DNA of 64,000 bases from Antedon mediterranea (taxonomy: Eukaryota; Echinodermata; Crinoidea; Comatulida; Antedonidae), in assembly GCF_964355755.1 (NCBI RefSeq), contig NC_092672.1:33848501-33912500 (forward strand), written 5' to 3'. The notes below the pieces were generated by a model. It saw only the letters and a list, made by a program, of their open reading frames with translations. It ran no database searches and had not been told where the DNA came from. Below are positions 1 to 64,000 of this stretch, piece after piece. The number at the start of each line of letters is the position of its first letter. Positions within the stretch are counted from its first letter, which is position 1. The translations under genes were made by a program, and so were the position numbers.

Positions 1-943
1 TAATGCTGTAATACAATTTGAGAAAACTGGTGATGAAGACAACTACATTGTGTTTGAAGGCATTAGGGGAAGTGACTTTACTGGTGACATTGCAATTGAT
101 GACATTCAATATTGCTGCAGTAGTATGTATACTTTAAAATGTTGTTAGTTAGGATTAGTTATACAGTACTGTTAGGCCTAACTATCCTGCGTACTACCGT
201 AATCATCACTCCAGTTTGTACTTTCATAACCTTTTTTAATGATCACTAGACGAATCGGACGCTTTTTGGCCAACTGGAATCGAGACATTCACAAATGATG
301 GTGATACTTACTTAGTAGCTGTGAATCCATTGGAATGTGCACATACCATAATAGTGTATAGATGGGATAAGATGTCTGAAGAATTTAAAATTCACCAACG
401 TATTCCTGTGGAACATTGTCCCACGAGATCTACCATTTTCAAAGTAAGTACCACCCCTGTGAATCAGCCTCCTCTTTTTCACACTAATACAAAATTACAG
501 GGTAATAAAAATATAGATTGAAATACTTATACTGTACTACTTATTTTTTCTGGAAATTGAAAAATTGGCTCTCTAATTGGTGATCTTTGTGACTTTTTGC
601 AGTTGTTTTCTAAATCTGTAGTATGTATATTATGTAGGCCCTACTATGTCATTGAAGATGTTCTCTATATTTACAGGTTGGCGGAGAAGTGTTTATGATA
701 ATAACCACAAGCAGAACGGAATCACGTGAGTCTGATGACGATCTTGAACTCTATACTACGTCATCACCAATATTTAAATTAGAAGGGAGTATGTTCGTAA
801 GTTACGGAGCCATACCATCACACGAATGTTATGATATAATATTTTTTGAGCGAGATGGGGAGTACTTTTTGGGTCAGTCGAATAAAAGAAATGTTAGTGG
901 TGGCATAACTAGTCCAAGCTTCAACATATATCAATGGGTGTAG
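1..943 (+). CDS. Copy A: 3' end of a MAM-type PAN-EGF-EAR-MAM secreted protein gene (partial)
   Basis: Three terminal exons are visible: 1-122 (C-terminal half of a MAM domain, ending in the typical GDIAIDDI motif), 250-443 (EAR repeat, with IVYRWDKMSEEF followed by HQRIP) and 677-943 (two last EAR blades, ending NIYQWV and TAG). Exon phases join cleanly (1, then 0), with donors GTATGT and GTAAGT. EAR/EPTP repeats are about 50-residue blades that form a seven-bladed beta-propeller in secreted proteins such as LGI and TSPEAR. MAM is an extracellular adhesion or oligomerisation domain. Nothing in these exons is broken. The 5' part lies outside the window, so integrity of the whole gene is unknown. 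A polyadenylation signal AATAAA lies at 1159-1164. Confidence 0.8.
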
Positions 944-948
944 TTGAT

Positions 949-1110
949 ATTGCGTCACCGCCGCCAATATTTAAACTGGATGATGGAAATGTGTTCATAT
1001 TAATTAGGGAGCCATAACGTCACTGTCTTACAACATGTTTTAACGAGATAGAAAGGGAGTACTTTTGGAGGCAGTTCATAGAGAAGGAAATACGTGTGTG
1101 TATTTGTAGG
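949..1110 (+). pseudogene. Degenerate second copy of the terminal EAR exon downstream of copy A
   Basis: Just after the stop codon the sequence again resembles the last coding exon: a TCACCGCCGCCAATATTTAAA segment, then GGGAGCCATAACGTCA, then GAGATAGAAAGGGAGTACTTTT, in the order found in the real exon (SSPIFKL, YGAI, ERDGEYF). It carries indels and has no open frame. The same relic follows copies B and E, so it predates their duplication. Confidence 0.6.
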
Positions 1111-1158
1111 TCCCGCTCTCCTGCTTATTGAAAAATGTAAAAAACTTATTTATCTTTG

Positions 1159-1164
1159 AATAAA
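1159..1164 (+). terminator. Polyadenylation signal AATAAA of copy A
   Basis: Canonical AATAAA about 215 bases after the stop codon. It is conserved at the same place after copy B (14961-14966) and copy E (48606-48611). Confidence 0.5.
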
Positions 1165-1221
1165 CTTAAAACCGTAACTAATTAGAAAAATTAAAAAAGT
1201 CTTTTGTTTTGGTTAAAACAC

Positions 1222-2127
1222 TGTTCAGGAAAACACATAAAAATGTGGTATTTTTTGGGAAAAAATGAAGATTGAGGGCGCTGTTCACACAAGTAAAAAT
1301 ACACTTTTTTGCCTGTATCTAATTAAGTTTTAGCCATATTAATTTGAAAATAGTCTTATTTGATAGACAATTAAATTTTCTTTATATAAAAAAAAATCAA
1401 CTTTATATTAAATACACATAATTCTGATAAATTCATGTGAAGTGCTTAAAATCAGCAAATATAACACATTTTAATATTATAACAAATGCTAGTAATGTTA
1501 ATAAATTACAAAGTTAGTGATCATAAATAGAATTCTTTTACATTTCTATAAAATGTTGTTATTATACAACATACAAATGTAAATGTTTCGAACCATTTCA
1601 CAAAAACAACCATTTTACGGCCAATAGTTTTTGAGATTATAGAAATATGTACTACCAGTACCGGTCAAAGGTCAATAAAAATATTTCGGGTCATTTTCTT
1701 GAAAAAGTTCTTATTAGACTGAATAGAAACATATACCTCCAGATTAATTTGAGCCCTATTTAAAGTTTGTCCAACTATTAGTTACGGAGTTATATGATAT
1801 GTAGGTCAAAGGTCAAATCTGCCAAAAATCATACTTCCAGCCATTTTTGGACAAACTTTTCCATTAGAACGAATATTAATATGCATCTCCCAAATAATTT
1901 GGCACTAAAATTATTTCATTTAATCTAAGCGTTGCGAAGATATGATCATTTTGTTTTCAATGGATCAAAACAATCAAATTGAGGTCAAAGGTCAAAGATG
2001 AATTTTAGAAATTTGACATGGGTTTTTATAACCAGCATGATTCAAATATTCATAAAACACACTGTTTAAACTATCCCCATGATCTGCACACGAAGGCACT
2101 TTTTTTTACATAGGGATCTGGACTAGT
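1222..2127. repeat. About 905-bp insertion present downstream of A but absent downstream of B
   Basis: The flanks join directly in the paralogous position downstream of copy B (about 15022, ...AAAACACTG then TAGTATAAACTC...), so this segment is an insertion or was lost elsewhere. It has no clear terminal inverted repeat and no convincing reading frame. It contains three AGGTCAAAGGTCA-like motifs, at 1662, 1803 and 1982. The class of element is not recognised. Confidence 0.5.
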
Positions 2128-3380
2128 AGTATAAACTCATGCGCCCTATGACTCTGATTTAACCTTTTTGGGGAAGCGAGTGGGAGAGAGGGAGTACCGC
2201 GTACGCGTCAACCAGAAGGAAATGAGCGTGTGCAGAAGGACCGTTAGAATCAATAGCTGCGTCGCATGGCTCGTCGTACAAAAACGAATTACGCGATAAA
2301 AAAAAACAATAGCGTAGCGGCGCTATATAATCTTTGGTTAAACGCTATACGTAGAATGCAAATATTGAGGAGGATTGTTTTTTTCCCTGTATATAAACAT
2401 ATCTCACACAAAACCCCAAATAAATGCACACAATGTATCGTGTTAGTTTGATTATTGTTAAAAGTAAAATCAGTGGTGGTATGATTACAGGATTTTTAAA
2501 ATAATTTCATTTTGAACGTAACCTAATGTACCTTTTGCAGAATCCGCGTATATAGTGAAATTGTTTTAGACGGTCGCTTTCTTCTAGATGCTTTAATTGT
2601 AGAACGTAATTTATTTATTTTTCTCAGTTCTGGGTTAACCAACTAGCATAGGTGTTTAGCACCTGTTTGGTCTTTCAGTGCCTCCTTTTATAATTGTTTT
2701 GTCTTCTTTGTTATGTATTTGGCAGAAATTGAAATTGAATATGCGTTGTAATAAATATAAGGTTTGTTTCTGCCTTTAATCGATATTGTTCAATGTTTGT
2801 TTGACAAATGTTAATATTACTTGCTGTAGTAGTCTTTTAATGTTTATATATGTATAAATCTATAGAAGTCTTATAAAGTAAAAAGTGGTCAGAAAATAGA
2901 TATAAAACTAGAATAGTATGACTATATCCCTGTCGCTCTACATGTTGTTGTCTTCTACTTAGATGTATAACGTAACGTGATAATAAACGTAACGTGATTA
3001 TACCATGGATGAAGTACGTCCTCTACACCAAATACACGAGCGGTATCGCGTCTAACGACGTTTTTTTATATATAATTCTTACAATATTTGCATTGTATAT
3101 GTTGAACTTCTGTTGTCATGGTTACCGCATGTTTTAGTTGTTTTAGTATGTATGGTCATGTTTATGAAAAATATTGTAAAATGCATATTAACAATGGTTA
3201 GGCTTAATAATTTATTTAACTAAAGTATAAGCATACTGTAGGTGTTAGATAATTATTACCAAGCACGTTTGTTTTTAGTCATATATATATATATTGAAAT
3301 AATGCTGTAACTGAGTTTAGTGATTATTTAATTGCTGTTGATGGTATGCTTACCTCGAATAATTTGCAATGTTTGCATAA
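2128..3380. other. Intergenic sequence between A and B, homologous to other intergenic segments of the array
   Basis: No gene supported. The segment is repeated downstream of B (15020-15728, then resuming after the BEL insertion at 23072) and downstream of E (48660-49900). These copies differ by small indels. Short open frames here are not conserved between the copies. Confidence 0.6.
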
Positions 3381-3384
3381 GTAT

Positions 3385-3700
3385 GTGGCGCATGCGCACA
3401 TTTGGAATCTTCTTACTAGCTGGTGTGATTAGTTGAGACGAGCATATACACAAGAGGTTAGTGTGATTGCTGCTAATAAAATGTCATGTGGCGCTGGCGC
3501 AAATTTGGAATCTCCTTACTAGCTGGTGTGGTTAGTTGAGACGATGCCAGCGTATACACACAGATTGGTGTGATTGCTACTAATAAAATGTCATGTGGCG
3601 CTGGCGCAAGTTTGGAATGTACTTACTAGCTGGCGTGGTTAGTTGAGACGAGCGTATACACAAGAGATAAGTGTGATTGCTACTAATTTTGCTACAGATT
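3385..3700 (+). promoter_or_regulatory. Three tandem repeats of 103-107 bp upstream of copy B, the first with an NRF1-like site
   Basis: Repeats start at the GTGGCG at 3385, 3488 and 3595 and share TTACTAGCTGG, GTTAGTTGAGACGA, GTATACACA and GTGTGATTGCT. The first contains GCGCATGCGC (3388-3397), the palindromic core recognised by NRF1-type factors; the other two have GCGCTGGCGC instead. The array lies about 0.6-0.9 kb before the start codon. Two copies occur at the matching place upstream of C and F. Calling this regulatory is inference. Confidence 0.4.
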
Positions 3701-4095
3701 TAATACATCATCACTATGTGGCATGAATACGGGCCTTCTGTGTTCTTTCACATGTCAAAGTGTTTGTCACTTAGGCCGCAGTTATAAATGCATCACGATA
3801 ACGTTAAATAGTTTAGAAGTGCACATTGCGAAAGACAGTCAACTACCAACGGTATTATGTTGTTATCATGTTTACCGCATTAAAAAAAAATATGTATGGT
3901 CATGCAGAATATTATTGAATATTAATGTTTTTAAAAGGCATATTTAATAATGGTTAGGTTTAATAATTTATAAGTAAAGTATATAGGTGGTAGATAATTA
4001 TATTACCAAGAAGCACGTTTGTAATGGTTTTTGTTCATTGAATAAAGTATACTGAAATAACCGTAAATTAAATAGTTTGGAAGCGCATTGCGAAA

Positions 4096-4199
4096 GACAG
4101 TGAACTACCAACGCTAGTGGGGGAACCATCCATGAGCTCTAAGTCACGACAGTGAACTACCAACGCTAGTGGGGGAACCATCGATGAGCTCTAAGTCAC
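4096..4199 (+). repeat. 52-bp direct duplication in the proximal upstream region of copy B
   Basis: Two near-identical 52-base units (4096-4147 and 4148-4199) beginning GACAGTGAACTACC and ending TCTAAGTCAC. Copies C and F have a single unit at about 24215 and 50718, so the duplication is specific to B. The conserved block just upstream of the start codon in B, C and F is probably core promoter or 5' UTR. Confidence 0.65.
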
Positions 4200-4973
4200 G
4201 AATTGTAGGAAACGTTATACACCATTTTGAAACGAAACACACAAGAACTTTTAACGCTCATTTTAAACAGACATGATGCGCGCTGGCGCCAAAATTACAT
4301 TTATCGTTCTGTTGTTAACTAGTTGCGATGCGGATGTGGAATGTGATATTAAACCTCCACAAACGTCACCTTCTCACTTCTACGGACACGCTAACACAAC
4401 AATGTCAAACGAACTGGGCAAATACAAGGCAACGCAATACGAGTGTATGCAGCTTTGTCGAAAGGACGCACGCTGCCTAGCTTTTACGCACGCTGCTAAT
4501 ACGCAAGAGTGCGCGACGTTTGATCGAGATAGCGTCACTGGACCGCAATACATGGAGATGGTATCTGGTGTCTGGTTCTATGACATGCGACGAAAAAGAA
4601 AAGATTTTACTCGGGTAAGTTTTTTTTTCTACTTTTCAACTCCGGTTCCCAGGCCGAAAAAATCACTACAATTAATGGATGCCAACCCCATGTTTTTGAA
4701 GTTTGTTGTGAGCTTTCTAATTTTGTAAATCTTACGAATAAGATTTCCTTTGGATACTGATAAAGCATGTGAGGCCAAATATTCACGGTGACAATGTTAA
4801 AATTTGTTTATTGGTTATAGAATTACCTTGGGACATGCCAAGCAAAGAACAAATGCATCAACGGTGGCTCGTGTGTCAATGACTGTTCAGAACTGGAATA
4901 CACCTGTGTATGTCCAACAGATTTTTATGGAAAATTTTGTGAAAACAGTAAGTACAGATATAGTCTTCTCTTA

Positions 4974-5210
4974 CCTAAAACCTGTTTTCCACTAGGCGAA
5001 TTTATTCACGCGTATCCAATATTTTCGCAGAGAAAAAAATCGCGCTTACCTTTTCTAGCAGAAGCTAGAATCGCCTAGCGGAAAACTGGCTTAAATGGTC
5101 TTTCACACTATTTTCACGACGCTCCACGCGGCTATGCACCAATCGATATGCGCGTAGCCGCGTGAAAACGTCACATTGACGTTCAATAAAACGTTATTTT
5201 TAAAAGTTTT
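4974..5210. repeat. Two small inverted-repeat elements in intron 2 of copy B
   Basis: The first runs from ACCTGTTTTCCACTAGGCGAA to GCGGAAAACTGGCTTAA, about 120 bp with inverted ends. The second, from about 5107, contains CACGACGCTCCACGCGG and an inverted CGCGTGAAAACGT. Both recur in intron 2 of copies E (35105-35340) and G (61590-61760). They look like non-autonomous DNA elements (MITEs) fixed before these copies duplicated. Confidence 0.5.
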
Positions 5211-5574
5211 TTTTAAATAATTAATTCTGTACTTTAGATATCAAACAGAAACTGGTGGATTTAGACTCTAGCTGTCACCTTGTTTAATTTAAAGTTGAGA
5301 TTGAATCTTTCAGAATTTATCCACGACTATGAGTTTAAATCAAACATTGTTGGTATATCATCAGCAAGCAATACGGCGTTCACATACAAGAAAAAACACT
5401 ATCTTGTGATTGGCGGATAGTAAGTATTTTGAACTTTGACAACAGCGATTAAAATAACTAGACATGTAACTCGTCACTTGAGGAGGAGTTTGGTTATCCG
5501 CCCGCAACAAAACGTATCTTGCGCATTCAAGTACTTTTCCAAAAAGTAGCCTATTCAAAATAAATCCGTTTATT

Positions 5575-5660
5575 AATTGATTTCGCCTGATGGGATTCGA
5601 ACCCGGTACCTCTGATACCAAAGGCGGTTGCACTACACATCGAGCCATATGAGCACCTAC
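5575..5660 (-). repeat. tRNA-derived SINE-like fragment
   Basis: On the minus strand there is a perfect RNA polymerase III B box, GGTTCGAATCC (5593-5603), and about 40 bases upstream an A-box-like TGGCTCGATG. The acceptor and T stems do not pair well, so this is not a functional tRNA. It lies in the inserted part of intron 3 of copy B, which has no counterpart in G. Confidence 0.4.
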
Positions 5661-5738
5661 TGAAGGAAATTCCGAAGAAAGATTACTCGGTATGTCGTGA
5701 ACCCCTCGATGCAAGTTGATTATTACATACCGAACTAA

Positions 5739-6666
5739 CGCCCGTATTCTTAAACCGGACTTTAGTCGTAGTTCGAGCTAAAACTAAAAAAATGACGTCA
5801 TTTTAATTCATAAACCGAACTTCAACTAAATCACCGACTAAATCAGGCCAACCTCGACTAAATCGAGACGGATTTTGATCAATTTTTTTAGTCCTGGAGG
5901 GGGCAGACTAAATGGTCGACTAAATGGTTTTTAAACGATGTTTATAAAAAAACGTAACAGTCATTGAATTGTTATATTGGCCAGATATTGAAGAATGAAA
6001 TATCTATATTTATATTAGCTTAATTAAATATACATTGGTATAAATTATAATAATGAAAATCATCTTTATTTACAACTGTATACAAATTACATTATTTTCT
6101 TCGCGCAAGTCCGACTTGAGCTACGTCACGCCATAGCGACAATGGGAGATGCGGCAATTCACCACGCGATGGAATGTTTAGGGGGCCTAGCGCTTTCTTG
6201 TCACGCTATGAAGTGCGTGGTTCGTGGCGATCATACTTTGTTGGGGGCCTAGAAAATATAAAAGTTACCGTACCGCCATGGTTCCTAAATATATTTTTAA
6301 GATTTTATTTTTTGTTAATCAAATATACTTCACTGTTAAATTAATACTAATATTGTTCTAATAATTAACAATTAAAATTATTTTTCATGTATATAGTCCT
6401 GATGCGTAAAAAGTGTTGTAAGAAATGGAAAGTGATATCAATGCGCAAAATTTCGTCTGCTCCTCAAATACTCTCTTGTCATTGGCCAATGTATAGCCTT
6501 TGTTACCCAGACGTGTGCAACTCGACTAAAAGCTCGACTTCATTAAGTCGAACTGCAAACTTCGACTACTTCGTTTTTTAATCGAATTTGAAGTAATAGC
6601 TCGAACTACGACTTTTCCAAGTCGAACTTCGAACTACGACTAAAGTCCGGTTTAAGAATACGGGCG
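5739..6666. mobile_element. Non-autonomous DNA transposon with 38-bp perfect terminal inverted repeats, Harbinger-like
   Basis: The ends CGCCCGTATTCTTAAACCGG... and its exact reverse complement match over 38 bases. The trinucleotide TAA flanks both sides (5736-5738 and 6667-6669), the 3-bp target duplication typical of the PIF/Harbinger superfamily. The 928-bp interior has more copies of CGACTAAA and GTCGAAC motifs next to the ends and no transposase frame. The inverted repeats and flanks are seen; the superfamily is inferred from target duplication length. Confidence 0.8.
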
Positions 6667-7019
6667 TAAATCATAATTTTTACTTTCATAAAATCTTCAC
6701 AAATTTTAAACAGTGACATATTATGAAAGTGCATACTTTCAAGTTTCATATATTACAATATGAAGAAAAAAGATAAACGTTATGTTTATTGTTTTGCTCT
6801 TTGAAAATGTTATTGTTGGTTTGATTGTAAAAATTTCACAAATTAAATTTAATATGCAAATAATGTAGCCATCAAAGACGTTTTAACATTCAACACTATA
6901 ATAAATCACATCTATGATTCATACTTTGCAAGAAAATAAAATAAAAAATAGGGGTAACCTTGCATTCTGATGAACTGTATCGTTTTTAAAAGTAGACATA
7001 TTTTGCAACATTTTCACAA

Positions 7020-7600
7020 TTTTTTAACGTTTTACGTGCGCAGCCAGTCATGTTTAAAGTGCTCGTAAAACGTCATTTCGAGTTGACTAGTGAATAAAAT
7101 AACCTAAAATTGTTAACGGAAGTTTGAAAAACACAATTTATGTAAAAGAAATGCTCATACGCGTTCCCTGCGCCGTGCGCGCGTAAAAATGTGCGCACCA
7201 GTGGGAAGTTTCTAAACGCTTGAAATGACCTGAAACGTGCTCTAATTTAATCAGAAATTGAAATTTCAAACGCCATTTTCGCGCACACTTTCTAATGTTA
7301 CATGCCATTTTTAATCCATAGAAAGTTAGCGTATGATGTAAATTAAACTTTGGCTAAGTTTCAATTATAAATGTTATTTGGTTTTTGACCTATGTTAAAT
7401 ACGCGAAATTCATAAAATCGCGCGAAAATCACGTTGCGCAATTGCAAACGTCGTGAAAACCTTCGCTGCACAACTTCACGTGAATGGCGATATGTTGAGA
7501 AAGTTACGAAATGTTATGTTTGCAAGCTTTTGAGATACGCGTGACACAAAAATTACAGAAAGAAGAATGGGGTAAAAAAAAAATGATTTCGTACAATCAC
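7020..7600. repeat. Dispersed repeat, inverted relative to a copy at 58860-59300
   Basis: The stretch around TTTGGTTTTTGACCTATGTT and CGCGCGAAAATCACGTTGCGC is the reverse complement of sequence near 58870-58960. GC-rich CGCGCG words are unusual for this AT-rich DNA. There is no reading frame. It directly precedes the LINE in intron 3 of B. Confidence 0.4.
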
Positions 7601-7604
7601 AAGA

Positions 7605-10480
7605 GGTTATCCAGCAACTTCGTTGCGGATATTTATAGAAATACCAAACAAAAATAAAAATACTATCATTGGAATAATATATAGAGCACCTGACCTCTCT
7701 GTCGATGAATTCGCCAAGGAAATTGAGAATCTCCTATTCAAAATAAATTCGGAAAACAAAATATGTCACATCATGGGCGATTTTAATATTAACCTTATTC
7801 ATTATGATAAAAATGATAAAATAAATGATTTTATAGACATTATGTTATCAAATTCGTTCTACCCCTTAATATCAAAACCCACTAGAATCTCAACATCCTC
7901 TGCGACACTCATTGATAATATTTTTACCAACCAGATCGACACAGAGTTCACTACAGGGGTTCTAATATCTGATATTACTGACCACTTACCAATATTTCAA
8001 ATAAATCGTATTGAACAAAATATTAAAGTATCAGATGATTCTAGCAATGACAATTGTTACCAGTTCAGGTATACCATCAATGATGAATCAATACAGAATA
8101 TCAAACATGAAATTAGTTTAATGGACTGGACACCTATTACACACGGAAAAAATCCAAACACTGCATATGAACTCTTCCATCAAATTCTTAAAAGTATCTA
8201 TGATAAACATTTTTTACGTAAAATAAAAATAAAAAAACATAAAGAAAATAAATTTAAACAACCATGGATGACAACTGATCTACTAAAATCAAGTAAAATA
8301 AAACTTAAACTTTACAACAAATATTTAAAAAATCGAACAACAGAAAACAAACGAATTCATGATACGTATCGGAAAATATTTAATACTGCTTGTCGTTCAA
8401 CCAAAAGAAAATACTATTCTGATAAATTCTCCCAATCAAAAGGCAACCACAAAAAGACGTGGGATGTGATAAACTCGGTGATTTCAAATAGGAAGGCCAA
8501 ACAAAATATTCCATCCTCCCTGATACATGATGGGGAAGACATTTCAGGGGAAGATAACATCACTTCTTCATTTAACAAATATTTCGTAAACATTGGAAAT
8601 AACCTAACTAAACAAATAAACTGTTCGTTTAATCCACTAGAATATATGGGTAATTGCCAGCCAAATTCATTTTTCACCACACCTGTAACGGAACAAGACA
8701 TATTTGACATTATAAATAACATAGACAGCAATAAAAGTCCAGGGTACGATGATATATCCCCTCGCGTTGTTAAAGCCATTACAGATTATATAACTGTTCC
8801 CCTTACACATATCACAAACTGTTCTTTCGTTTCTGGTATAGTGCCAAACAAACTTAAAATTGCTAGGGTAATTCCAATATATAAAAAGGGTAACATCAAC
8901 GAAATTAAAAATTATCGTCCTATATCAATCCTTCCAGTCCTATCCAAAATCCTTGAAAGAGCAATTTATAATAAACTATACACCTACTTAACGAAATATG
9001 CACTCTTAAACCCCCACCAATACGGATTTCGAGCTAAGCACTCAACATCCCACGCCATACTTGAACTAACAAAACACATAATCACATCTTTCGAGAACAA
9101 GAAATACTTAATTAGCGTATTTATGGACCTATCAAAGGCATTTGATGTAATGAATCATGATATTTTGCTTAAAAAGATACATCACTATGGTATACGAGGA
9201 ACTGGTTACAAGTGGATTCAAAGCTATTTACAAGAACGAAAACAATTTGTACAAATAAATCAAACCAAATCATCACTCCAACATATTAAATGTGGAGTAC
9301 CGCAAGGGTCCATCCTTGGACCCTTGTTATTTCTTATCTATGTTAACGATATTATTAGAGTAAGTGATAAAATAAACGTGATTTCCTTTGCGGATGATAC
9401 CACTGTTTTCATGAGTGATAATAATATAAACAATCTTATAGACACATTAAATATTGAACTTTCAAAAATTAATAAATGGTTTATGACAAACAAACTTATT
9501 TTAAATATCGATAAGACTAACTACATTATTTTTAGACCTCAGCAAAAAAAGATCCCTGAAATTACTTCCCAAATCCAAATTAACAAATCAATATTACAAA
9601 GAGAACACACAGTTATGTTTCTCGGAATACATATAAATGAACATTTATGTTGGAAACCCCATATAAACTGCATCTCAAATAAAATCGCTAAATCCATTGG
9701 TATCATCTACAAGGTAAAACACGTCTTTCCTAAACATATTCTTTTAAATCTGTACAATGCGTTTAGCTTACCACACCTCTATTACTGCAATATAATATGG
9801 GGAAATGAATATCCAACAAACTTAGAAAAAATACATAAATTACAAAAACGTATAGCTAGAATGATTACAAACTCACCGATGAGAACAGCCTCCAAACCAC
9901 TATTACAAAGTTTAAAAATGTTAAATATATACGATATAAATAAAATTCAAATTGCATGCTTTATGTTCAAATATCATCTCCAGGAACTTCCCATCCCTAT
10001 AAACAATTGATTGATTTAAACCCTAAAACTGATCGCTTAAAGACATTAAGAAACGCAAATAAGAAATATATTCCACACAGTAGACTAGAAATTAATAAAA
10101 GATCAATTTTTATTGAAGGACCAACATACTGGAATAAACTCCAGTCTACCCTAGAACAAAATCACATGACCTCACTCCCTAAGCTAAAGTACAATATTAA
10201 AAAGATGATATTTGAAACATATTGCTAGCTACTATTGCTACTGCAAAATTGGGGTTGTAAACATTTAGCTTAATATCACTTTGTTGTGTTTGTGTTTTTT
10301 TTTTTTGTTTTTTTTTTCTGTCTCAAAATGTCATTTTTTGTTAATGTAATGCGTCCGTATAATATGTTTTATGTTTATGCTTAGGACTACAAAGACAAGC
10401 CACTTTGGCTTCTGTGTATCTTAACCCATAAACTTTGTAAAATATTGAATATTGAATAAATGTTGTTGTATACTGGATAA
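7605..10480 (+). mobile_element. 5'-truncated LINE (CR1/L2/Jockey-like) in intron 3 of copy B
   Basis: A non-LTR retrotransposon body with a long coding region (7623-10228, frameshifted) and a 3' region with T-rich tract, AATATTGAATATTGAATAAATG repeats and then the resumption of intron sequence at about 10486. Comparison with intron 3 of G places the whole insertion complex between 5459 and 10485. It lacks the start of its endonuclease, so it is a dead 5'-truncated copy. The exact 5' end is uncertain. Confidence 0.75.
7623..10228 (+). pseudogene. LINE ORF2: partial endonuclease plus reverse transcriptase, frameshifted
   Basis: The open frame 7623-10010 (795 codons) starts inside an AP-type endonuclease: GDFN near residue 52 and TDHLPIF near residue 119 are the C-terminal catalytic motifs, and the N-terminal motifs are absent. 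Reverse transcriptase follows, with YRPISILPVLSKILE, FMDLSKAFD, GVPQGSILGPLLF and the catalytic FADDTTVF. The frame stops at 10010, and the conserved C-terminal tail continues in another frame at 9956-10228, so there is one frameshift at about 9960-10008. The product would have copied LINE RNA at a nicked target. This copy cannot make a full enzyme. Confidence 0.85.
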
Positions 10481-10689
10481 CCAATAAGCAAAACAAAGAC
10501 GAAAGCCACGCTTTATTAAACTATCACTTGACTTGTATATAATGTGTAACATATATTGTAGATGAGAAATGGTTCTCGAAACTCAAATTCAAGACTCTAA
10601 GGAATCTAATTAAATGCCTTGTTATACTACGTATGCTTTTCCGTAATTTTTGTGTTATTATAATATGATCATAATTATTTATTAAGAGA

Positions 10690-10865
10690 AATCATTAGCC
10701 TTTGTTCCCATTTGCGTCCAACGCAAAGACGTATAGGCAACGTAATTGATTTGACTAATCACAAGCGATGGATTGTTCGAACTTTCGTTTGCCATTGGTC
10801 AACTCGCTTGCGTTGTGTATACGTTCTTGCGTTAAAGGGAAAACGTCTGGAAACATTTGGAGTAC
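10690..10865. repeat. Inverted-repeat element with TTCCCATTTGCGTCC ends, in intron 3
   Basis: A hairpin-prone segment containing CAATCACAAGCGATGGATTG and TTGCGTTGTGTA is conserved in intron 3 of B, E (35865-36020) and G (62265-62415). Related sequences with clearer inverted ends (TTGGTTCCCACTAG) occur at 49335-49506 and 57770-58130. It looks like an old MITE family. Confidence 0.45.
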
Positions 10866-11259
10866 TGAGACGAGGTAATTTTTTTTTGTAAATTTTAGTG
10901 ACGGTTCTTGTGGAACTCCAATATACAGATACAACAATACTAATAAACTGTATGAACATTACCAAGATTTGACTGGAACAAGTGATGTACAAAAAGTTGA
11001 GAATTTTAAAATAAATGGACAACTCTATATTTTGTTTGTTGCAAACAGCAGAATAGTTTACGTCTACAGATTTAACTCGCAAACAGGTAAGTGTACGCTA
11101 CGTGTTGCCTATTGACAAAGAACGTATAAAAAGTGTCTTTGCTATTAGTTTGCAGTTCGATACAGATGAGGTTGGTAACCCAGTTCAACTTCAAATTAAC
11201 TAAATGTATTTTGTAATTTCAACCAGTGAATTATATAACAAAAATATGTAATATGTAAA

Positions 11260-11795
11260 TACTGTACCTCCGCCAAGGAGGTTATATTTTCACCCCTGTG
11301 TGTGTGTGTGGGTGTCTGTGTCTGCGTGTCTGAGAACAGCCTGGAGGCCACAGTTTGTATCCGATTCTCACCAAATTTGGCCACAATAATGTATCTCTTC
11401 AACGAGTTTGACTTTGAGGGGAAAAGTTCACAACTAACAAAAAAAACTTTTTTACTGCCTAGAGACAACAGTTTTTATCCAATTCTCACCAAACTCAGCC
11501 ACAATGATCAATGACTCATCATATAATTGTGGTTAAATTTTGAAGGTTCAGGGTCAAAGATGAAGGTCCACAAAAAAAAGAAAAAATAAACCTCAGCGGG
11601 AATTGAACCGGCGATCTCAACTGTGAGAGGCTGAATACATAACCATTACACCAAACTCTCATCCACAACTTTGTAGTGTGTAGTTAGCCGAATTTACATT
11701 TAGAAATAATAGAAAAAAAATGTTAATATATATATTTTTTCCGGGGACATTTTACGTAGGAGAATGTTACAGAAGGCTCCCGGAGTACCCTCTAG
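11260..11795. repeat. Repeat insertion in intron 4 of copy B, with GT-rich tract and tRNA-like segment
   Basis: Begins near CCTCCGCCAAGGAGGTTATA, followed by a TGTGTGTG tract and two ACCAAA(T/C)T(T/C)(A/G)GCCACA segments. On the minus strand at about 11595-11665 there is an A-box-like TGGTGTAATGG and a B-box-like GGTTCAATTCC, as in a tRNA-derived SINE. Intron 4 of E and G is shorter and lacks this block. No gene. Confidence 0.45.
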
Positions 11796-14734
11796 TTTTA
11801 TTTGTTTTAGGTTTTTTTTAACAACATCAAGCGATGGCAACACATGGCGCATATGATGCATCGTATTTAGAATTGACTACAAATCATTATTTACTTGTGA
11901 ATAACGGAACATCATACGAAGTGAACTCAACGGTGTATAAATGGAATTTTACCAGTAACCTTTTCGTGGAGTATGCTCAGCTACCAAGTCATGGGTCTCT
12001 GAGTGGTAAACTATTCTCAGTCAATGGTATAATGTACGTGGCAATAGCAAATATAAACGGAAAAGCAGCAGCAGCTCCAGAGGTTTTGGAAATAAAAGAA
12101 AACTGTAAGTGATATAAAGTTAATAATTTCTTTTCAGTTACATTATTATATAATGTACCTCATTTACGGTGACCAAATATCTAGCTTGTCTCTAATTTGT
12201 GAATGATGTATATAGCGGAAGGTGATGGTTAGTGGTGTTGCGCATTGGGTATATCAATTGACGACGTGGTGGATGCTTACGCGAGGCAAGGTACCATACA
12301 TTATCAGTGAAAAATGCTAATTTATCAATTAAAATAGAGGATTTTTTTGTTATAGTTAATACAGATTTCAATAATGGCTTTGATGAATGGACTCAAGAAA
12401 ATGTTGATACGTCATCAATGGGTGCGTATACAGGTTTGAGATTTTTAAAGAAATGTAGGGAATGGGACTTTACATTTCAGCCAAAAAAGCATCATATAAC
12501 TTAATTCTATGTTGATTAGTTTGTTTATTTCCACATATATAGAGGATTGTCATTTTGGTACTGTTTTTACTGAGTTTTTGTCCAATTTCTGTTTATTTAA
12601 CACAGATTTCCAGACGGGTTTCGATGGCTGGGCTCAAGATGCTAATGATGACTTTGATTGGACACGAATGAAAGGTTCAAAGCCATCAACAAACACTGTA
12701 CCAGCAAACGCTGTTTCAGGTACAGCTAAGTTCGTAGGTGCTAGTATGGATTGGAGTTATTGATAATTCTATTTTATATATACAGTAAAATATTGTACTA
12801 CATTTCAAAAGACCATTTTGTTTATTTCCAACATATATAGGTGATTATTATGTTTATATTGAAACATCAAGTTTAAGAACTCCATTGCTACCAAACGGGC
12901 GGAATGTTTCCTTATATTTCCACTATCACATGTACGGAGATACTATTGGAACACTCAACGTTTACAGAACATCGAACTTGGGGGATGAACTGTTATGGTC
13001 AAAAAGTGGTAACCAAGGAGATTCATGGCATCATGATGGTGCAATACAATTTGCATACATTAATGATGAAGACAACTATATCGTGTTTGAAGCAATTAAA
13101 GGGATTAACGGTACTGGTGACATTGCAATTGATGACATTCGATGCTACGGTACATATTACTAAAATAATAATCCCAATCTGTTCTTTTGTAACCAATTTC
13201 CCCTGATACAGGTCAGGCGGCCGTAGAATAAATCTGGAAAACTAATGGAATCTTTTACACACAACGTCGTTCGTCTACGGCTTGTGCCCAGGGTGTTAGT
13301 CCAATTTCCGTTTATTTAGTATAAACAATTTTGTTTATAGTTCTAACAGATTTCCAGACAGGTTTTGATGGCTGGGCTCAAGAAAATAATGATGGGTTTG
13401 ATTGGACACGGATGAAAGGTGCAACGCCATCAATAAACACTGGACCAACAAACGGTAATACAGGTACAGGTAAGTTCGTGCTAGTAGGGATTGGAGTTAT
13501 TGATAATTCTATTTTTATACATTCAATCATTCATTCATTTATTCAACAGTATGTAGGCCACTGGCCGAAGTACAATAATAGAAAATAATACATATTATAA
13601 AATTTAAGAAGTACTAACAGCAAAATATTTAGCTATCTTCTTCTTGCGAAAAAGAAAATCTTACCAGGTTATTGATTACTTTTTTCTTTTTCTTTTTCAT
13701 TAGTAAAATAAACTTTTTATTTGTTGGTTGATTAAAATCAAGGTTTTAAAAAGGAGTGTCTAATTTCGTTGTAGTATGGACATACTATAACAAAGATATA
13801 TTCATTTTCAACCTCGTTACATTTGCAAACTTTACAGATTCGTTTTTCCCTTTCAATTCTTGTCCATCTTCCCTTTTCGTTTTCAAAATCTAAAATTCCT
13901 AATCTTAACTACGTCATGATTTATTTAAACTTAACATTTTCAATATCAATACGAAAATCTTCTTCTACTGTAGGCCTAGCTATCCTGCATACTACCATAA
14001 TCATCACTCTAGTTTGTGCTTTTATCACCTTTTATCGATCACTAGACGAATCGGACGCTTTTTGGCCAACTGGAATCGAGACATTCACAAATGACGGTGA
14101 CACTTACTTAGTAGCTGTGAATCCATTGGAATGTGCACATACCATAATGGTGTATAGATGGGACAAGTCGTCTGAAGAATTTCAAATTCATCAACGTATT
14201 CCTGTGGAACATTGTCCCACGAGATCTACTATTTTCAAAGTAAGTACCACCCCTGTGAATCAGCCTCCTCTTTTTCACACTAATACAAAATTACAGGGTA
14301 ATAAATATATAGATTGAAATACTTATACTGTACTACTTATTTTTTTCTGGAAATTGAAAAATTGGCTCTCTAATTGGTAATCTTTGAGACTTTTTGCAGT
14401 TGTTTTCTAAATCTGTAGTATGTATATTATGTAGGCCCTACTATGTCATTGAAGATGTTCTCTATATTTACAGGTTGGCGGAGAAGTGTTTATGATAATA
14501 ACCACAAGCAGAACGGAATCACGTGAGTCTGATGACGATCTTGAACTCTATACTAGGTCATCACCAATATTTAAATTAGAAGGAGTATGTTCGTAAGTTA
14601 CGGAGCCATACCATCACACGAATGTTATGATATAATATTTTTTGAGCGAGATGGGGAGTACTTTTTGGGTCAGTCGAATAAAAGAAATGTTAGTGGTGGC
14701 ATAACTAGTCCAAGCTTCAACATATCAATGGGTG

Positions 14735-14910
14735 TAGTTGATATTGCGTCATCGCCGCCAATATTTAAACTGGATGATGGAAGTTTGTTCATATTAATTA
14801 GGGAGTCATAACGTCACTGTCTTACAACATGTTTTAACGAGATAGAAAGGGAGTACTTTTGGAGGCAGTTCATAGAGGAGGAAATACGTGTGTGTATTTG
14901 TAGGTCCCGC
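14735..14910 (+). pseudogene. Degenerate second copy of the terminal EAR exon downstream of copy B
   Basis: The same relic as downstream of A: CCAATATTTAAACTGGATGATGG, then GGGAGTCATAACGTCA and GAGATAGAAAGGGAGTACTTTT. It is not open in any one frame. Confidence 0.55.
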
Positions 14911-15728
14911 TCTCCTGCCCTCTACCTTATTGAAAAATGTAAAAAACTTATTTATCTTTGAATAAACTTAAAACCGTAACTAATTAGAAAAATTAAAAAA
15001 GTCTTGTTTTGGTTAAAACACTGTAGTATAAACTCATGCGCCCTATGACTCTGATTTAACCTTTTTGGGGAAGCGAGTGGGAGAGAGGGAGTACCGCGTA
15101 CGCGTCAACCAGAAGGAAATGAGCGTGTGCAGAAGGACCGTTAGACTCAATAGCTGCGTAGCATGGCTCGTCGTCGAACAAAAACGAATTACGCGATAAA
15201 AAAAAAAAGGTTAAACGCTATACGTAGAATGCAAGTATTGAGGCGGATTGTTTTTTCCCTGTATATAAACATATCGCACATAAAACCCCAAATAAATGCA
15301 CGCAATTTATCATGTTAGTTTTATTATTGTTATAAGTAAAATCAACGGCAGTTTAATTACAGGATTTTTAAAATAATTTTATTTTGAACGTAACCTAATG
15401 TATCTTTCACAGAATACGCGTATATTGATATAGTGAAATTGTTTTAGACGAATATGTGTTGTAATAAATAGAAGGTTTGTTTCTGCCTTTAATCGATATT
15501 GTTCGATGTTTGTTTGACAAATTTTTATATTACTTGCTGTAGTAGTCTTGTCATGTATATGTATAAATGTATGTCTTATCAAGGTAAAAAGTGGTCAGAA
15601 ATAGACAAAATAGAACTAGAATAGTATGGCTATATCCCTGTCGCTCTACATGTTGTCAACTACTTAGATGTATAACGTAACGTGATAATAAACGTAACGT
15701 GATTATACCATGGATGAAGTACGTCCTC
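14911..15728. other. Intergenic sequence downstream of B up to the BEL insertion
   Basis: Homologous to 1110-3010 (less the 905-bp insertion) and to 48560-49520. Contains AATAAA at 14961-14966. No gene is supported. The segment ends at the 5-bp target site TCCTC (15724-15728). Confidence 0.6.
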
Positions 15729-15923
15729 TGTACTGAAGAAAGGCCCATAAACAATATATACATATACGCAAGAACTTTCTTATTTTTATTATCTTTTATT
15801 TTTACACTTCTTTCCAACCACGCTGTCGGTATTATTTTTATTTTTTTTCTATGACACGCCAAAACGGCCTTTTACACCCTATACAACAGCGCCCTCATTA
15901 TTCTTTTGTTGTTCTTCAGAACA
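15729..15923 (-). repeat. 3' LTR of the BEL/Pao element
   Basis: 195 bp beginning TGTACTGAAG and ending CTTCAGAACA in + orientation, near-identical to 22894-23066 except for an extra stretch ACACGCCAAAACGGCC absent from the other LTR. The element reads on the minus strand, so this is its 3' LTR. Confidence 0.9.
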
Positions 15924-15937
15924 TTCTCCCCTTCCTC
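15924..15937 (-). promoter_or_regulatory. Polypurine tract of the BEL/Pao element
   Basis: On the minus strand GAGGAAGGGGAGAA lies immediately before the 3' LTR, the position of the primer for plus-strand DNA synthesis. Confidence 0.75.
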
Positions 15938-16314
15938 GACATACAGTTGTTTGTCGATCCCTTTATTACAATCTCAAATAACTTCTTTTTTTTTTTTAAC
16001 ATAATAATAAATATCATGAAACATCATTATCAACAAAAAACCTATCACTCATATTCACTATAATTATATAACATCATTTCTATATTAAAAACTATTTTTA
16101 CTGATATTAATTCACATTGAACTTGTTGATAACTCATTTAACTTCACTGTCCTTATTTGAACATTATCCAACAATGTATAACAATTATATGATCAATTTC
16201 TACACTGTTCACTTTAACATAATTCAACTCTAAACTTATTAACACCAAAACTTAAACATTTGTGCTTCTTAATACAGTATAACACCTTTCTGTATCTTGA
16301 TATTTAACATTCTT

Positions 16315-18600
16315 TTAATCAAGTATCTCTAGTGGACACATTTTTGTAATACCTCGAATTACATCTCCATTGTTAGTTTTCACCTTAACTACCCTTACAT
16401 GACCGTCTGGTCCTTTATATATTTCTCTTATCCTACCCAATGGCCATTGACCACGTACCGTACCTTTCTGAACTGCTAATACCACTTCATCAACCCTAAG
16501 ATCCCTCTTGGGTTCCCTCCGCTTTTTTCGTTGGTTCAATGCTGGTAACCACTCCCTTAACCACCTATTCCAAAAGTGTCGCATTAATTCTTGGACACGT
16601 CTCCATCGTTTCCTAGGATTAACAACTGTTGTGTCTAATATGCTCTCTGGAGCTAGATTACCTCCCATTTGACCATGTAAAAAATGGTTTGGAGTTAATG
16701 GAATTACATCCTTTACTGAGGCAGATTGATATGTTAATGGACGTGAGTTTAATATACCTTCTGCTCCTACAAATGCAGAATGTAACTCTTCATCCGTTAT
16801 ATCGGCATTTCTTAATACTCCATATATAGCCCTTTTAGCAGATTTTATAAGACTTTCATGTACTCCACCAAAATGTGGGGTCATAGGTGGAATAAAACTC
16901 CACTTTATACCAGTGACCACTGTCACACTTTGAATTTTATCTTTATCTAAGGATTTTAACACTCCCTTTAATTCTCTATCAGCTCCTACAAAATTTGTCC
17001 CGTTATCAGACATCATTTCTTCGGGTTTACCCCTTCTACTGACAAATCTATGAAAAGCATTTAGAAACGTATCTGTGTCTAAACCGTACGCCATTTCCAA
17101 GTGCACGGCTCTAGAGGATAAACATGTGAACAAACACAAATAACGTTTTGTTTGTACCTTTCCTCTACCCTGTTTAGTAAGGAAGGGACCTGCATAGTCT
17201 ACTGCGACTCTAGTAGACGCCTTTAAACTTTCATTTCTAGTTCTATTCTTAGGTAATGGAGCCATTATTTGCTCCCCTTGTTTAGCTAATCTACGCCTAC
17301 ATCCCATACAATTTTTTTCACATTCTCTTATTTCTTCTCTAGCCGCTTGTACCCAGTACTTCTCAGATAATAATGACAGTGTATGATTTGTACCTATTAC
17401 ATGATTTCCTAACTCATGATACATTTTTACAATTAATTTAGTGACATGATGTTTCCTTGGTAATATAATGGGATATCTTACATCATATGATATCGCCTCA
17501 TTTAGACTTAAACGTCCATTTGCTCTAAGCAAATAATCGGCATCCATTTGAGGATTCAATCCACTTATATTACTCTTTGTACTTAGTATTTCACCCTTAC
17601 TTAATCTCTTAATTTCGTCTGAGAACTCATCACCTTGTGCCTTTTGAATTATGGCAATTTCCGAGTCCTTAACCTCATCTACATTTAATGGTCCTCTGAC
17701 TTTGTCTTTTAACCTACAGTTATTTATAAAACGCATCACATACGCAAATACACACACTAACTTATTCCAGCTAGAGTACCTTATTGGGTTTAATCTCCAG
17801 TTATCACTTTTCACTCTTGGTACCACTTTACTCAATAACGTTTTCGTTCTTTTCTTAATCTCTATTTCATCTATCGCTTTCTCAATCTTATTTTCTGGCC
17901 ATTGCATCTCACAATCACTCAAGAATTCAGGACCTCGCCACCAAAGTTCATTCTGCTGCAACTCTATAACAGTACATCCTCGCGAAGCCACATCCGCAGG
18001 GTTTAATTTAGTGGGTATATATCTCCATTGACTAGAGTTTGTTTGACCTTGTATTTCACCAATTCGATTCGCAACGAACGGCTTAAAATCTCTACTATGA
18101 CCTCGAATCCACCACAATACATTCATACTGTCACCCCAAAATTTCACTTCCTTTAGTTGACATTGTAACGGATTTACAACAGATTTCGCAAGCTTTAAAC
18201 CTAACATAGCTGCCATCAACTCAAGTCTCGGGATACTCATGGATTTAAGAGGAGCTACTTTCGTTTTGGATGCGACTAATCTTACATTTCTTTTTTTAAC
18301 ATCGTTATCATTCTGTGACACTGAATACACAACCGCCGCATAAGCATCATTTGACGCGTCAACAAATGTATGCAACTCTTGATTCTCGCGCTCACCTGGG
18401 TTTATACACCTTTCTATTTCTATATCTTTTAATTCGCCCAAATTTGCTATCCATCGTTCTAATTTCTGACCTACATCAGGGGACAACTCTTCATCCCAGT
18501 CTAATCCATTTGCCCAAATCTCTTGCATAATTATCTTGCCTGCGACTACTACAGGAGCCAAAATCCCTAGTGGATCAAATATAGAAGCGATTCTACTCAA
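16315..18600 (-). pseudogene. BEL/Pao pol C-terminal part: RNase H, integrase, DUF5641-like
   Basis: A 761-codon open frame. The start resembles the end of a Pao-type reverse transcriptase (SRIASIFDPLGILAPVVV). RNase H follows, with acidic residues in FVDAS, PRLELMAA, WGDS and NPADVASRG. The integrase has a His-His-Cys-Cys zinc-binding part (HELGNH, then CEKNCMGCRRR) and a DDE core (AVDYAG, MSDNGTNF, GGVHESLIK). The C-terminus matches the DUF5641 region typical of BEL/Pao (FWNRWLREWLPAL, GRI). It is out of frame with the upstream reverse transcriptase segment, so it is read here as part of a broken polyprotein. Confidence 0.88.
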
Positions 18601-18602
18601 AG

Positions 18603-19805
18603 CTAATCTCTTAACTTACAGACATTAGAAGGACCAGAACCTCCTTGAAACTTAAATGCATCTTCCTCGGCTTTCCATATTAAACCTAAGGTTTTTGCAG
18701 AAGGTAACTCGTTCCCACTTAATTTGATTTCTTTAGCTCTATCTACTTCTGGTATTTTTTCCAGTACCGCTTTTGAATTTGAAACCCATTTTCTAGCACT
18801 CATACCCGCACTTCCCCATAATTCTTTAAGCTCTCTATATAACTCTACTGCCTCTTGCTCATTTTTAACCGAGGTCATGGTATCATCCATGTAGGTAGAG
18901 TCTAAAACAGCCCGTGCTGCTAGAGGATACTCTTCAGAATTCTTTCGTGCATGTTCCTGAGTTACAAATTGAGCTAAGAATGGTGCAACATTAAGACCAA
19001 ACACTAGTCGATTGAACTCATAAATTTCTGGCATCCGCTCTGTGTCTAAATCTCGCCACAAAAACCTAAGCATTTTCCTATCTTCTGGTTGCACTCCAAT
19101 CTGGAGATACATTTCTACAATATCGCAAATAATCGCTACCTTTTTTTTTCTAAATCTTAATAACACATCGAATAAATCGTTCTGCAATTTAGGCCCGGGA
19201 TAGATCATGTCATTCAAACATCTTCCCCCATAACGCGCCGCGGCGTCAAACACCAACCTAACTTTCGTTGTTTCCCTATCGGGTTTAACTACTGGGAAAT
19301 GTGGTAGAAACCATTGATTTAGTTCTGTTAGGGATTGGTCTATTTTTCTGACATAGCCTTTGGATCTGTAATTATCTAAAACGTTTTGATAATTATTGCC
19401 TAACATCTTGTCTCTAGTTAATTTTCTTTCTAGACACTCTAATCTCTTAAAGGCCATCTCATAATTGTTATCCATATTTATTTCTTCTTCCCGCCACGGA
19501 ATATTCACACTGTATCGCCCATCAACAGCTGTCAATGACTCTGACACTTTTTGAATCACTCTTTCATCTTCAGCTTTATATATTTTCAAATCACTTACTC
19601 CATAACTATCTACTTCCCAAAACTTCCTCATTAACTCGTCCACATCATTACTTCGTTCACTACTGGTTTTGTAAGTATTCACATGTAGTGATGTTGTTCG
19701 CCAACTTCTACTCAAAGGACCAACACACGTCCAACCTAACGGTGTTCTTCTCGCAACAGGTTCTCCCCACATTTCTCTTCTAATGCTGTATGTAACTCTG
19801 GACAA
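18603..19805 (-). pseudogene. BEL/Pao pol: reverse transcriptase segment
   Basis: A 400-codon frame with RT features: WFLPHFPVVKPDRET, RLVFDAAARYGG, then STYMDDTMTSV with the catalytic YMDD box. It starts in a frame different from the protease frame upstream (shift near an A-run at about 19770) and ends in a stop at 18603 directly before the RNase H frame, so it is frameshifted on both sides. Confidence 0.88.
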
Positions 19806-20614
19806 TCCACTCCAATCAGTAAATCTATCTCTTTTCTCTGACTACTTATCACAGGAAATTCTATGTCTCTCAAATGATCCCAATCCTTACTAACACTACT
19901 CCAATCTGACGCTTCTAGTCTACCAGTAACATCACTTATAGTCACTGCATTCACTTTAAATTTTTTAGATCCATCCAACGGTAATACAAATATCTCAACT
20001 GGCTTAGTCACAAATCTTTCTTCCTTACCACTTAACAAACTCACTACCATCTCTTCTGTTACTCCACTGAGACCCAACTCTCCACATAACTCTTCATTAA
20101 CATATGTCTGAGTACTACCATCATCTAATAATGCATTCACCTCTATTCTTTTCTTTCCATTACTAACTATGATTGGTATGGTTCGCAAAGCAATAGATTG
20201 GTTTTTACTTAACAATGTAGTGTTTGTCCCTGTTTCTGTTTTAGTTACTTTACGCTCCCCTTCCCTGGCAACTCCTACCTCTACAGTTTCAAAATTACTT
20301 TCCTTTTTTACTTTTTCTCTATGTAACAACCTATTATGGTCATTCTTACATCCATTTATACCACAGGACATAACCCGTTTACAATCAACTGCCCTATGTT
20401 TACATAGACACTTAAAGCACATTGTTTCCCTATCGGGTTTAACTACTGGGAAATGTGGTAGAAACCATTGATTTAGTTCTGTTAGGGATTGGTCTATTTT
20501 TCTGACATAGCCTTTGGATCTGTAATTATCTAAAACGTTTTGATAATTATTGCCTAACATCTTGTCTCTAGTTAATTTTCTTTCTAGACACTCTAATCTC
20601 TTAAAGGCCATCAT
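19736..20614 (-). pseudogene. Duplicated RT fragment, zinc knuckle and protease of the BEL/Pao element
   Basis: A chimeric frame. Residues 1-64 copy the RT N-terminus (20422-20612 duplicates 19268-19458). After a direct junction come the CCHC-like zinc knuckle (CFKCLCKHRAVDC) and the retroviral-type aspartic protease with VNALLDDGSTQTYV (DDG instead of the commoner DTG/DSG). The block 19772-20418 repeats 20805-21451 at an offset of 1033 bases. This arrangement is not a normal gag-pol order. Confidence 0.85.
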
Positions 20615-22718
20615 CTAATAATGCATTCACCTCTATTCTTTTCTTTCCATTACTAACTATGATTGGTATGGTTCGCAAAGCAATAGATTGGTTTTTACTT
20701 AACAATGTAGTGTTTGTCCCTGTTTCTGTTTTAGTTACTTTACGCTCCCCTTCCCTGGCAACTCCTACCTCTACAGTTTCAAAATTACTTTCCTTTTTTA
20801 CTTTTTTCTCTTCTAATGCTGTATGTAACTCTGGACAATCCACTCCAATCAGTAAATCTATCTCTTTTCTCTGACTACTTATCACAGGAAATTCTATGTC
20901 TCTCAAATGATCCCAATCCTTACTAACACTACTCCAATCTGACGCTTCTAGTCTACCAGTAACATCACTTATAGTCACTGCATTCACTTTAAATTTTTTA
21001 GATCCATCCAACGGTAATACAAATATCTCAACTGGCTTAGTCACAAATCTTTCTTCCTTACCACTTAACAAACTCACTACCATCTCTTCTGTTACTCCAC
21101 TGAGACCCAACTCTCCACATAACTCTTCATTAACATATGTCTGAGTACTACCATCATCTAATAATGCATTCACCTCTATTCTTTTCTTTCCATTACTAAC
21201 TATGATTGGTATGGTTCGCAAAGCAATAGATTGGTTTTTACTTAACAATGTAGTGTTTGTCCCTGTTTCTGTTTTAGTTACTTTACGCTCCCCTTCCCTG
21301 GCAACTCCTACCTCTACAGTTTCAAAATTACTTTCCTTTTTTACTTTTTCTCTATGTAACAACCTATTATGGTCATTCTTACATCCATTTATACCACAGG
21401 ACATAACCCGTTTACAATCAACTGCCCTATGTTTACATAGACACTTAAAGCACAATTTTTCTTGGCTAGCAATATTCCATCTCTCATTGATGGATAGTTG
21501 TCTGAATTTTACACATTCCCATAACCTATGGTTTTTCTTACAACATACACATGTGAAAAAAGGTGATTCACTAGGCTTTTCCCCTGTGGGTGTACAACTA
21601 TGACTGTAAGCCTTTTTTCCTCTAAAATCTGTGTTTACTACTCGAAATTTACTCTTATTTTCATTAGCTGTAGTGCTAATATTTCTTCCAAACATATTGC
21701 TGTTTACTGCAGCTTGACTCTCTACAAATTTTAACATATCCAAGAAACTTGGTTCCCTTTCACTAAGTATTGATTGTGCAGCATTAGCCCATTTAGCTTG
21801 CATAAATCTAGGTAATAGCCCTTGAATTTTTAATAGGTTGGAAGTACTGTTTAAATCATTTGTGTACCCCATTTTTGTTAGTGTTAGTTGACATTTTTTC
21901 ATGTCACTGACTAGTCCCCATAACTCTTCATGGTTTCCTGCATTAATCTCTTTTCTGTTGGTTAACTTAAGCATCAATGAGTTTAAAACTAGATGGGGCT
22001 GCCCAAACTGCCTTTTAAGAATCTCTAAAGCCTGCTTATAACCTTCTTCTCCTAATAGAGGACAACTTACTATACTTTCCTTTGCCTTATTTTTACATAA
22101 CTGTAGAAGGTATTGTAATTTTGCATTATCTGATGTTAACTTACTTGCTACATTTATCTCAAAACTTTGTACAAAAGCCCAATAGTTTCCCGGATCCCCA
22201 TGGAATTCTATCACTTCCGCTTTTGGAAGTTCTAGGGCTAATTTGAATGTGGCCATAGCATCCATATCATTACTGTTAACCTTATTATTACCATCTTTCT
22301 CTCCCTGATCAACGTTTTCACTGTCCTCTTCTACCATAACTCTGTCAGTCTCTTCTGTCACTGTTCCCCTGACTGGCGGCTCCAGCACCCTCTTAGTCTC
22401 ATGTATCACCTCTAGAAAATTCCTTTGGCAATCTTGCATCCACTTCTCCGCTTCCTCAAATTGTTCTTCATCTTCCAAATTTATCATTTCCACAATCTGC
22501 TCGTGAGCCCTCTCTACTGTTTCAAATACCTCGTTTGCTTTCTTTAATAAGTTCTGTATTAACTCAATATCCCTCTCTAGTTCCTCCTTCTGACACAAAA
22601 CATTTATTGTGTTTGTAATCCTTGTTAACTGTCCTTTTCTATTTCTTCGTAGTATTTTTATATCTTTTTTTCGTTTCTCCATGTCTTCAATTTTGTTTGA
22701 CTTTTCGCTTAGAAGCAT
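20601..22718 (-). CDS. BEL/Pao gag with zinc knuckle and protease, followed by a duplicated partial protease
   Basis: A 705-codon frame. Residues 1-115 are charged and probably coiled-coil. Residues 165-340 match the gag/DUF1759 type (HGDPGNYWAFVQSFE, then QLCKNKAKESI). A Cys/His-rich zinc-knuckle region follows near residues 385-460, then the aspartic protease with LLDDGSTQTYV. The last 66 residues repeat the knuckle-to-protease linker and protease start (20608-20806) and end abruptly at the next junction. It starts shortly after the primer binding region. The tail duplication means the protease-RT link is lost. Confidence 0.85.
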   Translation of the reverse strand: MLLSEKSNKIEDMEKRKKDIKILRRNRKGQLTRITNTINVLCQKEELERDIELIQNLLKKANEVFETVERAHEQIVEMINLEDEEQFEEAEKWMQDCQRNFLEVIHETKRVLEPPVRGTVTEETDRVMVEEDSENVDQGEKDGNNKVNSNDMDAMATFKLALELPKAEVIEFHGDPGNYWAFVQSFEINVASKLTSDNAKLQYLLQLCKNKAKESIVSCPLLGEEGYKQALEILKRQFGQPHLVLNSLMLKLTNRKEINAGNHEELWGLVSDMKKCQLTLTKMGYTNDLNSTSNLLKIQGLLPRFMQAKWANAAQSILSEREPSFLDMLKFVESQAAVNSNMFGRNISTTANENKSKFRVVNTDFRGKKAYSHSCTPTGEKPSESPFFTCVCCKKNHRLWECVKFRQLSINERWNIASQEKLCFKCLCKHRAVDCKRVMSCGINGCKNDHNRLLHREKVKKESNFETVEVGVAREGERKVTKTETGTNTTLLSKNQSIALRTIPIIVSNGKKRIEVNALLDDGSTQTYVNEELCGELGLSGVTEEMVVSLLSGKEERFVTKPVEIFVLPLDGSKKFKVNAVTISDVTGRLEASDWSSVSKDWDHLRDIEFPVISSQRKEIDLLIGVDCPELHTALEEKKVKKESNFETVEVGVAREGERKVTKTETGTNTTLLSKNQSIALRTIPIIVSNGKKRIEVNALLDDGL

Positions 22719-22869
22719 GCACTGTACTCACGTGTATGTGTGACGTTCGCTCCCTAGCTAGAAGCATGCACTTTACTCACGTGCTCCGTTGCAACTAACT
22801 ATAGGCTCACAACTTTCAGCCTAAAAATGTTGGTTCTTTAAAGTTTAATTTGTTTAAATTGGTCTATCT

Positions 22870-22887
22870 AACCTCGCTCTGCTACCA
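22870..22887 (-). promoter_or_regulatory. Candidate primer binding site of the BEL/Pao element
   Basis: On the minus strand TGGTAGCAGAGCGAGG begins six bases inside the 5' LTR. Starting with TGG, it fits a tRNA 3' end complement. The tRNA is not identified. Confidence 0.5.
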
Positions 22888-22893
22888 TTTTCT

Positions 22894-23066
22894 TGTACTG
22901 AAGAAAGGCCCATAAACAATATATACATATACGCAAGAACTTTCTTATTTTTATTATCTTTTATTTTTGCACTTCTTTCCAACCACGCTGTCGGTATTAT
23001 TTTTATTTTTTGGAGCATGCCATATACAACAGCGCCCTCATTATTCTTTTGTTGTTCTTCAGAACA
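22894..23066 (-). repeat. 5' LTR of the BEL/Pao element
   Basis: 173 bp, same ends as the other LTR (TGTACTGAAG and CTTCAGAACA), followed by the target duplication TCCTC at 23067-23071. Confidence 0.9.
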
Positions 23067-23417
23067 TCCTCTATACCCAATACACGAGTGGTATTTTTAT
23101 ATATAATTCTTACAGTATGGTATTGTTTATGTTGAACTTCTATTGTCATGGTTACCGCATGTTTTAGTTGTTAATATGTATGGTCATGTTTATGAAAAAT
23201 ATTGACTATTAATATTTGTAAAATGCATATATAACAATGGTTAGGCTTAATAATTTATTTAATTAAAGTATAAACATAGGTGTTAGATAATTATTACCAA
23301 GCACATTTGTTTTTAGTCATATAATAAAGTATATATTGAAATAATGCTGTAACTGAGTTTAGTGATTATTTAATTGCTGTTGATGGCGTGCTTACCTGGA
23401 ATAATTTGCATAAAAAT

Positions 23418-23640
23418 GTGGCGCATGCGCACGTTTGGAATTTACTTACTTGCTGGTGTGGTTAGTTGAGACGATGCCAGCGTATACACAAGAGAATGGT
23501 GTGATTGCTACTAACAAAATGCCATGTGGCGCATGCGCACGTTTGGAATCTCCTTACTAGCTGGTGTGGTTAGTTGAGACGATGCCAGTGTATACACAAG
23601 AGAATGGTGTGATTGCTACATGATAATGTAATTTTGCTAC
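23418..23640 (+). promoter_or_regulatory. Two tandem 108-bp repeats with NRF1-like sites upstream of copy C
   Basis: Units start at 23418 and 23526. Each has GCGCATGCGC (23421-23430 and 23529-23538) followed by GTTTGGAAT and GGTTAGTTGAGACGATGCCAG. Matching repeats lie upstream of B and F. Confidence 0.4.
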
Positions 23641-23714
23641 AGATTTAATACATCATCACTATGTTGCATGAATACGGGCCTTCTGTGTTCTTTCACATGT
23701 CACGTAGTGATCAC

Positions 23715-23898
23715 TAAAGCCTGTTTTCATGTCGACGTTATTCGACGCTATCGTCGTTGATCAACGACGATCGTTTGTAAACGATCAACTTGAAATGATG
23801 AAAATAGCGAGTACCTTTTCCTGTAAATCGTTAAAATGTCAATGTTTACGTAGATTATCGCCGATTATTGTCTAACGTCGACAGGAAAACAGGCTTTA
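23715..23898. mobile_element. Inverted-repeat MITE upstream of copy C
   Basis: Ends TAAAGCCTGTTTTC and GAAAACAGGCTTTA are inverted repeats, extended by GTCGACGTTA and TAACGTCGAC. About 184 bp with a palindromic ATCGTCGTTGATCAACGACGAT core. The same element is at 50214-50397 upstream of F. The matching place upstream of B (about 3769) is empty, which supports an insertion, perhaps at TA. Confidence 0.7.
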
Positions 23899-24338
23899 GG
23901 CCGCAATTATAAATGCATCACAATAACTTAGAAGTACACATTGCGAAAGACAGGTATCAACGGTATTTTGTTGTTTATGTTGATTCCGTTGTCATGTTTA
24001 CAGCATTTAAAAAAAAATATCTATGGTCATGAAGAATATTATTGAATATTAATGTTTTTAAAACGCATATTTAACAATGCTTAGGTTTAATTATTTATAA
24101 GTAAAGTATATAGGTGGTAGATAATGATATTACCAAACACGTTTGTAATGGTTTTTGTTCATAGAATAAAGTATACTGAAATATATTAAATAGTTTGGAA
24201 GCGCATTGTGAAAGACAGTGAACTACCAACGCTAGTGGGGGAATCATCGATGAGCTCTAAGTCACAAATTGTAGGAAACGTTATACACCATTTTTACACG
24301 AAACACACAAGAACTTTTAACGTTCCTTCTCAAGAGAC

Positions 24339-27300
24339 ATGATGCGCGCTGCCTCAAAAATTGTTGATATAATTACATTCATCGTTCTGTTAACTAGTTG
24401 CGATGCCAAAGTGGAATGCGATATTAAACCTCCACAAACGTCACCTTCTCACTTCTACGGACACGCTAACACAACAATGTCAAACGAACTTGGCAAATAC
24501 AAGGCAACGCAATACGAGTGTATGCAGCTTTGTCGAAAGGACGCACGTTGTCTAGCTTTTACATACGCTGCTGATACGCAAGAGTGCGCGACGTTTGATC
24601 GGGATAGCGTCACTGGACCGGAACACAAGGAGACGGTATCTGGTGTCTGGTTCTATGACATGCGACGAAAAAGAAAAGATTTTACTCGTGTAAGTTTAAA
24701 ATGCAGTTTTTTTTCTAATTTTCAACCCCGGTTCCCAATCCGAACAAAATTCACTACAATTAATGGATGCCCAACCCCATGTTTTTAAAGTTTGTTATGC
24801 GTTTTTTCTGTAAATCTTGCGAATACAATTTTATTTGGACACTGATAAAGCATGTGAAGAGAAAAATATGTGTATCCATGTATTCACTCGATTCACAGTT
24901 AAATCGTGTTTATTGTTTACAGAGTTATCTTGGAGCATGCCAAGCAAAGAACAAATGCGTTAACGGAGGCTCTTGTATCAATGATTGCTCAGAACTGGGA
25001 TACACCTGCGAATGCCCAGTACAATTTTATGGGAAATTTTGTCAAAATAGTAAGTATAGGTCTACGGAACTGTACTGTATTATGTATTACAGGTCTTTTC
25101 CAATTATATTGATCTAAATAAACATTACGAATGAATTAAATTAAACATTTCGTTAACAATATCATATTGTGCACGAGTCTGTAGTTCTAAAATGTGTACA
25201 GTAGGGTAATTGGTTTACACTTCGCGTTCACACTGAGTTTAAATTGTATCCAGTGGCTTAAAACAAAAATCTGTTTCAATCACACGTCCGTTGTGTATGG
25301 AAAATGGAATGTTAGTTGTTTCTATTCTTAAGCTCTGTTTACACTATTAAACTAGTTTGACAAAAAAAAGTATGATGTCCCAAAATAATATGGTAGTGAT
25401 ATGTCCAAATATGGTAGTGATATGACATTATCCAGTCCATATATGAGCACAATACATTGTTGACACATAAAGTTTGATAGTGTAGACAAAGCTTTAAACA
25501 CTTGCACGTATCCATTCATTTTTATCCGGACTCAGTATGAGTATAATATAACTTTACGTAAGAATATATAATGACAATAATAATAGTAGCCATACTAAGT
25601 CACGATACATTTTAATCATTTAGAGTTTGTCCATGGTTATGTGTTTAAAACAAACATTGTTAAACCATCAGGAAGCAATACGGCATTCACATACAAGAAC
25701 AAGCATTATCTCGTAGTCGGCGGAGTGTAAGTATTTTGGACGATGACAAAAATGATTGCAGTGATGTTGACAACGTTTGATAAAATTTAATTATTTGAGT
25801 ATCCAATTAATAATATTATTTATTCATTCGGGCAAAATAAATGAAAAGCAATTTGTATTCTGCTTAAAAATATTACAAATTTGCATATCAAAAGCATGAT
25901 GTTTAATAAGCATGATGTTTAATAAGCACGAAACAACAAAATGGCGACGGAGGTAGAAACAATTTTAGTTGAGCCAAAGATAATAAAAGGAACACATCCA
26001 GATCAACACGACCCATCCAAACGTGGGATTAGATTAGACGGGAACCATATCTAGAGCCCGCCGTCATTCGGCTGCTGGATTCTTACGCGTCCATGAAAGC
26101 ACGTCCGCGTTTCCTATCCTTCTATGCTTAACAGTGCGTACTGTTGATTCTTTACCTATAATTTATATTCTTTGGTTGAGCCCATGGAGAATACACGGCC
26201 ACATGTTTGTGAGAAGATCCAAGGTGAGAAAAGGGGTCTTAAAATTTCTGTTGAGTTGATGCATAACGGACTGTGCCGCTTCGCGCGCGTTTAGAATGTT
26301 CAGTGTGCGCCCGTAGTAACGTATTCGCCGATTACATTGTAAATGGTGCCATGATGCGTACATCATCACGTGAAAAACCTAATTTGCTTGTAGGCTTAAT
26401 TTTTTTTCTGAAGCAAATTTAGATATTTTTTCGATTTAATTTCAGTAACGGTTCACCAACAAATGCATACAGATACAACGATACTAATGAACGGTATGAA
26501 TATTATCAACAATTAACGGGAAAAAGTGATGCAAAACAAATAGAACATTTTATCATTAATGGACAATTGTATGTGTTTGTCATCAACTACAAAATAGGTG
26601 AAAAGGAAAACATAGACTCCTACATCTACATATTTGATTTACGAACGGGTAAGTGTATAATCTGTTTTGATTTAAAGAAGACAGACCCTGCATCCCAATT
26701 GACAGTATCACTGTAATGGGGAGAAGGGGTATATTCCAGATAACTGTTTTTTTATCTTATTCTTTTTTTTATGACAAGATCAATGTGTATACTTCGTTGT
26801 CAAGGTCACCTCTGCAAGACTTTTATTATTTTAGTTGGATGTGCGCACATTCAATAATGGTTTTGTTTTCACTTTTTTACTTTCACTCAATCTAGCTTTC
26901 TGCTAGTTTCTGTACGGCTCATAATAATAGACGATCTACGACTCACATCTGTTGAGTCCGGCACAGTTCCGATTCGGCGCCGTCAAATAAAATCGAACCT
27001 GAAGTTTCGTTTTCACGACGCTCCACGCGGCTATGCGCCAATAGATCGATAAGTGCATAACCACGTGGAGCGTCCTGAAAACGAAACACTAACATTCAAT
27101 TTGATTTGCCGTCGCCTGACCGGAACTGTGCCGGAAAAACTAGTTTTCTAAAGCTTTACGTCTTATCACTTAAACATATTTAGGCACATCACTCTTTTTT
27201 GTCAAACTAGTTTGATAGTGTACACGTATAATGTTACTGTGTCCATATTGGGCATTTTTTGTATGTGACCTAGAGACTGTGTAAACAGAGCTTTAGGTTG

Positions 27301-29062
27301 TGAACGAAATGCTTATAAGAAATGTTCCCGCTGTGTTATAGTTATGTGCCTGTGATCTGTGTAACTATAGTTACTATAATTATGTATACCACCTCACCAT
27401 CTTGTACTTCCTACGTTTGTATCTCTCTTATTGTCCTTTTTATGATGTTTTTCCAAGTGTCACCAGTTGGAATTTTTATTTTTATCAATAAGTCGAAACG
27501 CCGTCTAGAAGTCCCGAGATTACTACACTATACATTTGTTGTGTTTTAGGTTTCCTCGATCAACATCAAACGTTAGACACATGGGGTGGACATGACGCAT
27601 CGTATTTAGAATTGAATTCAAATCATTATTTACTTGTGGTTGATTATCGTGAGCAACATAGTGTTGTAAACTCAACAGTATATAAATGGAATTTTAACAA
27701 TACCCAATTTGTAGAGTATGCTAAAATACCAGTTCGTGGTGGCCACAGTGGTAAACTATTCTCAATGAATGGTGTATTGTACGCGGCAATAGCAAACTAT
27801 CTCACAACAACGAATGAATACATGATTAAATCTCACGTTTGGAAACTAAAACAAGGTAAGTGAGATGCAATTTTAGAAACGTATAATGATCCTCGTTCTC
27901 ACTGCAGTCTCGAATGACAGAAGACAATAAGTGAGGCTATGCTTTTGTCAAATGCTAATAATTTAGCTAACAAACGACGTAAACCAGACCGACAAAGAGT
28001 CTGAGAATAGAAAATAACTTAGTTGGCGACGTGTCGGTGACAATTGACTGCGCGCGTGCCGCAGAATACATAATAATTGTGGTGTTACAGTTTAGTCCAG
28101 GCAGAAAATCGTACTTTATTGCCCACGTGCGCGTGAAATGCGCAGCATTTTCAGGGAATTCTATTCCATACTGTCACTTTTTAGGTGGTGTTACTGAACT
28201 AGTACAGTCACTTGACGAATCGGACGCAGGATCAACTGGAATCGATGCATTCACAAATGACGGAGATACTTTCCTAGTAGGTGTCAATAAATTGGGCATG
28301 GATTGTGCACAGAACACAATAGTTTATAGATGGGACAAGTCGACTAATGAATTTAAAATTCATCAACGTATTCCTGTTGAACATTGCGCCTACAGATCTA
28401 CCATTTTTAAGGTAAGTATAAAGTGCCCTTTTATTTTTACCATAAATAGCCAACGCCAAAAATTTTCACTTCAGACCAATCGAATGTAATACTCTACTTT
28501 CGAGTCCGAAACTTCGGTTGGACTGAATAAAGACAATGATTGAGTTGTGTGTCTACTGACAACGGTGTAGCTGGAAGTTATAGTAAAAAGACAAAAGTTG
28601 AGAAAGTATGGTTTTTTGAAAAGAAGGAGTGACCGCTTGTTGATTGATGGTAACAACATAGGAAAATATATTTGCAAAATAAAGGTGAGAGAGAAGAAGT
28701 GAATGGATAGAGAATTTGTATTCAATTGGAAAGGTGGACTAACTGAAGGCAAACAAGCGTCGTTCTATAGGAATTTCTACGATAATTAAGGACTTTTGGG
28801 AAATGAGCTGAACTTTTTCTGTTATTATAAAAGGTGCTAACATATAAAGCTTTATTTGTTTTATTAGTTGTAATGTCCCATAATGATAATATTGGGGTGT
28901 TTTTTGTTCGTGTTTTTACAGGTTGGCGGAGAAGTGTTTATAATAATAGCCACAACCAGATCGGAAAGAGGTGGAAGTAGTAATGATAAATATACTTCGT
29001 CATCTCCAATATTTAAACTCGAGGGTATAACTATGTTCATAAAATATGGAGCCATGACATAA
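24339..29062 (+). CDS. Copy C: MAM-less PAN-EGF-EAR propeller protein, C-terminally truncated
   Basis: Exons 24339-24689 (signal peptide ending near SCDA, PAN/apple), 24923-25049 (EGF, SYLGACQAKNKC), 25624-25726, 26446-26648, 27550-27855, 28185-28411 and 28922-29062 (EAR). Phases run 0, 1, 2, 1, 1, 0 and all junctions are GT-AG. This gives 485 residues. The EAR part is continuous: no MAM exons lie between the fifth and sixth exons. TAA at 29060-29062, where F has TCA, removes the last 41 residues, including blade 7. The former frame ran to TAG at 29183-29185 and is otherwise intact, so the loss is recent. The product may be secreted with an incomplete propeller, or this may be a new pseudogene. 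Confidence 0.75.
25331..25495. repeat. MITE with AGCTCTGTTTACACTA ends in intron 2 of copy C
   Basis: Ends AGCTCTGTTTACACTA and TAGTGTAGACAAAGCTT are near inverted repeats. The orthologous element in F is at 52565-52725. Related elements are at 34985-35100, 61465-61580 and 63775-63838. Confidence 0.6.
26957..27135. repeat. MITE with TCCGGCACAGTTCC ends in intron 4 of copy C
   Basis: TCCGGCACAGTTCC at one end and GGAACTGTGCCGGA at the other, with an inner palindrome around GACGCTCCACGCGG and CCACGTGGAGCGTC. The orthologous copy in F is at 54766-54944. Confidence 0.65.
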
Positions 29063-29401
29063 CATGCCTGTTTTGATATAACATTTTTTGAGCGAGATGG
29101 GGAGTACTTTTTAGGTCAGTCAAATATACGAAATGTTAATGGTGGCTTAAGTAATGCCGCATTAAACATATACCAATGGTTGTAGTTGCTCCGCGCTAAT
29201 GCCTTCGATTTAGACACACAAAGCGGCCACTAACTATATTTTTAGAAATATGTTGTAAGAGAAGGTTTGTTTATTTGCATTCGATTATAGGTGTTATCAT
29301 ATATTTAACAAAATCAATTTTAATAAGACAGTAACTTGCCTGGTATCATATAATTATATGACATAAATTTGTTTAAACTTTGCCATTTTAAAGCCTTTTG
29401 C

Positions 29402-29690
29402 ACCTCCTTCTTTATGTCTACCTCCTTCTTTATGTCTACCCCTTCTTTATGTCTACCTCCTTCTTTATGTCTACCCCTTCTTTATGTCTACTTCCTTCTT
29501 TATGTATACTTCCTTCTTTATGTGTACCTCCTTCTTTATGTCTACTTCCTTCTTTATGTCTACTTCCTTCTTTATGTCTACTTCCTTCTTTATGTCTACC
29601 TCCTTCTTTATGTCTACCCCCTTCTTTATGTCTACCTCCTTTTTTATGTCTACCTCCTTCCTTATGTCTACTTCCTTCTTTATAGTAGAC
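29402..29690. repeat. Minisatellite, 17-18 bp unit TTCTTTATGTCTACCTCC
   Basis: About 16 imperfect units with C/T variation. Because the unit is mostly 18 bp, all frames stay open on both strands, giving spurious repetitive proteins. No gene signals. Confidence 0.85.
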
Positions 29691-29919
29691 AGGGTTCTGG
29701 TAATGTCAAGAATATTCATCAGAAAAACTTGAGCATGCGTTTTTAATCATTTAAAAACAATATACAAAAACACAAAAGTGTTTTTTTTTTCTTTTATGGC
29801 TGTGTTGCAGAAAATGTCAACTTAGCACAGCAGCATTACCTAATGAATACCTTATATATTGGTTGTGTAAAACTTTAGCATTACTTAATGAATGCCTTAT
29901 ATATATTGATTGTTTAAAA

Positions 29920-32085
29920 CTTTTAGCATTATCTAATGAATAATTAAATACAAACTTTTCAGCATTATCTAATGAATAATTAAATACAAACTTTTCAGCA
30001 TTATCTAATGAATAATTAAATACAAACTTTTCAGCATTATCTAATGAATAATTCTATACAAACTTTTCAGCATTATCTAATGAATAATTAAATACAAACT
30101 TTTCAGCATTATCTAATGAATAATTAAATACAAACTTTTCAGCATTATCTAATGAATAATTAAATACAAACTTTTCAGCATTATCTAATGAATAATTCAA
30201 TACAAACTTTTCAGCATTATCTAATGAATAATTAAATACAAACTTTTCAGCATTATCTAATGAATAATTAAATACAAACTTTCCAGCATTATCTCATGAA
30301 TAATTCAATACAAACTTTTCAGCATTATCTAATGAATAATTCAATACAAACTTTTCAGCATTATCTAATGAATAATTCAATACAAACTTTTCAGCATTAT
30401 CTAATGAATAATTAAATACAAACTTTTCAACATTATCTAATGAATAATTAAATACAAACTTTTCAGCATTATCTGATGAATAATTAAATACAAACTTTTC
30501 AGCATTATCTAATGAATAATTAAATACAAACTTTTCAGCATTATCTGATGAATAATTAAATACAAACTTTTCAGCATTATCTAATGAATAATTAAATACA
30601 AACTTTTCAGCATTATCTGATGAATAATTAAATACAAACTTTCAGCATTTCTAATGAATAATTCATTAAAAACTTTTCAGCATTATCTAATGAATAATTA
30701 AATACAAACTTTTCAGCATTATCTAATGAATAATTAAATACAAACTTTTCAGCATTATCTAATGAATAATTAAATACAAACTTCTCAGTATTATCTAATG
30801 AATAATTAAATACAAACTTTTCAGCATTATCTAATGAATAATTAAATACAAACTTTTCAGCATTATCTAATGAATAATTAAATACAAACTTTTCAGCATT
30901 ATCTCATGAATAATTCAATACAAACTTTTCAGCATTATCTAATGAATAATTCAATACAAACTTTTCAGCATTATCTCATGAATAATTCAATACAAACTTT
31001 TCAGCATTATCTAATGAATAATTAAATACAAACTTTTCAGCATTATCTGATGAATAATTAAATACAAACTTTCCAGCATTATCTCATGAATAATTCAATA
31101 CAAACTTTTCAGCATTATCTCATGAATAATTCAATACAAACTTTTCAGCATTATCTGATGAATAATTAAATACAAACTTTTCAGCATTATCTCATGAATA
31201 ATTCAATACAAACTTTTCAGCATTATCTAATGAATAATTAAATACAAACTTTTCAGCATTATCTGATGAATAATTAAATACAAACTTTCCAGCATTATCT
31301 CATGAATAATTCAATACAAACTTTTCAGCATTATCTCATGAATAATTCAATACAAACTTTTCAGCATTATCTAATGAATAATTAAATACAAACTTTTCAG
31401 CATTATCTGATGAATAATTAAATACAAACTTTCCAGCATTATCTCATGAATAATTCAATACAAACTTTTCAGCATTATCTAATGAATAATTCAATACAAA
31501 CTTTTCAGCATTATCTAATGAATAATTAAATACAAACTTTTCAGCATTATCTAATGAATAATTAAATACAAACTTTTCAGAATTATCTAATGAATAATTA
31601 AATACAAACTTTTCAGCATTATCTGATGAATAATTAAATACAAACTTTTCAGCATTATCTAATGAATAATTAAATACAAACTTTTCAGCATTATCTAATG
31701 AATAATTAAATACAAACTTTTCAGAATTATCTGATGAATAATTAAATACAAACTTTTCAGCATTATCTAATGAATAATTCAATACAAACTTTTCAGCATT
31801 ATCTGATGAATAATTCAATACAAACTTTTCAGCATTATCTAATGAATAATTCAATACAAACTTTTCAGCATTATCTAATGAATAATTCAATACAAACTTT
31901 TCAGCATTATCTAATGAATAATTAAATACAAACTTTTCAACATTATCTGATGAATAATTAAATACAAACTTTTCAGCATTATCTAATGAATAATTCAATA
32001 CAAACTTTTCAGCATTATCTGATGAATAATTAAATACAAACTTTTCAGCATTATCTCATGAATAATTCATTAGAAACTTTCTTTA
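29920..32085. repeat. 36-bp minisatellite, about 60 copies
   Basis: Unit AATTAAATACAAACTTTTCA followed by GCATTATCTAATGAAT. Variants alternate at a few sites: TAAAT or TCAAT, TCTAATG, TCTGATG or TCTCATG, and TTTTCAG or TTTCCAG. Variant blocks recur (TTTCCAG units at about 31071, 31287 and 31431, 216 and 144 bases apart), showing higher-order duplication. The 36-base period keeps a repeating 12-residue minus-strand frame open; this is not a gene. Confidence 0.93.
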
Positions 32086-33720
32086 GATTCATAACAAAAA
32101 AAAACCGCTGCTTAGCCGTATATTTACTGTACACGGTAAATATAGTCCAGGCCTATAGCTTAATTTTAATTTCTGGATATTTCCGGAACAATTATGATTG
32201 AAATATAAAAATTGCATATTTTGTTAATTATTATATAAACTACTTAAAAGTACTTTCTTGAAATTGAACTTTTCGTAGTCCTATTTTGATGATATTAAAA
32301 ATAGTTGTTCAGAAATATCTTCTTGTTGTCAATTAATCATCGACGCAAACAATCAATAGAACAATCAATCTGCGCATACGTCGTCTGCATGTGTATCGTT
32401 TTGTTCATTCCCAACTTTCTATAAAGGGCCACGGTAAAAGACATGGTGATCAAAGAGCGTGTTTGTTTGATTGGCAGCAGTGCTTTAGCGCGTTTGGATA
32501 ATCGTTTGATCTCACCGCTGATGCATATCCTTGTGCTATGTTATCCATGGTAGACCTACAAGGACCGATGACTTGATATGATGTTTCCATTCCATTTCAA
32601 AATAACCCTGGTCAAGCCAACAAAACGAAAAAATGAAATTCATCTAAGACGTAACGCAAGTGAGTTAACCAATGACAGGCGATGGTTCGAATAATCTATC
32701 GCTTGTGATTGTTCAAATCTTTAAGTTGCGCAGTGGCTATGAGAAACAATTAGGCATTCAAGTATGTCGAAAAGGCTAAAAACGTCTAAGGTCTCCGGCG
32801 TCGGAATGTCACTTAGGGTTGCTAAACCACGGGCGTCAGGCATCTGTGTTGCGCCACTGGTCCGGTTAAACGCTATATAAGCTTTAAAATGTTTTCATAT
32901 TCAAATACATTACATTTTATTTATATTTTAAATAAAGTTCACGATACTAATTTTAGTGTTAACCTGTTACCAAATAATATGCTATGTTTGTTATTTTTAT
33001 TTATTGTTGACATGTTTCCGTCGTTCTGGACGACCGTTACTGCTTGTTTGTTATTTTAGTATTCATGTTCATGTTTTTGGAGAATATATAATTTATTATT
33101 TTCAAAACGCATAGTTAACAATCGTTTAATAGGCGTAGTGTGTAAATGGTCATAAGGAATAACATCTATATGTTGTATTACCGTTACCGCTCGCCTGTGT
33201 AAATTGACCTTTAGTTGGCTTTTACATTTTGTTTTTCATACGCGAAAACATTCATTCATTTTATTATTCCACATTTAATAAATCATAAAATATAGTTTAT
33301 TATCAAAAAAATCCATAGGAGCCAACTTAATAACTATCTGATGTATATTGATGGTTAAATATTTCTTGTAAGGTTTTTAATGATTTTGTTTAAGGATAAA
33401 TTATTCCAAAAAAAAGGTCCGTTAAAAATAAAGGAGTTTTTCCTGAGGGAACAAAAAGCTGAACATGCATTAGAACTATTATTTATCACCAGTCATTAGA
33501 TATCACTTTTCCATTAGGTAGAACCATGGAGAAATAAACTTATTTCTCCATGGTAGAAGCAAAGAGATGGTACAACTAATACCCAGTCGCAAGTGATGCG
33601 TAAGTAACCAATCAAATGGCAAGAATACACTCGTGTGTGTTAAATGTTGTTTATCAACTTCTTGTACTTTTAAATACGCAATAGTCACCACCGTTTTTCC
33701 GCAGTGCAATCGCGGCGCCT
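32086..33720. other. Intergenic sequence upstream of relic D and copy E
   Basis: No gene seen. Contains a fragment of the CAATGACA/GCGATGG inverted-repeat family (32640-32720) and a 14-bp-arm hairpin at 33523-33554 (ACCATGGAGAAATA and its inverse). The portion from about 33000 resembles 58130-58600, upstream of G. Confidence 0.55.
33523..33554. other. Perfect hairpin with 14-base arms
   Basis: ACCATGGAGAAATA, short loop AACT, TATTTCTCCATGGT. The homologous place upstream of G (about 58460) lacks the second arm, so this is a local palindromic duplication. Function unknown. Confidence 0.6.
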
Positions 33721-33847
33721 ATGCTTATAATACAATGTGGTGTTGTTTTTTCTATTATATACAGACGCTTGCTAAGTGTAGTAAGTGTAAATTTGGCGTT
33801 TAAATTTATTTATATAAACATTTTTTCAGTCATTTGCTCCCCTTTAG

Positions 33848-33910
33848 GTGGTGTTACTGAACTAGTACAATCACTCGACGAATCGGACGCAGCATCAACT
33901 ATAACCGATA
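33848..33910 (+). pseudogene. Relic D: isolated EAR exon fragment of the C/F type
   Basis: After CCCTTTAG the sequence encodes GVTELVQSLDESDAASTI, like the start of the sixth exon of C and F. It then breaks off into one 36-bp satellite monomer (about 33912-33935, AGCATTATCTAATGAATAAT) and sequence resembling the region upstream of G. No neighbouring exons remain. Just upstream (33760-33800) is a CAGACGCTTGCTAAGTGTAG segment like the G promoter region. Confidence 0.7.
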
Positions 33911-34179
33911 TACAGCATTATCTAATGAATAATTTATTTGCGATAATCACCATATGTTGTTTTATGTTTATCTTCATTATAAATAAATATTTATTGTAAA
34001 CATAGTTTATAGCATGTAGATTTAAAACAAGGCCATAAACATGGCTGCAGTCGATCGCGTACTCAAGTTAGTGTTTACCGACCGACCAACCATCCGACCG
34101 ACATAGTGAGCGACTAAAAAGGTTTGTTTTAATGGTCATAAAATAGAGGCATATTGTATAAAGGTTTGTGCAGTCATTT

Positions 34180-34338
34180 AGTTACGTTAGAGTAAAGTCA
34201 CAGTCACGAAAACGGTCAGTGTGTAGCTAGATATACAGACGCTTGCTAATTATATAGTATATATATTTAATGGTTTGTAAAGAAACACTGCAGTTTAAAG
34301 ACAATTCGTGAAGAACTTTATGCCAAAAGGAACAAAAG
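34180..34338 (+). promoter_or_regulatory. Conserved proximal upstream region of copy E (E/G type)
   Basis: GTCACAGTCACGAAAACGGTC, ATATACAGACGCTTGCTAA and TTTAAAGACAATTCGTGAAG are shared with G (60472-60639) and differ entirely from the B/C/F upstream block. Probably promoter and 5' UTR. The transcription start is not visible. Confidence 0.4.
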
Positions 34339-37300
34339 ATGTTCGAAACCAAGATATTTCAACTTGCAGTCTCGTGTCTTGTTCTACTGCCGTTAACTAA
34401 TTGTTACGCGTATGTGGAATGTGATATCAAGCCACCAGAAACGTCACCTTCTCACTTCTACGGACACGCTAACACAGCAATGTCAAACGAACTTGGCAAC
34501 TACAAGGCAACCCAATACGAGTGTATGCAGCTTTGTCGAAAGGACGCACGTTGCCTAGCTTTTACGTACGCTGCTGATACGCAAGGGTGCGCGACGTTTG
34601 ATCGGGATAGCGTCACCGGACCGGAACACATGGAGACGGTATCTGGTGTCTGGTTCTATGACATGCGACGAAAAAGAAAAGATTTTACTCGGGTAAGTTT
34701 AAAATGGAGTTTTCTCTTTCTACCCCATGTTTTTAAGTTTGTTGTGCGCTTTCTAATTTTGTTAATCTTACGATTTCCTTGGGATGCTAAGGCGAAAATG
34801 TTAGAATTTGTTTATTGGTTATAGAATTACATTGGGGCATGCCAAGCAAAAAACAAATGCGTCAACGGAGGCTTGTGTGTCAATGACTGTTCAGAACTGG
34901 GATACACCTGTGTATGTCCAACAGATTTTTACGGGAAGTTTTGTGAAAACAGTAAGTACAGTCCATAGTCTTCTCTTGCCTAAAGCTCTGTCTACACTAA
35001 TATGGTAGTGATATACCCAAATATGGTAGTGATATGATATCATAATGACCATATGGGCATATCACATTTTTTTCACATAAAGTTTTATAGTGTAGACAGA
35101 ATAATAACCTGTTTTCTACTAGGCGAATTTAGTCACGTGTATGCAATCGTTTCGCAGAGATATCGCGCTACCCTTTTCTAGTAGACGCTTCTTTCCGCGT
35201 GAATAAAATCGCGGAAGAAAAGAAAAGAAAAAGCGGAAAACAGGCTTAAATGGTCTTTCAAACTTGTTTTCACGTCCGGCGCTCCACGCGGCTATGCACC
35301 AATCGATATGCGCATAGCAACGAAACATTGACGTTCGATAAAACATTATTTTTTAAAGTTTTTTTAATCATTAATTCTGTACTTTGGATATCAAACAGAA
35401 ATCGATGAAATTAGACCCTAGCTATCACCTTGTTTATTAAATTTACAGTTGGTTATGCAGACCATTCTTATTTAGGCCGTGTATAATTTTAGCAGAGTTA
35501 AGCTCTCTGACACTTTAGATTGAATCTTTCAGAATTTATCCACGACTATGAGTTTAAATCAAACATTGTTGGTATATCATCAGCAAGCAATACGGCGTTC
35601 ACACACAAGAACAAACATTATCTTGTGATTGGCGGATTGTAAGTATCTTGAACTCGGACAAAAGGAATAAAATAACAAGTAAAACAAAGACCCAACGCTA
35701 TTCTTTAGGGCTATACTGTGTAACCTCTATTGTCATGCAAAGATGAGGAATGGTTCTCGAAACTCAAATTCAAGACAGTTTTTAATTAAACGCCTTTTTA
35801 TACTATTATTCTTATCTGTAATTTTGTTTAATGATTATAATTATTTTATTACGTGAAATCATTCAAACGCCTTGGTTCCCATTTGCGTCCAACACAAAGA
35901 CGAAGACGCAACGTAATTGATTTGACCAATCACAAGCGATGGATTGTACGAACTGTCTTTTGCCATTGGTCAATTGGCTTGCGTTGCGTATTATGTCCTT
36001 GCATTATAAGGGAACGGTCTGGAAACATTTGGAGTATTGAGGCGAGGTATTTTTTTTGTTTACATTTCAGTGATGGTTCTTGTGGAACTCCAATATACAG
36101 ATACAACAATACTAATAAACTGTATGAACATTACCAAGATTTGACTGGAACAAGTGATGTACAAAAAGTGGAGAATTTTAAAATAAATGAAAAACTCTAT
36201 ATTTTGTTTGTTGCGGACAGCAGAATAGTTTACGTCTACACATTTAACTCACAAACAGGTAAGGGTACTCTACTAATTATTGTATATTGATTGATTGATA
36301 TTGATTTATTGATTGGCATTAATTGATTGATATTGATTGATTGATATTGATTGGTTGATTTATATTGATTGATTGATATTGATTGATTGATATTGATTGA
36401 TTGATACTGATTGTATAATATATAATGTACCTCACTTTTTCGTTTTTCTGTCCAACTTACTCTGAAACATCCATCTTCACACACCCCTTTAATTTTTGTT
36501 CTATAAAAATATGTAATTTTATTCGTTTAAGGTTTTTTCGAACAACATCAAGCGATGGCAACACATGGCGCATGTGATGTATCGTATTTAGAATTGACTA
36601 TAAATCATTATTTACTTGTGACTAACGGAACATCATACGAAGTGAACTCAAAAGTGTATAAATGGAATTTTACCAGTAACCTATTCGTGGAGTATGCTCA
36701 GCTACCAAGTATTGGGTCTCTGAGTGGTAAACTATTCTCAGTCGATGGTATAATGTACGTGGCAATAGCAAATATAAACGGAACAGCAGCAGCAGCAGCT
36801 CCAGAGGTTTGGAAAATAAAAGAAAACTGTAAGTGATATAATGTTAATAATTTTATTTCCTTTCAGTTACATTATCATATAATGTACCTCATTTACGATG
36901 ACCAAATATATAGCTTGTCTCTTATCTGTGAATGTTTGTAAGGTGATGGTTAGTGGTGTTACGCATTGACGCCATATGGTGCTTACGCGAGGCAAGGTAT
37001 CATACATTATCAGTGAAAAATGCTAATTTATCGATTCAAATACAGGATATGTTTTTTATAGTTAATACAGATTTAAATAATGGTTTTAATGAATGGACTC
37101 AAGAAAATGATACGTCATCAATGGGTAAGTGCGTACAGGTTTGAGATTTAACGAAACAAATATTTCAAACATAAACAACGATTTGTCTAACATGAATTGG
37201 ACTGGTGTTTATGGTACGGATGATCCTAATATTGCTTTACTTTCATTTGAAACTGAATTCAAACGACTGTATGATAAACATTTTCCAATTCAAGAGCAGT

Positions 37301-39525
37301 CTGCAGGGAAAAAAAAAATAAAGACCTGGATGACGGATGAACTCTTAAATTCAATAAAGCATAAACAAAAACTGTATTCCAAATCCCTCCGCTATCCGAA
37401 TGACAAAAACATAAATGAATATAAGCAATTCCGTAACTCCCTTAACTCTTTAATAAAATTAACAAAACGCGATTATTATGAAAAAAAGTTTAAGCAGCAG
37501 AAAGATAATATCAAAGGAACATGGACAATTATAAATAGTCTCATAAAAACGAATGAAAGTAAGCATTTCGAAGAGTCCACTATAAATTGCGAAGGAAACT
37601 TAACGAATGATCCCAACATAATTTCAAATCATTTAAATAATGTTTTTGTTAATATTGGACCTACTCTCGCCAAAAATATAGACACATCTAATGCAAATTT
37701 TAAGGATTACCTCCCTCCGCCATCCATAAATTCTTTATTTCTCAATCCTGTGACTGCTTTTGAGATTATGGATATTGTTATGCGCCTCAAAAATAGTAAA
37801 GCACCTGGCATTGATGATATTAACCCGTCTATTATTAAACAACTTATCCCTTTTATTTCCGAACCCCTCTGCTACATTTTCAATCTTTGTTTTGTAAACG
37901 GCACCTTTCCTGACACCCTTAAACTAGCTAAAGTAACTCCTATTTTTAAAACTGGTGACAAATCTGATTCCAGTAATTACCGTCCTATATCAGTGCTACC
38001 GATCTTTTCCAAAATACTTGAACGCCTTATTTATGATCGAACATACAATTATCTTCAAAAAAATAGTATACTTTACAATAAACAATTTGGCTTTCGTAAG
38101 AACTATAATACATCCACCGCACTTCTTCAATTAACAAATGAAATTGTTGGGGCTTTCGAGAGGGCTGAATTTGCCATTGGTATTTTCATTGACCTCTCGA
38201 AGGCCTTTGATACAATTGATCACGATATTTTATTATATAAGTTACATACTTATGGAATCCGTGGCCCTGTATATAATTTATTCAAAAGCTACCTTTCAAA
38301 CCGCAAGCAATGCACTAAATTTAAACACACCCTTTCTGATTTTCTTCCTATTATTTGTGGAGTTCCTCAAGGTTCCCTGCTTGGGCCTCTATTATTTTTA
38401 TTATACATAAATGATATCCATAATGCCTCAAATATGTTTTCTTTTCTGTTGTATGCTGATGACACAACCCTTATTTACACTGATAAAAATATAGATTCCC
38501 TTTTTAAAATATCAACCGAAAATCTACCCAAAATTTTAACATACTTTTCTGCAAACAAACTTTCTGTTAATCTAAAAAAGTGCTGTTGTATGGTGTTCAA
38601 AAATTCACAAATACCACTAAATACTAGTACTTTTAAACTAAAAATTAAAGATCAATTAATACCTATTGTTGAGAAAACTAAATTTCTTGGTGTTTATCTG
38701 GACTGTAAGCTAAATTGGAAACATCAGATTACTCAAGTCGAAAACAAAATATCCAAAAGTTCTGGTATCATATATAGATTATCATCTTTCATCCCTCAAA
38801 ACATACTCCGGATTCTTTACTGTTCACTAATCCTCCCTTAACTCACTTACTGTAATATTATTTGGGGTAATACATACCCGTCCTACTTAAACAAACTGTT
38901 ATTGATCCAAAAGAAAACCGTAAGATACATTGCAAATGTTCCTCCTTTATCCCATTCCAATTCTTTATTTTCTTCATTTGGTCTTCTTAAAATTCAGGAT
39001 ATTAACCATCTTCAACAAAGTGTTTTCCTCTATTCATGGCTAAACTCGATCCTGCCATCACACTTTAATGATTTATTTAGTTTCAATCTTAATTTTCATA
39101 ACCACAGTACTCGGAGCGCAAATCAAATACGTATTCCTTTTTTTAAAACTACTTCTTTTAAACATAGCATTAAGTTCACTGGTCCTAAACTTTGGGATAA
39201 CGTACCAGCTAATATAAAAAGTGCTTTGTCTAAGAAGAGTTTTTCTTTTAAATTGAAACGGCACCTCTTATCTAGTTATGTTTAATTATCCTTTCACTCA
39301 TTGTAGTTTTGATATTTAGTCTTTTCGGTACCCTGAATCTAAAAGTCTTCATTACTGTTTTTGTCCTGTTTCCGGTTCCCGTGTTGTCCTGTTTTTTTTT
39401 TTTTTTTCATTTTCTATGGGCTGCCTTATACAAGCTTTGCTTTTTAGGAATGTTGCCCCTCTTATTTTAATCATTTTTACTGTTAATTTTTATTTTCTAT
39501 GAAAGACAAGAGAAATAAATGTTAC

Positions 39526-39559
<34 letters not shown>

Positions 39560-42500
39560 ATAGAAACGTATTGTAGTGATCCATCCTAGAGTTTGGTTGC
39601 AAAGGAAGCACTTCCGGTTCCTTGAGATCTAATGAATATACTAAAACCATGGAGAAATAAGAGTTTGGTTGCAAAAGAAACAATTCCGGTTCATTGAGAT
39701 ATAATGAATGTACTAAAACTAATTCTATTTTAATACAGTAAAATATTTTTAAAGACCCATTGCCTACAAGTTGTGACTTTTTGTAAAAATAATGCATATA
39801 TATGCTTTAAAATCATTAAACCAGGTCATTCCTTGTCCTAATTGTACGTTTTATGGTATGATAAGAAGAGAGAAACAATGCACTACCCAAGTAGATCGCG
39901 GTAAATGTTCTCTCGTGGACGGTCTTTAGGCCTAGCCTAGCTAGGCTTGTTTTGTAGGCCTAGCTGGTAAACATCGCTAAAATGATTAGAATCGACTTAT
40001 TTTTCACATTTTTAGTCGCATGCAACGCGACTCCACAGCTCACTATGTCGGTCGGCTGATCGTCGGTCGATTGGTCGGTAAACACTAACTCAAATTTGAG
40101 CACGCGACTGCAGCCATGTATATGATCTTGTTAACCGTTAAAAGAAGAAAAAAGGTATCTGAATAGGACCATAGTATCTACTTTTACATTAAATGTAGTT
40201 TGTGACCTTTAGATCTATAAAACGTATGGAATGGGACTTTAAGTTTCGGCAAAACAAGCATCATAGAACTCGAATTCTCTGTTGTTTAGTTTGTTTATTT
40301 CCAAATACATAGAGGATTGTCATTTGTTTATTGTTTCACTTTTTCAGTTTTACTCCAATTTATGTTTTATTTAGTACCGTTTTTCTTAGTTAAAACAGAT
40401 TTCCAGACAGGTTTTGATAGCTGGGCTCAAGAAAATAATGATGACTTTGATTGGACACGGATGAACGGTGCAACAGGCTCAATAAACACTGGACCAACAA
40501 ACGGCCATACAGGAGGTACAGAAAAGTTTGTAGGTGCTAGTGATTGGAGTTATTGGTTATTCTATTTTTAATACAGTTAAATATATTTGTACTCAATTTC
40601 AAAATACCATTTTGTTTATTCGAACATACTTAGGTGATTATTATGTTTATATTGAAACAACATCGCACACAATTGGGATGTCAGCTCGCCTAAGAAGTCC
40701 ATTGTTATCATCAGGGCAGCAGATATCTTTATCATTCTACTATCACATGTACGGAAATACTATTGGAACACTCAATGTTTACAGAACGTCAAACCTGGGT
40801 GACGAACTGTTATGGTCAAGAAGCGGTAACCAAGGAGATTCATGGCGTTATTCTGGTACAATACAATGTACACACAATGGTTATGGAAACAACTACATTG
40901 TGTTTGAAGCAATTAAAGGGAGTTCCCATACTGGTGATATTGCAATTGATGACATTCAATATAATGATGGTATGTAACTTTGAAATGTTGTGATATATTT
41001 GTTTAAAGATTATGGAATTACAGTACTGTTATTACGGTACATATTACTAAAATAAAAAAAAAACATCTTGTAACCCATTTCTTCTGGTACAGGTCTGGTA
41101 GCCGGAGAATAAATCTTGTAAAAGAATAGAATATTTTACACACAATATCTTGCGTCTACGGGTTGTGGCCAAAATCTACAGCCCAGGGTTTTTGTCCATT
41201 TATGCTTATTCTGTATGAACATTTTCTTTATAGTTCAAACAGATTTCCAGACAGGTTTTGATGGCTGGGCTCAAGTAAATAATGATGGGTTTGATTGGAC
41301 ACGGATAAAAGGTGCAACGAGATCAACAAACACTGGACCAACAGACGGCCATACAGGTACATACAAGTTTGTAGGTGATTGGAGTTATTGGTAACTCTAT
41401 TTTTGATACAGTACAGTAAAATATTGTACTAAATTTCGAAATACCATTTTGTTTATTTCAACAGATTATTATATTTATATTAAAACATCAAATCCAATAA
41501 CTGAAGGGATGTCAGCTCGCCTGAGAAGTCCATTACTATCAAACAGCCAAAGTACTGTATCTTTATCATTCTACTATCACATGTACGGAGCTACTATTGG
41601 AAAACTCAACGTTTACAGAACGTCGAACTTGGGAGACGAACTGTTATGGACAAGAAGCGGTAATCAAGGAGATGTATGGCGTTATTCTGGTGCAATACAA
41701 TGTACATACAATGGTGATGAAGAAAACTACATTGTGTTTGAAGGCATTAGTGGAAGTTCCAATACTGGTGACATTGCTATTGATGACATTCAATATAATG
41801 GTGGTATGTAACATTAAAATGATGTATTTTTTTGTTGAGATTATGGGATTGCATCACTGTTTTACTACAGTACATATTATTAACAAATAAAAAAGAATGT
41901 CTAGAAAACTCACATATCTAGTTTCTAGTTTATTTCTGCTATTAGAAAAATCAGACAAACTAAATAAATTGTTCCATTAGTAATCAGAGGGACTAAAACA
42001 GTACTATATACCTTTTTTACTTGGCAAATTAGAATCTTTCTTAAGTTGCTAATAAGTATAAGTATAGTACTTACTCTGTTTGTTCACACGATGCGTCCAC
42101 AATTTATCGTCTTGAATAACTGATAAACTGATAAAAATACTTTATTGCAACTTTTGGGTTGAATTATACAAAAATATATACTTATACTTAAATAAAAAAA
42201 TATATCAAATCCATCAACGATATAAATCAAATAACACAAAAACATCGAACAACAGACAAACTGAAGTCAAGTCAGGGAACGAAGCGACTGTGCAGGGATA
42301 TATATGTATGCTTACCACTTGTGAAAGAGACCAAAGTTTACAATAAAATTTTTTGATCGTTCCGTTTTTATTTTTGGAATGCAAAATTCTTTAACTTGTC
42401 TTAAATTGTATCTAGATTTGGGCGCTTTTGGAAGAAGGTGATGTAGTCTATGGGAAGGGTTTTTAAGTTTCTGATAGTAATCCTTGCACAGTCTAGTTCG

Positions 42501-45500
42501 ACGTTCACATAGCACAGGCACATTACATTGAGCCATTGCTTTGTTGTAACTGAGCTCTGGGAACGTGATTCTAAGCGCCCTTCGTTGGATACTTTCCAGT
42601 TGGTCAGACTGCAATTTAGTTAAGCACGTTCCCCAAACGGGGACGGCGTATTCTAGTACAGGTCTGATAACACAACAATAGAAATAGCATAAGGCTTGGG
42701 CGTCTAGACCTGACCGGCGCAATTGTTTAAGGAAATATAACCGTGAGTTTGATTTAGCTATCAAAGACTCAATATGGGGTTGCCATGATAAATTGTCACA
42801 TATAATAATTCCAAGGAGCTTAGTACGGCAAACCTGGTTAACACTACATTTATTAATAATTAGAGGATTAAATATCGACTTGTTTTTCTTACAACTCACA
42901 ATTAATTCACATGTTTTTTTAGCATTGAGGGTCATATGGTTAAGCCGAGTCCATGCAAGGGCCGAGTTAGCTATATTTTGCAAGTTACTATTGGACAGTT
43001 TAGACACCCTTTCGAATACAGTAGTATCATCCATAAATTTAACACATGGTTTACCATTTAAAAGGTCATTGATAAAAATAATAAACATAATAGGGCCAAT
43101 CCACGACCCCTGGGGTATGCCTCCGTTTGGCGATAGCCATTCAGAAAGACTATCACCAATTTTAACACGTTGTTGTCGGTTATACAGGAAGGCATTAACC
43201 CATCGGATCAGGTGACTATCAACCCCCAGCGCAATGAGTTTGTTTAAGAGAATGTTGTGGTCGATCAAATCGTAGGCCTTTTTAAAATCCAATAATAAAA
43301 CTCTAACCTCTTCGCCCGCATCAGTGGCAAGGAAACAAACATTAAGGAATTCAATTAAGGCGTCAACCGTAGAAACACCTTTACAACAACCAAATTGGTT
43401 TAGGTTAATCTTATCCTTAACTTGGTGCCAGATCATTTCGCCCACTAGGCTCTCAATTACCTTTGCCATTATAGGAGTTAAAGCTATTGGGCGGAGATCA
43501 CTTTCGACCAACTTTGGGGGAAACACTTTTGGGATTGGGACAATATTGGCTCGTTTCCATTCTTGGGGAACCCATCCGTTTCTAACACTTGAGTTAGCAA
43601 TAGCACATAAAGGACCACTAAGAATCTCAGCACCCTCTTTAAACACCCGGGGGGGAAGGTCATCTGGACCAGGGGCTTTATTACATTTAATTTGATTAAG
43701 TTTAATCCTGACAGTTTCCAGCTCTATGATAAGGTGACTAGGGATTTCATCAATATCTAATAGTGGATCTAGGGGAGGGAGGGGGTTAAATTCCGTGGTC
43801 AATGAGGCAAAAAATTGATTAATTTTATTTGAAAGCAAGGTATTATTGCCGTTACACAGCAAATTTGACATTCCTACAAGTGCATGATTTTCTTTGCATC
43901 CTAGATTGAGAAACCTTTTGGTGTGTTTCCACCAGGATCGGGAATCCGAATTCAAGAGCTTAGCTACATTGTTTTTGTAAAAAGATTTACGTAGGGATTT
44001 TGACATCCGGTTAACTTTGTTTCTCAGTGAGCGGAACTCAATAAGATTTCCTTCCTTAAAAGCAATTTGACGTTTACGAATAAGATTCTTGTATTCGGAA
44101 GTAACCCAGGGTTTATCCATCACATACTGTGTTAAGGGAACAAGGGGAAAATGATGGTTATATAAAGATTGTAACTTATCATTAAAAAACTTAAATTGAC
44201 TATAACAATCATTTAACTTATACATATCATGCCATCTAATACTACAAATGTCCTCAAAAAACAAAAGTTTATTGTTCAGTTTAAACAACCTCTTAAGGCT
44301 CTTGTTAGTGTAGTAGTGATCAAGTTTCACATTTGCGACCGGCTTGCAGATAACTACCCTATGGTCCGAAAGGCCAAGAGGAGGCTCGGTGATAGGGGCC
44401 AAATAAAACTCTCCCAATGACGTATAAAACAAATCGAGAATCGCTTCCTTTCTTGTGGGTATTTTAACTAGTTGCTTTAGCGGGAACTTTACCAATTTAT
44501 AGTCCTTCATGCGGTTAAAATCACCAGTAATCACGATGCCGGTTTCCGGGTGCTTTGAGCACACATAATCAAGACTGTGAATAATATGGTTGCACATTTC
44601 TAAATCATTTGAATTTGGAGGGTGGTAGATCAATCCTATGGTTATATTCGCGATTTTGCGTGGCAAGCGTTTGGGACGAATGGTTATCCATATACTCTCG
44701 AATGCTTCATCCTTAATTTCTGACCAAACTTTATAAGGAATTGAGTCTTTCACATATACGACTACTCCTCCGCCTCTTCTATCGCCTGGTCTATCTGATC
44801 TAATAAGAGAGTAGCCTTCAATTTCCACAATCGTATTTAAAATAAATGGTTTGAGGTGAGTTTCCGTAATTGTAATGATGTCGTAGGCAGATTGTTTAAC
44901 TCTATGGACAAGTTCGTCCATTTTGTTTGGTAGCGATAGAGCATTAGTACTAAAAAACGAAGGAAAATTCCACCCAGTATATTGTTGAGCGAGATGAACA
45001 AGGTTGTTAGGGTTACATCCACTGGAACCTTTTCCACACTGCCTATGGTTATGTCTTGAGGATATCCTAACTGGTATTACTCTCTGTTTGAATCTACCTC
45101 CACGACAACCGCGATGGTGGGTGGCTAGAATTCCCAGCTCTTTAAGAGAAACGAATACATCCTTGCTTAGTTTAGCGTCGGAATGCTTATAGCCTGCGAT
45201 ACGCTCTCTACTGAAACACATTGTTATGCAAATGAGGATCACTGGAATGCTCCGTCAGGACAAGCCTCTCCACCACTGCAACGTTTCCGGCGAATCCGAG
45301 ATGTTATATGTACCAACAATGGGCCTAGCTTTAGTACAGTTCCAACTTGACAATTTTAAGACAGCACAAACAAAGTTTCACCAAACAAATCACATCACCA
45401 CAAACAGACAGTTAAATGCAAACAGAATGTTTTGGTGTTAATAGGTATAGGCCTATCACTTACAGAACACGCTTTAAATGTATTCATTGGTGACGCCACA

Positions 45501-48286
45501 AAACTCTACATTAAATCTGATATAGTGCAATCCATTTAGTGGTGGTTTGAATTTTATATTAGCGGAATAAACATACAACTACAGATCTGAGAAAAATATG
45601 TCAGTTTTTTTTTCTAAAGCGATATAGGCTACTGTAGGAACTGTAGTCGTAATCAAAAAACCATCTACCTATCATAAAGATCAGATTTCATATTAAAGTA
45701 TCGTTGTGTGTTTGCTGCGGCAATTTTTTTTTTCAATTTCCCTTTTTTATTTTTATGAACATTTTTCTTTTAGTTCAAACAGATTTCCAAACTGGTTTTG
45801 ATGGTTGGACTCAAGGATATCATTGGACACGGAGATATGGTTCAACAAACACTGAACCCGCAAACGGTCATTCGGGGAATACAAGTAAGTGTATATAGGT
45901 ACATGTAATAATGTTATTGATGCAGTTGAATATTAGACTAAATTTCTGCAAGATCAGAAATGTATATGAAGTTATAATGTTTAATTTTTACATAGATGAT
46001 TATTATGCTTACATTGAAACATCACCTGTAAGTGCTGAAAGGTCAGCTCGCCTAAGAAGTCCGGTTCTGCCAAAAAGTCAATATGTATATTTATCATTTT
46101 ACTATCACATGTACGGCGGAGCTACTATTGGAACACTTCAGGTTTACAGAAAAGCAAACGTTGGGAACAGACTGTTATGGACAAGAAGCGGTAACCAAGG
46201 GGATGCATGGTATTACGCTGCAGTACAATTTGAGCAAACTAGTGATGGAGACAACTACATTGTGTTTGAAGGCATTAGTGATATTGCAATTGATGACATT
46301 CAATATTGCTGCAGTAGTATGTATACTTTAAAATGTTGTTAGTAAGGATTAATTATACAGTACTGTGGGCCTAACTATCCTGCATACTATCGTACTTAGA
46401 TTTCCTAAAACATTTGTATTTTTATTGTACAAAATTTTAATATTAATTATTTCTTTCTGTACAGATTATGTTGCCCGTTTATCTAAAAAAGTCGAATCTG
46501 AATAATTTTCAAAATTTCCAAATGTATTTACATAATAAAATCTGGCCATAGATTGAGCGGTGTCACTCAATCAACCAACCGTGACGTCATGAAATACGCC
46601 ATTTTGTGAATTCACCGTTTCAATTATATATCCATAACCACTTGTCAGATTTATAAATAAAATTCACTACGAGTAAACTTCAGATTAATGTTCAACATAT
46701 ACCCACAACAAATGTACGTATACGCAAGATAATTGGTGAGCAATCGCAAATCAACATTTTGTTTAAATGCTCAAAATCAAATTTTAGCGTTTGAATTTTT
46801 TCGCGTCGCGCAAACATTTTCTTTGCGGACAACATAGATGTAAAGCAAAAATAATTATTATACATGCCCTTTTTTCTTCAGCCCTATAGTCATATATTCC
46901 TATATATAATTTTCATGAAGAGAAAATGTGAATGAAAGACACGTGTAAAAGCGTGCGCTCACCAATAGGCAATTGAATGCAAATTTATATAAAAACATAC
47001 CTATTTTGAATAGCTCTTCAGAATGAATGGTGACCCACAATAGTGTTTTAAACTTATTTAAAAATCCAGGTCATATGATGTCACATAGATTAATGTACGT
47101 GCAAGATCACTTATGGAATTAAATTCTAGTTATTACTCTCATTTGTAAACTGTTTTAATTTTGTCACTCACTAGGCGCTTTCTGGGCAACTGGAATCGAG
47201 ACATTCACAAATGATGGCGATACTTACTTAGTAGCTGTGAATCCATTGGAATGTGCACATACCATAATGGTGTATAGATGGGATAAGATGTCTGAAGAAT
47301 TTAAAATTCATCAACATATTCCTGTGGAGCATTGTCCCACGAAATCTACGATTTTCAAAGTAAGTACCACCCCTGTGAATCAGTCTCCTCATTTTCACAC
47401 TACTACAAAATTACATGGCAAAATAACATTGAAATACACTACTTGTTTTCTGGAAATTGAAAAATTGACCGAATGAAATGGTTCAATATAATAATTATTC
47501 TAATGTTGAAATTTCTGATGTAAAAAAGTTTAAAACGTGTTACTTTCTCTGATTGATGATCTTTGTGACTTTTTGCAGTTTTTTCTAGATCTGTATTAAG
47601 TATTATTATAACAACTAAATAAATTCCTGTCATTTGATAGGACAATTGTGGGTCACATGGCGTGCAATAGTACGAACTATTAAACAATCGTTTAATAGTA
47701 CTTTTTTTCGTGTACGAAAAAAAATCTAGGCCATTAGGTATTAGGCCTAGGCATTTTAGCCTTTTGCTATAATTCATTGACAAGAACCTATTTAGATGTT
47801 TTAGATTCACAACTAATGAATGTTTTATATTCGTGTAATAGTACAAATAATTGCATTTGGTAAATGATTATATATCAACTCGGCTTCGCCTCGTTGAAAA
47901 AATAACCTTTTCATCCTTCACCTCATGCCATTGTTTGTACCATTACGCTCAACAACATTCATTATTTGTATATTTTATATTGTGTTCTATGTCAATGAAG
48001 ATGTTTTTTATATTTACAGGTTGGCGGAGAAGTATTTATGATAATAACCACAAGCAGAACGGAATCACGTGATTCTGATGACAATTTTGAACTCTATACT
48101 CCATCATCACCAATAATTAAATTAGAAGGGAGTATGTTCGTAAGTTACGGAGCCATACCATCACACGAATGTTATGATATAACATTTTTTGAGCGAGATG
48201 GGGAGTACTTTTTGGGTCAGTCGAATAAACGAAATGTTAGTGGTGGCATAACTAATCCAACCTTCAACATATACCAATGGGTGTAG
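34339..48286 (+). CDS. Copy E: intact PAN-EGF-EAR-MAM secreted protein with MAM domains inside the EAR propeller
   Basis: Fourteen exons: 34339-34692, 34825-34951, 35533-35638, 36071-36258, 36532-36828, 37062-37124, 40390-40515, 40634-40969, 41234-41356, 41465-41803, 45774-45884, 45996-46316, 47175-47359, 48020-48286. All phases agree and no frame stop is present: 980 residues. Signal peptide about 1-24, PAN/apple 27-110, EGF 119-160, EAR blades 1-4 about 161-357, a short MAM N-terminal stub 358-378, three MAM domains (379-532, 533-686, 687-830), then EAR to the end. MAM hallmarks are FDWTR, YYHMYG, IGTLNVY, SGNQGD and IAIDDI. It has no transmembrane segment, so it is likely secreted. Two LINEs sit in introns 6 and 10. 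Exon ends are inferred from consensus and paralogue comparison. Confidence 0.85.
34985..35100. repeat. MITE with GCTCTGTCTACACTA ends in intron 2 of copy E
   Basis: TCTGTCTACACTA and TAGTGTAGACAGA are exact 13-bp inverted ends; the inside has two ATATGGTAGTGATAT units. The orthologous copy in G is at 61465-61580. It is absent from intron 2 of B. Confidence 0.65.
36280..36420. repeat. GATTGATATT simple repeat in intron 4 of copy E
   Basis: Tandem ATTGATTGATATTG units; a longer version is in intron 4 of G (62670-62890). B lacks it. Simple sequence, no gene. Confidence 0.8.
37129..39285 (+). pseudogene. LINE reverse transcriptase with in-frame stop
   Basis: The open frame 37129-38841 continues in the same frame at 38902-39285 after TAA at 38839-38841. 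RT motifs: YRPISVLPIFSKILE, FIDLSKAFDTIDHD, GVPQGSLLGPLLF, LLYADDTTLIYT (catalytic YADD). The C-terminal region FTGPKLWDNVP is typical of the family. The first few codons belong to the host exon-intron junction, not the element. Dead because of truncation and the stop. Confidence 0.85.
37145..39556 (+). mobile_element. 5'-truncated LINE (CR1/L2-like) in intron 6 of copy E, with GATT-repeat tail
   Basis: Begins in the C-terminal side of a LINE ORF just after the exon 6 donor and ends with AAATAAATGTTACTTT followed by at least six GATT units, the microsatellite tail common in CR1/L2 elements. The endonuclease is missing. Inserted in the sense orientation. Intron sequence homologous to B resumes near 40210; 39557-40210 is further insertion-derived or diverged sequence. 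Confidence 0.75.
42110..45500 (-). mobile_element. LINE with complete endonuclease and RT frame, intron 10 of copy E
   Basis: Antisense non-LTR element. A minus-strand AATAAA (42141-42146) and TTATCAG repeats mark the 3' end near 42110. The frame 42312-45242 is uninterrupted. Exact ends are not seen; the insertion lies between exon 10 and exon 11 of E. It is the best preserved LINE in the window. Confidence 0.75.
42312..45242 (-). CDS. LINE ORF2: AP-type endonuclease and reverse transcriptase, 976 codons
   Basis: An uninterrupted frame. Endonuclease about residues 95-310: ITITETHLKP (catalytic Glu), RGGGVVVYVKD, GIVITGDFN, LGLSDHRVVI (SDH motif). RT about 505-790: NKAPGPDDLPPRVFK, LRPIALTPIMAKVIE, LLLDFKKAYDLIDHN, GIPQGSWIGPIMF and KFMDDTTVF. 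The catalytic box has Met (FMDD) where many LINEs have Ala. A C-terminal ALRITFPELSYNKAM segment follows. The N-terminal 60 residues are basic (HRGCRGGRFKQR) and may include ORF1-like sequence. It nicks DNA and copies its own RNA in the nucleus. Whether it is active cannot be judged here. Confidence 0.88.
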   Translation of the reverse strand: MILICITMCFSRERIAGYKHSDAKLSKDVFVSLKELGILATHHRGCRGGRFKQRVIPVRISSRHNHRQCGKGSSGCNPNNLVHLAQQYTGWNFPSFFSTNALSLPNKMDELVHRVKQSAYDIITITETHLKPFILNTIVEIEGYSLIRSDRPGDRRGGGVVVYVKDSIPYKVWSEIKDEAFESIWITIRPKRLPRKIANITIGLIYHPPNSNDLEMCNHIIHSLDYVCSKHPETGIVITGDFNRMKDYKLVKFPLKQLVKIPTRKEAILDLFYTSLGEFYLAPITEPPLGLSDHRVVICKPVANVKLDHYYTNKSLKRLFKLNNKLLFFEDICSIRWHDMYKLNDCYSQFKFFNDKLQSLYNHHFPLVPLTQYVMDKPWVTSEYKNLIRKRQIAFKEGNLIEFRSLRNKVNRMSKSLRKSFYKNNVAKLLNSDSRSWWKHTKRFLNLGCKENHALVGMSNLLCNGNNTLLSNKINQFFASLTTEFNPLPPLDPLLDIDEIPSHLIIELETVRIKLNQIKCNKAPGPDDLPPRVFKEGAEILSGPLCAIANSSVRNGWVPQEWKRANIVPIPKVFPPKLVESDLRPIALTPIMAKVIESLVGEMIWHQVKDKINLNQFGCCKGVSTVDALIEFLNVCFLATDAGEEVRVLLLDFKKAYDLIDHNILLNKLIALGVDSHLIRWVNAFLYNRQQRVKIGDSLSEWLSPNGGIPQGSWIGPIMFIIFINDLLNGKPCVKFMDDTTVFERVSKLSNSNLQNIANSALAWTRLNHMTLNAKKTCELIVSCKKNKSIFNPLIINKCSVNQVCRTKLLGIIICDNLSWQPHIESLIAKSNSRLYFLKQLRRSGLDAQALCYFYCCVIRPVLEYAVPVWGTCLTKLQSDQLESIQRRALRITFPELSYNKAMAQCNVPVLCERRTRLCKDYYQKLKNPSHRLHHLLPKAPKSRYNLRQVKEFCIPKIKTERSKNFIVNFGLFHKW
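46420..47150. other. Intron 12 of copy E: inserted sequence without genes
   Basis: Copy A has only 127 bases between the matching exons, so about 0.7 kb has been gained here. AT-rich, no recognisable element ends or frames. Confidence 0.5.
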
Positions 48287-48334
48287 TTGATGTAAAGTTT
48301 AAAACGTATGGCGCTCGTCGATTTTCAAAACTCG

Positions 48335-48560
48335 ATATTGCATCATCGCCGCCAATATTTAAACTGGACGGAGGTTTGTTCGTAAATTAGGGAGCCATAA
48401 CGTCATATAACTGTTCTTACAACATTCTTTAAGGAGATAGAAAGGGAGTACTTTTTGAGGCAGTTCATGGCGAAGGAACTACATTTCTTTCTCAGTTGAA
48501 TAAACAAAGTGTTTAGTGGCATAACTAATCCAAACTTCAACGTATACCAATGTGAGTGTG
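48335..48560 (+). pseudogene. Degenerate second terminal EAR exon downstream of copy E (best preserved)
   Basis: CATCATCGCCGCCAATATTTAAA, then GGGAGCCATAACGTCA, GAGATAGAAAGGGAGTACTTTT, GTGGCATAACTAATCCAAAC and ATATACCAATG-like TATACCAATG follow in the order of the real terminal exon. Frame lost through indels. Same relic as after A and B. Confidence 0.65.
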
Positions 48561-48605
48561 TATTTGTAGGTCCCGTGTCTGTACCTTATTGAACTAAAAC
48601 ATATG

Positions 48606-48611
48606 AATAAA
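48606..48611 (+). terminator. Polyadenylation signal AATAAA of copy E
   Basis: AATAAA about 320 bases after the stop codon, at the position conserved in A and B. Confidence 0.5.
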
Positions 48612-48659
48612 CTAAAAACCGTAACTAATTAGAAAAATTAAATTAAGTCTTTTGTTTTG

Positions 48660-49911
48660 GGTAAAACACTGTAGTATAAACTCCTGCGCCCTATTACTCT
48701 GATCTTACCTTTTGGGAAAGCGAGGGAGAGGGGAGAGAGGGAGTACCGTGTACGCGTCAACCAGAAGGAAATGAGCCTGTGCAGAAGGACCGTTAGACTC
48801 AATAGCTGCGTCGCATGGTTTAAAAAGTTAAACGCTATACGTAGAATGCAAACATTGAGGAGGATTGTACGTGTTTCCCTGTAAATAAACATATCTCACA
48901 AAACCCCAAATAAATGCACACAATTGTGTTAGTTTGATTATTGTTATAAGTAAAATCAGTGGTGGTTTAATTACAGGATTTTTAAAATAATTTTATTTTG
49001 AACGTAACATAATGTATCTTTTGCAGAATCCGCGTATATTGATAGTGAATATTGTTTTAGACAAATGTGTCCTCCTCAATGTTTGCATTCTACGTATAGC
49101 GTTTAACTTTAGACAAATGTGTAATAAATATAAGGTTTGTTTTTGCCTTTAACCGATATTGTTCAATGTTTGTTTGACAAATGTTAATATTACTTGCTGT
49201 AGTATTCTTTTAATGTTTATATATGTATAAATCTATAGAAGTCTTATAAAGTAAAAAGTGGTCAGAAAATAGATATAAAACTAGAATAGTATGACTATAT
49301 CCCTGTCACTCTACATGTTGTCTACTACTTAAGCTTGGTTCCCACTAGAACGTAACGCAAGGACGTAAACGCAACGCAAGCGTTTTAACCAATGACAAGC
49401 GAAGTTACAGACAGTTAGCAATCACAAGCGAATAAGCTATCGCTTGTGATTGGTCTATTCACTTGCGTTGCGTTACGTCTTTACGTTGCGTCGCTAGTTG
49501 GAACCAACGTAACGTGATTATACCATGGATGAAGTACGTCCTCTATACCCAATACACGAGCGGTATCACGTCTAACGACGTTTTTTTTGTTTTGTTTTTT
49601 ACATTGTTACATTATTGTATTGTTTATGTCGAACTTTGTCATGGTTACCGCATGTTTTAGTAGTTTTAATATGTATGGTCATGTTTATGAAGAAAATTTA
49701 CTATTAATATTTGTAAAATGCATATATAACAATGTTTAGGCTTAATAATGTATTTAACTAAAGTATAAGCATAGGTGTTAGATAATTATTACCAAGCACG
49801 TTTGTTTTTAGTCATATAATAAAGTATATATTGAAATAATGCTGTGACTGAGTTTAGTGATTATTTAATTGCTGTTGATGGCATGCTTACCTGGAATAAT
49901 TTGCATAAAAA
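48660..49911. other. Intergenic sequence between E and F
   Basis: Homologous to 2128-3384 and 15020-23417 (minus the BEL element). No gene supported. Confidence 0.6.
49335..49506. mobile_element. Palindromic MITE, TTGGTTCCCACTAG ends
   Basis: TTGGTTCCCACTAG at the left and CTAGTTGGAACCAA at the right, with long inner inverted arms rich in ACGTAACGCAA and TTGCGTTGCGTT. Absent from the same site downstream of A and B, so a recent insertion. Family members occur at 57770-58130 and in intron 3 of B, E and G. Confidence 0.7.
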
Positions 49912-49917
49912 TGTGGC

Positions 49918-50130
49918 CCATGCGCACGTTTGGAATCTACTTACAAGCTGGTGTGATTAGTTGAGACGATGCCAGCGTATACACAATAGAATGGTGTGAT
50001 TGCTACTAACAAAAATGCCATGTGGCGCATGCGCACGTTTGGAATCTCCTTACTAGCTGGTGTGGTTAGTTGAGACGATGCCAGTGTATACACAAGAGAA
50101 TGGTGTGATTGCTACATGATAATGTAATTT
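49918..50130 (+). promoter_or_regulatory. Two tandem repeats with NRF1-like site upstream of copy F
   Basis: As upstream of C. The first unit has GCCCATGCGC (site damaged), the second GCGCATGCGC at 50025-50034. Confidence 0.35.
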
Positions 50131-50213
50131 TGCTACAGATTTAATACATCATCACTATGTTGTGGCATGAATACGGGCCTTCTGTGTTCTTTCACATGTC
50201 ACGTAGTGATCAC

Positions 50214-50397
50214 TAAAGCCTGTTTTCCTGTCGACGTTATTCGACGCTATCGTCGTTGATCAACGACGATCGTTTGGAAACGATCAACTTGAAATGATGA
50301 CAATAGCGAATACCTTTTCCTGTAAATCGTTAACATTTCAATGTTTACGTAGATTATCGCCGATTATTGTCTAACGTCGACAGGAAAACAGGCTTTA
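50214..50397. mobile_element. Inverted-repeat MITE upstream of copy F
   Basis: Same element and same site as 23715-23898 upstream of C, with a few substitutions; shared by descent. Confidence 0.7.
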
Positions 50398-51300
50398 GGC
50401 CGCAATTATAAATGCATCACAATAACTTAGAAGTACACATTGCAAAAGACAGTCAACTACCAACGGTATTTTGTTGTTTATGTTGATTCCGTTGTCATGT
50501 TTACAGCATTTTTAAAAAAATATTTATGGTCATGAAGAATATTATTGAATATTAATGTTTTTAAAACGCATATTTAACAATGCTTAGGTTTAATTATTTA
50601 TAAGTAAAGTATATAGGTGGTAGATAATGATATTACCAAGCACGTTTGTAATGGTTTTTGTTCATAGAATAAAGTATACTGAAATATATTAAATAGTTTG
50701 GAAGCGCATTGTGAAAGACAGTGAACTACCAACGCTAGTGGGGGAACCATCGATGAGCTCTAAGTCACAAATTGTAGGAAACGTTATACACCATTTTTAC
50801 ACGAAACACACAAGAACTTTTAACGTTCCTTCTCAACAGACATGATGCGCGCTGCCTCAAAAATTGTTAATATAATTACATTTATCGTTCTGTTAACTAG
50901 TTGCGATGCCAAAGTGGAATGCGATATTAAACCTCCACAAACGTCACCTTCTCATTTCTACGGACACGCTAACACAGCAATGTCAAACGAACTGGGCAAA
51001 TACAAGGCAACGCAATACGAGTGTATGCAGCTTTGTCGAAAAGACGCACGTTGCCTAGCGTTTACGTACGCTACTGATACGCAAGAGTGCGCGACGTTTG
51101 ATCGGGATAGCGTCACTGGACCGGAACACAAGGAGACGGTATCTGGTGTCTGGTTCTATGACATGCGACGAAAAAGAAAAGATTTTACTCGTGTAAGTTT
51201 AAAATGAAGTTTTTTTCTGCTTTTCAACCCCGGTTCCCAGTCCGAAAAAAATTCACTACAATTAATGGATTCCCAACCCCATGTTTTTAAAGTTTTTCAA

Positions 51301-52022
51301 GCCCGTAGCCAGTGGGGGTTTTTATTGTTCGGGCGAACCCCCCTTAGCCGACTGCGAACCCCCATCCCCGACATGCCCAATACCTCACCCTCATCTCCGA
51401 AAATCCTCCAAATACGTGCCCCACAGTACAAAAAGTTGTTCGTAAATTGAAAAATGTGTAAACTCGTTCGGAATAACTCATACAGTACCTTCTTCCCTGT
51501 ATGAGCGTACTTCGAGCGATACGTGTCTGTAAATTTCTAAGAGTTGCAAATGAATTGCCGATTTTAACCTGAAAAATAAATGTTTGGTCCCCGCATATAA
51601 CATGATATTGACGCGTCTCACATGGAGCTGGGGCACGAACGATTCGTACAAAGGACACCGCCAGACAACTGCGTACCAATTGTTTAGATCACTGGCAGTC
51701 AGGCAGCATGCATAAAGTATATAGCCTTTCGACATACTTCAGTATTTATGTGTGGCTATGAAGTATAATGTATCATAGATGATAGAGCACGCGCATCTAA
51801 CATACGGCAACAAATGTTGTCGTCCTTTAAATAGTCCACGAGTCCAAGTATGATCGTTTTGCTCATTGGTAGCATGCTGCATGAGAGTGTCTTTTCCGGC
51901 CATCTAGTGGTGTCATTTAACAAAATTCGCTTCGCCTCAGGCCCCACCCCAGGGGGGGGGGGCCCAAATACTTAGTGTCCGAACCCCTCTCTCCCCCTTG
52001 ACAGATCCTGGCTACGGCCCTG
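51301..52022. mobile_element. Non-autonomous DNA transposon in intron 1 of copy F
   Basis: Ends GCCCGTAGCCAGTGGGGG and ATCCTGGCTACGGCCCTG are imperfect inverted repeats around a GC-rich terminal part with a G9 run. Intron 1 of C and E lacks it. CAGGGCCGTAGCCAG-type ends resemble hAT-like elements; that assignment is tentative, and no target duplication is clear. Confidence 0.6.
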
Positions 52023-52564
52023 TTGGTTGTGCGCTTTCTGATTTTGTAAATCTTACAAATACAATTTTATTTGGACACTGATAAAGCATGTGAATAGACA
52101 AATATGTGTATCCATGTATTCACTCGATTCACAGTTAAATCGTGTTTATTGTTTACAGAGTTATCTTGGAGCATGCCAAGCAAAGAACAAATGCGTTAAC
52201 GGAGGCTCTTGTATCAATGATTGCTCAGAACTGGGATACACCTGCGCATGCCCAGTACAATTTTATGGGAAATTTTGTCAAAATAGTAAGTATAGGTCTA
52301 CGGAACTGTACTGTATTATGTATTACAGGTCTTTTCCAATTATATTGATCTAAAAAAACATTGCGAATGAATTAAATTAAACATTTCGTTAACAATATCA
52401 TATTGTGCACGAGTCTGTAGTTCTAAAATGTGTACAGTAGGGTAATTGGTTAAAGTTCGCGTTCACACTGAGTTCAAATTGTATCCAGTGGCTTAAAACA
52501 AAAATCTTTTTCAATCACACGTCCGTTGTGTATGGAAACTTGAATGTTAGTTGGTTCTATTCTT

Positions 52565-52725
52565 AAACTTTGTCTACACTATTAAACTAGTTTGACAAAA
52601 AAAAGTATGATGTGCCAAAATAATATGTGATCTGCCCAATATGGTCGTGATATGACATCTTCCAGTCCATATATGAGCACAATACATTGTTGACACATAA
52701 AGTTTGATAGTGTAGACAAAGCTTT
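52565..52725. repeat. MITE in intron 2 of copy F
   Basis: Counterpart of 25331-25495 in C: inverted ends with TTTGTCTACACTA and TAGTGTAGACAAA. Confidence 0.55.
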
Positions 52726-52898
52726 AAACACTTGCACGTATCCATTCATTTTTATCCGGACTCAGTATGAGTATAATATAAGTTTACGTAAGAATATATA
52801 ATGACAATAATAATAGTAGCCATACTAAGTCACGATACATTTTAATCTTTCAGAGTTTGTCCATGGTTATGTGTTTAAAACAAACATTGTTAAACCAT

Positions 52899-53662
52899 TC
52901 TGAGCCACTGTTTAAGCAATTAAATATACTTAACATACAAGATATCAACAGAGTTACCGTCCTAGGTTTCATGGCCCAGATTAAAAGCAATGTTTTACCC
53001 AGACGAATCCAAATGATATTCAAAAGAAACGAAAATACTACCCATAATCTTCGAAATATTTGTAGCGTAAAACAACCATACTCTAGGTTAACGTCTGGTC
53101 AACATTTTATCAGTATTCACGGACCGAAACTATAGAACGAGCTCTGTAGAAATCACTTAGATATTGTTAACAAAAATTATAAAATACTAAAAAAATATGT
53201 AAAAAGATACATTTTATCGAATTACAGAACTTAAAATGCTTCACTCATAAAATTTAGATGCATACATTATGCATTTGTGTTGGTGTGTGCGAGTATACAC
53301 ACATAGCCTGTTTTATATTATATGTATTCATACTTTTGCTATAATATATATAGAAAGAATCCACATGTACTGGAAGTAATAAACTGAATATCTTCTTTTT
53401 TAAGACAAAATGTATAAATAATCATGTTAGAAAAACAGTATCGCTTTTTGATGATGAACAACTCTAAAATGTATATAGGAAATGTTTTTTTTTTTATTTT
53501 GTATCTATTATGTTGTGTTTATTGTTTTATGTTTTTTATGTAAAAGGGTCCTGCGAAAACAGAAGTGTAAACTTCTCTATCCAGGATCCTTGCCATCATT
53601 TATGCTATGAAACTGTATTTATAAACGATGAGTAAATAAATGTGAATTGAATTGAATTGAAT
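52899..53662 (+). mobile_element. 3' end of a LINE inserted in the third coding exon of copy F
   Basis: The interrupted exon is 45 + 58 = 103 bases, exactly the length in C. The insert starts with the C-terminal part of a LINE ORF (SEPLFKQLNILNIQDINR, then ISIHGPKL, as in the other LINEs here), has a 3' UTR, and ends AAATAAATGTGAATTGAATTGAAT, a GAATT tandem tail. Strongly 5'-truncated, sense orientation. Confidence 0.85.
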
Positions 53663-54765
53663 CCGAAAGCAATACGGCATTCATATACAAGAACAAGCAT
53701 TAAATCGTAGTCGGCGGAGTGTAAGTATTTTGGACTTGTACAACAACGAAACAAACGTCGACAAAAATGATTGCAGTGATGTTGACAACGTTTGATAACA
53801 TTTAATTATTTTGAGTATCCAATTAATAATATTATTTATTCATTCGGGCAAAATAAATAAAACAAATAAATGAAGAAAAAAAATTGTATTCTGCATATTA
53901 AAAGCATGATGTTTAATAAGCACGAAACAAAAAAATGGCGACGGATGTAGAAAGAATTTTAGTAGAGCACAGTGGCCGTATTCACCAACCATACATGGAG
54001 AATACACGGCCACAGGTTCGTGAGAAGATCCAAGGAGAGAAAGAGTCTTAACATTTCGGTTGAGTTGATGCATAACGGGTATGCCGCTTCGCGCGAGTTT
54101 AGATTGTTCAGTGCGCGCCCGTAGTAAAGTATTCGTCGCGTACCGATTACGTTGTAATGGTGCCATGATGCGTACATCATCACGTGAAAAACTTAATTTG
54201 CTTGCAGGCCTAATTTTTTTTCTGAAGCAAATTTAGATATTGTTTCTTTTTTTCAGTAACGGTTCACCAACAAATGCATACAGATACAACGATACTAATG
54301 AACGGTATGAATATTATCAACAATTAACGGGAAAAAGTGATGCAAAACAAATAGAACATTCTATCATTAATGGACAATTGTATGTGTTTGTCATCAACTA
54401 CAAAATAGATGAAAAGAAAAACATAGACTCCTACATCTACATATTTGATTCACGAACGGGTAAGTGTATAATCTGTTTTGATTTAAAGAAGACAGACCCT
54501 GCATCCCAATTGATAGTATCACTGTAATGGGGCGAAGGGGTATATTCCAGATAACTGTTTTTTTATCTTATTCTTTTTTTTTATGACAAGATCAATCTGT
54601 ATGCTTCTTTGTCAAGGTCACCTCTGCAAGACTTTTATTATTTTAGCTGGATGTGCGCACATTCAATAATGGTTTTGTTTTCACTTTTTCACTTTCACGC
54701 AATCTAACTTTCTGCTAGTATCCGTACGGCTCATAATAGACGATCTACGACTCACATCTGTTGAG

Positions 54766-54944
54766 TCCGGCACAGTTTCGGTTCGGCGCCGTCAAATCAA
54801 ATCGAACCTGAAGTTTCGTTTTCATGACGCTCCACGCGGCTATGCGCCAATAGATCGATCTGTACATAACGGCGTGGAGCGTCGTGAAAACAAAACCCTG
54901 ACGTTCAATTTGATTTGCCGTCGCCTGACCGGAACCGTGCCGGA
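54766..54944. repeat. MITE in intron 4 of copy F
   Basis: TCCGGCACAGTTTCG at one end and GGAACCGTGCCGGA at the other; counterpart of 26957-27135 in C. Confidence 0.6.
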
Positions 54945-57394
54945 AAACTAGTTTTCTAAAGCTTTACGATGATGTCTTATCACTTACCATATTTGGGAAC
55001 ATCACTCCTTTTTGTCAAACTAGTTTGATAGTGTACACATATACTGTACAATGTTACTGTGTCCATATTGGGCATTTTTGTATGTGACAGAGAGACTGTG
55101 TAAACAGAGCTTTAGGTTGTGAACGAAATGCTTATAAGGAATATTCCCGCTGTGTAGTATAGTTAGATATTAATACCACCTCACATACGTTTGTATCTCT
55201 CTTATTGTCCTTTTTATGATGTTAAATATTATTTTTTACAAGCGTCACCACTTGGAATTTTTATTTTTACCAATAAGTCGAAACGCCGTCTAGAAGTTCC
55301 GAAATTACTATACATTTGTTGTGTTTTAGGTTTCTTCGATCAACATCAAACGATTGACACATGGGGTGGACATAACGCATCGTATTTAGAATTGAATTCA
55401 AACCATTATTTACTTGTGGTTGATTATCGTGAGCCACAAAGTGTTGTCAACTCAACAGTGTATAAATGGAATTTTACCAATAACCAATTTGTAGAGTATG
55501 TTAAGATACCAGTTCATGGGGCAAAGAGTGGTAAACTATTCTCAATGGATGGTGTGTTGTACGCGGCAATAGCAAACTATTTCACAACGACGAATGACTA
55601 CACAATTAAATCTCACCTTTGGAAACTAAAACAAAGTAAGTGAAATACAATTTCATAAACGTATATTGTTCTTCACTGAACACAAAATGAACGAACAACA
55701 TCCAAAGTGAGGAAAAGTAGAACGTTTTGACCCTATTTTGGCAAACTAACATGAATCGAAGATGGCGTATAATGTTTAAAGTTTATATAAACATTTTTTC
55801 AGTCATTGTGATACCTCATGCAGTAGGAAAATGTGTATATCGAACAACCGTACAAACTCTGAGTGAGTGTCGATGATGAGAATTGACCGAGCGTGTCGCA
55901 GTATATAATAGCTGTTTTTGTCTCTAGTGCAGGGACTAGAGTCGTGCATGTTCCGCTTTGCGCATTAAACGTCTGACTAAAAAAGCCTGCTCTACTGTTG
56001 CTCCCCTTAGGTGGTGTTACTGAACTAGTACAATCACTCGATGAATCGGATGTAGGATCATGTGGAATCGACACATTCACAAATGACGGAGATACTTACC
56101 TAGTAGTTGTCAATAGATTGGATTGTGCACAGAATACAATTGTGTATTGGTGGGACAAGTCGTCTGAATTTAAAATTCGTCAACGTATTCCTGTGGACCA
56201 CTGCCCATCAAGATCTACCATTTTCAAAGTATGTATATAATTATTTTGACTGTAAATCAGACAAATCGACAAAACACGGCTGCATTATTTTGTTTCCTAT
56301 AAGGTTAAGGCAGAAACCATGCCGTGAATAATGAATGAGAATAATTATTTTCCATGATAAAGGTGACCTATTTCCCAAATATAACTGAACCTACCCTCTA
56401 AATAATCTCTCTTAAACTATTAAATTGACATCTAACCAAGGGCTCTTAGTTCCTTAGACTTTTTAAAGTCGATAACGTATAGAACATATTTTTCTGTTAG
56501 CTTGGTCGTAATGATAATATTAGGGACTTTAAACACGATGGTTAAGAGAGAACGACGAATATCCTGTGTTCGCTAGAGAACGTAAAATCGTATACAGTCA
56601 ACATAGCCGTTTTATTAGTTACGAACCCTTCGCGAAGAGGACGACCGGCAGTATTTCTCTCTCTCCCCTGTCTCGTGGCGCGAGGCCCTTCTGAATCGCT
56701 CGGCTCTGACAGGTGATACAGCATAGGTCTAACCTCGCTTTTAAAACAGCCATTTTAACCCAATAAAAATTTCATTAAACAATTAAATTAAAAGTTAAAA
56801 TATTATTTGGAGTTTTGAAAATTCCACGTTTAAGTGTAATTTGAACTGTATGTATAGGTTATACATGTTTTCTAGTGGTTCTCCGTAAACGGGAAAATCG
56901 CAACTTCTAGTTCTCAAAAAGTTAAATACGACGGAATTTCAGACTAAGCTCCACCCACTTTGTTAAAGCTCATGCATACATTATTGAGCACCGTCCTATG
57001 GCTTCCCGTCGTGTTTCGTAAAGTCGCTATTGTTTTTACGGGTTGGCGGAGAAGTTTTTATGGTAATAACCACGACCAGAATGAAGTGGGATACAAGTGA
57101 TAATAATAATAATATCTATACTTCGTCATCGCCAATATTTAAGCTTGAGGGCACTATGTTCGTAACATACGGAGCCATGACGTCACATGTATGTAACGAT
57201 ATAACATTTTTTAAGCGAGATGGGGAGTACTTTTTGAGTCAGTCGAATCATCGAAATAATAATAATGGCATGGTCAATCCAAAGTTAAACATATACCAAT
57301 GGGTGTAGTTGTAGGCCCTTCTGTCATGCCTGTGACTTATTGATCTAAGTAAGGAAAACAGAAATTACTAAAAACGTTAATCTATTGTTATTTG

Positions 57395-57600
57395 AAACTT
57401 TTCAGCATTAGGCTTTTAATGAATTATTCAATAGTTAAAACTTTTCAGCATTAACCTATGTATAATTCCTTAGAAACTCTTCAGCCGATTATAATGAATA
57501 ATTCATTAGAAAATATTATTATTCGATGAATAATTCATAAGAAAATGTTCAGCGTTATCTAATGAATAATTTATTGTTAAATTTTTCATCATTTATTGTG
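57395..57600. repeat. Degenerate monomers of the 36-bp satellite downstream of F
   Basis: Four to five diverged units containing AACTTTTCAGCATTA and TAATGAATAATTCATTAGAAA. They occupy the place homologous to the large satellite downstream of C. Confidence 0.65.
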
Positions 57601-57689
57601 ATCTTATTGTTTTTCGATCCTTAACAAAACTATTAGGATTTTAGAATAACGACATGGTTATCGCAAGGACTAGATGCAACGCAAGTGAG

Positions 57690-58135
57690 TTGACCAATAA
57701 CATAATAAGCTATATTCGAATTGCTTGTGATTGATAAAATCACTAAAGCTTGGTTCTCACTACTATATACTCAAGCTTGGTTCCCACTACGTCAATACGT
57801 CGTAGCGTTAAGCTCTAGTGGGAATCACGCTTTACGTTGTACTTATATCCGATCTTTGCGTTGCTTTTCTAATGGTAATGTTTTTATTTAAACAACATGA
57901 ATAAACGCTATAAGCATAAGCTTTACAAATATCTGTATTTACATATCAAAATACATTACATTTTTTTTTAAGTTCATAATACTAATGTTAAGCTTAGTTT
58001 CCACTAGCGACATGACGCAGGAACGTAACGCAACGTAAGTGATTTGACCAATCACAAGCGATGGATTATTCGAACAGTGGCTTGTCATTGGTCAACTCGC
58101 TTACGTTGCGTTACGTGTAAACCAAGCCTTAGTGT
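57690..58135. repeat. Inverted-repeat family members (TTGGTTCCCACTA) downstream of F
   Basis: AGCTTGGTTCCCACTACGTC, the inverted TAGTGGGAATCACGCTTTACG, and another pair ACGCAACGTAAGTGATTTG and CTTACGTTGCGTTACGTG. Related to 49335-49506. Confidence 0.5.
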
Positions 58136-58639
58136 TAACCACTTTGCGACGTTACATTTCAGTTGTTATTGTTGTTAATTTCGGTCAGGACAGTTACTGC
58201 TCGTTTGTTATTTTAGTATTCATGTTCATAATTTTGAAGAATATCGAATTTTATTTTCAATATGCATAGTTAACAATGTAAAGTGTAGATAGATTAATAT
58301 AAAGCACTTCCTTATACAAGAAATTGAATCGTTTGTTAATGCATGAAATATGCTCCATTCAACGAATATAAACATCCATTATTTGTTTATAACACACCTA
58401 CTATGAAGTATTGTTAGAAACTGTAATTATCACAATTAATTATTAGATTTCACTGTAGCAGGTAGAACCACGAAAAACCTTACTCTATGTTAGAACTAAT
58501 AACCAGTCGCAAGTGATGAGTATTTTAACTAATCAAATGGCAAGAATACAAACTCAGTTGTGTTAAATGATGTTTATCTATTTCTTATACTTTGAGGCAC
58601 CATGATAAATGAGATGCATACCGTACATGTTCAAATCGA

Positions 58640-59400
58640 TATGTGCATTTTTAGTCGCGTGGACGCGACTCTGTAGTTCTCTATGTCGGTCGGTCGGTCT
58701 GTCTGTCTGTCTGTCTGTCTGTCGGCCTGTCTGTCTGTCGGTCTGTCTGTCGGTCTGGTATCACTATGCGTTTTATCGCTTTTCTGTACTTTTTTAACTG
58801 TTTTGATGTCAACATGTGGGCATTTACGTGAAATTGTGCACCTCCTATTGTGAATGACGTTAGAGTTGCGCAACGTGATTTACGCGCGATTTAACGATTT
58901 TCTCGTATTTAACATAGGTCAAAAACCAAATAACATTTTAAATTGAAACTTTGCAAAAGTTTAATTTATATCAGGCGCTAACTTTCTGTTGAAAAAAAAA
59001 TGTGTGTTTTACACAAAGTTACGCGCCCACGCGCATTTAAAATTAAAATGCGCAACTTTCTACGCGTTTCTTGTCATTTTGAGCATGTCAAAAATTCCCA
59101 TACGCGTGCAAATTTTTACGCGCGCGGTGCGCACGTAGCGTTAAATACATACTTTTTTCGCGTGATTTATGTTTTTGCAGCCTTTTCTAATCATTTTACC
59201 AACTTTTAAACAATTTCGACTTAAAATTACGTCATACGAGCACGTCGAATTGGATAATTTGCGCACGTTTTTGATGAAAAAGTTCAAAAATTCGTCAAAA
59301 TTATGCCTTTTTAGTCGCGTGGACGCGACTCTATAGTTCACTATGTCGGTCGGTCTGTCTGTCGGTCTGTCGGTCTGTCCGGTATCACTATGCATTGTAG
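58640..59400. repeat. Dispersed repeat pair with GTCT microsatellites
   Basis: AGTCGCGTGGACGCGACTCT, a short hairpin, occurs at 58652 and 59313, each followed by TATGTCGGTCGG and a GTCT/GTCG run. The intervening part is inverted relative to 7020-7600. A related end is at 40013-40060. Element class not recognised. No gene. Confidence 0.5.
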
Positions 59401-60471
59401 CACGCGACTTAATGGCTGTTGGCCTTGTTGTACGTCATTGTGATAGTCAAACAACAAATGCGCAGAGTATTTATATTATAATATCCTTTGTTTATAAAGC
59501 ACTTTATGATGTGAAACCTATCTAAGACCAGATCATACAGTAGAAACTGAGGGAAAAAACTACACACAACCCGAAGTATGGGGATACGCCCTTGTCGGTA
59601 ACCAGGGTTCGGTTTAAATTGAACCCTGGTGAGCACTTACCAGTTGTGGCTCGGTCATCTCGGACTCGAGCGTCTCCTACTCTAGTTAAGAAACTGAAAC
59701 TCATAAAGTGAATAGCTTTACTTTATTCTTAAGTTAGGGAAGACAGAAAGTCCCTGTCCCTGTTTACACTTATAAATATTGTAATTTGATTGATATGTGT
59801 TTCTTATGTATTTTTAACTAATTAATGTGCGCATGAGCTGAGAATATTTACCGTCCATCCGGTTCGGGGCGGATTTTTCAAGCGGGGAAACTGCCGAGGA
59901 TTGCCGAACTAAGCATTTGGAAGTTGCAAAAAAATTGGTTAAAAAAACCCCTTTTTTGTACAAATTTGCTGTTCTAATACAGACTAATGAATAAAGGAGG
60001 ATTAAAAGGTGTCCCAGCTCGAACGGCGTTATTATTGCGGTTTAGGAGGCGATAGAGGAACAAATTTTGGCTTAGTGCTATTATAATATAGAAATAAATA
60101 TATAGATGATTTCGTTGCTTCAGTTTTGGTAACTATAAAGATGTCAACAACCTCTGTATAGAGTATAGACATAGTAACATAGTATTGACATAACACAGAC
60201 AGCTTTAATTTGTTCACGGTAAATAAACGAATACATTTATTATATTATTATTATTATTATTGTTTTGCGCATTATTTATTGTTTATGGTATGTTGCGATG
60301 GTCACCATATGTTTTATGTTTATCTATCTTCATTATGAATATTATTAGATATTTATTATTTGTAGAAAAACAAAGAAACATAGTCTATAGCATGTACATT
60401 GAAAATAGGGTATTTGTTTTAATGGTCATAAAATAGAGGCATATTGTATAAAGGTTTGTGCAGTTTGTTGG
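59401..60471. other. Intergenic sequence upstream of copy G
   Basis: No gene supported. TTATGTTTATC and related words from about 60280 match 33940-34000 upstream of E. Confidence 0.5.
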
Positions 60472-60639
60472 TTAAGTTAGAGTAACGTCACAGTCACGAA
60501 AACGGTCAGTTTGTAACTAGATATACAGACGCTTGCTAAGTATAGTAAGTGTAAATTTGGCGTTTATTTAATGGTTTGTAAAGAAACACTGAAGTTTAAA
60601 GACAATTCGTGAAGAACTTTATGCCAAAAGGCACAAAAG
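60472..60639 (+). promoter_or_regulatory. Conserved proximal upstream region of copy G (E/G type)
   Basis: Shares GTCACAGTCACGAAAACGGTC, ACAGACGCTTGCTAAG and TTTAAAGACAATTCGTGAAG with copy E directly upstream of the start codon. Confidence 0.4.
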
Positions 60640-63600
60640 ATGTTCGAAATCAAGATATTTAAACTTGCAGTCTCGTGTATTGTTCTACTGCCGTTAACTA
60701 TTTGTTACGGGTTTGTGGAATGTGATATCAAGCCACCAGAAACGTCACCTTCTCACTTCTACGGACACCCTAACACAGCAATGTCAAAAGAACTTGGCAA
60801 ATACAAGGCAACGCAATACGAGTGTATGCAGCTTTGTCGAAAGGACGCACGTTGCCTAGCTTTTATGTACGCTGCTGATACGCAAGAGTGCGCGACGTTT
60901 GATCGGGATAGCGTCACTGGACCGGAACACATGGAGACGGTATCTGGTGTCTGGTTCTATGACATGCGACGAAAAAGAAAAGATTTTACTCGGGTAAGTT
61001 TAAAATGAAGTTCATATCATATCATATCATTTATTTCGCCAATATACAGAACAGTACAAAAAAAAACAATACAAAAGTAAGTCAATGAGGCCGGATAACC
61101 TAAAAGTTATAAATAATAATAAGTTTTATCTTTCTACATTTCAACCCCGGTTCCCAGTCCGAAAACAATTTACTAAAATGAATGAATGCCCAACCCCATG
61201 TTTTAAAATGTTGTAGTGCGGTTTATAATCTTTTCTTACGATTTCCTTGGGATGCTGATAAAGCATGTGAGGCAAAAATGTTAGAATGTGTTTATTGGTT
61301 ATAGAGTTATCTTGGGGCATGCCAGGCAAAGAGCAGATGCGTCAACGGAGGCTCGTGTGTCAATGACTGTTCAGAACTGGGATACACCTGTATATGTCCA
61401 ACATGTTTTTACGGGAAGTTTTGTGAAAACAGTAAGTACAGTATATAGTCTTCTCTTGCCTAAAGCTCTGTCTACACTAATATGGTAGTGATATACCCAA
61501 ATATGGTAGTGATATGATATCATAATGGCCATATATGGGCGTATCACATTTTTGTCGCATAAAGTTTGATAGTGTAGACACCAGAGTTTAAAACCCGTTT
61601 TCTACTAGTTGAATTTAGTCACGTGTATCAAATTATTTCGCAGAGAAATATCGCGCTCCCCTTTTCTAGCAGACACTTCTTTCCGCGTGAATAAACAGAA
61701 TACAGGCTTAAAATGGTCTTTCACCCTTGTTTTCATGACGCTCCACGCGGTTATGCACAAAACAGAAAATGGTGAATTTAGACTCTAGCAATCATCTTGT
61801 GTATTTAATTTACAGTTGATTATGCAGACCATTCTTATTTGGGCCGTGTATAATTTGAGCAGTGTTAAGCTGACACTTTAACTTGAATCTTTCAGAATTT
61901 ATCCATGACTATGAGTTTAAATCAAACATTGTTGGTATATCATCAGCAAGCAATACGGCGTTCACATACAAGAACAAACATTATCTTGTGATTGGAGGAT
62001 AGTAAGTATCTTGAACTTTGACAACAGCGATTAAAATAACAAGCAAAACAAAGACGAAAGCCACGCTTTTTTAAACTATCACTTGTATACTGTATAACCT
62101 ATAATATTGTCCTGCAAAGAAGATGAGAAATGGTTCTCGAAACTCAAGTTCAAGACTGTTCGGAATTTAATTAAATGCCTTGTTATACTACGTATGTTTG
62201 TCCGTAATTGTTGTGCTATAATATATGATTATAATTATTTTATTACGAAAAATCATTCAAAAGACTTGGTTCCCATTTGCGTCCAACACAAAGACGTAGG
62301 CGCAACGTAATTGATTTGACCAATCACAAGCGATAGATTGTTCGAACTGTCGTTTGCCATTGGTCACTAATAGGCTTACATTGCGTATACGTCCTTGCAT
62401 TATAAGTGAACGGTCTGGAAACATTTGGAGAAATTTTTGTTTACATTTCAGTGACGGTGCTTGTGGAACTCCAATAATATACAGATACAACAATACTAAT
62501 AAACTGTATGAACATTACCAAGATTTGACTAGAACAAGTGATGTACAAAAAGTTGAGAATTTTAAAATAAATGGACAACTCTATATTTTGCTTGTTGCAG
62601 ACAGCAGAATAGTTTACGTCTACAAATTTAACTCACATACAGGTAAGGGTACTCTACTTATTATTGCATATTGATTGATTGATATTGATTGATATTGATT
62701 GATATTGATTGATATTGATTGATATTGATTGATATTGATTGATATTGATTTATTGATTGATATTGATAGTGATTGATTGATGTTGATTTATTGATATTGA
62801 TTGATTTATATTGATTGATTTATAATGATTGATTGATATTGATTTATTAATTGATACTGATTGATATTGATTCATTGATATTGATTTCTTGATTTTTACT
62901 TGCTGTATGTTTTGCTCTCCAATCCATTTTTCGTTTTTCTGTCCAACTTATTCTGAAACATCCATCTTCCCACACTACTTTAATTTCTATTCTATAAAAA
63001 TATGTAATTTTATTTGTTTTAGGTTTTTTCGAACAACATCAAGCGATGGCAACACAAGGTGCATGTGATACATCGTATTTAGAATTGACTACAAATCATT
63101 ATTTACTTGTGACTAACGGAACATCATACGAAGTGAACTCAACGGTGTATAAATGGAATTTTACCAGTAACCTATTCGTGGAGTATGCTCAGCTACCAAG
63201 TCATGGGTCTCTGAGTGGTAAACTATTCTCAGTCGATGGTATAATGTACGCGGCAATAGCAAATGTAAATGGAACAGCATCAGCAGCTCCAGAGGTTTGG
63301 AAAATAAAAGAAAACTGTAAGTGATATAAAGTTGATAATTTTATTTCCTTTCAGTTACATTATAATATAATGTAGCTCGTTTGCTATGACCAAATATCTA
63401 GCTTGTCTCTAATTTGTGAATATTTGTATGTATAGCGGAAGGTGATGGTTAGTGGTGGTGCGCATTTGGTATACCAATTGACAATGTATGGATGCTCACG
63501 CGAGGCAAGGTATCATACATTATCAGTGAATAATGCTAATTTATCGATTCAGATACAGCATATTTTTTTTATAGTTAAAACCGATTTCCATAATCGTTTT

Positions 63601-63640
63601 GATGAATGGACTCAAGAAAATGTTGATACGTCATCAGTGG
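60640..63640 (+). CDS. Copy G: 5' part of a MAM-type PAN-EGF-EAR gene (runs off the window)
   Basis: Exons 60640-60993 (signal peptide, PAN/apple), 61305-61431 (EGF), 61896-62001, 62452-62642 and 63023-63316 (EAR blades 1-4), 63575-63640 (MAM N-terminal stub TDFHNRFDEWTQ). All are open and in phase, very close to E. The fourth exon has one extra Ile codon. The EGF has PTCFYG where E has PTDFYG, giving eight cysteines. Further MAM and EAR exons should follow beyond 64000; a damaged MAM second-half exon is visible at about 63917. Integrity cannot be judged. Confidence 0.8.
61010..61130 (-). mobile_element. LINE 3' tail fragment in intron 1 of copy G
   Basis: On the minus strand a short 3' UTR ends GCGAAATAAATGATATGATATG, an AATAAA followed by ATATG repeats, the form of a CR1/L2-type end. 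Intron 1 of E lacks it. Confidence 0.5.
61465..61580. repeat. MITE in intron 2 of copy G
   Basis: Counterpart of 34985-35100 in E, TCTGTCTACACTA to TAGTGTAGACA. Confidence 0.6.
62670..62890. repeat. GATTGATATT simple repeat in intron 4 of copy G
   Basis: More than 15 imperfect ATTGATTGAT units, longer than in E (36280-36420). Confidence 0.85.
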
Positions 63641-63774
63641 GTAAGTGCGTACAGGTTGAAAGAAATTGCATTACGATCCATCCATCATCCATCGCAGGGT
63701 TTGGTTTTAAAGAAACACTTCCTGTTTTGCTTCCGTTGAGAGCTAATCAATGTAATAAAAAAGGTTGATACAGT

Positions 63775-63838
63775 AAAGCTCTGTCTACACTATCAAACTG
63801 TTTTTGTCAAACTAGTTTATAGTGTAGACAGAGCTTAA
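63775..63838. repeat. Short palindromic MITE in copy G
   Basis: TAAAGCTCTGTCTACACTAT and ATAGTGTAGACAGAGCTTA with CAAACTG and CAAACTAG inside; a minimal form of the 34985-35100 family, inserted downstream of the sixth exon. Confidence 0.7.
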
Positions 63839-63916
63839 GATATTAGATTAAGTTTCAGCAAAATAATAAAAGCCATATAAGATAAATGCCAATGTTGTTT
63901 ATTTCTGTTTTATAGA

Positions 63917-64000
63917 GGATTATTAAGGTATGTTTACATACATTGAATCAGCATCTGTAAAAAAAGGAATGTCAGCCTCTATCATTTGGGTTTTGTATTT
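63917..64000 (+). pseudogene. Damaged second-half MAM exon of copy G (partial)
   Basis: After TTTTATAG the sequence GATTATTAAGG... ACATTGAATCAGC... GGAATGTCAGCC aligns with the MAM second-half exons (DYY-YIET, GMSAR) but has an insertion and stops in all three frames. It follows the MAM stub exon directly, with no first-half exon between. Confidence 0.5.

Follow-up and report, generated by a model that had tools for sequence, protein, structure and literature searches.

Three MAM domains are encoded inside the coding sequence of an EAR beta-propeller in gene E of Antedon mediterranea, at a joint in blade 4 where related genes without MAM have a phase-1 intron. The strand that normally follows this joint, strand D of the blade, is lost in all five intact genes that carry the insert. 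These observations are probably best explained by the entry of MAM exons into an existing phase-1 intron that maps to the rim of an LGI1-like propeller; the outer strand would then have been lost or exchanged for another, and the propeller would still close with the MAM domains as a side arm. The preliminary description had proposed that MAM domains were inserted into blade 4 of the EAR propeller by shuffling of symmetric exons; we confirmed its observation in part, and its interpretation was supported in part.

Exon structure of gene E

The stretch of DNA analysed here (the window) has 64,000 nucleotides and corresponds to C3:33848501-33912500 in a genome of 354 Mb. Gene E, at 34339-48286 on the + strand, was read as 14 exons with GT-AG splice sites and a single open frame of 980 codons (Table 1). 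Its product consists, in order, of a signal peptide, PAN, EGF, four EAR blades of which the fourth is incomplete, a short stub, three MAM domains and three further EAR blades. Pfam detected MAM in three stretches (8.5e-86), EPTP in five (9e-25), and PAN (5.7e-8). The small EAR0 exon is required in frame, because it takes phase 1 to phase 2. The expected seven EAR units were found by a strand-by-strand reading, provided that this exon is counted. As had been described, seven extra exons, all flanked by AG and GT and all of phase 1-1, occupy the boundary between the EARb and EARc exons and encode the stub and the three MAM domains. For the first exon of MAM1 and of MAM2, the splice donor was picked by homology to better sites in paralogs; alternative donors, located after FVG, are likewise of phase 1.

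The introns between the MAM exons hold two LINE-type retrotransposons with long open frames, at 37129-39285 (+) and 42312-45254 (-). Both encode reverse transcriptase, and the second also encodes an endonuclease, with 980 aa open. Degenerate second copies of the last EAR exon were seen downstream of gene E (48343-48550) and of gene B (14740-14887).

Table 1. Exons of gene E and parts of the neighbouring genes, in window positions
Feature	Positions	Strand	Phase	Basis or remark
E exon 1: signal peptide and PAN	34339-34692	+	0-0	open frame, donor GT, Pfam PAN_1 5.7e-8
E exon 2: EGF-like	34825-34951	+	0-1	Pfam EGF under the curated cut-off
E exon 3 (EAR0): closing strand and start of blade 1	35533-35638	+	1-2	conservation among paralogs, frame, alignment with the start of LGI1 EPTP
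E exon 4 (EARa): last part of blade 1 and the bulk of blade 2	36071-36258	+	2-1	
E exon 5 (EARb): blade 2 (end), blade 3, blade 4 (strands A-C)	36532-36828	+	1-1	ends VWKIKEN
E exon 6: stub, a truncated first MAM exon	37062-37124	+	1-1	DNA identity to first MAM exons
E exons 7-8: MAM1	40390-40515, 40634-40969	+	1-1 each	
E exons 9-10: MAM2	41234-41356, 41465-41803	+	1-1 each	
E exons 11-12: MAM3	45774-45884, 45996-46316	+	1-1 each	ends CCSS
E exon 13 (EARc): blade 5, blade 6 (start); strand D of blade 4 lacking	47175-47359	+	1-0	starts SAFWATG
E exon 14 (EARd): remainder of blade 6, strands A-C of blade 7, stop codon	48020-48286	+		
Gene M2 (A), 3' end: last MAM exon, EARc 250-443, EARd 677-943	1-943	+		whole gene intact
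Gene B, MAM-type	4276-14724	+		broken: stop in EARb (11819-11821), frameshift in EARd near 14584
Gene C, uninterrupted joint: EARb, then directly the EARc exon with GVTELVQSLDES	27550-28411	+		GVTELVQSLDES is strand D of blade 4
Gene F, uninterrupted joint as in C	55330-56228	+		broken elsewhere
Gene G, first exons; MAM-type	60640-64000	+		intact, 847 aa, continues beyond the window

Plain and MAM-bearing copies in one array

The array was read with exon queries over 131.5 kb of contig C3. The PAN-EGF-EAR genes there are in tandem, all in one direction, and about half of them carry two or three MAM domains in blade 4. N1, N2, N3, C and F are without MAM (plain), and M1, M2 (also called A), B, E, G and H have it; M1 and H lie outside the window, and M2 and G extend past its ends. 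Five of the MAM genes (E, G, M1, M2 and H) are intact and open over 825-981 codons. The exon order, phases and open frames of the other four match those of E, with two or three MAM domains. A second array, again a mixture of MAM-bearing and plain genes, lies on C4 at 19.85-20.28 Mb, and the MAM arrangement recurs in it. Because four more intact genes on C3 and the C4 array have the same junctions, the MAM-in-EAR arrangement is no chance reading.

Genes C and F had been taken as the references for the uninterrupted joint. The plain joint is indeed present in both, where an exon ending in VWKLKQ or LWKLKQ is followed directly by GVTELVQSLDES, but both genes are broken, and the intact plain gene N1, outside the window, serves instead. 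Gene C has an in-frame stop in its last exon (29060-29062). In gene F, the EAR0 exon is split by the 3' fragment of a LINE (52899-53660, about 760 bp, with a GAATT-type repeat end) and also has a stop, and the acceptor of the last exon is ACGG, compared with ACAG in the others. B, C, F and N3 are damaged copies, and LINE insertions are present in the array. Pairwise dN/dS was 0.43-0.64 for all parts, insert and propeller alike; values near 0.6 indicate loose constraint, like that of fast-evolving extracellular proteins, and are blurred by gene conversion in the array.

Seven EAR units and a propeller of the EPTP/EAR kind

Written in strands, plain N1 reads D, then ABCD six times, then ABC. In the LGI1 propeller, the N-terminal strand and the last three strands together form blade 7 (PMC5906670), and the strand order and count of N1 are those of LGI1. 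By strand count, N1 and other plain genes agree with seven four-stranded blades, the N-terminal strand being part of blade 7; blade 4 of the MAM genes has its strand D either missing or replaced.

The EARb exon, which precedes the insertion, was folded using an alignment of nine paralogous exons. The model shows strands A-D and then A-C, with a mean pLDDT of 78 and a pTM of 0.72. Since the model ends with strand C, the insertion comes directly after strand C of blade 4. When the model was compared with the PDB, LGI1 EPTP chains took Foldseek ranks 1-3, and structural superposition again put LGI1 EPTP first (Z 10.6, rmsd 1.7 A over 78 residues), with Lis1 and other WD40 propellers close behind (Z 9-10). 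The near equality of the WD40 matches means that the propeller fold is sure and that the closeness to LGI1 leans on sequence too. EPTP was above the curated Pfam cut-off in E and also in N1 (3.5e-28), and the EAR0 exon aligned with the start of the LGI1 EPTP domain. Against the PDB, the first half of E matched at 3e-14 and the whole N1 propeller weakly, at 6.5e-4. The full-length EARc exon folded alone gave a model of low confidence (pLDDT 61.9).

The LGI1 EPTP/EAR propeller (PDB 5Y2Z, 5Y31, 9KZC) was the best match in both sequence and fold, sharing the EAR repeats, the seven units and the N-terminal strand that finishes the last blade. In LGI1, however, LRRs precede the propeller and there is no insert, whereas in the E family PAN and EGF come first and a string of MAM domains sits in blade 4. 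In E, Pfam found PAN and EGF in place of the N-terminal LRR domain of LGI proteins, and gave no match to the thrombospondin-type laminin G domain that stands at the N-terminus of TSPEAR. We concluded that the propeller is of the EPTP/EAR kind and that the protein is neither an LGI nor a TSPEAR.

Loss of strand D at the joint in blade 4

In plain genes, the exon after the joint opens with the outermost strand (D) of blade 4, which reads xxELVQSLDES. The same exon opens with (S)AFWATG, NESDAFWPTG or NESNTFWATG in the intact MAM genes. Gene E was therefore not found to resume with GVTELVQSLDESDA, as had been supposed, since its exon 13 starts (S)AFWATG. Nor is blade 4 simply interrupted, because strand D is gone in all five intact MAM genes. 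In the joint alignment, the plain genes read TCACTTGAC, TCACTCGAC, TCGCTGGAC or TCACTCGAT within the EARc exon, and M2, B, G, H and the C4 gene in locus L016 read TCACTAGAC at that site. The acceptor of the MAM genes, common to them, thus sits inside the old plain exon (TCACTxGAC changed to TCACTAG/AC, the slash marking the splice point), and TCACTAGAC supplies the acceptor CTAG and keeps phase 1. The EARc exons of E and M1 are 9 bases shorter still at the 5' end.

In four of the five intact MAM genes, in-frame stops lie at most 20 codons upstream of EARc. To look for a hidden exon encoding strand D, we searched all three forward frames of the interval that separates the EAR exons on either side of the insert in each of the five MAM genes; no match to ELVQSLDE there had fewer than four mismatches out of eight. 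Taken together, the upstream stops, the lack of similar coding sequence and the joint alignment indicate that strand D was lost in the MAM branch. The boundary intron is of phase 1 in the non-MAM relatives that were read, including an older plain gene at C3:31.22-31.24 Mb, and the plain joint in N1, N2, N3, C, F and this older gene indicates that the plain state is ancestral. Since D lies outermost in a propeller blade, its loss should disturb the ring least.

A copy of the ELVQSLDE type at 33850 was considered as the missing strand D of gene E and rejected, as it is an orphan fragment upstream of the start codon of E. Orphan starts of plain EARc exons (GVTELVQSLDESDAAS), at 33850-33960 and in locus L009 near 4680, lead into sequence resembling the repeat unit (QHYLMNN) of a large minisatellite at 29817-32201. 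The repeat may have its origin near the plain EARc exon.

The stub exon

The start of the stub has about 80% DNA identity with first MAM exons. Every MAM gene read on C3 has retained the stub, as have two on C4, and in the five intact MAM genes it is in frame with a length constant to within one codon. Its position is that of the missing strand D, for which it may be a substitute.

A stricter form of the explanation favoured above is that the stub, (F)NTDFNNGFDEWTQENVDTSSM, is a new strand D pairing with strand C, which would complete blade 4 and leave the MAM domains suspended between blades 4 and 5, much as the integrin alpha-I domain is between blades 2 and 3. Its location exactly at the gap, its reading xFDEWTQ (compare FVEYAQ in blade 3), and its retention in frame at near-constant length in the five intact genes and on C4, with a dN/dS of 0.43 (few sites), argue for this form. 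The stubs of the MAM genes were scored with a position matrix built from the other blades. They scored -3 to -9, where the null had a median of -9.6 and a 95% point of -1.9, and a shuffled stub did as well in 26% of trials; the score is thus no better than chance, although the test has little power because even the genuine strand D of blade 4 reaches no more than -5.7. We regard the stricter form as possible and hold it tentatively. If it applied, a fragment of the incoming domain would have taken over a host strand: a truncated MAM exon would be strand D of blade 4, and the blade a chimera of two unrelated domains, with the states before and after the change standing together in the array. 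Such a takeover is conceivable, at the same tentative level.

Phases, cysteines and source of the MAM insert

All exons of the insert are of phase 1-1 in the five intact genes, and the phase-1 target intron is present in plain genes. Symmetric exons at a single EAR boundary agree with exon shuffling, as had been suggested, and the boundary intron has the same phase in the plain relatives. The symmetry of the seven exons also means that any subset of them could be skipped in frame, and the main product of E could then be an EAR protein without MAM domains, if the MAM exons were mostly skipped or alternatively used. We consider this improbable. Skipping keeps the frame, as had been predicted, but does not restore the ancestral blade: VWKIKEN would be joined to SAFWATG, with strand D still absent. 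The MAM exons are, moreover, open with correct splice sites in five genes.

The three MAM stretches are over the Pfam cut-off, and their relatives in the PDB include MDGA1 (1.5e-24). The N-terminal motif of MAM domains is CDFE...CxW. The insert shares tandem MAM domains and, by sequence, the MAM fold with the arrays of MDGA1, neuropilin, enteropeptidase and RPTP mu, but the cysteines of the motif are absent in the E family, where the whole insert has 0-2 cysteines ahead of the final CCS. The adjacent cysteines of this CCS, at the joint between MAM and blade 5 (E 46307-46316), are kept in E, G, M1, M2 and H despite the cysteine-poor MAM domains.

The genome is rich in MAM genes, including multi-MAM ones. 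In the genes on C6 at 24.30-24.33 Mb, the MAM is likewise encoded by two exons with phase-1 borders, and a protein search placed them among the closest MAMs outside the two arrays; these genes are plausible donors of the MAM exons. A gene piece made up of one MAM and the final two EAR exons recurs on several contigs at a distance from the arrays, its copies being about 98-99% identical (C1:9005642, C1:12361072, C1:2890882, C4:14750092 and C10:12282800; loci L016, L017, L018 and L021). A gene at C4:20.13 Mb is its likely source. With LINE sequence adjoining it, the piece looks like the result of a recent mobilisation of just those exons.

Discussion

Starting from an expanded family of secreted PAN-EGF-EAR proteins, with an LGI1-like seven-bladed propeller whose N-terminal strand closes blade 7, one branch would have received symmetric phase 1-1 MAM exons, most likely from multi-MAM genes, in the phase-1 intron that separates strand C from strand D in blade 4. 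The following exon would then have lost its first part, which encoded strand D, with the new internal acceptor preserving the phase. The resulting fold is most likely a closed propeller, in which blade 4 would consist of three inner strands, or of these with a substitute outer strand derived from the stub. The MAM string would exit and re-enter at the rim of blade 4 in the manner of a side arm, which may serve in extracellular recognition or adhesion. Later tandem duplication and exon exchange would have produced paralogs with zero, two or three MAM domains.

With a linker of about 450 residues, the protein could also form two separate incomplete propellers, or a smaller closed one, in place of one seven-bladed ring around the insert. 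Against this, about 3.75 blades precede the insert and 2.75 follow it, neither of which is a known whole, and the closing strand of blade 7 lies at the N-terminal end; such an outcome is unlikely. That E is a decaying by-product, with a MAM gene and EAR pieces adjacent but transcribed apart, or with the locus dying, might be suggested by the many broken copies and LINE insertions in the array (B, C, F, N3), but is very unlikely, as decay would not leave one frame over 12-14 exons with the right splice sites and phases at both joints in five copies.

The explanation by insertion into the propeller with closure retained has parallels in known systems. Class 1-1 exon shuffling (PMC8001218) brings symmetric 1-1 exons into a phase-1 intron with the frame kept, and the same was found in the E family; the target intron of this family, however, interrupts a folding unit instead of marking the edge of a domain, and the joint has cost the host some of its coding sequence. 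In alpha-I integrins, a vWFA domain is inserted after blade 2 of a seven-bladed extracellular propeller in some paralogs only (PMC12422189). The likeness is one of arrangement, an inserted domain on a seven-bladed extracellular propeller in part of the paralogs. It is not one of membership: the propeller is of another type, Pfam found MAM only and no vWFA in the E insert, and the insertion follows strand C of blade 4 with loss of a host strand, whereas in integrins it comes right after the end of blade 2. In the literature searched, we found no description of an EAR and MAM architecture, which does not by itself prove that there is none.

Symmetric exon phase alone is no proof of an intact host fold, and this calls for caution. 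The MAM-bearing propeller is a clear natural case of domain insertion into a closed fold, a type of event already familiar from integrins. Domain insertion into closed folds is usually seen after the fact, with the alpha-I integrins as the textbook case. In this crinoid, plain and inserted paralogs stand in one array. Because their sequences reveal the target intron and its phase as well as the new splice site and the missing strand, the way in which a propeller comes to accommodate a loop of about 450 residues can be tested step by step on real sequences.
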